Shown here piece after piece: positions 1-64,000 of a stretch of 64,000 bases of DNA. Each line of letters starts with the position of its first letter. Positions within the stretch are counted from its first letter, which is position 1. This stretch comes from Leptodontidium sp. MPI-SDFR-AT-0119 (lineage: Eukaryota > Ascomycota > Leotiomycetes > Helotiales > Leptodontidiaceae): contig JAHLEZ010000010.1 in the NCBI GenBank assembly GCA_020726505.1, positions 1,550,001 through 1,614,000 on the forward strand. Direction: 5' to 3'. The notes beneath the pieces were generated by a model. The model did no database searches. It saw nothing but the letters and a program-made list of their open reading frames with translations, and was not told where the DNA came from. Both the position numbers and the translations under genes were made by a program.

Positions 1-58
1 CCCTCCCCCTCACCCTCTCCAACAGCAAAATCCAATACGATACACCACGCCATTCATC

Positions 59-400
59 ATGTTTCCCAATTCCCCCTCCGCCTCCCTGCTTCCCAAACCT
101 CATCTCCCTCAACAACATCTCACCGCATCGAAACACTCTCACTCCCAATCCTCATCTCCCCCATCTCCCTCTCCATCCAAGACCTCCCCCTCTCCCTCTC
201 CAATCGAACTTATCATCCACACACCAGCCACACTAACCACGACAACAGACCAGCTCGGCCGCAAATCATCATCAAAAGGCAAGAGGAGGAAGGAGAGGAA
301 CGAGAGGAGGAGGGGAAAAGTGGGAGTGCCGAATGAATTCTGGATATGCTGTTGTTCGTATGTGCCTGGGAGGGATTTGTCTGTGCGTGCTGTTTTTTAA
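59..400 (+). CDS. Possible small Ser/Pro-rich protein (doubtful)
   Basis: An ATG-started reading frame of 113 codons, rich in Ser, Pro and Thr in its first half and in Lys/Arg in the middle (a basic run around residues 70-86). No domain is recognised. The pyrimidine-rich composition could equally be a 5' untranslated region or part of a gene cut by the window edge. There is no splice or homology support, so it is kept only as a weak possibility. Confidence 0.15.
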   Translation: MFPNSPSASLLPKPHLPQQHLTASKHSHSQSSSPPSPSPSKTSPSPSPIELIIHTPATLTTTTDQLGRKSSSKGKRRKERNERRRGKVGVPNEFWICCCSYVPGRDLSVRAVF

Positions 401-1433
401 TGGTTTATTTCCCGTTTGGGGGCGGTGGCATGGATGGCATGGGATGGGATGGCGTTCTCCTCTTTCCAACTCTACGCGCTTTGCTTGTGAAAACATGGGA
501 GAAGTGCTCCTGGCGTGGCAGTTTCTTAATCCTCATCCTCAGAACTCATTCACCCGACGATCCCCCCTGCTCCAGGTGGTACCTGCTCACTCATTTGCAC
601 ATTTTCCATTCCTCTCCATCTCCATTTCAATCTTCCGTCACAAAATAATCCCTACACACAGCGAATGCCCTACATACTACTAATACAATATTTGTGCTAA
701 GATTTTCATAACTAAAACAGTGCGGAACCATAAACATACCCGAGGTCTGAGAAATGTACTGGCTGTACTGAGTGGAGGAGGCAGGTGTGATTGGATTACT
801 TCGAATGCAGTGAGATGCTAAGGCTTAGTGTATATCACTCAGATATCTCCTTTTTCTTGGGGGGTACCAGGTCCCTCGTACCTTCCGGTTGTATCTATGT
901 GACTACAGAGCCACTAGACTCCAAATTACTTCTTCCGAATTTAGGGCGTTCCGCGATTTTGCTTAAGGATGCCGCTTTATTATAGCAATAGTGGAGCTTG
1001 ACAACACCCAGCGCTGAGCCGTAAGCATGAATCTTTACACAAGCGTTGAATTAAGAGTAGGAAATTGTTACACGTTGGTTGGACTGTTTCTACGGCGTCG
1101 ATGTGCCAATGTGACCCCTCCAATTTACTTCTTGGCTCAAGTGTTTGTCCACAAGCGATCCATTCTAGCTGTTCAACTGATTGTTCATTTAACCCTGTTG
1201 CAGTAAAATTTTCTTGTCGAGGCAGTTACGGGCAGCTAGTTCTGCCATAGGACAGAGCCCTCTCTTTGGGGACTGCCAAGATACGCGTTCTGTATGATGG
1301 GAATTCTTAGTCGGCGCAGAGACAAAGCCCAGGCGAAGGAAAACGTGGAAGCAGAGCGATGGGCCACGGCTTGTACGCACATTGATCGATCTACGGCATT
1401 GTACCTCCATATTCATTGATTTTCATAACTAGC
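401..1433. other. Intergenic, no gene seen
   Basis: Only short overlapping frames without composition bias or recognisable motifs. It probably holds the 3' region of the minus-strand coiled-coil gene that ends at 1434. Confidence 0.5.
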
Positions 1434-4390
1434 CTAAGACTCGTGGATAGTCGCTACTTTGCCATTACACCCTGAAACCACCGACACCTCTTCAAGCTGT
1501 TCGCCTTTAGCGTTGCCATGCCTTTGAAGCCTTGGTGTGACCGTGAATTCCAAATCCTCACGTTCCTGTGCCAATTTTGACTTCTTCTCTGGATCCGACT
1601 CCGTTGAGCCCAGCAGAATCATGCGTATGCGGCAACGATGCGTGCAGAGGACGATCCACATGTGAACCGCCGCCGTGAGGAACTCTATCATATCTTGCTT
1701 TCGTTTATTTGTCAGATCAACAAAGGCATCTACTGTTTCCAGGAAACGCCGATGGAAATGCGGCTGGTGCTTGACGAACGAGTGTCTCAGTGCGTTGTAC
1801 GGTGACGACGGTTTTGTGAGCGAGTCCAGAGCCGCTTCACAAGTGTCATATCGATATTTCTCAGACAACTCGTCGGGTATGGGCCATTGGTATACGTCGC
1901 TGGTTTCATTGTCATCTGGGGATATTTGTCAGTGGACTTCCAGTTCGATTTTTCCTATGAGCATATACCTGATGGAAATGAATCGCTCCAGACCTCTTCG
2001 AGATGCTCCCCTTCCTTACCCAGGACCCTGAAGGGGCTACAGAAGATCAACTGGTACAGTGTGGTCCATATTGCGTCTCCTAAGATCAATTTCTTCAACC
2101 GGCGTTGCTTCGTCCCGACCAAAGCTGTCAGGGTGTCTGTCGACCATATCTTCCTGTCCTCGCGCCATTCCCATTCCGAAAATGTCGTGACCTTGCTCAC
2201 CATACTACCGAACCCCACTATTGCAACTTTTCCCGTCTTTGAGGAGACACCTCGTACTATCTCCTGATCTGACAACCCGGGATAGTCCTCCTGTTTTAGG
2301 AGCATGCCCAACAGCTTCTTGCGTCCCGTCTCTAGCTTCACAATGGTAGCTTTATGCTTCTGCGCCTCCTCCTCCACTTTCTCCGCCGTCCTGGCGTTCT
2401 CCTCGCGTAATTCCGTCTCCAACTTCTCAATGAGAGTTTTGTGCTTCTGCGCCTCTTCTTCGACTTTTTCTTGGCTCCTGACTTTCTCCAGCCGCAATGC
2501 TCCCTCCAATTCGGTTTTGTCTGCTTCCCACTTTTTCCCTTTCTGAAGCGTTTGGCGGCTGTGCTCTTGTTGCAGTTTCTCGAGCTGCTCCTTCTTCTCA
2601 GTTTCGGCCTCCTTCAAGGCTTTTGAGTGCAATCTAGTCTGCTTGGCAAGGGTTTCGTCGTAGTGTTTCTCGAGCGCAATTCGCTTGGCATCTTGCACTT
2701 TGATCTGTTCCCGAACCTCTGAAAGTGATTGTTGATGTTCGCGCAGCTGGGCATCTTGCACTTTGATCTGTTTCCGAGCCTCTGAAAGTGATTGCTGATA
2801 CTCGTGCAGCTGGGAATCTTGCACTTTGATCTGTTTCCGAACCTCTGAAAGTGATTGTTGAAGTTCGCGCAGCTGGGCATCTTGCACCTTGATCTTTTGC
2901 CGAGCCTCTGACAGTGAAGCTTCTCGCTGACGCAGCTCGTCTGCTGCAGACTTTGCTCGAGCGGCCTCTGCTTGTCTTTGCTTCTTCAATGCATCATCGT
3001 GAAGTCCTCGGAGTTGGGTCTCAATTCTTTGCTTTTCTGACTCATGCTCCTTGCTTTGCGCGATCATCTCTGCATCGTGCTGCAGCGTTATAACAGTCTT
3101 CTGGTCCTTCAATTCCTTAGCATGAGCCTCTCTCATATTCTTCTCTGTTGTCTGGGACCTCTGATTCTCGGCCTGTCTGGCTTCCGATATAGTTTTACAG
3201 CTTCGCTCTGCTTCAGTGAGCTTACCCTCGAGTGTCTTTTGGCGCCTTCTCAAATCAAGGTCCGTTATTGCCATTTGCTGGATTTCGAGATCTTTCGCTT
3301 TGACAGTGATCCGAAGCTGACCTGCCTCTTCCAAAGCCTGTGTGAGCTCTTTCTGAGCGTTCTTCAGCTCGATGTCCGTTTGTTCCTCTCTTTGAAGCTG
3401 TACTTCCGCAGACTTTTGCAACTCATTGATAAGATTGGTAGCCCGTTTCAGTCTCCTCTCCATCTCAATGGCATCCTTGCCTTCCGCCCGCTCAGAATCT
3501 GGCGATTTGTTCCCTCCAACATCATTTTGCCTAGATGCTGATCCTTGGACTAATAGATCCACCCTATGTGGTAGATCCTCGAAACTTGAAGGATCAGAGT
3601 TCGTCGGATCTATGCTACGCGATATCCTCTCCAAGATCTCCGAGCTCGACTTGTTTTTGGCATGGCTTTCATCAAAAGTTTGATGCATATACTCCTCAAG
3701 CTTTGTCGGCAAATCTACAAAATCTGTTGTTTCGAAGTTTGTCGGATCTATCGTGCGGGAAATCCTCTTCAAAATCTCTATATGCGACCTCGCTTCGTAT
3801 CTGTTCTCGCTCAAGATATTGCGGATATGGAAGTCAACTTTTGTTGGCAAGTCTTTGAAATCCGATTTGTCGGAGTATGTCGGATCTATCGTGTGCGATA
3901 TTCTCCTCAAAATCTCCCTGCTGGAGTCGATGTCGTGACCGTCGTCCTCCAACCTTTGACGAATATGACGGCCAAGTTTTGTCAGAGGTATCGGCTTCTG
4001 GCCTTCGGAATGGAGATCGTGCTGAATGCTTTCGAGCGTGCTTATGACATCTTCCAGTTCTGGAAGTATATCATCGACATTTTGCACCGTATGGCCCGTC
4101 GCGCGACCAAGCTCTCTCCCAACTTGGTTCACGAGAGTTTCGAAAACATTTCGCTTCGCCAATACGTTTTCGATTTGTTTGGCAAGGTCATCCCTCTCCC
4201 ACCTCCCACGAGGAGCGTCAGGATGTAAAATCAAGTTCTCGATCCCCTTCAACAATCTAGCCATTTGGTATACCCTCGTAGGGAGATCCTCATTTCTTAT
4301 ACGACGATGGTCACGCGGGCCATGAACAAAGCTCTCAATTTTTTCAAGGTACTTTCCATACCTCACCAGGTCCAGAGGATTGGACGACAT
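1434..4390 (-). CDS. Long coiled-coil protein with two families of internal repeats
   Basis: Two exons (4390-1969 and 1915-1434) join in frame across a 53-bp intron with GTATAT donor, CTGAC branch-like site and CCCCAG acceptor, giving about 967 residues. Residues from about 150 to 285 hold three degenerate copies of a roughly 46-residue unit with core ILxRISxxIDPT and a following DLPxK. Residues from about 300 to 700 are heptad-rich, charged coiled coil (Glu/Gln/Lys/Arg). Inside it are four copies of a 21-residue unit (63 bp, around 2690-2890) built on IKVQD and LSE, which is exactly three heptads. The C-terminal 250 residues are globular and unrecognised. The ATG at 4390 is preceded by about 945 bp shared with the divergent Hsp70-like gene. 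A cytoskeletal or scaffold role would be a guess; no catalytic motif is seen. Confidence 0.75.
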
Positions 4391-5335
4391 TTTGGCAATG
4401 TCTCGATGAATGAGGTGTTGAGTTGAAGGAGCAGAATGGTTTTGAGGTCAGACTCCTAATTTCGTTGTCTCAACGATAATGTTCAGGTAAGGTTAGGTCT
4501 GATCGCGACAAGGCAAATTGATGTCCGGCGCAGGCGAATGTCCATCAATCTCAAAAACCGCGGTCGAAGGTGCCGTCTCCTCCTTCTATGGGAGACGCAC
4601 TGGGTTAGTCCGCTACTAGCTCTGGAAAGACTTGAAATCGGAGGAGTGCGATTGAGTGCAACGAAGTTGGCATGCGGGTCTCACTTCCCTCGAACTCGGT
4701 GTGTCATCCACTAGGAGCACCTATTCTCCAAGGTGTTTCTTTGCGGGGAGAAAAGGAACACGCGTACCAAAGTCCAGACTCAGATCCGCAGCCTATTATC
4801 AATTCCTCGTGTCAGTGTCAGGTCATTTGATCTTTGTGCAGATATCTTCCCCCACGCTAGTGGCAGCCATCAAAAGCCCCCTCGCGGGCCGCGCCATATT
4901 TGATGGCGAGGCTGAGATTTCAACCTTCACCAAAACTCACAAGAGTAGCACGGTAGGAAAAGCCAAGCTTCACTTACTCCATTTCGAAGCTTAAACAATG
5001 ATTAGGGAGACTATTTTATTTTCATAGACAGATTTTCGTTTGGGGCGGTGGATCGCTCACAAGAGCTGAACTAGGGCTGAACAAGAGCTGATACTCGCAT
5101 GAGCGGCCCAAACGGCAAGGCGTAATTCTAGAGTTGATTGTGGTAGTCAATACTTCAAGCCACCATGCATCCTTGCCCATGGGCTAAGCGGAGATAACGT
5201 TCGGCATATGGTTCTCCACCTGGTTGCGGAGAGCTTTATCGCAATGCATTGACAGCTCGTAACTCTTGTGAAGGTGTTGCCAAAGGTCCCCCCAGAAGCA
5301 TCGGAAAACTTCAATCTACAACATCTCGGGACAAA
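4391..5335. promoter_or_regulatory. Divergent intergenic region between the coiled-coil and Hsp70-like genes
   Basis: About 945 bp between two head-to-head start codons (4390 minus, 5336 plus). It must contain both promoters. I see no clear TATA box or repeated operator-like motif and no additional credible reading frame. Confidence 0.45.
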
Positions 5336-7957
5336 ATGAGTCGTCACAATCACAACTTGTTCGATTCTGCCAATGCCTACTCCATGAACGGCAACTCACG
5401 AAGGAGTGATGCGAGCTCGATGTCTGATGAACCATTCCCTGGACCCCGAGAGTTCACCCTTCCATTACACACACAAACGAGTAGCGATAGGATCTCTTCG
5501 TCTGACTTCAATGAGAGTGAGGAGCAGTACACTCACTCGCGTGCAGCATCGTCGACCTTTCAACGATCCTCCAAGATCAGCTCTGCAACCTCGAACAGTG
5601 GGGATTACGGCGATGCGACCAATCTGGTTGCTATTACCGAAGGCCAGCGCCTGGTGATTGCAATCGATTACGGAACTACTTTCACAGGTAATATGCGAGA
5701 TCGAGATAGAGCCAGAAACTGATACATAGTAGGCGTCGCTATTGTATTTGTACCCGTGGACGAGAAAACTGCCAAACTCAGCGACATCAAAGTCTTGAGA
5801 GAATGGAACAGTTCTTACAACGAGGATAAAGTCCCCAGTGCATACTCTTACACGAAGCCGAGAGCCAGTGAAGAGCAATGGGGAACTTCTTTCAGCGAAG
5901 ACGCAGAGATTATGGTTTACACGAAACTGGAACTTGACGCGCAGGAGTCGGTGATCGGTGAACTCGATATGATATTGGACAACTTGGATGGAATGAAAGA
6001 TCTCAGCAGCGAGTACGTCGTGAGCTCAAAAGGCGAACCGGACTACACCCCCAAGAAACCTGATCTTGTGGTGCTTGACTACATGAAGAAAATCTTCGAA
6101 CGAGTATGGAAATATTTGGGGGTATATGATCAAGCATTGCTCTTATCGCTACCCGTTGATATCATCATAACCCATCCCGTCGTAAGTGCACCCAACCACT
6201 AAATCTAGGAGTGGCGAAAGTGACGTGTGAATAGGTGTGGTCTTATAGAGCGAGGAATGCGACCTACCGCGCTGTCACTCTGGCAGGTTTCAACGGCGAT
6301 AAGTTCCCTAGACTTGAGAACATTAAGATGCTAGCGGAGCCAGAGGCTGCAGCAGTCTACACAGCTCGGTACCTTAAGGAAGAAGAACCGGACAAAACTG
6401 TGTTGGAGGTATGGTAGAATAATCTTGTTCTTGGGTCAGCTAACTCTCATAGAAAAATGACACCTTTATTCTATGTGACGCTGGTGGCGGGACAGTGGTA
6501 TGTAATCTCCCCCGTTTGTGTCTGAAGGATCCTGGGACACAGAAATATATTGAGACATCCTAGGATGTGGTTACCTTTCGAGTCCTTGAGACGGAGCCTT
6601 CACTCGAGCTGGAACAAATTGGCGAGCCACACAGTATGTTTCCTTATCCGTTTTAGGAATATCCGCCGCTGAATACATATAGGTCGCAAATGCGGGTCGG
6701 TGTTCATTGATGGCGAATTCAAGACATGGCTACGAGATGAGCTCCTCGGCCCCGACGACTATGAAAAGCTAGAACCGAATTCGAAGAAGAGAATAAAGCC
6801 TCACTCAACCACGGGAAGGAAAATGAGGGACGTTATGAAAAGCTTTGTCGAACACAAATGCCGCTTTACGGGTGACGAGAATGCCGACCATCGGTTCACC
6901 ATCGAGCTCCCGGCAGAGTTCGAAGGCCTTTCCATACAAGACTATGTGGATGAAGGTCTATTAAAACTAGATTGGTAAGCGAATCTACTAAGCATTCTTT
7001 TCTAAACATAGCGCGCTAATCATATCCAAGTAATGACATGATGTTGCTCTTCGAAAAATGTGTCGATGAGATTGTAGCACTGGTCAAAAGACAAGAAAAG
7101 GAAGTAATGACTAAGTACGATGACCAAGGCATAGCCCGAATCAAGGTGAGCTGAATATTATGCTATTTTCGATCAATTTCTCAACATACTGTAGAGTATT
7201 CTGATGATAGGGGGCTTTGGAGAATCGATCTTCCTGCAAAATGTCATTAGAGAACAAATGGAGGTGAACGACATCACAATCCATCGACCAGCGACATCGT
7301 AAGTATTATCGAAATAAATTGAGATTATAAGCTCATCAATTGTAGATGGTCAGCGGTGCTCAGAGGCGCTGCCCTGTACGGAATCGACAAATCTCGGCTG
7401 AAAAATTATGTACGAACGCAGAGTTTCCCCAACTACTATGCCGTGGCCAGGGATACGGAGGAGACCCAAGGGGCAGGATTAGCTCAGTATCAGGATCCAA
7501 TAACTGGCAAATTCATGGGAAAAAGCCGACTAACCTGGATCGTGCATTGCGGCGACTTGGCCTTCGAGGATTGGAATCTGTCCCAGGAAACACTTCTCGC
7601 ATTCACTTTCCGAGAGAACGACGAAAAGAACTTCACAATTTCAATCTACAAGTATCTGCGGAAGGATAATATCCTCCCGACTCGCGTTCGACCAAATGAC
7701 CCAGGTAAGTCCAAACTCGCCCCCGAGGCCGCAAACTACTCACAGCTCCAGAATTGGAAAATGTCCTGGCTATTCCTATCAGTTTCTCAAATGTGAAGCT
7801 AGACAGTTTGGATATGTACAAGAGTAGTGGGGCACGAGAGCCTTATTACCAATGTGTTGTGTCCCTATACTTGACCTGGAGAAACGAATCGCTGGAGGCG
7901 ACAGTGGTATGGAACAACAACGTTATCTATCCAGTGACTGCAGGTGGAATGATCTGA
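5336..7957 (+). CDS. Hsp70-like ATPase of the fungal HSPA12-type family
   Basis: Ten exons assemble in frame to about 721 residues: 5336-5687, 5733-6181, 6235-6408, 6453-6497, 6564-6633, 6683-6974, 7031-7145, 7195-7298, 7346-7704, 7752-7957, all with canonical GT-AG introns of about 44-66 bp. Actin/Hsp70 nucleotide-binding motifs are in order: phosphate-1 loop AIDYGTTFTG at about residue 112, the AEPEAAA helix, phosphate-2 DAGGGTVD, and the adenosine motif GGFGES. The first roughly 105 residues are Ser-rich and disordered. There is no canonical Hsp70 substrate-binding domain or EEVD tail; the C-terminus is a beta-rich segment typical of this expanded ascomycete family. The family is thought to bind ATP, but its clients are unknown. 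All motif residues needed for nucleotide binding look intact, so I regard it as functional. Confidence 0.88.
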
Positions 7958-8394
7958 TTAGTTATTCGCGGGGTAAATAGTATCAATAACGCCTTAATTA
8001 TTGAATATCGTTAGCATGTTCGCGTTGCCTCAGCCTTCTCAGTTCCATCTGCACTCCAGAGACTTGAATCACTTGAGCACTTGCAGCCCGTTTCTTTCAG
8101 CTTCTTTCAGCTCCTTTCAGCTTGCGAGATGCAATGCTATTCGGTGAGCATCGGCCTCGAATCTAATGCCATTACTAAATGAGGCTGACGAGCGGCACGC
8201 CCGATCCTTCAATGTCTCAGACCTCAGCTCAGCTCTTTCCCCGCTTCTTATTTGCTTCTCTTGCTCTTATCTCTATCCTTGCCAGCCACTACGAGACAGG
8301 ATCCAGCCGAGGTGGGGGTCGTCTCCTTCTCATCGAGTTCATTCCCGTTGAGACTTCATTCTCATTGAGATTCACACCTCAGATTTAGACAGAA
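7958..8394. other. Intergenic, short imperfect tandem motif
   Basis: Between two plus-strand genes. It contains a run of imperfect repeats of the kind CTTTCAGCT around 8090-8125 and otherwise nothing recognisable. It presumably holds the promoter of the downstream coiled-coil gene. Confidence 0.4.
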
Positions 8395-9348
8395 ATGACT
8401 TTGCTCGGAAAATTCAGCCGGACCGAGAGATACGAGAGGAAACTTCAACGCAAGCGGGAGGAGATCACGAAAGATGACCAGCAGGCACGAAAACAAGCAG
8501 AACAACGCGAGAGGCTAGCTGCTTACGAGCGGGAGAGAAGAGAGAGAGAACTTCTCGCGGACGCAGCAAGGTTGGAGAAGAAGCTTGAGCTTTCCAGACA
8601 GAAAGAGCAAGAAAGGGAGGAAGAGAAAAGACGAGCGAATGCTGCCTTACAGGCAGAGCTGGCGAGGGAGAAGGCGGAAGAACTTGAACGGGCCCAGATC
8701 CGTCATGACGAGGAAATCCAACGTCTCGCAGCAGCCAAATTCCGCGATAATCAAGAAGCACAAATACGCCTAGCAAGAGAGAGGAGACTGCGAGAGGAAA
8801 CAGAGCAACAGCTCAATAAAGAACGCAACGATCGGGAAAGGGCTCGCCTCGCCGAAGAAGCCAGACAACAATTGGTGAAAGCCAGAAAGGAAGCGGAAAG
8901 AAGGGCTGTCGAGCGTCAGAAGGAGGAAGAGGAGAGAAAGATCTTGGAGGCCGAGAAGAAGAGGCAGCGAGATCAGTTGGAAAAACACAACAACCCCAAA
9001 GCATTGCAGGAGCTGCGAGACCTCATCCGTGAAAGATATGAACTCGACATGGAGATCTACAAACTGGGAATCAAAGTAACCCCATCAAACAGAGACGTGG
9101 TCGAGAAGCTCATGGCTAAGTCCGATGAGATCCTCCAGACGATCAGGTCAATAGTTGAAGCTTGGAACGAACAGTCCTTCGAGCAGGAGTTAGAGTGGGA
9201 ATATGCTGAGCAAGTCAAAGAACGCTTGCTTGCACCTGGAAAGCGAATCTGGGCGACTGAGCCGCCTTGGTCAGCGAGATCTGATAGAACAGGTCGACGA
9301 GGGAACCTAAGAGGTGGACGCGGAGGCGGTCGGGTTTCGGCATGGTGA
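8395..9348 (+). CDS. Highly charged coiled-coil protein with C-terminal RGG tail
   Basis: A single exon of 317 codons starting at the first ATG in frame. Residues from about 10 to 205 are almost entirely Glu, Arg, Lys, Gln and Ala and should form one long single alpha-helix or coiled coil. A less charged helical segment follows (about 210-295). The last 20 residues are Gly/Arg-rich with RGG-type spacing, suggesting nucleic-acid binding. No named family is recognised. The tail is the only functional hint, so RNA binding is inference. It is co-oriented with the Hsp70-like gene, 437 bp downstream of that stop codon. Confidence 0.7.
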   Translation: MTLLGKFSRTERYERKLQRKREEITKDDQQARKQAEQRERLAAYERERRERELLADAARLEKKLELSRQKEQEREEEKRRANAALQAELAREKAEELERAQIRHDEEIQRLAAAKFRDNQEAQIRLARERRLREETEQQLNKERNDRERARLAEEARQQLVKARKEAERRAVERQKEEEERKILEAEKKRQRDQLEKHNNPKALQELRDLIRERYELDMEIYKLGIKVTPSNRDVVEKLMAKSDEILQTIRSIVEAWNEQSFEQELEWEYAEQVKERLLAPGKRIWATEPPWSARSDRTGRRGNLRGGRGGGRVSAW

Positions 9349-9795
9349 AGTCAATCGCAAAGGAATTCTAGGCTTTATCTTGGGGACTAAGCAGGTAAGT
9401 TGGGTCAAATCATGAGACTGTTTAGACCAATTCATTGATCACAATGCAGAACACGCACAAGGCTTCTCATATGTTGATGCTGGAACTTTCTTTTCTTTGG
9501 CTAGCTTGGCGGATTCATCTCGTTTTATGCTTTATTCGTGTGTTCAGAACATTTGGTGGCAACTCTCCCAGCGGACGCAGAGTCGGGTGGTTTGCCTTTG
9601 AATGAAATCGTCTGTCAGATTCTTCTAGCTACGTCTACGGCTTTAACAAAAAACAGCTTACCAGACAGTCCACAAGAAGAAGACGTTATATGGTATGCAA
9701 TGCTGATACTTTGAACTTTGAAATAAAAAAATCCCAATGATCTTTACTTCAGCCTCTGCGAATGTAAAGTGATGACACAATGCCAATTCATGAAG
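9349..9795. other. Convergent intergenic region, no gene seen
   Basis: Lies between the stop codons of a plus-strand and a minus-strand gene. No supported frame; probably the two 3' untranslated regions. Confidence 0.5.
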
Positions 9796-11462
9796 TTATC
9801 CACTCCTAGAAACTTCGTTCCACAATCTAACTGTCCTATCCCCAGAACCAGACGCTAACTGTCCACCATCACGAGCTGAGAAAGCTATACTTGAGATGCT
9901 TCCACCATCAGAATGTAGTGTCTGGGCAACTACCCCCGTCTCAATGTCCCATAGCTTGAACGTACTGTCATCTCCGGATCCCGATGCGAGCCATTTGTGA
10001 CCTACATATACTACAGCTGTAATATGATCATCCTGACCCTGCAGTATCCGTGTAGTTGATCCCGTTCTAATATCCCAGACCTTGACGGTTCGATCCCAAG
10101 AACCCGAGGCAAAACTATCTCCTCGAATAGCGATGCTCCGAACACCGTCGTCGTGCCCCTTTAGCGTTCGAATTATGGACTTGGCCCTCACATCCCATAT
10201 GCTGATTGTTCCGTCTCCTGATCCTGATATTAATCGCCTACCATCATCCGTGATTGCTATGCTCCAAATGCCACCATGTTCTCCAGGAAGAGTCCTCACA
10301 GCTAATCCAGTTTCAATGTCCCAGATTCTGATTGTTCCGTCCCCAGATCCTGAAGCCAGCTCGCCACCATCAGTTGCGTATGCTAAGCCAGAGATGCGGT
10401 CTTTATGGTCATTCAGCTCCTGAAGAAGTGACCCTGAACTAGCGTCCCAAAACTTGATGGTAGCATCCGATGATGCTGATGCCAAAACGGTTTCATCGCC
10501 AACGAAAACGACATTTGTAGCATCGTCACTGTGACCGTGAAATGACTGTAAAGTGCGCTCCGTGTCAAGTTCCCAGAGCCGAAGGCTTCCATCCCACGAG
10601 CCTGATAGCAGCCGTCCCCCATTCTTTGAGAATGCCACACTCGAAACTCCGCTGCTATGGCTAGGCAAGGTTCGAAAAAGCTTGTACTGTCTGCTGCTAT
10701 TCCGCTCGTTTTGATGTGTAGGATTGCTTGGAAGGTTCACTTTAGTTCCTTCATAAAGCTGGGAATACCAATTCAATGTTTCGCTGGAAGGACCGTCTGC
10801 ATTTATGCGCATCGGTATGTGTACATTGTCCCAGTTGGTGTCAATTAGATGCTTTTGAACATCCCCACCAGGATAGGTAGTCGAAGAGTGCCCGCTTACA
10901 CTCTCAGCATAAGATTGAACGCGTTGCAGAGTTACCTCACTTTCCGGGCGAAGATGGCGAAGTTCACGGATCTCCAGCAAGATTTGGTCCACTTTGTCGC
11001 CAATTTCTCTGGATGTTTCCCTTGCTTTAGGTAAGTATACATCCAGTGAAACTTGAAACCGATCTGCTCGAGTTCTTACAGAGAGCTGAGATTCAAAATA
11101 ACGCCGATCATAGCTTTCTGTGCCTCTAATTGTCGACACAACGTGAGGACTTCTTTCTTCCCTGTGTATACCCAATACAGGCTCGGAAGTTGACTGAGTG
11201 ATGATCGCAGCAGCAGAATGTCGGTATTCCTGGCAGTGTGGTTGCAATCTTGTAGAACCTCGAAGAGTTCCCGAGATAAGGTATCAGGCATACGCTTGAG
11301 ATTTTGCAACTGTGTGAGGACTTTCAATAGACTATCGACTTCACGAAAGAGAGAGTCGATTTCGGTCCTCGCCTCGAAGAAATCCCCACGGACATCGTTG
11401 AGCTTCACGAGGGATCCGAGTAGCCCGACCAGCCCGGTGGCTATTGAGAATGGATCTGCCAT
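9796..11462 (-). CDS. WD40 beta-propeller protein with fungal STAND-type N-terminal domain
   Basis: Two exons (11462-11080 and 11008-9796) join in frame across a 71-bp GTAAGA...CCAG intron to about 531 residues. The first exon begins MADPFSIATG and is the helical N-terminal domain that ascomycete STAND/NLR-like proteins often carry. Residues from about 230 to the end contain seven WD40 repeats, each with a GS(G/W)D signature and a W-D or W-E end, enough for one closed propeller. There is no NACHT or NB-ARC domain between the two, so it looks like an NLR without its nucleotide-binding core, perhaps an adaptor. The splice choice is the only one I found that restores phase; the protein could also start inside the second frame, but the MADPFS start is characteristic. 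Confidence 0.75.
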
Positions 11463-12205
11463 CTCTAATGCCCTTCGATTTGGGGATCAATAAAATCACA
11501 GGCTCGGCCGTCTGTTAGAGAGTATTTCAACGACCTCGATTCGTATCGAGGGGGTGGGGATCGTCAGGTCGTTCTTGTTCAGGGCGACTGTTGCGGGGCA
11601 GGGAGGCCATCTATCGAGTCTCCCTATCAGCTGCTACATCCAGCCACACTTGCATGTACCAGTTAGGACGAGGGAATATGCCTCCACGCAACAGGGGGTG
11701 CTAGTGGCACCATCAAAGCCAATTAGAGCAGGACTGAGACACCTGCGAGCAGCCTGGGGAAGTGGTGTAATTGAGTGAGTTGAGGGCGGTGGCAGTGCTG
11801 GCCTGGACCTGTACAGTGCAGATGCAAACGCCGTGAGGTCCGAGTTGACCAGCAGTGGTTCTCTCGAACAATAGAGAATAGACATCGCGCAGTATACATT
11901 ATATAAGTCACGAGAACCATTGGAGACATGCACTGACTTTCATATTTATTACTCTACATACAAGAATTCCTTTTCTGCAAGTCAAAACACTCGTGCCATG
12001 CTTCAGATGTCCCATGAACTCCCCAGCACCTTCAAATGCCCATCAACGGAGGGTATCTAGCCCAACAATATCAAGAGCAGAGAGAAGCTAGCTTAAGTGA
12101 GAAGTAGGAAAGAGAACATAAAAATCAGAAAGAAGGTCCAAAGGCTGGACCATCAGGCAGTAGAAACACCAAAGTGCACATTCTCAAACGACCCGACGAA
12201 GCCCA
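11463..12205. other. Intergenic, no gene seen
   Basis: About 740 bp upstream of the WD40 gene and downstream of the zinc-finger pseudogene. Only short overlapping frames on both strands, none with recognisable content. Confidence 0.5.
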
Positions 12206-14354
12206 TCACAAAATCAGCAGATCTTCATCCTCCGCAACCGAATCCACCGTCTTGCTCGCACCAACATCTCCACTAGATGTCAAACCCCCGATATCTCCAC
12301 CATTCTGCACAACAGGCTCAAAGCTCGTATGAAACCTCGCCAGATGTCTCTTCAGCGCATCCTCCGACTTGAATCCCGCGCCGTCACAATCATGGAACGA
12401 GCATTTTAGCAGATGAGCAACATCGATATGTTGCACCGTTTGCATAGGACTCTCGAATTTGACCAGGCAGAAGGGGCATTTGAAGCCGTGGAACTGGGAG
12501 AGGTGGTAAGTGAGATCTGCTGGCGTGGTGAATTCAAGATTGGCGCAGTGTGGGCAAGCGATGGAGGCGGAGACGGTGTTGACATGATGGCCATTGGTAT
12601 TTGCGGTGGATGCGGTGTTGCTCTTCTTTGGCCGTGGATGGATGGTGTCGAGGTGGTGGTGGTAGGCGGGGATAGTGGTGAAGTAGATATCGGGGCAGAT
12701 ATCGCACCATTGATGGACCTTTTCGGGATGGGTTGTGAGAACATGCTCTAGCAGACCGAGCTGAGTGGTATAGATGGGGCCTGGGGGACAGTAGTCGCAG
12801 AACCAAGTCTCTACCTTTGGCTCGAAATCTGGCTCGGGCTCCTCGTGGATTGTGTGGAGACCAGTAGACGATGCTTCAGGAGCGTACGCCAAGTCACCAC
12901 ATAGGGCACACGCAACAGCAGAAGCATCGCCATGAATGAGCGCAGCGTGCTTTGTCTTCGCACCTTCGCTAAGGAAGAATGTGCCGATGCAGCAGTCACA
13001 GGTGAGCACTGGCTTTTTGGGGTGCATATCCTCGAGATGTTTGTTGAAGGTCTCTTCGGTAAAGAATGACAAGCCATCACAGAGGCAGCACTTGAAGCGT
13101 TTGATCATGGACTTGAGCTGTGTGGTGATTGAGAGCGGTTTCAGAAAGAAAGACAACATCTTTGCAGTGATGACAAGTGATGCTCTGCTCCTTCTCGTGT
13201 ACGGTGGTAACGTGGTCCTCGAAAGTATCAAAGTTGTCTTCGCACTTTGGGCATGAGAACTGGTGGACCTTCTTGTGGTGGTCAGCAAGTGCCAAGTCGG
13301 TCTCAAAAGATCCGTTGCAGGCGAAGCATTTGAAGCCATGAGCAGTAGCTTTGTGTTCATCCAGCTTAACAATAGTCTTGAAGTTTTGGTCGCAGTTGAT
13401 ACAAATGAAGGCATGTTCCTTGGCCTTGTGCTTGTCTCGGGCCTCGCTGGACTGAAAACACATGCTGCACTTGATGCGGTGGAACTCGTGTCTCTTGGAC
13501 TCTTTATCTTTGCGGGCGAATGGAGTTGCACATAGCTCGCAGCGGTTGACGTGAGTGGCGGAGTTGTGTGAAGACAGGTCGTTGTTGGTCTCGAACTTGA
13601 GATTGCACACAGAACACCCGGACGAATGTTTTTGAAGGATGTGAGTCTTGAGGCCTTCCTCGCTGTGAAGTACCTTCTGGCAAGTCTTGCAAGTATTGCG
13701 ATGATTCTCGGTCTTGTGTTTCTTGAGGGACTTCTCGCTGTCGAACTTCTTCTCACACAATTGGCAGGTAAAGGTGTGTTTGTCAAGAATGTGCTCGCCT
13801 CGAAGGGCCCAAGTAGCAAACATCAAGCTGCACTTGTCACAGCGAAAGTGCTCGGTAGAGTAATGTTCGGTACGTCCGTCGTCAGTCTTGAAGCGTAATT
13901 GGCAGAAGCTGCATTTGAAAGGGTGGGCGTCTGAAATCTAGTGGGCGGTCAGGGCATCCTTAGACTTGAAGACCTTGTTATTGCACTCCCTGCAAGCGAA
14001 AGTATGCTTCTCAGCCACGTGAGCTTGAAGTTCTTTGTCTGACGAGCAGGTTGCCAAGCAATGCTCGCAAGGCTTCTGGTGTCTGGCTTAGTTGTGGTCC
14101 TTGAAATGCTTCTCATTCTGGAAGCCAAGCTTGCAGATGGAGCAGTAGATCTTGTGCTTGGCTTGATTGTGTGCTACCAAGGCGTCAATGGAACTGAAGT
14201 CGACAAGGCAAACCTTGCATTTGTGTACGTGCTTGTCCTTAGTACAATGAGGGCATTCAACAGCCTGCTTATGTTTCTTTGCCTTACAATGGGAATTCAA
14301 GGCTTCCGTGCTAGCGAATTTGCCGTTGCAGCCCCAGCAGTAGTATTTGGTCAT
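12206..14354 (-). pseudogene. Multi-C2H2 zinc-finger gene, disrupted by two stops and a frameshift
   Basis: Reading from the ATG at 14354, the translation is a near-continuous array of C2H2 fingers (CxxC...HxxxH about every 22-30 residues, well over 15 of them) down to the stop at 12206. The array is broken by TAA at 14090-14088, TAG at 13940-13938, and a one-base frame change near 13085-13105, where fingers continue in another frame. No plausible intron spans these breaks: finger spacing is unbroken on both sides. Both stops could come from Gln codons (CAA, CAG) by C-to-T change in a CpA context. The protein would have been a nuclear DNA- or RNA-binding factor. Sequencing error could explain the frame change but not easily the two stops. 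Confidence 0.75.
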
Positions 14355-15707
14355 CTTGAAAGATCGCGAAGAGAGTTTAGGAGGCTGATCCTGTCTCGAA
14401 AGGTTAGCTGAAGGTCAGTTGTAAAGAAACAGTTCAAACTTACGTTGTTGTCCTCAGATTGAGAGCTCAGAGGGTTCTCTCACATAGAGACGCGTCGATT
14501 GCCTCGATGCAAAAGTCGTATAGAGAGTTGAGGACGATCAGATCAAAGGAGAGGCTGCTCAGAAGAGGGAGATGATGTGAAAGATGACCCGGAAAGAGTC
14601 TTTCTGGTATCAAGGTGAATTCGAAGATGATGGTATCGGAGTGGACAGTAGACGTCTTGTCTTCTCGAAGGTGACATTCAGCAGCCCTTCCCTTTCAGAA
14701 CAAAAGTAAACAAACGCCAGAGGCTTATGACAGCTCTCGTCTGTATTCCCAGAGAGGTCCAAAGGACATTCAATAGTGTTGTGACAATGGCAAAGATCAA
14801 GAAAGAAAGGAAGAGGGATTGAAGACAAGTCCGTGTTTGTGCACTCGAAGGGAGAAGAAGACGCGATTGTAGAAGAAAGATAGCCTTGGCGGAGGTGGTG
14901 CCGCTAGCTCCTCCTCGAACGCTGAAACTTTTGGCAAGCGAGCTCCTAATATTATCAGGCAGGATCAATGCCATCAAAACTGCACATAACTTTGAGCAAA
15001 CGATATATACAATGACTCGCTTTCCGATTCCCTCTTCCCCACGCAATGCAGAGGGTTTCCCCTTGGCTCCCAAGATAGGACTTTATGTAATCTGGAGGCG
15101 ATAAAAGGTAGGTACCAGGCCAGAGAGATCTCACCAAGATAACACAGGACTTTCAGTAAGGACCAACAAGTGGCTTGGAGGCTCGGTCTCTAATCCTCAG
15201 GCCATCTCTTACTTGTTCGTCCAACTTTCCCCCCTCGATGCGAAAGGAGTGCAGTCAGACTCAAAGAGAATCTTGAAAGTCCTCTGGATACCAGGCAGAA
15301 CAAATACCACGCTACCTTTGAGGTTTTTGAGGACTTTGACAGGATTCTGGATGTATCTTGATCATAGTACCCAGCCTGTCCACATCGCAAGCAAGTCTAC
15401 TCACCACTCTGGCAGAGGTAGGAGCACTTTGAAGCCATGTTAATGGTATCACCATCGAGATGGACCTGTTACAGAGGCATATGTATAGTATTCGCCCACT
15501 GGGGCATCCAACGCGTCCTTCTTGATCGCAAAGATTCAAGAAAAAGAAAGAAGACATGACAAAAGAGAGGACGGAGATAATGACATTCATTAAGCTATGC
15601 TAATTTTGCTTCCCTACAGATCTCCACAAACACCAATCATTAGCCGATAATACTCTTCAACCTAGACAGCAATCTGTTCATGCCAACCAAACGTCCCAAG
15701 CTTCCAT
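14355..15707. other. Region between two pseudogenes, no gene supported
   Basis: Frames of up to about 130 codons exist on the minus strand, but they lack recognisable domains and overlap frames on the other strand. It probably contains the upstream region of the zinc-finger pseudogene. Confidence 0.45.
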
Positions 15708-17693
15708 CTAATCAAACAACCTATTCTGATTCCTCGACACTGGCACACCCACAACCCTCTCCTCACCAGGAAACGTAGCCTTATACTCCAACGCCAACTT
15801 GACTCCCTGTCCAGGATTCAACTTGACACTCTAGACAACCTCTCCGCTCTTCTTTGTCGTCGCCACCGCACTCCCCCACTTCCCATTCTGCGCAGCAACC
15901 TCCTTCCCATCAGCACTATACACACTAGCCCTCACATCCTTTGCACTCCCCCTCACACTACCCGACGAGCTTGCCACCGCAGGAGCAGTAAAGGCACTCT
16001 GTCCCGCGCGTACAGGATCGCCGCCGACTTTCAAGCCTCTCGGGTTGGAGATCTCGATCTTCAGGCGCTCGTCTTCGGAGACGGGGACTTAGTCGAGGAC
16101 GGTGAGGTCGATAGGGGCGTTGTGCTTAGTGTTAGTGATGATGACGGTGCAGGTGAAGACGTTACTGTCTTCCTTGGTGAAGATACCGGTTTGGCTGCGG
16201 CGTACGGTGGGTTTAGGGTAGGCGATGTTGATTGCGGGGTCGACTCCGAGAGGGAGGGAGAAGGATTCACTGACGGAGTAGCGTGGGAAAGATGCTTAAC
16301 CGAGGAAGGATCTGTCGAGGGTCAAACTTAGTGGTCCCTTGAGGAGGGTGATCTTGGATGTGTTCCGCAGACGGGCCTTCAAGAAAGCGACTTGTCTAAA
16401 CTTACCAACGACAATGTGGGAGAAGATGACATTCTTGAAATCGATCTTGGCGATCTTGTGCTTGATAGTCGAGTTGTTGGGCGACAAAGTCTTGGTGCTG
16501 GGTACATCGTACGTGGTTGTCATACCGGTCTCTTCCCAAGCACCCTCCTCGAATGTCAGTGACTTAGGAGCAGGAGTTCCGTCATCAAATAGCCCAAAGC
16601 CCATGTCTTCGTCCTCTTCCTCGTCTTCTACCGATTTCTCTTCGCGCAGGAAGTGACTAGTACCTCTTGCATCGTATGCTTCAGACTCAACACCACGAGA
16701 CCGGGACATAGAGCCAAACAAGCCCCAGCAAGAGGAGGGGGAACAGCAGCTGCTTGCACGGAACCAAACATCTGGGGCATAGCATGACTGCTTCGGGTGA
16801 GCATATTTTGAGCTTGATTGAGTCGCGCGGATTTCTTTACAGCCAGCTGTTGATTTTGTTAGGCGAGGATCGTATTTCTCGAGGAGTCGTCCCGTCCAAA
16901 GAGTTCCCCATCGAGGCTTCTGGTTGTGATCACCCTTAGTTTGGCTCCATTCCTTCTACTTGGCCTGAAGTTCGTATTAACTGAAAAGAGAACTGTCTGC
17001 GTTTCGAGCACCCTTCTCTAACCGGACATGCCAAGGTAAGAGAAGTGGAATGCTCTCGCTAAGACCACTGAACGTCGTTTGGGAAGTTGAGAGAATGACT
17101 TTTGCGTCGCCTTAAGTCTCAGAAGTAGTGTTCTTTAATTCCGCCACAACACTAGTCGCAACTTCATAATCGCGATAGATCTTCTTTCGCTCGGCATCGT
17201 ACGCCGCGATCAACTTATTAAGATCTACTAGCGCGGGCCGTTTCTTCTCTACGCTCTTGCCGAAGTTGTTACAGATCTTCAATCGGTTGGCAGCGGAATT
17301 GATCTTCTCCTGCTCATCTAAAAGACGGACATTTAGTTTCTTGATCCGGTCATTGATACTCTTTATCTCCTCAACTTTAGCATCTAAATCCTCCTCTTCT
17401 GAGTCGTCCTCATCCTCGGAGTCGGACGGATACACATCCTCGTAGACTTCGCGGTTAGGTAGAAGATCGACGGTGACGTCTGTGATGGTTGCTGAGCCTG
17501 TACCCTCGACTTTGATAGAGTGTTCGTCCACGAGGGGTGAAAGGCCGTCGATGCCGATTTGATTGGCGCCTAGTTACAGAGTGATGTCCTTGATGTCTCT
17601 GATGACTTGGGCTTGCGAGGGAAAGAGGAGGACGCTCCGGGTGGAGAGATCCCGGATGCGGAATTCCTGCTTGTGGGGAGTATCGGTCGCCAT
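15708..17693 (-). pseudogene. DUF4140/DUF4139 (mucoidy-inhibitor-A-like) gene, degraded
   Basis: From the ATG at 17693 the translation matches the fungal DUF4140/DUF4139 family. It has a DUF4140 N-terminus, an acidic linker, a coiled-coil part, the NTTSET...DAKV...STSQTTFSG core of DUF4139, then the C-terminal beta domain ending at 15708. The frame is broken by stops at 17576-17574, 17114-17112, 16298-16296, 16091-16089 and 15833-15831, and by a frame change near 16715. Several stops sit where relatives have Gln or Trp, so C-to-T or G-to-A changes suffice. The coiled-coil part also runs almost directly into the DUF4139 core, so an internal block of the usual middle region seems deleted; that rests on memory of the family. 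Biochemical role of the family is unknown. Confidence 0.78.
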
Positions 17694-18240
17694 GTCTTTG
17701 TTTGGTTCGAGTTGATGATAGTGGCGTGCTACAAATTCTGCTTTGGAAGGGTGTATCGACAGACGTCTGGTATGACGATGCCGTGTTGAATGAGGATAGA
17801 TTATGGACAAGGTGGGTAAATCTTTGGAGGGGATAAAGGATACAGGTCGTCTACTTATACCCTCCAGGGACGAGTTCCTTCATCATCGTCCATCAGGCAG
17901 TCACCATTCCAGCCTTTCAGTCAGCCCTGCCCCGCACGTTGCCTGCACATCTTTGATCCCTCAACCAATGGTGGAGGCTTCGTACCTGACTAAATCCCAA
18001 ACTGGACTGGCCATCAAAGAACCAGGTATCGTTACCGTTCATCGTCCCGGTATCATGCTCCTGGGGCTGGCTTTGAGTTTGACGTGCCCTCTGACGCCTC
18101 GGCACATGTCACCGGCCGGTAGGGCAGGACAGGGCAGTACTAATCAACTTTCGTTTCACACCAACACCTTTATCGGAATCACATTCTTAGAGAAATCTTT
18201 TACGTCATCTCAATTGTACGGATAGTGCCTCCTTTTTCTC
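17694..18240. other. Upstream flank of the DUF4139 pseudogene
   Basis: A plus-strand frame of 140 codons (17803-18225) overlaps it but has no recognisable content. Base composition is balanced here and changes abruptly near 18,240. Confidence 0.4.
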
Positions 18241-19850
18241 CTTTCGCTGCTTCTTCTTACGGAAGATAACTCCCGTGTTAGGAACGAATCTTCTAGACTA
18301 ATAGAACCTTCTAAAAGTCTTGTTTTTCGAACCGCCGTGGCCTATAAGCTATATCCTTCGCTTAGTAGGCACAGTTTTCTCTTTGAGAATGTTAGAATTG
18401 ATATGAAATTTCTTTGGCTAAACTTACTATCGACCACATTATTAAAAACAGCTCTTCGTGTGTAATAGAAAGTGAAACGCGTTACGTATCTTAAGTTACG
18501 AAAAATTCTTTGCCCGTCCTTAGTTATAATGTTTGCCCCTAAGGCCTGAGTTTCTGAAGTTACTACCCTCTTCTTATCTTATTGTCGGAGTATCGGCACT
18601 TTCATTTTGTACTCCTTGAACTTTATATTAATATCTGTTCTAGTAATGTTTCTCTTGTTAAACAGCTTTACGGCGCTCGAATAGCCTTCAAATGCTTTAT
18701 TTAAAAAAGCTATGGCTAAGAACTATAAGACAAGGCAATGCGGAGTATCCGGATCTTAGAAGTAGCTTACGTTAATACTAGTATTATTAACGGAAGATTT
18801 TTTCTTTTCGTAAGGCTTAACTCACTAGTCTTTAGGATTATCTTGCTCGCCCTTCCGGTTATTGTATTAGATAATTATCTTGACCTCAGGCTAGGCATCG
18901 GGGGTAAGTAGCGGCCTCAAGTAGAATTACATATCCTATAAAAAAGGTCAGCCCGAACTTCATGTGGCTAGATTAGTCGTACCTCATAGATTAGAGCAAC
19001 ATTTAAATCGCGATTACTATGAAATAAAGAGCGTACGATGGCGCCGAGACGAGACCTCTCTAACATATAGTTATAGTCATTTGTGCGTAAGGTGTACTTA
19101 ATTACTAGCTTTATACCTTCTTAGTTAGTGAACTCTTTGTCGTAATGTATATTCTCGAGCTTGAGCTCATCGGCTAGGTCGTAGCGTAAGTACTATAAAA
19201 GTTGTTATTACGCGTATACCGAGAATCAAATTTGGCCTCTTATATTCTTTGCTTCCTCGTAGACATCGTTTAGTAGGTCTAAGTAATAGTACCGTTTTAG
19301 AATATGCCAAAACTTCTCTAGGATGTATGACATTATCGAAAGTGTCGCTTTCTTAGTAAGTTAACCTTTGCTACGAACAATAGTCTACCACAGGAACGTC
19401 TTTATTATGTCTAAGTCCGGGACTACATTAGGCTCTTCGATCTCTTTCTTGTATCTATTGAATATTAGCAAGTCTCGAGAAGATTTATATAGAATTATAA
19501 TACTGTTTCCACCGTCCTCTTACGACGTGGTATTAGTCCTTGGTAGGAGGTACAAGGGCTCTCTCGGGCAATAAGCCCTTAATGAGAGGATTTGGCTTTT
19601 CAAGCTTACTACGCTGACTCGCGAGTCGACTCTTCACATCTATTATAGTAATAGGCGGGTTGAATAGATAAACAAAAGTTGAGCAAGTGTAGAGGGTTGA
19701 AGTAATAGCATCTTAGCTGCCGGTCCCTGTCCGATTTTGCGCTCTGCCATTGCTCGACTTAGTACGGTGTAATCAAATCTCAAGATCAGATACTGTATCT
19801 TGCTTCTTACGAGCGAGATGTTTTTCATAGGTAAGCGAGCGTTTGGGCGT
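18241..19850. repeat. AT-rich island, probably a RIP-mutated repeat
   Basis: Composition shifts sharply to AT- and TA-rich sequence with frequent TAG/TAA in every frame and almost no reading frame above 60 codons. On the minus strand around 19,300-19,080, a run of codons still reads as protein-like sequence interrupted by stops where Trp or Gln would fit. This is what RIP of an old repeat looks like in ascomycetes. The original element cannot be identified by eye. Confidence 0.5.
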
Positions 19851-20517
19851 GCTAGGCAAAAACACAGGTCGCCAATCCGCGCTCGCGGATTCGCGAACTC
19901 GCTTAGTCGGATCCGTGAAAGCGGCGGCAGGTTCTCAGAACCCGGAGCCTGATTCTGCTGAGTGGGCCTGAGGCAGGCGCAGGCACTGATGGTGATACAT
20001 ACTCAGATAAGCAAATCCGCCTCCAAGGACAGATGGCCGAGCTGGTTATGGCGCCAGCGAAACCGACTCGGCCATTGCATCTTGACCCTTTTTCCGTGGA
20101 TGTCCGTCGTTGGCGACCAGGAACACGTGAGTTTGGGTCGACAGCGGTCGTTGGGAAGTTCTCGCCGCTTGAAAATGGGATCCAGCATCCCTTTTATTGA
20201 TGCCTGACGCTTGCATTTCCTGCTGCTCGGGTGGCTGGTCTAAGCCCCTGCACCAGGCTGATCATGTCCTGATTCTTCAAAAAATCCCTCACTTGGCGCT
20301 CTGCCAAGGTATCAGAATAGCCAATACTCTGATGTGCCCAAGGCCAGTGGTGAGTCACGACTCCGGAATGTGGTTTCTGGTTCCGTACCCTCACTCCATT
20401 CAGCTTCGAGGACCTTATCTCAGATCTCAGACGCTTGCTCAAAGATGCAGCTTCCCGAAAGCGAGGACAACGAAAGTGAGTGAGGGCTCGAACCTGCTGC
20501 CTGAACCAAAAAACGCG
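19851..20517. other. Intergenic with a short perfect inverted repeat
   Basis: No supported gene. The 9-base arms ATGGCCGAG and CTCGGCCAT near 20,033-20,077 form a hairpin around a GC-rich loop. The left arm resembles a tRNA A box, but no tRNA fold follows. Confidence 0.4.
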
Positions 20518-20837
20518 ATATGGAGGTGCCAGAATGTCACCGCCTTTTGGCAGAACATCCAGGTGAGCTGCAACCAACCAAACCTACGTTTCCCTTATCG
20601 GAGTACCTCAGCTCTTTGCCGTGGGCACCGCATCTTGGAACCTTGATCTAGGTCGCTTTGGCTAACACAAATCATTAGTTTGAGTTCGAATACAAGCTAC
20701 CTTTTGGGTAAGTTGTGTCGATAGATTGACGGAAAAAAAAACCACTGATGCGATCCCTAAAATCAGATTTGTAGGCTGGGCTTACGCCATGCTAATCCTC
20801 TCTGTATCTTCATGGTGTGTCGAGCTCAAAATTACCA
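20518..20837 (+). repeat. Dispersed direct repeat, copy 1
   Basis: About 320 bp that recurs in the same orientation at 31627-31950 with only scattered differences (small indels such as an extra 9-bp GCTACC-type duplication in copy 2). It starts at ATATGGAGGT and ends at AAAATTACCA in both copies; flanking sequence then diverges. No reading frame, no clear terminal repeats, and no target-site duplication noticed. It might be a solo LTR, SINE or MITE-like unit. Confidence 0.85.
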
Positions 20838-22436
20838 CATAAGTCAGACTCAACTTTTTTTCTCGCTCCTTGAGCAACTGCCGTTTTAACCTGAGCCGAG
20901 GGTGAGCATTCCTGAGCATGCCTGAGCTCGGCCAGAGCAACCTGAGCACACGGCAGAGTCAGCCCGAGCATGTATTGAGAGGCCACCGAGCTCCTAAAGG
21001 AGCTCGTTCCGGCCCTTATTATGTGGGGATGTTGATGACTCGTGGATAGGTGGATATTCCCGGACATACTTTGTAGGCAAGTATGTTGATGTGATGAGGT
21101 GAGGTGAGGCGAGGCTACACAGCCTTCTGGAGATGTAGGGTTGTTACGAGCCCCTCGTGTAACAATTGGTCCCTTCAGTAGAGGTGACGGTTTATCTTGA
21201 GCATTGGCTTCTTTGGGAAATGCACTGGGAGGAAGTGAAGATATATTTTTGAGAGGAGGAAAAGGGGAATGTTATTCGTGGAGGAGGGTTCGGGGAGTTT
21301 TTTTTTTTTTCAACGGGCGCGATTTACCTTTTGGGAATGGTAGTTGTTGTCATTGTTTCACCAATTTCTAAGTTAAAGGGAAACATTGCTTTAACTTGAC
21401 CCTCAAAACATGTGTTGAAGAACATTTCACAATCGCAGAATCTCAAGTGCTCGAGTTGTACAATCTGCATTGGCGTGCGTAGTTTGTCGCGGTGATTGAT
21501 CGAAAGCAATCGTCCTACTGAGGTACTTCTACGACGCGTCGACCGTTGGCTATCGGTCAATATCGACGTTCCCTCTACTTTCTCATGATATACGAGCTTG
21601 AAATTCTAGTAGTGAGAGTGCCTATGACTAGGTTGGGGACAGGAGATGATATACGCTCGACGAGTTGTAGAACGGCACGCTCATATAAAGCACAGTACCT
21701 TTGGGGTACATCTCGAAGCGGTAGATGATATAGAGCGTAGGACAGATGGAGGCCATTTGAAACCCACGAGTAGTGGCTTTTTAATGCCTCATGGTGAAAA
21801 GTGGTTCCTAGCTTTTAATGAAGTAGAAAACCTCCCAGAGACAGTGTAGCTCCCTATTGCACTTTTGTTTCCTTGTATCAAGTAGTTTCCTTGTGTCGAA
21901 ATTTAAAGTTTTGCTGTACGAAGATGCGGGCGATGGAATCTTGCGGGAGCCGTGGTGATTCTGGCACATCTGTATGTTGGATTGGTGGACTTTTCAGGAC
22001 ACGACGGTAACTTGTTTGTTTCAAAAATTGCGAGCACTTGTGATTATCTTTCCTAATCGACTTTTATATTGGCACTGTAACCTGACTCACTTATAGAGAA
22101 TACTGCGCAGCATTTTCTCAGGATTTAATTGGTGTGGCCGAGGAAGTGTTCCCCCCAAAAATTTAAAAGGTTGTGGTCACGGAACGGAAGTAAAACCCAG
22201 AAAGTTCATAAATTCGTATTATCTCATTCCAGCCGCCCAGACCGTGCCACAGGTATTATTTAAAAACAAGCAAGCACCCCAATACTCTCGAAGAGATCCT
22301 CCATAACCGATTGCTCGAAACCTGTAATGATAAAAAATATATATATATAAAAGAAAGGAGAGTAGTACTCCATTTCCCCCGAGATTGACAAGGTCGAGTC
22401 CTCCCCCAATGCTCTTTGAAAGCTCCGGTAATTAGC
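20838..22436. other. Intergenic, partly AT-rich, no gene seen
   Basis: About 1.6 kb between repeat copy 1 and the stop codon of the TPR gene. It contains a T tract near 21,300 and an (AT)n tract near 22,340. Frames are short and unconvincing. Confidence 0.45.
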
Positions 22437-25400
22437 CTACTCATATTTCTCTGGTAGCGGAAATGGTAGATCCTTCTTATATAGCTCTTTGTATTCCTGT
22501 CGCCATTTGTTAGATTTATTTGTTGGGCGGGAATTTCTGTGCTCTGCTTTCCGAATCTCGTTTTGGTATTCTTTTAGAAGTTCACCAAAGAACTTTTCCT
22601 TCGCGGCTTCGACTTTCGCAATGCTCGCGTCTAAGAGCTGCTTCTTTTTCTCGGGGGTTGGCTTCGGTATTATCTTTTTTATTCCTTCGTTCCTGTATGT
22701 GAAATGTTCGACCTTCACAATAGTCATCGTGGATTCTAGTTCCTTTAATGTTCTCGCTACTAAATGATTAGCGTTTATGCTTGAAAATGGATTAGACGGG
22801 AAGTAGTTATACCGTTCGTTATATCTTCGTCTAAGAATGCACTCCAGATCGTAGTAGCGGTACGCCGTGTAATTTCAATAGCCTCCTCAAGGTCTTCTAA
22901 GGCCCCCATTCTCTCGTATCGATCTCTAAGTCGACTCCCGAGGTTGCTTAACCGCCCGGCTAGATCTGGGTGACCAGCTGGCGTCTCAGCCACGGCGCGC
23001 CGTCCAAGTTCAATAGCCTCCTCAAGGTCTTCCAAGGCCCCCATTCTCTCGTATCGATCTCTAAGTCGACTCCCGAGGTTGCTTAACCGCCCGGCCAGAT
23101 CTGGGTGACCAGCTGGCGTCTCAGCCACGGCGCGCCGTCTAAGTTCAATAGCCTCGTGAAGGTCTTCCAAGGCCCCCATTCTCTCGTATCGATCTCCAAG
23201 TCGACTCCCGAGGTTGCTTAACCGCCCGGCTAGATCTGGGTGACCAGCTGGCGTCTCAGCCACGGCGCGCCGTCCAAGTTCAATAGCCTCCTCAAGGTCT
23301 TCCAAGGCCCCCATTCTCTCGTATCGATCTCTAAGTCGACTCCCGAGGTTGCTTAACCGCCCGGCCAGATCTGGGTGACCAGCTGGCGTCTCAGCCACGG
23401 CGCGCCGTCTAAGTTCAATAGCCTCGTGAAGGTTTTCCAAGGCCCCCATTCTCTCGTATCGATCTCCAAGTCGACTCCCGAGGTTGCTTAACCGCCCGGC
23501 CAGATTTGGGTGACCAGCTGGAGTCGTAGCAACGGCGCGCCGTCCAAGTTCAATAGCCTCCTCAAGGTCTTCTAAGGCCCCCATTCTCTCGTATTGATCT
23601 CCAAGTCGACTCCCGAGGTTGCTTAACCGCCCGGCCAGATTTGGGTGACTAGCTAGCGTCTCAGCCACGGCACGCCGTCCAAGTTCAATAGCCTCGTGAA
23701 GGTCTTTGAAGGCCCCCATTCTCTTGTATCGATCTCCAAGTTGATTCCCGAGGTTGCTTAAGTATACGGCGAGATCTAGGTGACCAGCTGGCGTCTCAGC
23801 CACGGCGCGTCGTCCAAGTTTAATGGCCTCCTCAAGGTCTTCCAAGGCCCCCGTTGTTTGGTATCGATCTCCAAGTCGACCCCCGAGGTTGCTTAACCGC
23901 CCGGCTAGATCTGGGTGACCAGCTGGCGTCTCAGCCGCGGCGCGTCGTCCAAGTTTAATGGCCTCCTCAAGGTCTTCCAAGGCCCCCGTTGTTTGGTATC
24001 GATCTCCAAGTCGACTCCCGAGGTTGCTTAACCGCCCGGCCAGATCTGGGTGACCAGCTGGCGTCTCAGCCACGGCGCGTCGTCCAAGTTTAATGGCCTC
24101 CTCAAGGTCTTCTAAGGCCCCCATTCTCTTGTATCGATCTCTAAGTCGACTCCCGAGGTTGCTTAACCGCCCGGCCAGATTTGGGTGACTAGCTGGCGTC
24201 TCAGCCACGGCGCGCCGTCCAAGTTCAATAGCCTCGTGAAGGTCTTCGAAGGCCCCCATTCTCTTGTATCGATCTCCAAGTCGACTCCCGAGGTTGCTTA
24301 ACCGCCCGGCTAGATCTGGGTGACCAGCTGGCGTCGTAGCAACGGCGCGCCGTCCAAGTTCAATAGCCTCCTCAAGGTCTTCCAAGGCCCCCATTCTCTC
24401 GTATCGATCTCCAAGTCGACTCCCGAGGTTGCTTAACCGCCCGGCCAGATCTGGGTGACTAGCTGGCGTCTCAGCCACGGAGCGCCGTCCAAGTTCAATA
24501 GCCTCGTGAAGGTCTTCTATTTCTCTTGTTCTCACCGCTTGACTACTCAGAAGGCACCAATGCGTTAGCGGCCAAACCTTCTCCAGATGGAAGTATCGCC
24601 CAGTCCCAGTGCGAGCCTTGAGGCGAACTTGCCCGTCGGTAAAGTTGTGCCTCGAATAACCCAGTGCCCTGTTTCGGGACGAGTGCGATAAGGAATATAA
24701 CTCACTTTTCAGAGCTAAGTAAATCAACATCTTGCGACATGTACCTACGCTCGCTCATCCTCGCCGACATCGTGTCAAGAATTTCAAAGCGTCGAGCACG
24801 GTCCGGATGGCCATCAGTTGTTTCTGTCACCCATCCCTCCGCGTGTCGAATGGCTCGTTCAAGGTGTTCCATCGAGTCTATTCTTGTGAAGATAAGAAAA
24901 CAAGTATAAATCCATAATTCGATTTGAGCATCGCTTGTGGGGTCGTCTTGAAGCTCCGCGAAATTGAGTAGGTCTTCCTCGCTCATGTCGCGAAGTAAAG
25001 TAGCCATTTCTGGCTCAATGTGAAACATCTCCATATTCGTGGAGGCTTGATAGGCCGTCGTAGCTATTATTCGTAATAGGTCTTTCAAAGTGTCGTGCTC
25101 AGCATCAATTTGATCCCGAAAGTCAGTATATAATTCTTTCAACGGAAGAAATTTACCATTAGATTCATCAACGAGAACTCCATGAAGGTTCTGGATACGT
25201 CGTACAGCCACGATGGAGTGGTTCAACACTTCCTTAAATTCATCTGCGACAGATGGCATGGCGCGTCTAGCCTTCGAGATGACCAAATTTGCCTCCGTAA
25301 AATCAGGAAATAAAGAGCGGCAACTGGTGTTCTCATCCAAATCAAAGGCTTTCTGGGCCTTCTGGGTCTCCTCTGCCAGATTTTTCCATGACTCTGTAAC

Positions 25401-27226
25401 AGAGCCAGCCCATTCAGTCTGTGAATCGGAAGAGTCATGATCCGATGTAACGTTCGAGCCGGTACCCTCTCCACCAAACCCTGCCACCACAAGAGACTTC
25501 TCGGAGCCTCCAGCGCCATCTTTCCATGGAAGAGACATAAGTGCAAAAGAATGGATATGCTCTGCAATGTGATCTCGAAGGGGTTTATGAGCAGAATCTT
25601 TTCTATCTGACGAGCTGCATAGAGGGCAACTGGTAAATTCTAGAGGCATCTGATGCAGGCTTAGCTTAGCCAGAATGGGGAGCTGGGATTCCGTAAACGC
25701 GTCCGCGTGGTCCTCAACTGAATGCATGTGTTGCTCAAAATCTTCGATAACATCAAAGCTCTCTTCTAGGTCACAGATAGAACATACCCATTGTTGGGCA
25801 GCGTGATGGTCTTTCATATGTTTGATCCACTCCTCAGACGAAACATACAACTCATCTTCCGTTGGGCAGTCCGGAAAGACACAGATGTAGGGCTGTAGGT
25901 CTTCTTTGATATGTGCTCTACGGAGTTGGTCAGTGACTTCTAACCAAATTAAGCTTACAGCGACTGGAAAAACGTGCGTACATGGGATCCAAGTCCCTTA
26001 CGCTGGTTGTCACGAACTTCCAAAGAGATAGTTACGTACTTCCATCGCCTAGCAGTACTAGCAATATAATCCCTAGGAAGAGTATGCTGACAATATGGAC
26101 ACTGAAACGTCCGACGGTCAGGTTCTACTCGAGGTGGCTGCGGGTAATCAAGCGTGGCAGCCGTGGCAGACATTCGAGTGTCAACAGACATTGTGGCAGA
26201 GCCACGAATCTTCTTTAATGTAAATTTTGAGCCAAGGTCAGTTGCTGATTTCGAGGTGTCGTCGTTTCTGCTCTCCGGCTTCGGAGTGGAGGTCGATATT
26301 GGAGCTGTAGATGGCGCGTCAACAGGTTGTGGTACTTCTTTCTCGGGAATTGGTCGTTCTGGGGTAGCTGGAAACTGCTCTGGTGGCACTTGGAAGTCTG
26401 TGCGGTCTTCTTTTGCTCTATCGTAAGCATATGCGAATCGATTTCTCCTCCTAATATTGGCACGGATTAAACGCTCTTGTATTGAAGTCAATCGTGCTGG
26501 ATTCAGGAACCAAGCTCGTATGACGATCAAAATTGAAAGCGATATCCTCTTTTGAAATACCCCTTGTCTCAAACCGTCGACTAATCTTCTTTCTGGACCG
26601 TCTTGGTACAAGAGCACGACCTCCGTCAATCCATCCCTTAAAATCTGCAATTCCTGTGGAAGGGACTGGAAGTTGAGCGTTCTGTCGGCTTTTTGATGTC
26701 GAAAGCGAGATCCTGACTTTCGAATCAACACCGAAAGTCGCGCAAGCTGGTCTAGAGTCATTTCAACGTTTCTTTTGGATTCAGTCAAAAGAGTCCGACT
26801 CTCATCCTCATCCTCTGACAAATCTGACGGGGGGGACAGCGGCTCTATTGGCGAAGGAGATACAGAGGCAGAGTCTTCGAAATTCTGAGCCCCTATTTTT
26901 GCTGAATTCGAGTCCGGGTCGATGAGGGACACTTCGGAAACCACATCTGTACGCCTTTCAAGCTCTGAAAGTGCATCATGTAGTTCCTCTAACAGTCCCT
27001 GTATTACCTCGCAAACATCCGATCGATCTCTTAGTCGATATTCGAGAGATGCATGGCCTATCTTGGATGCCCCCAGCCCGGCAGCCCACAAATTCAAGTC
27101 AGCAAGGCGATTCTCGAACCATTCAACTTCTGTATCGTTCTCCATTATATGTCCGGTGGCACCCCTCATTAAGACATCACGGCACGATTGCGTCTTCTGA
27201 AATAATTGACCTTGAACATCGGCCAT
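22437..27226 (-). CDS. C2H2-TPR repeat protein, NLR-like architecture without a visible NACHT
   Basis: Four exons (27226-25959, 25917-24706, 24668-22813, 22759-22437) join in frame to about 1552 residues. The introns are short (41, 37 and 53 bp). The first has a CTGAC branch-like site and the last GCTAAT. The N-terminal 350 residues are the helical domain of ascomycete C2H2/STAND proteins. A cluster of C2H2-like units (FQCPYCQ..., VCSIC..., TSCPLC...) spans about residues 385-500. A helical linker is followed by twelve 45-residue TPR-type units and a partial thirteenth. The last 110 residues are Lys/Glu-rich. No Walker A motif is seen. It is divergent from the S8 protease gene (333 bp between ATGs). 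A role as recognition receptor for the adjacent protease-gasdermin pair is inference. The 37-bp intron is near the minimum size, so that junction is the least certain. Confidence 0.75.
22850..24515 (-). repeat. Tandem 135-bp coding repeats (TPR units)
   Basis: Twelve complete 135-bp units plus a partial one encode the TPR array of the surrounding gene. Neighbouring units are nearly identical at DNA level. A higher-order pattern alternates DLEEAIELG with DLHEAIELR units (about 270 bp), indicating recent duplication or gene conversion. Confidence 0.92.
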
Positions 27227-27559
27227 CTTCGACGAGGTTAAGCGTCCGAAGCTTGGATCCAGAGTCTTTGGGGCTTTCTTGGTTCTCTTTGGCTTAACGA
27301 AACCTTATTAAATACTTGATGATCGAACAAATGTAGAGGTCGGGCTTAAATGTATCTCAAGCATCAGATCCAGCACCGGGAAGAAGATGACGCTGTTGAA
27401 AGTGGGCGAAGCATGTCCCGTGATTTTTGGGCATCAGAAGTGCAGGCTACTTGCAGCCACCAACCCTGCTGATGCCTAACGGTTCACCGATCGCCGACAA
27501 CCTCCAACAACCCCATTTTGAATCACAATCAACTAGGCGGAACAGTCTAAGCATCCACG
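27227..27559. promoter_or_regulatory. Shared divergent promoter region of the TPR and protease genes
   Basis: 333 bp separate the head-to-head start codons at 27226 (minus) and 27560 (plus). Such spacing makes co-regulation plausible; no specific binding motif is identified. Confidence 0.5.
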
Positions 27560-30469
27560 ATGAGTTCCCCTGGCATCGCGGGCAGTCTCCGAGACTTGGT
27601 AGACCTAGCAATCAAAGCGACGGACAGACTGTTCGAATGCACCCGCTTGTGCCGAACAATCAAAGTCCAGACGGCTCGAAGCTTCTGCCGACACCTTGGA
27701 GCCGAACTCTTGTTGTTGAATGGCAGGTTAAATGACCTTTTAACCCCTTCCGAGGTGTCTACAAAGGAGATATCTGGGCTTCTCGGATATCTTGACAGAT
27801 TGTGCATTGTGAGTCTTATGAATGCCTCGAAAATTGTCATTCTGCAAATGTACCGTCCTTTGAGCGTAGTACTTGGCTGTAAAGAAACATTTGTCAAGGT
27901 TTAGGAGCGCTAATAGCAACAACCTGTGAATCATAATCTAATTTGACTCGCTAGTGGCCCTCCAAGTCTCAATCTGGTCAATATCCAAACCTAGAATTTC
28001 TCGTGTCTTCAGATGGCTTAGCTACTCCTATCGACCCCCAGGGCGCTATTACCAGGTTGGCATCCTCAACCCACAAGGATGCCGCGAGCCATCGAAAAGA
28101 ATTTCTCCGGGAATTCGAATACTTTTGTAAAGAGAAAGATCCTGGATTGTCTGAAATCCTGGACACGGTCCGGCAAATGGACCTCGAGTCAGAGGAGAAA
28201 AGGGACTATTCCTACCACGTGAGGGCGCTCTACCGTGCGCTTTATGCTTACCGCTCCTGCGATGGTACAAATCCTAGCACCGAAAAACTCACATTCAAAC
28301 TTCGCTTGAATGGATATGAAGAGGATGGCGAATTTTTGAAATTTAGTATGCTTTTTCTCCCGCACCCACACTCAGACAGCCTGCATTGCCCGATGGAGTG
28401 GCAAGACACCCAAGTGTGCGTATCTTTGATGCAACCACGGAAAGAAAGGTACATGCACCTCTCAAAGTAAGGCCGGTCAACTAACTTCTGCCAGACGAGT
28501 CATGTTTGACGACGATGAGCAAGATATAACCCCTTCTACACCAAGCAGTCCAGCTCTAGAAACGACGGAGTTTTGTAATCTCATCAGTAACCCTCAACAG
28601 TCGAGACTTTGTATGAAGGTCCACGGAGAGAGGCTTATCTTTGAAGAAGTTACCGATGTCATCGACACAGTCTTGAACCATCCAAGTGTCTCTCTTGCTT
28701 CCCTACTTTCAGAAGAGAGCCTGACCTACAGAATGAGATGCTGTCTTTCGATGATAATTGCAAGAGCAGTGTGGCAGTTCTACGATTCTGAATGGATGTT
28801 ACGAGACTGGACCAAAGACCAAGTGCATTTCCCCCTGTATCTGAGAACATACGGCAGCGAGGAGGTGAACATTTACGCTAGCAAACCTTTCCTTTCCGCT
28901 AGATTTGATACCTTATCCGAGCAGAAGCCAGTCAGGGGACGCATCCATAAATGCCCCAAAATCCTTGCGCTTGGTATCTTACTTCTGGAAATTGAGTTGG
29001 ACCTCAAGATCGAAACGAAGCGACTAAAAAAACATCTACGAGCTGATGGCCAGCCAACTCTAAATACCGACTACATTGCGGCAATGGATCTATACAACAA
29101 TGAACAGCTTTGGAGATACCGAAGTACCCAACCTGCTCACAAAGAAGTGATTGGGTATTGCCTGAAAGCGCCCAATTTCCGTGGCCTCACCGACGCATGC
29201 GAAGAACGCGAAGCTCTCTATAAGAACGTCGTGATTCCGCTAGAAAAGACCTTCAAGAATGCATGGCCCAATCTGGATGAGACACCCATCAAAGTTCCGG
29301 ATACAATGGGAGCCATGGAAGTAACCTTGCCAAGATTGGAACACCCCACCGAGAGACTGAATCAGCCAAGGCGTATTCGAACCCCTAAGCCATCGTTGAG
29401 TCCGTATGTACAGTGCAAATTCCTGTCACGGTAACTTACACAGCTAATGCCCTCTAGCGAAGCTGAAGCTGCCAAAGCATGGTTCGAAAGTATTGAAGAT
29501 ATGTGTTCCACTTTGCGCAGGAAGCGCACAACGCGCGAGCGTGTGAAAATTGCTATTCTCGATACAGGTTTGGACGAGAACCACCATCCATTTTGGGAAG
29601 TGAAAAAGGGCTATGAAGACTTCGCTGGAAATCAAAACCATCGGGGCATTGATGATACGGGCCACGGGACAAATGGCTTTCATCTCATTTCGAAGATAAT
29701 GGACGACGAAGTTGACATTTTCGTTGCTCGAGTCTTTGAAGGCGAGAAGGCAACATCAGAGACTCCAACTCTGATGGCAAAAGTAAGCACTCGACTCTTT
29801 CCTCCTTCAAAAAGCTGCTAATTGTCTCAGGCTATTAGACATGCCATAGACAAGTGGCAGGTCGACATCATAACTATGTCCTCTGGCTTTGAGCACGAAT
29901 ACGGCGACTTGCGACAAGCCGTTCTTGAGGCCAACGCTGCAAACACCCTTATCTTTGCCGCTGCATCTAACTGGGGCAACAGAGGCTACATTGCTTTTCC
30001 TGCACGGATGCACGGAAATGTGATGTGCATATTCTCCGCCACCGCTGATGGGAAGCGATCGAGTTTCAACCCTGCAAGATCAGGAAAATCGACTACCAAT
30101 TTTGCTGTGCTTGGCGAGGAGGTGGAGAAAGTTCAGATTGATATGGATCGTCACCCTGGATACGATTCAGGAACATCAATTGCGACGTTTATTGCGGCGG
30201 CAATCGCAGCTCTAGTCATCGACTTCTCTCGACAACAAGACAGTAAGGAAATCATCTTGGATCCAACTAGGCTGAAAACGGTGGCTGGGATGAAGGCAAT
30301 ATTTGCTGAGATGGCGGATGGTGGCTATGACGGAGGATATCAGTTTCTGGTACCCCAGAGAGTGCTGGAGTGCTCGAAACTGGATGTAAAGAAGCGTGGC
30401 CTTGTGGCCACGCGCAAGTATATTGCCGATACGGTGAGCAGAGCGCTCGATAGAGCCAATACAGGTTGA
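27560..30469 (+). CDS. Subtilisin-like (S8) serine protease with helical and DUF7580-like N-terminal regions
   Basis: Five exons, best model 27560-27898, 27955-28448, 28495-29403, 29458-29782, 29831-30469, give about 901 residues. Using the stronger GTGAGT donor at 27809 shortens exon 1 by 30 codons. The first 110 residues are helical. The middle (about 120-580) resembles the DUF7580 domain that accompanies fungal death-related proteins. The C-terminal S8 domain has all expected residues: Asp in AILDTGLD, His in DTGHGTNG, the oxyanion Asn in AASNWGN and Ser in GTSIAT. No signal peptide or propeptide is seen, so it should be intracellular. It is convergent with a gasdermin-like gene (38 bp between stops). 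This arrangement is known for Podospora het-Q2/het-Q1, where the protease cleaves the gasdermin. That this protein cleaves its neighbour is inference. Confidence 0.85.
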
Positions 30470-30507
30470 ATCACTCAAAATATATGAAAAATTGATAGAC
30501 ATTTGCA

Positions 30508-31407
30508 CTACTTCTGCGTTAGTGCCTCCGTACCAGCGTTTGGAACCACAAAGATCCCCCCTTCCTCGTCATTATATAGCGTCACATCATGATCCAAATC
30601 CACACCTTCAGCAGCCAACTCATCTTCCACGCTCACTTCTTGCGCATCTCCACCTCCCTTGCTAAACGTAGCCCCTTTCGTTGTCGTCTCCATCTTCCAA
30701 TCATCATCACCATCAAATAATCCCTTCGAAATCCTCGTCAGTCTCAACGCCCAGACAAAATCGGTAGCCTTCTTCCAGCTCTCCTTCGTACTTCTCACAA
30801 CCGCTGTCTCTGTAGAAGCGCCAATGTCCGCCGCGCCTGGGACCTTCACGCCACCGGCAGCATGCAAACCACTATTCACTTTCTCTTCGGCACTCACGAT
30901 GCGCGCCCCCCTTGCGATCACTATACCGGAGATCATATACAGCGTCCAAAATTTCATCCCCAGGACTTTCTTGCTGTCCAGGAATCTCTGCACATCCTCG
31001 GCCTCGAGCGAATCATCGATATATGCCCGCCGCGGCTGCACAATTGCCGTGTCCAAGCGGTCAAACTCCCAGTAATTTGTCACGCTCTCCTTGAATGCGG
31101 CGCCAACGCAGGTGTTCACGTCAACGGGCAGGACACCCGTGGGTACACTAGCTTTGACACTGGCAGATGTGCTCGAGCTCGAATCGATGGTCCATTTCAG
31201 TCCCCATTTGGAGGTTTCGTAGACGCGCATGGTTGCGGTGTAAGGCTCGGGCCCCAGGGAGCTGTTGATGACTTGGTCCAAATGCTTGAGATCGGGGATC
31301 AGGTGACCGAGACAGATTGCGCCAGCGGCGCGGGCTTGGGTGCCGGCAGTGGGTGTTAAGGGGGGAGGATAGTGGGTTTGTCGGAGGACAAACCAGCATT
31401 TGTCCAT
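30508..31407 (-). CDS. Candidate fungal gasdermin-like pore-forming cell-death protein
   Basis: A single exon of 299 codons; the ATG at 31407 (MDKCW) is preferred because the 41 upstream in-frame codons look non-coding. The N-terminal pattern (CWFVLRQ, then a GAICLGHLIPDLKHLD block at about residues 30-45) and the later MISGIVIARGA segment resemble fungal gasdermin-like proteins of the rcd-1/het-Q1 kind, and the length fits that family. The C-terminal 45 residues are acidic and low in hydrophobics, as expected of a short autoinhibitory tail removed by a protease. If right, the cleaved N-terminal part would oligomerise in the plasma membrane and kill the cell. No transmembrane helix or signal peptide is evident. 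Identification is by remembered pattern, not alignment. Position next to an S8 protease raises my confidence. Confidence 0.65.
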   Translation of the reverse strand: MDKCWFVLRQTHYPPPLTPTAGTQARAAGAICLGHLIPDLKHLDQVINSSLGPEPYTATMRVYETSKWGLKWTIDSSSSTSASVKASVPTGVLPVDVNTCVGAAFKESVTNYWEFDRLDTAIVQPRRAYIDDSLEAEDVQRFLDSKKVLGMKFWTLYMISGIVIARGARIVSAEEKVNSGLHAAGGVKVPGAADIGASTETAVVRSTKESWKKATDFVWALRLTRISKGLFDGDDDWKMETTTKGATFSKGGGDAQEVSVEDELAAEGVDLDHDVTLYNDEEGGIFVVPNAGTEALTQK

Positions 31408-31626
31408 GTTATGTGTTTGATACAGCGACGTCTGAATGGAGAGAGGTGTGTGGAATGGGGAGTAGATAAGGAGCTTCATAAATCTCGGACAATGGTTCGC
31501 GCCGCAATCCGTGCAGCAGTGCGTTGTCAAGCCCCACTTCTCGATGATTGGGGCTCAGCGGCAATGTTCTGTCTTACTTGTAAATCCTTGACCTTGACCT
31601 CCATGCCACTTAACGGAGAAATTCCT

Positions 31627-31950
31627 ATATGGAGGTCCAGATTGTCACCGCCTTTTGGCAGAACATCCAGGTGAGCTGCAACCAACCAAACCTACGTTTC
31701 CCTTGGAGTACCTCAGCTCTTTGCCGTGGGCACCGCATCTTGGAACCCTGATCTAGGTCGCTTTGGCTAACACAAATCATTAGTTTGAGCTCGAATACAA
31801 GCTACCCAAGCTACCTTTTGGGTAAGTTGTGTCGATAGATTGACGGAAAAAAAATCACTGATGCGATCCCTAAAATCAGATTTGTAGGCTGGGCTTACGC
31901 CATGCTAATCCTCTCTGTATCTTCATGGTGTGTCGAGCTCAAAATTACCA
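31627..31950 (+). repeat. Dispersed direct repeat, copy 2
   Basis: Second copy of the sequence at 20518-20837, same strand, about 11.1 kb away, starting 219 bp upstream of the gasdermin-like ATG. The two copies bracket the TPR, protease and gasdermin-like genes. Confidence 0.85.
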
Positions 31951-33480
31951 GAACAGTCACAAAGTTGTTGCTATTTTTGCGTACCCAGATCTCAGCCTCT
32001 GTAACACCCTCGACAACTAGGCTCTGGTGGGTGTACCTCTTGGTTCCTTAACGCCTCAGGTTTGAATTGTTTCATCCAGTCATATTGCCAGCCTGCAACC
32101 AGATCTTGGATTTTACCAGCGCTAAAACTTGTACGGAATCGGAAGTTTTGGCCCAGGCTGCTTTTACACATTGGGTTGTGCTTCGCTAAAATTCATCACA
32201 CGCCAGGCCCGTAATGGATGGTAGACTTTGGCTACGATTGGACACATCGGGTGATAAGGTCCTGCTGCAAGCTTATCTTATGAGTCATAGATTCAAGATA
32301 GCAGGTCGGCGATCTGTAATTAATGGGATTTTGATTCATACTTTGGTATTTGTTGTCCCATTGTCCAGTGTTCTACGCTCAATCTTGGGTCGTGGCATGA
32401 CTGTCTGTTTCTTGGAACTTGAACTTTGAATGCGCAATACTAGTCGTGCAAGGCTTTGATCCTGTTTCCTGGTTTCCGTTTCCCTGGACATGTACTGACT
32501 TCCCCGAGCTGGACCGACTTCTCAGCGCCTGTTCTGCGGCCCCAGGAATTGATACCGGTCTCGCTGGTCGGGAGTGGGAACCGACGATTAAGGCACCAGA
32601 TTCCCAAAAATGGCTTGGTCATGTGGTGTGAGGATATATGTCATAAGAACTGAATATGAAGGGATTGAATGGTGGAGAAGAAGGTGGAGGAGGCGTACAA
32701 GGTGGTGGTGGAGAAGCAGGTAAATACGCATTAAAATCCATATCCGAGGCCACTCTCTTCCGGAATTAATAAATGCATCCAATGTGAATTATTAGGCGAA
32801 ACCACTGCAATTGACAGTTGAGAGCTCAAAGAGTTACTTAGAAAAGTCGCGATTCGGGCGCGTTGAGTACGCGGCCGCTAGTAGCGGAGCGAGCCAAGGC
32901 CCCTCCTGAGGCATTCAGGCAACCGGACATCCTAAAAAATCGGACATCCTAAAAACACCCGACTACCAGAGGTTGGGAGTGGGAACCGATGATCAACAGC
33001 CGTGAGCCAGGCCATCCTCCTCATTTTTATGAAAAATCCTTCAGCACTTTGCCAACACATGATCATGGCCAATAATAATGGGCCTCGGACCTTCGGCCTG
33101 AGGCATTGATTAGAACCTGTGTGCTACAGTAGGGTGTCAAAAGTCTGTTGCTGGTCTAACTACAGTAGGCCAAGCGGTTACTAAAGAAAGTTAGAAGTGG
33201 CTGACGGGCGTACCCTGCACGAACCCGAAAGCCAGAGGGGGCCCTCAACCCTCCACCCCCTCAGACCAGACTCCTCCACCCAACACTCGTGAGAGTAGCA
33301 AGGAGGATACTCGTAAAGACAAGAGACCTGATTAAAAACGGTTGGATAGGAGGTTACGAGAGAGGTAAATTCATGTGCGAGAGAAAAAAGGGGCGCTTCA
33401 AGTTCATGATTACACACACACACACAGTTTATTAACGCCCGGCGGCTGCCCATACAAAACTCCATTTGCAGCTTACATTC
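31951..33480. other. Intergenic, low-copy fragments, no gene seen
   Basis: Contains a short tandem of CGGACATCCTAAAAA near 32,925-32,955, two similar GGGAGTGGGAACCGA segments near 32,570 and 32,975, and a CA dinucleotide tract near 33,410-33,425. No supported gene. Confidence 0.45.
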
Positions 33481-33644
33481 ATTTATTTGCCATTTTTCTT
33501 CGGTTTCTCGTGGGTTAATAACATTATGAGTAGACTAGCTTGAAGGCTGTTCTCCAAGTGTTCAACGTCCTATCTTCGGCGGCTGAAGTGGTGTCTGCTT
33601 TCTTGGCACGAGGTGATAAAGTGGGTTTAGTCGGGTCTAGTGGA

Positions 33645-34110
33645 TTAGGTGTCCTGATGAATCTGCCGCTGGTTCACGTCAAGTCGGCCTGTGGCTATTG
33701 CGAACCGTATCGTTGCTCGAACAGCGTTCATATTCGGTGCCCAGTTCTTGTCATCTGTTGGAGTCTTTCCGCCTAAGTAGAAAGATATATTCCCTCTGCT
33801 TGTATCTGTGCATTGTAGCATCTCGGCACGATGCGCTGTCCACCTTCTGCACCGGAAGAGGAAGTGGTCTACTGTCTCTCGCGCTTGTCCACATTCGCAC
33901 TGATCTGTCCACGCAGCTTTGATTCTGTGGAGGTAAACGTTCGAGTTGTGCAAGCACACTAGCTTCCTTCCATGACAGTCGGTCGTAGAGCTGTCGTGTG
34001 TGTTTGCCAGGCAATGCTGCGTCAATTCTTTTAGAATATTTTCCAATGTTTTCCGGTAACCCTCTAGTGGTGCTGTACTTAGCTCGCACTATACTTTTTA
34101 GACAGAATTG
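33645..34110 (-). mobile_element. 5'-truncated LINE (Tad1-like) 3' end, frameshifted
   Basis: Two overlapping minus-strand frames together give the C-terminal part of a fungal non-LTR retrotransposon ORF2. The upstream frame has LPGKHTRQLYD and EASVLAQL. The next frame continues with YLHRIKAA, CECGQARETVDHFLFRC (a CCHC-like zinc knuckle) and a final AVRATIRFAIATGRLD. A frame change near 33,955 separates them. The 5' end is lost around 34,100, which is usual for LINEs. Inactive remnant. Confidence 0.7.
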
Positions 34111-34363
34111 GGTCGTGACAAAGCTCCATTCAGGTTCTCTGCACCACACACGGGCGTCGCCGTAGCTGGGCGTTGATGACGTTTGATCCAAAGCCCGATT
34201 GAACATGCAAATGATAGCAATCGCTATAAAAATTGCCCTCTTCCCCCTCTCCCTCCAGACCTTTTCTCTCACCGGTCTCCACGACGATCGACGCTCTGTT
34301 CTCTGCCTTTCGGTCAGCCTGTGCTGGCTCTTGGGTCAAGTCAACTCAAATCCCTCGGAAGAC

Positions 34364-34845
34364 ATGGACCAGGAAAGTTTCTATCCGCCTGAATTCAGCA
34401 GCCTTGATTGTGTCGTTTTGGAGCCAGGCCTATTTGGGCCGTTTGCATATGCATATTTCGGTATCAACATATTCGAGGCTGGCTGCGACGAGGCTGTCAC
34501 CCAAAGGTAAGGCATTCTTCCATATCTCTGCCCAACGCTAAAAAAGGGCATTCTGCCCCCCAAGGTCATTTCCCTCATCATTTGACAGCTTCGCACCCTC
34601 ATTCGGTGCAACCTCACCAGTGAACTCTATCAGCACAGATGCAGGTATATCCGAGGAGTTCTTCGAGGATGACCAAGACTTCTTTCGCCCAACTGAAGAG
34701 GCTGAACTTTATACGTTACCACTTGGCAGCCCGGTGAGCTTTCCGTCGGACCAACCACAAGAGCAACTGCTCCGTTGCAGTTACTTTGGGTGTACCTCGG
34801 GTCCGTTCCAGAAGATTTGTGATGTCAAACTCCACCGCAAAGGCC
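34364..34845 (+). pseudogene. 5' fragment of a C2H2 zinc-finger gene cut by a transposon remnant
   Basis: Starts MDQESFYPPEF at the ATG at 34364; a short intron is likely between about 34,508 and 34,600. It ends in a single finger-like unit (LRCSYFGC...HRKGH). This opening is common in fungal C2H2 proteins that continue with further fingers. Here the frame runs straight into Tc1/mariner transposase sequence at about 34,845. The rest of the zinc-finger gene is not found downstream. Confidence 0.5.
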
Positions 34846-35493
34846 ACGCGACGCATCGCACAACAACGGGATGCCGACCTTCGAGACCACTACCTACATA
34901 GGATATCGAGGTACAAATCCGACTAGCTTGTCTTTGTGGATGAGTCTGGCTGCGATGGGAGGGCTGGACATCGGCGTTGGGGGTGGTCTCCGAAGGGTTC
35001 ATCTCTAATCCAAGTCACAAAGTTCGGTCGCGGGAAAAAATGGCACATTCTTCCAGTATACGCGCAAGATGACATCATGCTAAGGCGAGTATACCAAGGA
35101 TTAACAGACTGTGATTTGTTTGAGGACTTTATTGCCCAGTTGCTATATCACTGTGGCAGGTACCCAGAGCCAAAATCTGTCATCGTAATGGACAACGCGT
35201 CCTGACACCATTCAGAAAAGATCGTGCAGATGTGTCGAGACGCAGGAGTAGTATTAGAGTTCCTCCCACCCTACTCGCCTGACTTTAATCCTATTGAGGA
35301 GTACTTTGGCGTACTCAAGAAGTTCAAGAAAAAGTGGCACGAATACGACGATTTCATTGCAACGGAGTTCAAAATGTTTCTGGAGTGGTGCGTCGACGTG
35401 GTCTCTATTGCGTTGGAAGGAATGGCCAAAGTTTTGGACAGTAACAGGCAGCAGGAAATGATGGAAAAGGATAATGATGGAAACGGACAATGA
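34846..35493 (+). mobile_element. Tc1/mariner-type DDE transposase remnant
   Basis: Translation gives the DDE_3 core: a first Asp in VFVDESGCD, a second in VIVMDNAS, and PYSPDFNPIEEYFG containing the third acidic residue, then a C-terminal helical part ending at 35493. The frame is broken by TAG just before VFVDESG (about 34,918) and by TGA after MDNAS (about 35,203). Both could derive from CAG and CGA codons by C-to-T change. The N-terminal DNA-binding region is missing, and I see no terminal inverted repeats. Defective copy. Confidence 0.8.
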
Positions 35494-35915
35494 CGGAAAA
35501 AGGGACAATGGTTGACGGCGAGAGTTTGGGCGTGATGAAGGACTGTCTCATTTGCCCCGCACAGGCCTTTTGATATGACCAATCATATGCCTGGTATGAC
35601 GACGGATCACGTGTGACAGTTCAGGATTGCAATCGTCGTGAGGAAAGCAGAGTAGTCTCATGGAATTGGCTCTGGAATGTTGGGGTCTTGGTCAAACTGG
35701 GTGGCGATGAAGTCTGGAGGACGCTGGTAGATCGACTAGTACCAGAAGTAGACTCTCTAGCAACAGTGTTTGAAGTCCCCTCTCACTTTGCCTGTGTTTC
35801 TGTGCTGCAAAGTTTGGATCTTAAATGTTCCTGAGGCCGCCTGCGACATGATCGAGTAATGCTGAGCCACAACCCTCTACTCATGACGGTGAAGTTAATA
35901 CGGCATAAGAGGACT
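35494..35915. other. Flank between transposon remnant and helicase gene
   Basis: A 73-codon plus-strand frame (35613-35834) lacks recognisable content. It probably includes the 3' untranslated region of the helicase gene. Confidence 0.4.
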
Positions 35916-38900
35916 TCACTCAAGGACCGATTTTAGATACTGATTCAAGTCAGCCAGCGCACATGGACAAACATAAGGACGGAAGACAAACCTGCAGAGT
36001 ACTCATCCCAATGCCGCTCTCCTCGAGACGATCCGGGCCAAAGGTCACTTTGGCGAGTAGTTTCTTGCGTTTCTGGATTTCTACGACTTGCTATATGGGT
36101 GTTAGCTTTGGTCACTGCCTGTGAATGGGATGGAAAGATGTCAAAGGGATTGAGGGCAGGCTTACCTCTTCAAACGAATCCCTCATCAAGTACCGAATGG
36201 TCGTCACGTTTCGTTTCTGCCCTACGCGATGAACGCGACAGAGAGCTTGCTCTTCGATCATGGGGTTCCAGTGGGGTTCCATGAGGTAGGCGCGGGATGC
36301 TGCTGTGAGGTCGAGTCTGCTTGGATGTTAGCAATCTGTCGCTTCAGGAAATGTGAGCAGTTCTTACCCAGCGCCACCACATGTAATCGAAACGAGTATC
36401 ACACGGAGCGAAGTGTCCTTCTCGAACGATCGGAGGGCTTGAGTTCTTTTTGAGAGAGATGTTTTACCGTCGATCCGAGTGTAGAAGATGTTGTTGTCGT
36501 CGAGCATCGTCTGGATGAGGTCGAGGGTGTATGTCCAGTATGAAAAGACGACACTGTGAAGCGTTAGTAGATCTCGGCAATATTTGTTTTGATTGTTTAC
36601 CTCTTCTCGACAGGAGAGTAATGGGTCAAGTCGGCCACAAGCGCTTTGATCTTGGTAGGCATTAACTCTGGAGAATGTGATTGTGTCGATTGACTGCTAT
36701 CCGTGGATGGGAAAGAGTCCATGCCCATAGGACTGCTGGCCATTTCAAAATCTTGGCTGAATTGGAGTAAGCTCGCACTCGGCTTTTCAGCTTCCGTCGA
36801 ACAGTGAATGCAGATCTTGGGTCTAGTATTGCAAAGTGCAGGCTGGAACTGTGAAAAAGGAGGCGGAGCCTCCACGAAATCTTGGAGAAGGTCCAAACCA
36901 CACACCGAGCAGGAATAAAAGCCACCCACAAGATCCTCTAAAACACCATCGCTACAAGATTGATTGAAGTCGGTCTGGAAGGATAGACAGGCAGTCTTCT
37001 GGCTGCTAGCATTCACTGCCAGGCGGAATTGCGAGAGCTGGCCATGACTGCAAATGAGTCGGAGTGTATTCAGACGTTGCAAGGCGTTGAAAGCTGTCCT
37101 AGCTTGATTAAACGAAGAAACTGCATCCCGCAGCAAGGCGACCGTTTGTTGCTTCGCATCTTCATGCATCTGCTGCTCTGCTGTTGTAAAATCTAGATGA
37201 TGGATGAAGTTCCGTCTCTGGGGAAGGTCGACAACCGCTTTCGTACGGGCAATGGTAATCGCGCGGACAAGGGTCTTCAGTCTCAGGAAGCCTTGATTAT
37301 CACCCCGGCCCCATGGACGAGAAATATGCTCTTCGAATGTCTCTTGCTTGCAGTAGGGGTAGACTTGCAAGAATTTGACAATGCTGGCGAAGTCTGTGAG
37401 TTTGTTTTGAATTGGTGTCCCGGTAATTGCCCATCTTCTGTCCGATCGAAGAGCGCAACACGCTTGTGCCAAGTGGCTTTGGGAGTTCTGTATTGTATGA
37501 GCTATAGAATTATTAGCGTAGCTTTCATGTGGAAATCGTTTCGATAAATGAACCTTCGTCTAGGATGATCCGATGCCAATCTATTGAGAAGATCGAGTAT
37601 GTCCTATTCCTAGCATCATTTCGTTTCCTCCAGAGAGACGATATGGTGTGATATGTGGTAATGATGACGTCGTATTGCGCAAGAGTGTCAACAACTTTCT
37701 TGTTCTGACCATGGAACACATTGATTTTGAGCGATTTCGGCTTGAGATGCCTGCATAGAGGGTTAGTTCCCCTTTGTGCCGCTTCCCCTCTAAGTCAGGA
37801 GTAGAACTTACATTCGAAATTGTTTTTGCCACGACTGGATGACTGATTACTGTCAATTGGGCGTATCTTACTTAGATTTGGGGGGGGGGGGGGCTTGCGA
37901 GGGGGTGGGACAATCAGGAGTGTTGTTTTGCCCGTGAGGCAACCCAGGTTGTCTGGGGCCATAGGAGGCGTCGGAAGAGAGCATGCTGCCTCAATATCCG
38001 CCACAATTAAACAGATCATACTGAGGGTCTTACCGAGCCCCATATCATCGGCTAGTAAGCCGCCTTGAAATTCAGGAGGTGGCTCCCCTTGGCCATGTCC
38101 AGTGACATTGTTAGTGTATCTATTGCAACTTTTAGCAACTAACACGATACTGCAGTGGTACCAATCACCCTACCTTGTTCGTCCAAAAGCATCCCTCTTT
38201 GCAGTCCAGATATCTCGACAGCTCTCTAGCTGCCATCCCTGTTCGCGTCGAAGCATGAAAGTAAGTGCTTGCTTCTGATGTCTAGCCATAGTATCAGTAT
38301 TTGGTTCAGCACCCAACGGAAAGGGAAACCCAACGAGAAGAGTGAAGTTGTAACAACTTCTGATGATTCTGTTTCCGCAAGAGGTTCTTCATCCTTCATC
38401 AATTCAGCCAAAAGATCCGGCCCAACTTCTAGACGCTCGACTCCCAGATTATCAAGAGGGCAATCCAGCGAGTCCGTCATCATGACATCCTCGTTCTCCG
38501 GCGGTATGATATGGGGATTCCGGTATGGCACTCTTCGTTCACAGCCTATTGGATCTTGTAGGTACATCTGGTGCTGTGATAAGAACTGTCCAATTCCATC
38601 TTCCACTTCCAGGCTCGGTGGGCCATATAAAATAACATTCAGTGACCATGGTGGCACATTTCTCTGCCGTCTTCGGGAGCTCGTCTGTGGGATCCCTCCT
38701 TCTGTAGCCTGGCAATATAGTTGTGTTCCAACCTCATGGACAGCTTCTAACTGTTCCAGTATTGAAACATGAACGGGGTTCGTGATTTCGAATTGTTCTT
38801 GTGCATTATCAATGCTTCGAAGGATATTGGGGTGCTCGAATACCACGCGTTTGCTCTTCGGAGGATCGATGTACTTCGGGCCCGGCGTCACAGGTATGTG

Positions 38901-39267
38901 TGCCAACTATGCCATTGATTTAGCATGCATTGCAGAACTGGACAATTTGATTTCAACTCACCATGCCATAGCAGCATTCTTGGAGGCCGGGGCAGTCCTC
39001 CACCACCACCCCGCTCTCATCTAGCCAGCTACTGGGACTCTCCGGGTCACGTTCACTCTTCTCATCCGACTCGTCTGGCAAAGTTGTATTGCCATCATAC
39101 TGTGCATCTGAATATGGGGGTCTCTGCAGCGGATCGTGGTTGCTGTCTTGGAAAGAGTATATCTGCTGGTGGTCGCTTGGGTCGTTCAGTCGTCTCCGCT
39201 TTGTGCTTCGGGCTTCCGCAGCCTCTTCGGCCGAAGCTAAATTCCACTTCATCAAATTCTTCTCCAT
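35916..39267 (-). CDS. SNF2-family helicase-like ATPase, Rad5/HLTF/ULS1-type
   Basis: A multi-exon gene starting at 39267; the last exon is 35939-35916, joined through a 52-bp intron to 35992. First exon 39267-38962, second from 38906. SNF2 motifs appear in order: HQKQALTFML (Q-like), motif I DDMGLGKT, motif Ia region, motif II DE(AH) split by an intron near 37,550, motif III TGTPIQNK, then motifs IV-VI (YTRIDGKTS, TCGGAG, CRVHRVGQKRN). Between III and IV a Cys-rich CSVCGLD...CIHC insert resembles a degenerate zinc/RING module. The protein is nuclear and would remodel nucleosomes or DNA in repair. The N-terminal 270 residues are less conserved. One junction, 37,795-37,930, is unclear: it contains a 14-base G run (37880-37893) in coding or intron sequence just before the IQSWQKQF segment. 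Confidence 0.82.
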
Positions 39268-39521
39268 GCATGTTCAAGTATATCGCAAACAGTATAACTC
39301 TGCGATACAGGCAGAACCGTTTGAAGATGCAATGCAATTGTGTCGGATGCTGCCGTGTTCTGCTCAACACTGTTGCACTGTTGCCAGAATGTCGACGCGA
39401 GTGCGCCTTGCAGAACGCCTGCAGCTAGTTCGACAATCTGCAGCCTCACTTTCAACTTTGCGATTTTCTTCTCTCTTCCTCTTGTCATCTCGTTGTTACA
39501 AATGCCATATTTCTCGTGGTC
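39268..39521. promoter_or_regulatory. Divergent promoter region, helicase and NACHT genes
   Basis: 254 bp between head-to-head ATGs at 39267 (minus) and 39522 (plus). It includes a pyrimidine-rich CTCTCTTCCTCTTG tract near 39,470, typical of fungal promoters. Confidence 0.45.
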
Positions 39522-42187
39522 ATGGATAATTCGAAGAGTATCATTGCTGATGCCTTCAACAAGTTGAGCGATACCATATCTGAAGAACATGCCCACGAAT
39601 TTGCTTCCACGAAGCTCGAGGATGTTTGGAAGACTGTTCGAGACATCGACAGTTCCCAGCGGCAACGACAATCAGCTCAGAATCTCGGCCGGATTAAACC
39701 GTTACTGGAGGGCATTGAGAAGTATGCTAAAGTCATAGAAGTCTTGTGCAATGGAACCCCATATCTTCCATATGTTTGGGTTTGTTTTCCCCGTCACTTA
39801 CAAGGCGGGCTTGCTAAATTTATCAGGCTCCGATCAAGCTCATGGTTCAGGTAACACAAGATTCCCATACCCCAGTAAAATCACATCTGACAACCCTGAA
39901 TAGTTTGCAAGCCAGCATTACGAAGTCTTCGAATCGCTACTCTCTGCCTACGCCGACATTGGAGCAGTGCTTCCGAGATTCGATCGGTACGAGAAGGCTT
40001 TCAGCGAAATTCCCAGCTTCAGGATTGCTCTTGCAACTATGTACAAGAATATACTCTACTTTCATCGGAAAGCATACAAGCTCTTGTCCCGAAAGGGTAA
40101 GTCTTACCGTGTCTAACTATCACAGTTTTCTCCCCTTTATTTTTGATATTCTAACATGTGGCTAGCTTGGCATGTCTTGTTCCTCTCTCTCTGGAGAGAC
40201 TACAAAAAGCGATTCTCCGGTATTATCGAAGGACTGAAAGAACAACAAGTCTTCCTCGACGCAGAAGCAATGTCTATTCACATGTCCGAATCAAAAGATG
40301 CGCGTTCACAGATGCAGAAAGACATTCAAGAAAGTCAGAAGAAGTCGCTGGCCATACTTGAACAGTCCGAGACCGAAGCCAGGATTTCCAGGCTACAGCA
40401 TTCTATCGCATGGCTCTCTGTGGACGACAAGACTCAGGAGGACAATTATGAGAAGATCTCCAATCAAAGGCACGATGAAACGTGCCTCTGGATTGCAAAG
40501 AATGATCAATTCGTTTCCTGGAGGAGAGACGATGGGAAGAACCCAGTGCTTTGGATTAGCGGAAAGCCTGGTGCAGGTCAGTAAAAGATTACATCGTATT
40601 CAATTCATATCTAAATCAGCACAGGGAAAAGCGTCATATGTTCTTACATACTTCAACTGCTAGGACAGCCTTCAGGCCAAAACCACACATGTTACTACTT
40701 TTGCAACAGCCAAGAGGCTGGCAACATATGCAGCCAGATTCTGCGCACTGTCGCTCTTCAGCTCCTAAGAAGGAATGTGGATCTGGCTTCACTGATCGCA
40801 AATCAATACGTGTATCAAGGGACCAGCTGCGGCATGGCTCAGTTGAGAACTCTGCTGCCTCAAATGCTCGAGACCATTGATTCGACGAGGATCATTATCG
40901 ATGGCCTTGATGAGTGTTCGGTGGAAACGCAAATGTCGGTTCTCAAAGATCTCGAGCGACTTCTGGGGAAGGATGTCCACTGCAAGATCATAATCTCAAG
41001 TCGGCGAGACGTCAAAATTGCCGAGAAGCTCTCAGGAAAAACTCAAATACGGCTTGATGAGCTCCAGGAGGTGGAATCCGATATACGCTTGTACGTCAAG
41101 TACAAGGTTAGCTCTATTAAGACTACCGATCCGGATCTTCGCACGAAAATAGAGTCAATCTTGGTTGAGAAGGCAAACGGTATATGCTTTCTTGAAAACT
41201 CTTGCGAAACTCACTGACTGCTTTAGGAATGTTTCTTTGGGTCCAACTCGTAGTTGATGAGCTGCGGGGGTGTGGCAGCGACTGGGAACTTGAAGACAGG
41301 GCGAAGAGTCTTCCAAGGGGACTTAAGAGAGCGTATGTTCTACCCTGTCCAAGGTTCACACGTTACTCATCTCTACAGATATGGTCGCATTATTGACCGC
41401 ATAACGGACGAAAGCCATTCGAATTACCCTCGCTCGCTAGCCATCAGAATTCTGGAATGGATCGCATGCTCCTACCGACCCCTGAAGACCTTTGAACTAC
41501 TTGACGGCATTGTGTTCAAGGTCGGCTGCACAGAGCTCAACAATCGCACAAAAATGCGGAAGTCTGTGCTAGATTCCTGCCGCCCGCTCATTGAAGAGGG
41601 TCCTTCGAACACTGTTGACTTTGTACATTTTTCCGCAAAGGAGTAGCTACACCTGCTTGACTGTAAATGTTCCACGGCTGATCTCTGCTAATAGATACGT
41701 CCTGGACGAAGAGTACAAGCAGGCGACAGCTTTCATCAGTCGTGAGACGGCGAACCTCAACATCTCTTTCTCGTGTGTGGCATATCTGAATACTAGTCTT
41801 GGTCTTCTTCCTAGCAAATCCACGTCCCAAACGCGCGGGGTTTTGGTCATTTCCGGCTTCCACGGATTACAACTATACGCCAATCAGTTCTTCACCAAAC
41901 ACCTTCAGGCCTACTTCACCCCACTCGCGGCCTCAAGAGGCCGGCCGACACCTGAACTCGTCATGGAGCTCCAAAAACTCTTACTCTTCTCAAAGAACCT
42001 CGATGATACGGTCTCGGCGACCTCATCAAGAGTCAATTGGGACATGCTATCTGAATACCCCCAGGTCGTGTCATTTTTGCAACGACTCATTGCCTTCAGG
42101 GAAGGCTTGAAACAAGAGGAAGTCTCCAGCAATATGTTGAAGTCTCCCGAAGGTTGGATATTCCTCAATGTGATTGGTCCTGTCTAA
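39522..42187 (+). CDS. NACHT-domain STAND protein, ending at an in-frame TAA
   Basis: Eight exons splice in frame from the ATG at 39522; a 24-bp exon 2 near 39,829 encodes APIKLMVQ. The helical N-terminal domain (about residues 1-270) precedes a NACHT domain with Walker A GKPGAGKS (split by an intron near 40,580), Walker B IIIDGLDEC and sensor IIISSRRD. A winged-helix-like region follows, with VHFSAKEY, and an intron with a TAATAG acceptor near 41,692 restores the frame after an apparent TAG. Translation stops at TAA 42185-42187, but the same frame continues without another stop into the C2H2 tail such proteins normally carry. So it is either truncated by one nonsense mutation or ends naturally here; I favour truncation. 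The family senses cues and triggers incompatibility or defence in fungi. Confidence 0.82.
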
Positions 42188-45100
42188 CAAGTCGCAGACG
42201 TCTCTCTCGAATCTTGCTCATCTGATCCAACATATCTCAGTAACGCGCGCCATTCCTACCAAGAGACTGTGGAAGCGCTTCTAAGCCCCCGCGCCGCTGA
42301 TTACTTCCCTGACCTGGACAGCGGACCCCTCGACAATTTTGTGGGCATCTACGGTCCCGCGGCATATGTCTGCCGATACATTCACTGCAGCAAAGCAACT
42401 GATGGCTTTGATACATTTAAGCAGCGTGATGCACACGAAGCAGCTCATCAACGAAAGTTTCGCTGCGCCGATTCGTCCTGTGCAAGCTTTGCTACTGGCT
42501 TCACTACACGCAATGCCTTGAATCGTCATAACGAGAAATGGCATCGTGTTGTGACTGAGTTCACCAAGCTTCTTGTTCTCTTACCTGGTAACCCGTCACC
42601 TAGAGGACAAAGTCAATCTGGTCCATCACGAAGGACGCGCAAGCCGTCGCCTGAAAAGGGTCATGGTTTTGATAGGGAAAATAACATCAGTAAAACTTTA
42701 AAGCCATTTCCCCCGTCAATGGCAATGGAGAAACATGCAATGCCACTTCTGCAGCAACAGATGATAATGAACCAAAATAACATGCCCGGCCAAGCCCCGA
42801 GGGCCATGCCTCCGCAACCTCACCAGGAAGGATTTTCACACCTCTGGCGTCAGATGCAAGCGTCACCTCTCCCAGGTCAGCAGCCACCACAGGCTCCCAT
42901 AGGACTGCAAAACCAGGGACCTCCACAGAACATGGCACAAAACCAACAACAATTTGTGCCCATGCCACAGCAGCAGAACATGGGTGGAAGACCTGGCAAT
43001 GGCCAACAACCCATGACTCAGCAGGATAATGCTGTTGTCAATGAACTTACCAATAGGCTGATGTCTAAAGCTCCCGAGGATGAGAAGAATACGCTGAGAA
43101 CCTCATTGCAACAGCGTATGGACCCGGCCCAGTTCAGCAAGTACCAATCTCGAGGCGTTGACCCTATCTTCATGTATTATCGTAATCAAGCTGTGAACAG
43201 GCTTCGCAAGGAGAGAAGTCAGCGGATGCAACAGCAGGCCCAAGCTCAGCAAGCTCAAGCCCAGCAACAACAGCAGCTTGCTCTCTCCCAGCAGCAGTCT
43301 CAGAACGGGCCAGTTGCACCTCAGATGCAGCCGCAATGGTCTATGAACCCTAGTCCTATGAACGGACAGGCCCAACCACCTACATCCGTGGGTGGAAATC
43401 CAGATTTTGGATCTTTCATGGGTAACATGGAAAATCTCGCGGCGCAACAGCAGCAACAAGGCGTGCTGGCACAAGAAGCTGGACAGATGGTGGTCCCGGT
43501 CAGCGTTCCTCCGCGAAATGGAACACCTCAGCCGGGAATGGCCGGCCAAAACATAGACATGGTGCCCAATCCCAACCCGAGAACTCAACAGCAGCAACAG
43601 ATGTTCAACGCCCAGCAGATCCAACAACAGAGAATGCAGCATGCACAACAGCAGCAGCAGCAATCCCAGGCGAGATTGGATGCGCAGCAAAAAGCACAGT
43701 CGATTGGACTTCGAGGTCAGCCAGGTGGAATGGGTCCAGGCCCAAATCCTCCACAGCAGAGTCCTGCAATGGCAACACTCAATGCACCCTTGAGAACGCC
43801 TTTACAACCAATAAGCCATCCAGAACCACCTCAAGTCAATCCTAATGCCCAATTTGGTCAGCCTCTAGACCCACGCTTTATGCAAGGGAATAGGCCAGGC
43901 CTAGCAAATGGGATGACATTTGCAGGACTTAATCCAGCAATGCTCCAAAATATGTCACCGGAAGCTCAGCGAGCATTGGCTGCCATGCCACCGGAAAAAA
44001 TAAATGACATGGTAAAGATATGGCACGAAGCCCGGGCTGCGCAGATGAATGCTAATATGGGACGACAACAGATGCCTATGCCGGGACCAGGTCAAGTTCG
44101 ACCTAGCCAGCAAATGCTGCCAGGTTCATTCAATCTTCAAAATGGCGGGAATCAATTCATGATTGGGAATCCTGGACAGAGACCTCCTCAACCGATGGCT
44201 AGCATGAACCCCCAACAGCAAATGCTTTTGCGCACCATACAGCAGATGGACAATGTGGACATTCCCCAAATCTTCCAGAACCATGCCAGTATGCCCCAAG
44301 GAAGTCCCCCGGAGATTAAGAAATGGGGGCAACTTAAGCAATGGATTGCACAAAATCCAAATCTTGCGGGCACGAATAGTCTTGACGCTGTCAAGACACT
44401 CCAGAGGATGCATCGACAACAAGGCCAGGTTGCTGGAATGCAGCCCGGTGTCCAAGGACCCTCCGGTGGGCCTCCGAACGCTCCTCCTGCCATAGTTGCC
44501 CCGGTTGCGCCTATGATACCAGTGAATAGTGTGAACATGCCAGACATCGGTCAGATACGACAGCCTATTGCCCAAGAAATCCAAACGATGCGAACTCACC
44601 CTAGTGGTAAATTGGCTCAAGCAAGTAGTGATGATGTTATTGAAGTCCCGAACCCCAATATCCAACAATCCCGTCCGTCACCCCAGCTAGCTCAGGATGC
44701 GACCCAGCAGCTTCGACAACACCCAACCTCACAACAGATCGCTGCAATGGACCCAGATATACGGAAAAGATATGAGAATGCTATGCGTGCCGCGCAGAAC
44801 TCGAATCAAGCTCCAAAGATGTCTGCAGAACAGACTAGATTGGCGGTTCTTTTTAAGGAGGAGCAGGCAAAGCTACCACACACGTTGCCCGATATTCCTA
44901 TGGACGAAGAAACTAGGAAGAAAACGGCAGCAGCTTTACTCAACGTGCTCCGAGCAATGATTAACGTCTCCAAAGCATTACCAAGATGGTTTCAAGTCGA
45001 TCACGATGAGGGGCAAGCCAGAAGATTCTTCCAAGCAGTAGGTGTTAAAAAAAATTTGTTTTGATCCGTACTAACATTCTTTAGCGCTTCCGATTCGGAA

Positions 45101-45831
45101 AACAATTCCTTGGCGATTTCAATCAACCCAATGCTACTCTGAGGGATACCTTCTCTATTGATATAGCAGAAATTGAGAGTACACGATCCATGATGGTGGC
45201 GATAGTTAAGGTGTTGAGCGAACGATACCCAAATATGAAGAAGCATGATGGAGCTGCCAAGAATGAGCAAGCCCACTCATCTCAAACCGAGCCCCAAATC
45301 CCTGCTCAACCTCCGACGCCTTTGAATGCCGCGACTTTACGTCAACAACAGCAACAGCTCAATAAGCTGCACCAGAGAAACAACAGTCGTAGCTCAAACA
45401 CTCCCGCGGCCCCGACCTCATCACAGCCACCGTTTTCATTCGGAGCTACTTCGCCTCATGGAACGCCCACCTACGCTGGTAAAAACACACTCAAGCAGGA
45501 GGATCTGCATATACCTGCGCGGAAGCAAAAGCAAAACAGCACTCCTGTACCGGGTCAAGTAACCCCTGGCTCGAGTTCTTCACCTCAAGTATCTAAAGCA
45601 GTCTCTCCTGATATGAAGAGACAGCACTCAGATGCTAAACAGCGAAGCAACCCGGAGTGTGATCGGCACAATGTCGGCTTCGAGAGCCCTGAGGCACTGA
45701 AGGCTCAAACTCAAGAAGAGCACATCCGCCAACTGGAGAATCCACTAAAATATGTTCAGGAGAACTTGGCATCTACTCTTGGATTGGATAGCCAGGGCAA
45801 TGAAGCCACCTGTCACGTCTCTGATACCTGA
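42188..45831 (+). pseudogene. C2H2 tail of the NACHT gene fused to a Mediator-15-like segment
   Basis: Directly downstream of, and in frame with, the NACHT gene. The first 130 codons encode two or three C2H2-like units (CRYIHC...H, CADSSC...H). From about 42,700 the frame changes character to a long Gln/Met/Pro-rich sequence. It ends in a segment (LRAMINVSKALPRWF, then FRFGKQFLGDFN) resembling the fungal Med15 conserved region; the N-terminal KIX-type domain of Med15 is absent. An intron at 45038-45084 with a perfect TACTAAC branch site is preserved. The first usable ATG is at 42719, almost exactly where the Mediator-like part begins, so that part might be translated alone. About 1,000 codons without a stop argue against long decay. 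It could be a young chimera silenced by one stop, or a separate gene. Confidence 0.6.
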
Positions 45832-46690
45832 AAACGGGCCAGCTGCAACACAATAACTCCAGTTAGCATTCACCAGGCAATTAGTAACACGTTGGGAGCC
45901 TCGCTGAAGGCGATCTCCTTACTCCCAAGATCTTAACAGAATTGAGACTGTGGGGAAGTATATGAAGAACTTCTAGGTGCCAGCCCAGTAGAAGACGACT
46001 ATCCCATCCATGGCCGCACTCTGTCGCCCATAGCCAACGAATCAACATTGCATCAGCTGCAGGCTACGTGCACCAACGACGGCCTCAAGAGGAATGCCGT
46101 TCACAGAGAACTATCCGTAGCTCTTGACCAGGCGACTACGAATATTCAAACCACAGGCAGACCTTCGTCACCAAATGCGATGGAGCCGCGAGAGCCAGCC
46201 CTGTCAGAAATCGACGAGAAAGGATCCGATGCTCCATCAGACACCTCGCCACACGTACCAGAGCTGCATGAGAATACCTTGCCGGATCCTACCCCGTCTA
46301 CACCCGTAGGGAAAATGAGCAGATGATTCCAATCGCCGATTTCTGACGACCAAACCGCCACACCGCAGACAGCTCTGTTTACGCCTATCGTGAACGGAGG
46401 AGTTCTGTCGCCTCTGACCGAAGATAACTGGACCGCTTCCCCAGCAGAAAAGGTAGAGATGAGTTTTCCCGAGGGACTTCCACCGCCATCCAGAACAGCA
46501 ACAGAGGAGTCTGTCCAGCACTGCTTCGGCAGAAGCGCAACTAAACGACCGAGAGCAGTCGCTCCTCACTCAAGATAGCTCAGCTATACTGCCCCCATCC
46601 TCACCTGAAGACCCTATACTATCGTCTGATGATTCTAGGATGGCAGACCTTCGGGAAAAGTGCAGGGCGGTTATTGGATGATGTCGCCAA
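45832..46690 (+). pseudogene. Decayed 3' portion of the Mediator-15-like segment
   Basis: After the TGA at 45831 protein-like sequence continues in changing frames: GASPVEDDYPIHGRTLSPIA near 45,980, then Ser/Pro-rich frames to about 46,578, with stops and frame changes between. Composition matches the preceding segment, so I read it as the degraded remainder of the same duplicated gene. Confidence 0.45.
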
Positions 46691-47100
46691 AAACCATAGC
46701 CATGGCATGAATGCCAGCCATGCCTTCCTATGCCATACGTAACGCCAGAGCTCGCCCGCTCGATGCTAAATCCCAGTTCCAATGTTCCAAGGCCAGATTT
46801 CCGTAGGCCAAAAGTTCCGGTTATTCAGGACAGGGATCCGTCCGCCTGGTATTCCTACATTCCGTAATATCAAATGCAGCATCGCATCAAGGACGACCAT
46901 GAAACACCGCGATGACTAGTCCTAAACTCCAAAAGACAAAGAAACAAATTGTTATCAAAACAGCCGTCGCATCATCACATTTCCACACATTTCCGCTCGT
47001 TTCCGCGCATTTCCACACATTCCGTACGGAGTCCACTTCCATTCCTTGCATTGTTGATGTGATCAGTCCAGTACAGTCAAGCAAGGTGGTTGCTCAATGT
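46691..47100. other. Short intergenic stretch, no gene seen
   Basis: Contains a small imperfect tandem of TTTCCRCRCATTTCC near 46,978-47,025. Nothing else recognisable. Confidence 0.4.
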
Positions 47101-47718
47101 TCACACAGCGTCAATCCTACACACATCCCTGAACTCGGGATATTTATCACCAAACGCCTTCTTCATACGCATATTGCCAATATCACCCAGATGCTTCTCC
47201 AACTGATCAACATGCGGCCATTATCGAAGATTAGCGCCTTCATAGGATCGAGGGGGAAGTTGACGGTGAAATTCGAGGAGTAGTCGTGCAGGAACTCAGG
47301 TGTGTCGTATTTATCCTGGTTCTCGATGACGCGGTCGCGGAACTTGCCCCAAGGTGGGAGGTCCATCCACGCGGAGTGTGGGATCATGAGTTGTAAAGGG
47401 CGAGGAGTTTGCCATTCATGTAGATTGTGGTAGCTTTCGTAGGAGAGCGAGATTTGCCATTGTACGAGGCGATACATGCACATGAATGAGGCGAGTTCCT
47501 CGGGGATCATTGGAAAGCCGCGGGTGTTGAGGACGGCAGCGTATTGTCTTTTCCGCGGGGCCGGGCTGGTTGAAGAGAATGTGTATGGAGGGGAAGGATG
47601 GTCCTACCAATTCCTCTCGGGAGGCCTCATTTGTTGCAAAGAGGTGGCGTTGAGCATGGATGACGCTGTGCATTAGCTGGTCTAGATATGTGACGGGTGA
47701 CTTCAACTTGGTAGACAT
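47101..47718 (-). pseudogene. 3' end of a bZIP-type (DUF3425) transcription-factor gene, frameshifted
   Basis: The C-terminal DUF3425 domain found in fungal bZIP factors is readable in three frame segments. The first has TYLDQLMHSVIHAQRHLFAT. The second has LASFMCMYRLVQWQIS and IPHSAWMDLPPWGKFRDR. The third has DQLEKHLGDIGN down to the stop at 47101. Frame changes lie near 47,555 and 47,200. The bZIP DNA-binding half is absent; upstream lies the broken end of the HET-NACHT gene. A non-functional fragment. Confidence 0.65.
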
Positions 47719-49127
47719 CTGCCAGGCATAGATTTGCGGCTGGTTTTGCCAACATGTTGAGCTATAGGGTTGCTTGCTTTCTGCGTCGCTCTGTCGAGGT
47801 CCTTCTCGATGCTCGGCCAGTTGCGACTAGAAACAATCCACTTGGTCCGAGGAGATATAGACGAAGTTTGTATGATGAGGTCCAACAATTTTGGCAAATC
47901 CATTTCGCATTCGTCGAGCGCGTCGACGATTAAGCACGTATTATTCAGTTTCGGGTCTTGTAGAATGTTGGCAAAGATTTCGGATAGAGCAACCCAGGTA
48001 TTTGAATCCTCAAAGAGCGCTTTGCCGGCCTGATCATACTTCTTCCGTACATGTGAGATAAGAGACGGCTGTTCATTGACAAGCAGATAGATCAGACCTC
48101 GTAGCACGGCCGTGGCGTTGTTAATTCGAGATTCAGTCGCTTGACAGAAGAAGTATGATAGAAGAGTTGACTTCGGTATAGACTTCTTCAGCTCGTTGAT
48201 AATGCCGCAGAGCAACATTGTCTTGCCCTTGCCGGGATCTCCTCTGATCCATAGCAGCCAAGTCTGCGGGTTGTTCCGCCATTGTTGGAAATCGGAGGTC
48301 TTTAGGACCCAGTTATATGAGCCCTCTAGCAAGCCACCCTTGGTGTCCTCAATGCGCGTCTTGTCATCGCGGGGATCGCTGAGGCGTAGGTCTTGGAGGC
48401 ACTTGTTAAACTTGTCGATTTCCTCTTCGAGCCGTTTGAATGCATTCGCCATCCCTTCGCCATAACGGAGGGGCATTTGGACGTCAAAAATGCCGAGTAA
48501 CGAGTAAGCTCTGTCTTCTTCGACTGTTGTCTGGCGGGGTTGAATCCATGAAAATCGCTCTTTATCGTTAAACTGTGACAAATAGGCTCCTTGAAGTGCC
48601 GACTTAGGAATGCCTGTGATCTCGTGAATTTGCTGCTCTAGAGAACTCTTACTACCAATCCGCTTGGATTCCCGGCAGAAGAATTCTACTGATGTTGGAG
48701 CAAGAAGCTCTTGAAGGGTCCAGCCTCGAGTGAACCATCTGGATTTCCGAAATGCCGATTCCCAGGCTAGTTCGTCAGTGTTGACGGCAGTTCTGGACAC
48801 ATCTGACAGATAGACATAGCATTTAGTCGACATGCGGTACCAGCGAAACATAGAGTTGATAGCTTCTGTAAGCTCAGCGCTGTTTGATTTATCGATGCAG
48901 CAGGTGTCCACCCAAAAGTATTGCAAGCTATCACGCTTAGCCTGTTCTGCGCAGAACCGTATCTTCTCGTAACCAGCCTTCTTCGTGCCGGTTCCATTCT
49001 GCAGATCTTCAAAGGTGACCTCCTCCCCTTCCCATGTGTGCGAAAGTATAGCATACTCGGGTATGGCGCTCTTAAAGAACTCGGCCAAGCTGAAATCGCC
49101 ATCGCCGTTATAGTGTAACAGACGCAT
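47703..49127 (-). CDS. HET-NACHT protein, truncated after the NACHT domain
   Basis: A single exon of 474 codons. Residues about 1-220 are a HET domain with AILSHTW, YFWVDTCCIDKSN, SRWFTRGWTLQELLAP and AYSLLGIFDV. Residues about 285-440 are a NACHT domain with Walker A GDPGKGKT and Walker B CLIVDALDE. The normal continuation (WD40, ankyrin or TPR repeats) is missing. After SSRNWPSIEKDL the last 30 codons look foreign and end against the bZIP fragment, so a rearrangement removed the sensor half. HET proteins trigger heterokaryon-incompatibility cell death; without repeats this one would lack its recognition module. It may be transcribed, but I consider it a broken gene with an intact frame. Its 5' flank is homologous to that of the HET pseudogene at 59.5-62.7 kb. 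Confidence 0.78.
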   Translation of the reverse strand: MRLLHYNGDGDFSLAEFFKSAIPEYAILSHTWEGEEVTFEDLQNGTGTKKAGYEKIRFCAEQAKRDSLQYFWVDTCCIDKSNSAELTEAINSMFRWYRMSTKCYVYLSDVSRTAVNTDELAWESAFRKSRWFTRGWTLQELLAPTSVEFFCRESKRIGSKSSLEQQIHEITGIPKSALQGAYLSQFNDKERFSWIQPRQTTVEEDRAYSLLGIFDVQMPLRYGEGMANAFKRLEEEIDKFNKCLQDLRLSDPRDDKTRIEDTKGGLLEGSYNWVLKTSDFQQWRNNPQTWLLWIRGDPGKGKTMLLCGIINELKKSIPKSTLLSYFFCQATESRINNATAVLRGLIYLLVNEQPSLISHVRKKYDQAGKALFEDSNTWVALSEIFANILQDPKLNNTCLIVDALDECEMDLPKLLDLIIQTSSISPRTKWIVSSRNWPSIEKDLDRATQKASNPIAQHVGKTSRKSMPGRCLPS

Positions 49128-49784
49128 TATTCGACTAGGTTCGAGGATCGCAGGAGGAAGGGTTCTCGGTAGCTGTTGAGCCGTCGAGATAGCATAGATG
49201 TGGAGTGAGGTGAAGGTTGGAGAAGGCGTCGCGTTGGGGCTGGCGCACCCAGCTCAGCGGCAGCCTCGCGGCAATGACATCGTCGAGCACCACACAGCGC
49301 CGGAAGACAGGCTTGCCGCAAAATCTCGGGAAATCATAGGGGATAGGATGTAGGATATTCGAAGCCACTCTCAACTGAGCATGGCGTGTCATGTCGCTGA
49401 GGGGGGAGCTGAAGGAATTGCACAGTGGATGACAGAAAACAATAAGATCAGTATCTGGTGTCTACGTTAAGCTTTAACTTTTGCCATATTCGAATTATGT
49501 AGCCTTACCTTTAAGGCTGTCATTTATTTTCAATTGCGGTCCGTCATGGAAATGCGGGGAGAGCGCGGGGGTCGTTGTACTTTCGTACCCTAAGCAAACC
49601 TCGTTAGTCGCTTCCATTCGAGGTACTGCCCCCCGCGGCGACGTTGAATGAATTTGCGGTCTACAGCAGCTATAACGACGATGATAGTATCTAACTTGGT
49701 AAGAAGGGTTTAAAGATCAGATAAGACCTTTTTATAACTATCAGAAGTAATTAAAGTTTAATAGCGGAGCTACAATAAAATAAC
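49128..49784 (-). promoter_or_regulatory. HET-gene 5' flank shared with the 62.7-63.3 kb region
   Basis: From the ATG at 49127 outward, the sequence resembles the region upstream of the ATG at 62677: a TTCGACTAGGTTCGAGGATC segment next to the start, a GAGCATGG-type segment near 49,380, then a CGAGGTACT-containing part near 49,620. The two HET genes therefore duplicated together with their promoters. Confidence 0.6.
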
Positions 49785-50290
49785 TAACGTCCCTCCCTAC
49801 GTGCCGAGAAACCCTGCGTGCCGAGAAAAGACATAGGTACTTCGACTTTGAGCATCTTAAACTCCACACCAACTTATGGATTTATAAATATAAAAGATCA
49901 AAAACATTATATAGCTATTTGTTAACAATTTGACCCCTTCCGAAGAAAATTTTGATTTCGCATCGTCGCCCTTTTGCCTGATTTATAAGAAGCTTTTATT
50001 TAAGCTGCAAAACGAGCCTTCTGCCACAACTATACTAGCGAGTCCTTATTATCCCTTGCATATCTTAAAAGTTCTTATCCGAGCCTCAGATTCATATTTT
50101 TTGGCCCGAGACCCTTTTAAGCTTTGTGGATGCCGTGGCGCGCAAATAATTGCAGGGTCGCCACGCGGTTCGGTACTTCTGATCAATAGAACTAACGATT
50201 CTCGGCTCAAACCCCGCACCTCCCCCAGAGCTTTGGTAATTTCGCCGATTCGCCGCAGTTTCGCCACAGCTTACTTAATAAATGTCAGCC
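49785..50290 (+). repeat. Dispersed repeat of the HET cluster, copy A
   Basis: Begins with a segment that contains GTGCCGAGAAA twice, and continues with GGTACTTCGACTTTGAGCA and a TTTGACCCCTTC segment. Related copies lie at 58,690-58,990 (same strand) and 63,247-63,619 and 63,620-63,847 (opposite strand). AT-rich with stops in all frames, as expected after RIP. Confidence 0.6.
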
Positions 50291-50645
50291 TAAGACCTAA
50301 GGCTAGAAGTTTGAGAATGGATGGATGATCGAGGGGTTTCTGGGTCCAGATTTCTTTTTCTATCATTTAATTCCTAGATTTCTTTAGCTTCCCTCTCAGC
50401 AACAAGAATACATTATTTCCAATCGAGATTGACTTCGCCAGTGAGTCTGAGCGACTGAGCCGGTCTTGCGCGCTTCCAGTGTACGACGATGCTATTGCCA
50501 CGAGGCTGCCGCCAAGCTGAGTGCGCCAGCCGCAACCTGAGCTGAAGTCTTTCACCTTTGCATCTATGTCAACTGGACGGCTCAACTACTGCCGAGAACT
50601 CTCCCTCCTGCGATCCTCGACTCGTCGACTCGAAGCCAGTTGAAA

Positions 50646-53600
50646 ATGCGTTTGCTGTGCGACAAAGATGGCGACTTCAGCCTGACCGAGTTCGCTGAGA
50701 ATGACATACCGAAATTTGCAATACTTTCACACAGATGGGGAGTGGAGGAGGTCACACATAACGATCTGTTAGACGGCACGGGCAAGAGCAAGGCTGGCTA
50801 TGGAAAGATACAGTTCTGCGGAGAGCAGGCGAGGCGTGACGGTTTGCAATACTTCTGGGTGGACACCTGCTGTATCGATAAATCTAATGCCGTGGAGTAT
50901 CAACACGCGATCAACTCGATGTTTCGCTGGTACCGGGATGCGACTAGGTGCTACGTTTACCTGCCAGATGTTTCGCGACCTCGCTCTGTTCTGACCGACA
51001 ATACCAACGAATCTTGGGAATCGTCATTTCGAAAAAGCGAATGGTTCAGACGAGGCTGGACTCTACAAGAGCTTATCGCGCCGGCATCAGTCGACTTCTT
51101 CTGCAAAGATCGGGAGTTATTAGGCAATAAGGTCTCCTTAGAACGGCATATCTGCGAAGTAACAGGCATTCCAGCCAGAGCCCTTCGAGGAAGCCGTTTG
51201 TCTGACTTCACGGTTGCTGAGCGATTTTCGTGGACGGAATGCCGTGAGACAACCTATAAAGAAGACAAGGCATATTCACTGCTAGGAATTTTTGACGTTT
51301 ACATGCCACTCATCTACGGCGAGGGGAAGGACAGGGCGTTGGCGCGACTTCGAGAGGAGATTGATAAGGTCTCGAGAGGTACATCTTGCTCTTTTGTCAT
51401 CAAATGAAGGAAGCTGCTAACTCTATCAGGATCTAACCGCGAGGACTTCTCAGTCACCTTCAGCCTCTCCGATGCTTTCGACGTCGAACACTTCGTGGCC
51501 CGGGAAGATGAGCTCTCGAGAATACACAAGGCACTCAGAGGCGATGGCTCCCGTCGAGCAGTTGTTCTGCAAGGGCTAGGGGGAATCGGGAAGACACAGC
51601 TTAGTATTGCATATGCAAAGCGACACAGGGACGATTACTCGGCAATATTTTGGCTGAACATCAAAGACGAGGATTCTGTGAAGCAGAGCTTTGCTACGCT
51701 AGCTAAGCAGATATCAAGAGAACACCCGTCGGCCATCCCGGTTAGCAATCAAGAAACGAACCAAAACCTGGACGAAGTGGTTGAGTCTGTCAAGGCGTGG
51801 CTGAGTCTGCCTAACAACACACGATGGCTGATGATTTACGACAACTACGATACCCCTAAAGTATCTGGCGGAACGGATCCTGCGGCTGTGGATATCAGAA
51901 AGTTCCTTCCCGAGTCATATCAAGGGTCAGTTATTATTACAACGCGGTCCTCGGAAGTCAGAATAGGTCATTCTATCCAGATTCGAAAGCTGAGAAATGT
52001 GGATGACGGTCTGGAGATTCTGTCAACCGTATCAGGACGAGAAGGGCTAGCAATAAGTGAGGATGTTCTAGATCTGATATTACGTCTCTAATGAACGCTA
52101 GATCCCGATGCTGTGGAGCTTGCTAAGGAATTAGATGGATTTCCACTTGCACTTGCTACTGCTGGAGCATACCTTAATCAAACAGCAAGAAGTTTCTCAG
52201 ACTATCTTCGTTTGTATAAGGAGTCATGGGCGAGGCTTATGGAGACAAGTCCTGAGCTGAGCTCGTATGAGGATCGAACACTGTATTCGACATGGCGGAT
52301 TTCTTTTGACAATGTCAGACAGCGAAACCCCCTCTCCGCAAACCTTCTTCGCCTATGGGCATATTTTGACAACCAGGATCTTTGGCTCGAGCTTTTGCAA
52401 CATGACGAATGCGACAGTCCTGAATGGCTACGAGAGCTCACCAAAGATGAATTGAGCTTCGACGGTGCGGTACGAGCCTTGAGCAACTATGGGCTAGTAG
52501 AGGTAGCCACCTCTTCACAGGAATCGACCGAATCTAAAGGGTACAACATTCATGGATGTGTCCACTCCTGGACTATTCATGCTCTGAACCAAGAATGGGA
52601 TTACGATTTAGCTAGCTTAGCTGTGAAATTTGTGGGAGCACATGTCCCAGAAGAGACGGATGATCAGCCGTGGACAATAAAACGTCGACTTCTCCCTCAT
52701 GCAGCGAGATGCTCATATATGTTTGCAAATAGCCTGGTAGTAGACGATGAGCTAGCAGATTATTGCCATAACGTAGGATACCTCTACGCCGACCAGGGCA
52801 AGCTCGTCGAGGCCGAGCGGATGTACCAGCGGGCGCTGCAAGGCAGGGAGAAGGCATGGGGTCTGGACCACACGTCGACGCTCGACACGGTCAATAACCT
52901 GGGGAACCTCTACAAAAACCAAGGCAAGCTGGACGAGGCCGAGCGGACGTACCAGCGGGCGCTGCAAGGCTACGAGAAGGCATGGGGTCTAGACCACACG
53001 TCGACGCTCGGCACGATCAACAACCTGGGGACCCTCTACAAAAACCAAGGTAAGCTGGACGAGGCCGAGCGGATGTACCAGCGGGCGCTACAAGGCTACG
53101 AGAAGGCATGGGGTCCGGAGCACACGTCAACGCTTGACACAGTCAATAACCTGGGGACCCTTTACAAAAACCAAGGCAAGCTGGACGAGGCCGAGCGGAT
53201 GTACCAGCGGGCGCTGCAAGGCAGGGAGAAGGCATGGGGTCCGGAGCACACGTCGACGCTCGGCACGGTCAACAACCTGGGGACCCTCTACGCCGACCAA
53301 GGCAAGCTGGACGAGGCCGAGCGGATGTACCAGCGGGCGCTGCAAGGCTACGAGAAGGCATGGGGTCTAGACCACACGTCGACGCTCGACACGGTCAACA
53401 ACCTGGGGACCCTCTACGCCGACCAAGGCAAGCTGGACGAGGCCGAGCGGACGTACCAGCGGGCGCTGCAAGGCAGGGAGAAGGCATGGGGTCCGGAGCA
53501 CACGTCGACGCTCGACACAGTCAACAACCTGGCAGCCCTCTACGCCGACCAAGGCAAGCTGGACGAGGCCGAGCGGATGTACCAGCGGGCGCTGCAAGGC

Positions 53601-54332
53601 AGGGAGAAGGCATGGGGTCTGGACCACACGTCGACGCTCGACACAGTCAACAACCTGGGGAACCTCTACGCTAGTCAGGGCAAGCTAGACGAGGCCGAGC
53701 GGATGTACCAGCGGGCGCTGCAAGGTAAGAAGAAGGCATGGGGTCTAGACCACACGTCGACGCTCTCTACGGTTAATAACCTGGGGACCCTTTACGTCTA
53801 CCAAGGCAAGCTGGACGAGGCCGAGCGGATGTACCAGCGGGCGCTACAAGGCTATGAGAAGGCATGGGGTCTAGACCACACGTCGATGCTCTCCACGGTC
53901 AACAACCTGGGGAACCTCTACGTCGACCAGGGCAAGCTCGACTTGGCCGAGCAGATGTACCAGCGGGCGCTGCAAGGCTACGAGAAGGCGATCGGCCCAG
54001 ATAATATCATCACTTATATCCCAGCGCTAAACATAATTTGGGGTTTCGGCTATCTCTTTGAACTTCAAGCCGATATAACGAAGGCCAGAATTATGTTTGC
54101 CAAAGCGTTATGTGGGTACGAGCAAGTTTTCGGACCCGAACATGCTAAATCCAAGACTTTGCGAGACAAACTACATGTTTTAGATGCCATGGTTGAGAAT
54201 AAGGCCCCAGTAGAAATAGAAGAGCATGCAGAGAATGTGCCAACAGGATCGGCGCCTGGTATTAACAAGTCTCCCTCAACATCAAAGCGGCACAAGCTGT
54301 TTCGAAAGCTTGGCCTGAGGTCCCGTACTTGA
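50646..54332 (+). CDS. HET-NB-ARC-TPR protein (intact NLR-like incompatibility protein)
   Basis: Three exons (50646-51378, 51430-52056, 52102-54332) join in frame to about 1196 residues. A HET domain (about 1-235) has AILSHRW, YFWVDTCCIDKSN, RRGWTLQELIAP and SLLGIFDVYMPL. An NB-ARC domain (about 265-470) has the P-loop GLGGIGKTQL, kinase-2 WLMIYDNYD, SVIITTRS and GFPLAL. A winged-helix-like region follows. From about residue 700 come ten nearly identical 42-residue TPR units and a diverged eleventh. A basic tail ends the protein. The combination is that of fungal NLR-like receptors: TPRs bind the cue, NB-ARC oligomerises, HET signals cell death. No broken frame or missing key residue is seen, so it is probably functional. 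It is the intact counterpart of the inverted pseudogene at 59.5-62.7 kb. Confidence 0.9.
52750..54000 (+). repeat. Tandem 126-bp coding repeats (TPR units)
   Basis: Ten 126-bp units encode the NNLG-LY-DQGKLDEAERMYQ pattern with near-identical DNA. Variation concentrates at a few positions (KN/AD/AS/VY after LY; GREK/GYEK; GLDH/GPEH), the profile of repeats under concerted evolution and selection. Confidence 0.93.
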
Positions 54333-55375
54333 CCAGTGGTACAACAGCGACCGCCTTGTGTATAATAAGTCCTTTCTGCATATTTACATATTATGAATGA
54401 TTTCCTAAGTTAATGATCTTGCGAACGAGTAACTTAGACAGCATATCTCGTTTGGATAATTCGCGCCCCCAAAGCTTCCTTGTTCCTATCGTAACACCAT
54501 TCTCTGCAGGTTCGATTGTTTATCTTCCCCTTCGTTCCGTTCTCTACTCTCGCTAGATCGTGGTGTTCTGTTCATGTGTGTGTGTGTCCCCGTACATGCA
54601 CGCTGTGCACCGCCATTTCAAAGAGATGCAGCCAGGAATTGGACTCGCAGAGCCAGTTGTTTCTGGCATTGGGGCAGTCGTCTTCTCAAATCCATGCCCG
54701 TCAACGGGCGCTGCACAGATCTGCGAAATACGTGTCGACGTCGCTGCTCGTAGGGGAACTTAGACCGTAGAGAGTGTTCAGGTTGGTAGGGAGGTAGGGA
54801 CGACAACAACGTTCGCGACGTTGCGAGCCTCTGTTGTCAGCATGTGGGTCAGCGTGCTTGATGAAGCTAGGACTGTAGAGGTTAGGGTTCTGTAAACAAA
54901 GTACATTGGGATTTTACTAGGAAGAGCTGTGTGAACAGGCATTGCGTTAGATGATACTGCTAACCTGGTATTGCTGCTAACATTGAAGGCCCTCACGTCA
55001 AGAGCCACAAGCCTGCCTCTTGATTATAAGCGGAATTACAGCGAAATCACCAAGGCTTTGCGCAGGAGGTGCGGGGTCAGTTCCTTCTAGCCGGGAATCG
55101 TTAGTCCTGTCGATCAGAAGTACCAAACCGCGTCGCGGACTTTGTTTGCGCGCCACAGCAGCCACAAAGCTTATGAAGGTCTTGGACTAAAAAATATGGA
55201 TCTGAAGCTCAGATAAAAACTTTTAAGATTTGTAAGGGATAATTAACTTAGATTTGCATATGTCCAAAGTCGCAATGAAGCCTCTTAATCGACGTTTATT
55301 ATAGGGCATATAACTTAACTTAGAGTTTGTAGCACTGAAGATCTAGACGCGACGTGTTGTCCTTAGCTTCAAATA
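54333..55375. other. 3' flank of the HET-NB-ARC-TPR gene
   Basis: Contains the segment 54,520-54,790 that recurs inverted at about 59,060-59,350 (GTGTGTGTCCCCGTACATGC and a following CAAATCCATGCCCGTC-like part). The duplication with the paralog therefore extends beyond the stop codons. No gene seen. Confidence 0.55.
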
Positions 55376-55677
55376 CAGTCGCTTACAAAATTGGCTTCCC
55401 CACGAATGTGACGGAGGCACTCAAGACAGACAGATTCAAGACAATACACTTCGTACTTAGAACAATAGATACAGAAGAAGGACAGCTGTAGCTGACAAGA
55501 GCTGACCCCTATATCCTCAAAGCTGAAACACTAGCCTCTGAACACGTGACGTCAGCACCTGAAGCACTAGAACCGTCACAACGAACACATAAGGGAAAAG
55601 ATGCTCTCGCTTAGCTGGCCAATGATATGGCAATGTTAGTAACTTAAGCACTTCGTGGACCATTTTGTAAGCGACTG
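55376..55677. mobile_element. Tc1/mariner-type MITE with TA target duplication
   Basis: 302 bp with terminal inverted repeats CAGTCGCTTACAAAAT at both ends (16 bp perfect), flanked on each side by TA. No transposase frame inside. The TA duplication and the CAGT-type ends are those of Tc1/mariner (pogo-like) elements. Confidence 0.85.
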
Positions 55678-55833
55678 TATCTCAGCTAAAATTTCGCTAT
55701 ATCTATTCCAGAATTCTGGTTCAGGGCATGAGCTGGCTCGACCCATCTCAACCCATCTCAACCCCCATCTCGTGTCTCATGCCCCCCTCACTTCTCTCTG
55801 CAAACTCCTCCTCTACCTTTAGCTGCTCTGCAG

Positions 55834-56811
55834 CAGGGCATCCAATAAGTCAGCTAGCTTATAAGCCAGCCAATAAGCTGAGCTTTTGACGTAAGCCAGT
55901 CAGCTGTAAAATCTTTGTAAGCCAATCAGCTTGCTTAAAAGTTAGCTTATAAGCGCTTATAAGCTAGTACCTTTAATTTTGACTGTAATAGGGTCAATAA
56001 TAGGGTTAGATAAGTGTGTATTTTGGTGCTCCCGGGAGCCCAAATTAAGGCGGTGAAGCACGGCAGAATCCTACAATTTCCCCATAATTAACTTATGGCT
56101 ATTTCCACAACTAATTCTAGCTTTGACTTCTCAATATCTTCACCAAACATGTCTCGATTTACTTCTCCTATTGATATTAACGAGAATGCGTTACAAACTT
56201 CATCTATACCATCTGCGAGTACTACTGCACCTGTGCGAAATACGTTTCAACGTATGATAGAATCTTCGGCTTATTCGGTGCAAATCAAGCCAAAAGACTC
56301 TTGTCAGATGCCACCATAATTAGCTCCTACCTTACCTTCTAGCTCAATTCGGAGTAGGTCTTTAGCTCGCAAAGATCAGTTGACTCAGTATCTTAAAGAG
56401 GCACCAACAGATCAGCCTCTTATGGAGTATTAGTTGTCAAAAGAGGCCCAGTGGCCACAGTTATGTAAAATAGTGTTTGATTTCCTTTCTGTCCCTGCAA
56501 TGAGCTCTGAGTGTAAGCGTGTCTTTTCTTCTTGCGCTTTACAGACTACTCCATAGAGCTCTAATTTGAGTGGTAAAATGCTTTGGCACCAGGAATGCCT
56601 CAAAAACTGGCAGAAAAGAGGTGCTATTCAAATGGAGACTTGTTAGAACGCTACACTTCTTGACTTCAGTAAATAGAAAATCATAGTATTAGCTTTTAAG
56701 CGCTTATAAGCTGGTCCCCATAAGTCAATCAGTTGTCGTTTTGCTGTAAGCCAATCAGCTGAAGTTTTGGCTCAGCTGATTAGCTGACTGACTGACTTAT
56801 TGGATGCTCTG
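55834..56811 (+). mobile_element. hAT-type deletion derivative with 8-bp target duplication
   Basis: 978 bp bounded by inverted ends CAGRGCATCCAATAAGTCAG (left CAGGG, right CAGAG) and flanked by perfect 8-bp duplications CTCTGCAG at 55826-55833 and 56812-56819. Inside, a 75-codon frame (56095-56319) is followed, with stops, by a remnant of the hAT dimerisation region: IVFDFLSVPAMSSECKRVFSS near 56,470-56,530. The central catalytic part is missing. Subterminal repeats such as TTATAAGCGCTTATAAGC occur near both ends. Non-autonomous. Confidence 0.88.
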
Positions 56812-57741
56812 CTCTGCAGTTTCTTCCGTAATGTTTGTGAGCAACGTTCCGGGTACGTACCTCCCCTTCAATTTTGTGGGCTCCAGCATCCCGGACTGGC
56901 GGTAGCTATTTTCGCTTGGGAGTTCAAGACAATTGGAGGGACCCGCGGCAGCAGTTTTCCGAAGGTCCAGAGCGTGACTGAACGTGTCCATCAATAGCTG
57001 TCCGTCTTCCAACTGTCGATCACAAGCATCTCTGAACTCCGTCTCAAAGGCGATAGGCGCTTTGTTATGCGGCCCGTTTGAGGTTGTCAAGGCATGTAGC
57101 CGTGTAACTATATCAAGACTCGGCACGAGACTTCCAGTACTACTACTAGGAACATGGTCTTCCCATTGGAATAAGTCGGGGAGAAGTGCAATGAGCCAAG
57201 ACTTCTCGCATCGATCGAAGTTCTTCGAAAGTGTGATGTAATTATAGAACATAAACTGCTCGTTCGTCCCAGGGCCATCGAACTTATTCTGCAGCTGAGT
57301 ACTATACAATCGGCACAATAGAGCGATGTGATCAAAGACTAGCACTCGGCAGCTAAGTTGCAGGGCCCGGTTTTCCCGTATGGTAGAGAGTAGGTCTCCC
57401 TGGGGGAAGTACTTGCGAATGTTCTTTGCGACGGACTGGTCTGACTGAATGCTTCTAGCGCATCGCTGATGTATAGACTGGCAAAGTGCATCCTGAATTC
57501 CAAGGCATAAAAGAGCTTGAGTATGTTTGTTTTGGATTAGGTCTACGGCGCCCTGCTTGGATACCTCATAAAGTCTTGCCGCGCATTGAAGCAGAGTAAG
57601 AATCACCTCCTTGCAAATGTCGCCCGTTGACGTATCCTCTAAGATGTTGGTGTTACCGGCGTCGATGATCCGTTGGAGGTAAGATCCGGTCGACTCGTCT
57701 TGACCAGACTCAACGTTGTTGTCCTGGTCTGCGCTCGCCAT
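56797..57741 (-). CDS. Unrecognised helical protein, both ends altered by hAT insertions
   Basis: A minus-strand frame from the ATG at 57741 (MASADQDN) to a TAA at 56799-56797, about 314 residues; the frame is also open upstream through the MITE to 57882. It is predicted mainly helical with several Cys and no motif I recognise. The last codons and the stop lie inside the right end of the hAT element at 55834-56811. Reading across the pre-insertion sequence, one target duplication removed, the frame stays open for about 20 more codons. At the other end the MITE at 57754-58183 sits between a likely original ATG (about 58,194) and the fourth-codon region, so translation probably now starts at the internal Met. 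The gene may still work with changed termini, or be dead. Confidence 0.6.
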   Translation of the reverse strand: MASADQDNNVESGQDESTGSYLQRIIDAGNTNILEDTSTGDICKEVILTLLQCAARLYEVSKQGAVDLIQNKHTQALLCLGIQDALCQSIHQRCARSIQSDQSVAKNIRKYFPQGDLLSTIRENRALQLSCRVLVFDHIALLCRLYSTQLQNKFDGPGTNEQFMFYNYITLSKNFDRCEKSWLIALLPDLFQWEDHVPSSSTGSLVPSLDIVTRLHALTTSNGPHNKAPIAFETEFRDACDRQLEDGQLLMDTFSHALDLRKTAAAGPSNCLELPSENSYRQSGMLEPTKLKGRYVPGTLLTNITEETAEQSIQ

Positions 57742-57753
57742 TTCTGTCGTAGC

Positions 57754-58183
57754 CAGTGTTCGCAATAGTGTACGTTCTGTATTACTAGCTCCGTATTCAG
57801 GCGGTCTGATACATACGACGTACCGTATTCCTGAGACTATACGTATTAGTAGGGGTAGCAGTAATACTGTACTGTACGGCAATATACTGAAATACTAGTA
57901 GAATACTGCGCTATACTAAATCAAGTTTAATTCAGGGGCTTCTTGGCATGATTACCCCCTTTTTTACCCCTTTTCTACCCCTCATGCTACCCCTCATGCT
58001 ACCCCTCCATATCCGCGCTAGTATACTAGTATACTACGCAGTAGTATCTAGTATAGAGATATTAAGCTAATATCACTTCGTATTTTTTAGAACAGTCCCA
58101 TATCACTCCGTATTTTTCAGAACGGTCCCATATCACTATAGTGGGGCGTATCAATTATACTGCATACACTATTGCGAACACTG
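57754..58183. mobile_element. hAT-type MITE with 8-bp target duplication
   Basis: 430 bp with perfect terminal inverted repeats CAGTGTTCGCAATAGTGTA at both ends and perfect 8-bp duplications GTCGTAGC at 57746-57753 and 58184-58191. It contains direct repeats: CTACCCCTCATG twice near 57,975-58,000 and a 30-bp unit with ATATCAC and GTATTTTT twice near 58,070-58,130. No coding capacity. The CAGTG ends and 8-bp duplication indicate the hAT superfamily. Confidence 0.9.
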
Positions 58184-58191
58184 GTCGTAGC

Positions 58192-59533
58192 CATTGTCGT
58201 AGCGGGGCTGTTCACCGTGCAAGAAAAATTGACCGTAAAACAAGTGATGGGGTCCTGGTCACTATAATGGCATTCGTGTTGCCTCCAAACGGCGCTGTAT
58301 GCCTCCCATTCCGGCCGACAAGAGGTTCAAGTACTGGGTGGGATACTCAGTGGCGGAACTGGGTTCCTCGCTAAGCTATTCAGTCAACATCTGGAGGCTT
58401 GGCGCAAAACATGACGATACATGGGATTATCCTCTTAGCTGCCACCAGAAGCGCCCCCTGTAAACCTTACCCTGTCATGATAGGCTGCTTTAGCGAGAAG
58501 GCCTAGAATTAGTGGCTCTCACGGTAATTGTTGAGGCAACGTGCCCTGTGGCGAGGGCAAGACAACAGTGTAAGAGTTGGCAGTTGAGTCAATTCACTGT
58601 GGGAAGAATTCTTTGTACTCACTTAGAGACGTCCGCGACAAATAATCTATTTATTGGACTTTCCATGAGCTTTGTATTTCTTAATTAACTTAGGTACTTT
58701 GACTTTAAGCATCTCAAACTCCACACCAGCTTATGAGTCTATGAAAATGAAAGATTAGTAGTATTACACAGCTATTTATTATCAATTTGACCCCTTCTGA
58801 AGAAATTTTTGAATTCGCATCGTCGCCCTTTCGCCTGATTTGTGAGAAACCTCCATATATGCTTTAGTACGAGTCCTCTGCCACAGCTTTAATAAAGAGC
58901 TTTAAGTTAACTGTTCTCGGCTAAAGCGACAGACGCCTCACCTCCACAAGGGATTCGTAGTTTCGCCGCAGTTTTTCTTATATAATCAACAGGCAAGCTT
59001 CACCACTTGTCGCCCGTCACTATCAGCAATAATACCACGTCAGCAGTAGTATCGAACGCAATGCCTTATTCACACAACTCCGAAAGTTGTTAGCGTCCCT
59101 ACTTGCCTACCAACCTGGACATTCTCTTCGGACAAAGTTAGCCTACGAGCAGCGATATTGACACGCATTTCGCAGATCTGTACAGCACCTGCCGACGGGC
59201 ATGGATTTGAGGAGACGACTGCCCCGAGTGCCAGAAGCAACTCTTCGAAATGGCGGGGCACAGCGTGCATGTATGGGGACACACACACACAAGAACAGAA
59301 GTCACGATCTGGCGACAGCAGAGAACAGAACAATTGGGAAGATAAAGAATCGAACTTGTCAAGTCTAAATCTAGATACAGGGGAGGGGGTCCGAGGAAGC
59401 TTCAGGGTCGTGAGACCAAACAGGATGTACTTTTGAGTTACTCGTCTGCAAGGTCATTAAATCAGGAAATTGGGATATTTCTATATAAAAGATAGATCTA
59501 TTATCTACAAGGCGGTCGCTGTAGTACCACTGG
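58192..59533. other. Intergenic region with dispersed repeat copy B and inverted 3'-flank segment
   Basis: 58,690-58,990 is a diverged direct copy of 49,840-50,290. 59,060-59,350 is the inverted counterpart of 54,520-54,790. 58,194-58,400 should have been the promoter of the unrecognised minus-strand gene before the MITE inserted. No other gene seen. Confidence 0.5.
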
Positions 59534-62500
59534 TCAAGTACGGGATCTCAGGCCAATCTTCTGCAACAACTTGTGCCGTTTTGAATTTGAGGGAGGCTTG
59601 TCCGTAACATCCAAAGCACATAATATGTTCCGCACAGTCTCGGATTCAGCATGATCAGGGCCGAAGACTTGCTCATACCCGCGCAACGCTTTTAAAAACA
59701 TAGTCCTAGCTGTCCCTAAATCAGCTTGATGTTCGAAGAGAAGACCTAGATTAAAGGCAGTGTTTAGTGCTGGAACGTAAGTAGAGATAGAATCTGGACC
59801 GATTGCCTTCTCGTAGCCTTGTAGCGCCCGCTGGTACATCTGCTCGGCCTCGACCAGCTTGCCCTGGTTCTTGTAGAGGTTCCCCAGGTTGTTGACCGTG
59901 CCGAGCGTTGACGTGTGCTCCGGACCCCGTGCCTTCTCCCTGCCTTGCAGCGCCCGCTGGTACATCCGTTCGGCCTCGTCCAGCTTGCCCTGGTCGGCGT
60001 AGAGGTTCCCCAGGTTGTTGACCGTGTCGAGCGTCGACATGTGCTCCGGGCCCCATGCCTTCTCCCTGCCTTGCAGCGCCCGCTGGTACATCTGCTCGGC
60101 CTCGTCCAGCTTGCCCTGGTCAGCGTAGAGGAGACCTAAGTTGTTGACCGTGTCGAGCGTCGACGTGTGCTCCGGACCCCATGCCTTCTCGTAGCCTTGC
60201 AGCGCCCGCTGGTACATCTGCTCGGCCTCGACCAGCTTGCCCTGGTCAGCGTAGAGGAGACCTAGGTTGTTGACCGTGTCGAGCGTCGACGTGTGCTCCG
60301 GACCCCATGCCTTCTCCCTGCCTTGCAGCGCCCGCTGGTACATCTGCTCGGCCTCGTCCAGCTTGCCCTGGTTAGCGTAGAGGTTCCCTAGGTTGTTGAC
60401 CGTGTCGAGCGTCGACGTGTGCTCCGGACCCCATGCCTTCTCGTAGCCTTGCAGCGCTCGCTGGTACATCCGCTCGGCCTCGTCCAGCTTGCCCTGGGCG
60501 GCGTAGAGGAAACCCAGGTTGTGGCATTCATCTGCTAGCTCATCGTCTCTTACTAAGCTCTTTGAAAACATATGTGAGCATCTCGCTGCATGCTAGAGAA
60601 GTCAACGTTGCATCGTCCATAGCTGACTATCCTTCTCTCCAGGGACATGTGCTGCCACGAACTTCACAGCTAGCCTAGCTAGATCGTAATCCCATTTTTG
60701 GTTCAGAGCATGAATGGTCCAGGAGTGAACACATCCATGAATGCTATACCCTTTAGACTCGGTCGATTCTTGTGAAGACGTTGCTACCTCCACTAGCCCA
60801 TGGTTACTCAAAACCCGCACCGCACTGTCAAAACTTAACTCGTCTTTCGTGAGCTCTCGAAGCCATTCGGGGTCATCAGAATCGCCATGTCGAAGAAGCT
60901 CGAACCAAAGATCCTGGTTATCAAAATACGCCCATAAGCGAAAAAGGTTGGCTGAGAGCGGGTTCCGCGGTTTGATATTGTCGAAAGAGATTTGCCATGT
61001 CGAGTAAAGGGTCCGGTCTTCGTACGAGCTTAGCTCAGGGCTTGTCTCCTTAAGACTTGCCCATGACTCCTTGTACAGACGAAGATAGTCTGAGAAACTC
61101 CTCGCTGTTTAATTAAGATATGCTCCAGCAGTAGCTAATGCGAGGGGAAGTCCATCTAACTCCTCTGCAAGCTTCATAGCATCGGGATCTGGTTTAAGCA
61201 TTAGATAATGGATGTTGAATCCAGAACATCCTTACCTGTTTTCAGCTCTTGTCGTCTCGACACTGTTAACAAAATCTCAAGGCTATCACGGATATCGCTG
61301 AGCTTCCGAATGTGAATAATATGACCAATTTTGACCTCTGACGATCGCGTTGTAATGATAATTGACCCTTGATATGATTCGGGAAGGAACCTTTTGATAT
61401 CCACAGCCGTAGGATCCATCCCACTAGATAGTTTAGGAGTATCGTAGTTGTCATAGATCATCAGCCATCGTGTGTTGTTAGGCAGACTCAGCCACGCCTT
61501 GACAGACTCAACCACTTCGTCCAGGTTTTGGTTCGTTTCTTGATTGCTAACCGGGATGGCCGACGGGTGTTCTCTCGATATCTGCTTAGCAAGCTGAGCA
61601 AAACTCTACTTCACAGAATCCTCGTCCTTGATGTTCAGCCAGAATGTTGCCGAGTAATCATCCTTGTGCCGTTTCGCATATGCAATACTAAGCTGTGTCT
61701 TCCCGATTCCTCCTAGTCCGTGCAGAACAACTGCTCGACGGGAGCCATCGCCTTGGAGTGTCTTGTGTATTTTCGAGAGCTCATCTTCCCTGGCAACGAA
61801 GTGTTCGACGTCGGAAACATCAGAGAGGCTGAAGGCGACTGAGAAGTCCTCGCGCTTGTACCCTGATCTAGTCAGCAAACTTCCTAGTGCCAACGTGCCT
61901 TTACTTTTGACAAGTGCTTATGACAGAAGAGAAAGACGTACCTTTAGAAGCCTTTTCAATCTCTTGTCGGAGTCGTTGCATCGCCTTATCCTTCCCTTCG
62001 CTGTAGATAAGTGGCATGTTGACGTCGAAAATGCCTAGCAGCGAGTATGCTTTATCTTCTGGGCGATAAGTCTCGCGACTTGCTGCCCACGACATTCGCT
62101 CAGCGACGCTGAAATTAGACAACGAGCTCTTTCGGAGGGCATTAACTGGGATTCCTGTTCTTTCGCAGATATGTCGTTCTAAGGAGGCCTTGTTGCCTAG
62201 TAGCTCCCCCTCTTTTGAGAAAAAGTCGACTGATGCCGGCGCAACAAGCTCTTGTAGGGTCCAGCCTCGAGTGAACCATTCGCTTTTCCGAAATGTCGAT
62301 TCCCAGGCTTCGTTGGACCCGTCGGCCAAATCGGTGCGAAGCCGGGAAACATCTGGCAGATAAACGTAGCACTTAGTCGCATCCCGGTACCAGCGAAACA
62401 TCGAGTTGATAGCCTCAGCGAGTTCAGTGCTGTTCGATTTATCGATGCAGCAGGTGTCTACCCAAAAGTAATGCAACTTGTCGCGCCTCGCTTGTTCTCC

Positions 62501-62677
62501 ACAGAACTGTATCTTGTTATAGCCAGCCTTGCTCTTGCCAGTGATATTCATCAGATCTGCAAATGTGACCTCCTCCGCTCCCCATCTGTGCGAAAGTATA
62601 GCATACTTTGGTATATCGCTCTCAAAGAACTCGGTGAGGCTGAGGTCGCCATCGTGGTTAAACCGTAGCAGACGCAT
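59534..62677 (-). pseudogene. HET-NB-ARC-TPR paralog inactivated by nonsense mutations
   Basis: Same domain order and the same two intron positions as the gene at 50646-54332, but on the opposite strand. It has the HET domain from the ATG at 62677, NB-ARC with GLGGIGKTQL and WLMIYDNYD, then six 42-residue TPR units, a diverged one, and a similar basic tail ending at 59534. Four stops interrupt it: TAG 61608-61606 (CAG in the paralog), TAA 61111-61109 (CAA), TGA 60604-60602 (CGA) and TAG 60595-60593 (CCT). The first two are CpA-to-TpA changes. Synonymous C-to-T differences lie right beside them. The first stop falls early in the NB-ARC, so only a HET-plus-P-loop fragment could be made. HET domains alone can be toxic to the cell, so expression would matter. 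Confidence 0.88.
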
Positions 62678-63246
62678 TATTCGACTAGGTTCGAGGATCG
62701 CAAGAGGGAGAGTTCTCGGTGGTTGTCGGCCCGTCGAAATAGCAGAAATGCGAAGTGAGGTGAAGGTTTGGGAGAAGACGTCGGGTTGAGGCTGGCGCAC
62801 TCAGCTGAGCGGCAGCCTCGCGGCAATGACATCGTCGTGCAACACTACAGCGCGCAAGACCGGCCAACCGCACAGGAGCTTGGGAAGTCATAGGGGATAG
62901 GACATAGGATATTCGAAGTCACTCTCGACTGAGCATGGTGTGTTCTTGTTGCCCAGGAGGAAGCTGAAGGAATTAACAAGTGGATGGCAGAACCACATTT
63001 ACGGTGGTGCAAGCAATAAGTTTAGGCTCACCGCTTCCATTCTGCCCATACAAATTCTGACTGGCAGAAACGGGCGGTGAGCCTAAACCCTCCGTAGACT
63101 TTCTAACCTAATATCTTAGGCGTAAGTTCATTCTCAATCCAATGCTTAATCACGTCATCAAGCTCGGGAGGACGGCCGTTTCACTCTAACCAAAACTCGT
63201 TGGTCGCTTCGATTCGAGGTACTTCCGTACTGACCTGGGTGGCGGT
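62678..63246 (-). promoter_or_regulatory. 5' flank of the HET pseudogene, homologous to 49.1-49.7 kb
   Basis: Carries the same TTCGACTAGGTTCGAGGATC segment beside the ATG and the same GAGCATGG-type and CGAGGTACT-containing segments further out as the HET-NACHT gene. A hairpin at 63021-63087 is inserted within it. Confidence 0.55.
63021..63087. repeat. Near-perfect inverted repeat (hairpin)
   Basis: Arms TTTAGGCTCACCGC (63021-63034) and GCGGTGAGCCTAAA (63074-63087) are perfectly complementary. An inner pair, TCTGCC and GGCAGA, extends the stem with a few mismatches, leaving a loop of about 16 bases. Not found at the equivalent place upstream of the HET-NACHT gene. Confidence 0.8.
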
Positions 63247-63619
63247 CTAGCATGAATTTGGATGCCACAGTAGCCACGAGGCTGATAACAATTTCCAGTT
63301 AAATAATAAGACTTTAAAGGGTAGGTGCAACTCTTTTATGCGTATCGGGAGTAATATTAATTCGATAGTAAAGCTGTGGAGCAAGAACCCTCTTACGTTG
63401 TAAAAGCAGACTGCCCGCAAATGCAGCGTACAGTCGACGATGCGAGCGTATTTTTCTTGTGAGATAGGTTCAAAGTGTTTAGGAGTGGCCACGGAATACG
63501 ACTTATATAAATTTATAGGGAACCTTCGATGTGTGCATAGAGTTTGAGTTGCTTAAAGTCAAAGTACCTGTCATTTTTCTCGGCACGGCGGGTTTCTCGG
63601 CACGTAGGGACGGACGTTA
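63247..63619 (-). repeat. Dispersed repeat of the HET cluster, copy C
   Basis: Inverted relative to copy A. Its end at 63561-63619 has the AAAGTACCT...CTCGGCACG...CTCGGCACG...GACGTTA pattern. The interior is AT-rich and only loosely similar to copy A. Confidence 0.55.
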
Positions 63620-63847
63620 TTTTACATGATGAAAGGAGGCGACTCGCAGATCAGGCGCAAGAGCGACAACATGAATATAATTTTCTAATAAAAGGGGCCC
63701 TGAGGGTTCAGATATAGCCACGGTGTACGGCTTAGGTAATAATATCAGATATTCTGGAGTGTGGACGGAATTGAAGATATTTAAATTCAAAGTACCTTTC
63801 AATTTTCTCGGCACGGTGGGTTTCTCGGCACGCAGGGATAGACGTTA
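63620..63847 (-). repeat. Dispersed repeat of the HET cluster, copy D (partial)
   Basis: A second copy in tandem with copy C; the 59-bp end at 63789-63847 is almost the same as 63561-63619. The segments further in are diverged. Confidence 0.55.
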
Positions 63848-64000
63848 AGTTCTTATACTAAAGTTGTTCAAATAAAAAAGAACCACTTCCTCCAAGTGCG
63901 TCTAGTTTCGCCTCCTAAAAGAGGGGCATGCTCATCGTCATACCCAAGACTTATCTTCCATCCAGAGATCAGGAGCTCCAAGCTGTGTTACGTCAAGATT
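63848..64000. other. Window end, no feature seen
   Basis: Short unannotated stretch; nothing recognisable before the window ends. Confidence 0.4.

Follow-up and report, generated by a model that had tools for sequence, protein, structure and literature searches.

We have identified, in the ascomycete Leptodontidium sp. MPI-SDFR-AT-0119 (Helotiales), a convergent pair of intact genes encoding a HET-Q2-like (Q2L) subtilase and a fungal gasdermin, which we regard, with a probability of about 0.86, as a two-gene cell-death switch in which the protease activates the neighboring gasdermin. The pair lies in a 64,000-nucleotide stretch of contig JAHLEZ010000010.1 (positions 1,550,001-1,614,000; hereafter the window), and its two genes end at 30469 and 30508. 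The pair is genuine, but the arrangement has already been described in many fungi: two-gene clusters of a gasdermin and an S8 protease are published and common, about 63% of fungal gasdermins lying in clusters with S8 proteases, a share that rises to about 80% when proteases of any kind are counted (PMC10197012). Our finding adds a complete, intact gasdermin/protease pair from a Helotiales fungus with an exact cut-site prediction, and the DUF7580 part of the protease offers a modest novel angle on an otherwise known arrangement. In the open-licence papers searched, 'Leptodontidium' did not occur together with 'gasdermin', and 'DUF7580' did not occur.

The original prediction had placed the pair at 27560..31407, with 38 bp separating the end of a protease with a complete catalytic set from the stop of a gasdermin-like gene with an acidic tail. 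The coordinates and the spacing are correct (Table 1), and both descriptions were borne out. Its reading of the pair as a protease-activated cell-death module is supported by fold, catalytic triad, adjacency and recurrence, whereas cleavage and cell death are what we infer. In the proposed switch, the 299-residue gasdermin would be kept inactive by its short acidic C-terminal tail. The subtilase, probably cytosolic, would sense a signal through its helical region and kinase-like DUF7580 domain; once activated, it would cleave the linker of the gasdermin, F248 being the most likely P1 residue. This would release a 27-kDa N-terminal part, which would then oligomerise in the plasma membrane as a presumed pore and kill the hyphal cell.

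Table 1. Features of the protease/gasdermin pair (window coordinates) and gene pairs in other fungi (locus tags)
Feature	Position or locus tags	Strand	Basis or remark
HET-Q2-like (Q2L) subtilase gene, 871 aa	27560..30469	+	5-exon model, identical to public protein
Protease exons	27560-27808, 27955-28448, 28495-29403, 29458-29782, 29831-30469	+	
Protease introns	27809-27954, 28449-28494, 29404-29457, 29783-29830	+	
N-terminal predicted helical region, residues 10-142 (intron 1 inside)	27587..28131	+	AlphaFold2 model
DUF7580, residues 164-502, divergent kinase-like domain (introns inside)	28195..29257	+	Pfam E=1.9e-21
Peptidase_S8 domain, residues 579-794 (intron inside)	29540..30235	+	Pfam E=1.8e-13
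Catalytic Asp586	29561..29563	+	D in 28/28 aligned sequences, this protease included
Catalytic His620	29663..29665	+	H in 28/28 aligned sequences, this protease included
Catalytic Ser775	30176..30178	+	S in 27/28 aligned sequences, this protease included
Fungal gasdermin gene, 299 aa, single exon, no intron	30508..31407	-	Homology and predicted fold
C-terminal acidic tail, residues 249-299, presumed inhibitory	30511..30663	-	
F248 of conserved GATF motif, proposed P1 of activating cut	30664..30666	-	Putative
Endocarpon pair	GJ744_004803/004804		
Oidiodendron pair	OIDMADRAFT_170236/170237		
Neocosmospora pair	Neosp_002445/002446		

Pfam, searched at E up to 1, returned no family for the 299-residue protein, and its identity was settled by a sequence search of the PDB, in which RCD-1-1 matched residues 1-249 (E=6.2e-48) and RCD-1-2 followed (E=1.1e-37). 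The protein, which had been noted for its resemblance to fungal gasdermins, is thus homologous to a proven fungal gasdermin in its pore-forming domain. Structure comparison gave the same answer: the predicted fold is that of a gasdermin, and the structural alignment to RCD-1-1 has 45% identity across 177 aligned residues. A fold unlike gasdermins, with no profile hit, had been named as a result that would speak against the original prediction; the comparison with RCD-1 returned the gasdermin fold. A merely accidental likeness, with which the silence of Pfam would agree, is refuted already by the sequence match (E=6e-48 over 249 residues), as well as by the fold match, and we reject it as having practically no probability. 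Conservation was read from an alignment (A1) of 53 mostly full-length rows hand-picked from 113 gasdermin relatives, some full-length relatives being omitted and the window translation standing for P0001. In this alignment 25 sequences start with M[D/E]KCWF itself and most others within about 3 residues of that position, which supports a gasdermin start at MDKCWF; the database entry for the window's frame, P0001, is longer (323 aa), as would fit an ATG located 24 codons upstream.

The C-terminal part of the gasdermin consists of a conserved linker motif and tail. The column of F248 holds F in 45/53 aligned sequences and F or Y in 50/53, and residues 244-253, the linker with GATF, are modeled with pLDDT <50, while residues 261-290 average about 80. 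The tail itself comprises 51 residues (5.29 kDa, pI 4.05), with 13 D+E against 2 K+R, and at least 25 residues follow the F248 column in 48 of the 53 sequences. Shorter ends occur in three Neurospora rows (7 residues) and in P0021 and P0036 (2 and 22 residues, short or odd ends, the P0021 record being marked partial). The tail and the low-confidence linker are therefore present and conserved, and they would serve for inhibition and for cutting, respectively. The gasdermin paralogues of this genome keep KG plus a hydrophobic pair, not the exact GATF (for example KGALY, KGAFL, KGAMF, KGGVF), which counts against the switch. In Podospora anserina, HET-Q2 is described as cutting HET-Q1 with F238 as P1, which removes 40 residues or about 5 kDa (PMC12881547, PMC10989679); by analogy, F248 is our favored candidate for the cut site, at somewhat better than even odds.

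These features also bear on the possibility that the gasdermin works like RCD-1, killing being triggered when divergent alleles meet after hyphal fusion, with the adjacent protease incidental. The best matches of the gasdermin among solved structures are RCD-1-1 and RCD-1-2, and RCD-1 is reported to be activated by co-expressing two alleles (PMC12881547). That allele mixing, and no known protease, activates this nearest relative of solved structure counts against the switch. However, the three Neurospora rows have neither the conserved motif nor the tail of the gasdermin, and S8 neighbors are seen repeatedly in this genome and also in three other fungi, as laid out below; we therefore reject an RCD-1-like mode of action as quite unlikely and retain activation by the protease.

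The exon model of the protease matches the public protein P0114 (BKA61DRAFT_607018), likewise of 871 aa, with 100% identity and 100% coverage. At least 52 relatives were obtained by scoring the 7995 candidates that shared most words, and 28 of the 52, hand-picked for having DUF7580 and most with S8 too, were aligned (alignment A2). The Pfam search that had been suggested for Peptidase_S8 gave a clear domain match, and the catalytic set (D586, H620 and S775, with oxyanion N706) is conserved in this alignment. N706 is N in 28/28 sequences, this protease included, and the single exception at S775 is P0125, whose predicted end diverges at just that place. The protein thus has the S8 domain with intact triad expected of a Q2L gasdermin-controlling protease, and its gene lies well within 10 kb of a gasdermin gene. 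The best PDB matches of the protease were two intracellular subtilases (1.8e-38 and 4.1e-38), with the secreted subtilisin BPN' almost tied (9e-38); the description of the protease as intracellular-looking is at most hinted at by its sequence. Among the relatives, P0127 of Truncatella angustata has 1514 residues with S8, NB-ARC and TPR, an NLR-type version of the same protease.

Recurrence of the pairing was assessed in the 77-Mb genome, where the window gasdermin as query found at least 8 gasdermin genes. The genome was searched in six frames, ignoring introns and scoring the best candidates only, so that the counts of S8 (63 matches, merged into 47 loci), DUF7580 (27 matches, 25 above the cut-off) and gasdermin (8 matches) are to be read as minima. 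For seven of the eight gasdermins an S8 match lies 276-3838 bp away (6/7 without the window pair), against an expectation of about 0.6% per gasdermin under uniform placement of the 47 loci; the pairing is therefore not chance. Two extra gasdermins (L047 and L067) were found only by looking beside S8 or DUF7580 genes and were left out of this count because such a look is biased. Apart from the window gasdermin, no close RCD-1 relative turned up in the genome (self-match 1e-201, next match E=8e-9).

A DUF7580-S8 gene adjoins five of the eight gasdermins. Conversely, DUF7580 and S8 lie within 2.5 kb of each other at seven places, six of which have a gasdermin neighbor (at one, on C67, found only with a profile), and the six pairs are convergent in five cases and tandem in one. 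Two observations count against the switch. No gasdermin was found beside the DUF7580-S8 gene at C69:1510392 within the 8-kb stretch around it (L068, C69:1508500-1516499), a possible orphan protease, and the gasdermin paralogue on C25 (L066 3954-4763) shows neither S8 nor DUF7580 matches within 10 kb, with no protease family in Pfam for five frames beside or including it. The first of these would also suit a protease that is adjacent but acts on a different substrate, such as other gasdermins in the same cell; the genome offers 47 merged S8 loci, eight gasdermin matches and the two found only near S8 genes, and the specificity of the protease is not readable from its sequence. Set against this are the recurrence of a tight, mostly convergent adjacency and the published activity of clustered pairs (PMC10197012, PMC12881547). 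We consider another substrate very unlikely and take the neighboring gasdermin to be the probable target.

The pairing extends to other fungi. Protease and gasdermin relatives have consecutive locus tags on contigs of equal length in three fungi (Table 1), and in Thelonectria they lie on contigs of equal length. Altogether 5/52 protease relatives, the window included, lie on a contig equal in length to that of a gasdermin; this figure undercounts pairing because the gasdermin relatives are mainly of the RCD-1 clade. For the other 47/52, no gasdermin on an equal-length contig was present among the relatives found, mainly of the RCD-1 group, which counts against the switch. The protease and gasdermin listed for Fusarium albosuccineum, Stachybotrys elegans and Hyaloscypha bicolor sit on contigs that differ in length. 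Relatives of the protease consistently found without a gasdermin neighbor had been named as a further result that would speak against the original prediction. Gasdermin neighbors were found for 6/7 DUF7580-S8 genes here and in the three other fungi, but a consistent pairing holds for this genome only, since a partner is not apparent for those 47 relatives.

The protease carries further regions in front of its S8 domain. Six helices are predicted by AlphaFold2 (residues 10-33, 37-59, 68-82, 94-101, 111-120 and 124-142), preceding a region that had been guessed to be DUF7580-like and that a Pfam search confirmed as such. A DUF7580 profile (A3), built from 12 of this genome's 27 DUF7580 matches, matched 43 sequences of the PDB (E up to 10), of which 42 are protein kinases, weak and redundant matches that comprise 26 IRAK4 constructs (best 3.3e-4), 3 PERK, 1 further kinase, 10 Nek7 and 2 MLKL (E=0.53 and 1.3). 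Homology of the DUF7580 region to protein kinases is thus detectable with this profile, if weakly, and the Pfam scans matched no kinase model. The predicted order of strands and helices in residues 197-504, as read by eye, appears to fit a kinase fold. Structure comparison of the whole protease model listed 50 rows, all subtilase-domain matches, and is therefore silent for or against a kinase fold in residues 164-502. The strings HRD, DFG, GxGxxG and [AV]xK are absent from this region, so DUF7580 of the protease is probably not an active kinase, judging by its motifs. Across the 28 aligned sequences HRD is present in 2 and DFG in 1, and D352, placed at the presumed HRD Asp by a weak alignment, is Asp in 4/28 and Glu in 13/28.

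A HeLo domain was found neither in the protease (Pfam, E up to 1) nor among the 28 A2 rows (at 0.1). Elsewhere in the genome, one open frame (L019 1084-2280) joins the C-terminal end of HeLo (E=4.4e-7) to DUF7580; the layout is MLKL-like, and S8 matches are absent from the surrounding 2.5 kb. This frame suggests a shared MLKL-like sensing module. We tentatively put forward, as less probable than not, that DUF7580 is a pseudokinase and the protease a hybrid receptor, whose helical bundle and pseudokinase would form an MLKL-like sensing half acting through a pyroptosis-type protease and the gasdermin. If so, necroptosis-type sensing and gasdermin execution would be joined in one two-gene unit, and, given the L019 frame, one sensing module would serve two death pathways. 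A pseudokinase sensor would also make these genes a tractable way of asking to which signals fungal gasdermin proteases respond; a 2025 review names the activating stimuli of such sensors as a major open question (PMC12881547). Fusions of protease domains to 'other predicted kinase-like domains' are already noted in the legend of Fig. 6 in that review (PMC12881547), wording that may refer to the same DUF7580-protease architecture.

Other genes of the window were surveyed as frames. Its right end is, from frames alone, crowded with incompatibility or NOD-like receptor genes: HET plus NACHT/NPHP3_N at 47703-49253 (-), HET, NB-ARC and TPR in successive frames at 50541-54332 (+), and HET and TPR frames at 59534-62800 (-). 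Receptor-like pieces also occur at 9796-11283 (-; WD40 repeats) and 40615-41217 (+; NACHT/NPHP3_N). Directly left of the protease gene, 22775-27304 (-) shows weak C2H2 zinc-finger matches followed by TPR_10 repeats, and four frames scanned between 20813 and 27304 gave no match to a CHAT protease.

Among known systems, RCD-1-1 and RCD-1-2 of Neurospora crassa share gasdermin group and fold with the gasdermin described here and differ in their short ends past the F248 column and in their activation by allele mixing (PMC12881547). MLKL is a four-helix bundle plus pseudokinase (PMC12881547), and the protease resembles it in that a helical region precedes a kinase-like domain, in which kinase motifs cannot be recognised; unlike MLKL, the module is here fused to a protease, the executor is a separate gasdermin and the protease has no HeLo match. 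The HET-Q1/HET-Q2 system is alike by description, with a short-tailed gasdermin and a subtilisin-like protease that cuts at Phe with a loss of about 5 kDa (PMC12881547, PMC10989679). HET-Q1 and HET-Q2 are described there as idiomorphs, different genes at one locus, whereas both genes are here in one genome, and HET-Q2 has 388 residues (PMC10989679) against 871 in this protease with its helical region and DUF7580. From the Q2L proteases that cluster with gasdermins there is no categorical difference; the pair shares with them an S8 gene within 10 kb of the gasdermin and a multidomain receptor architecture (PMC10197012).
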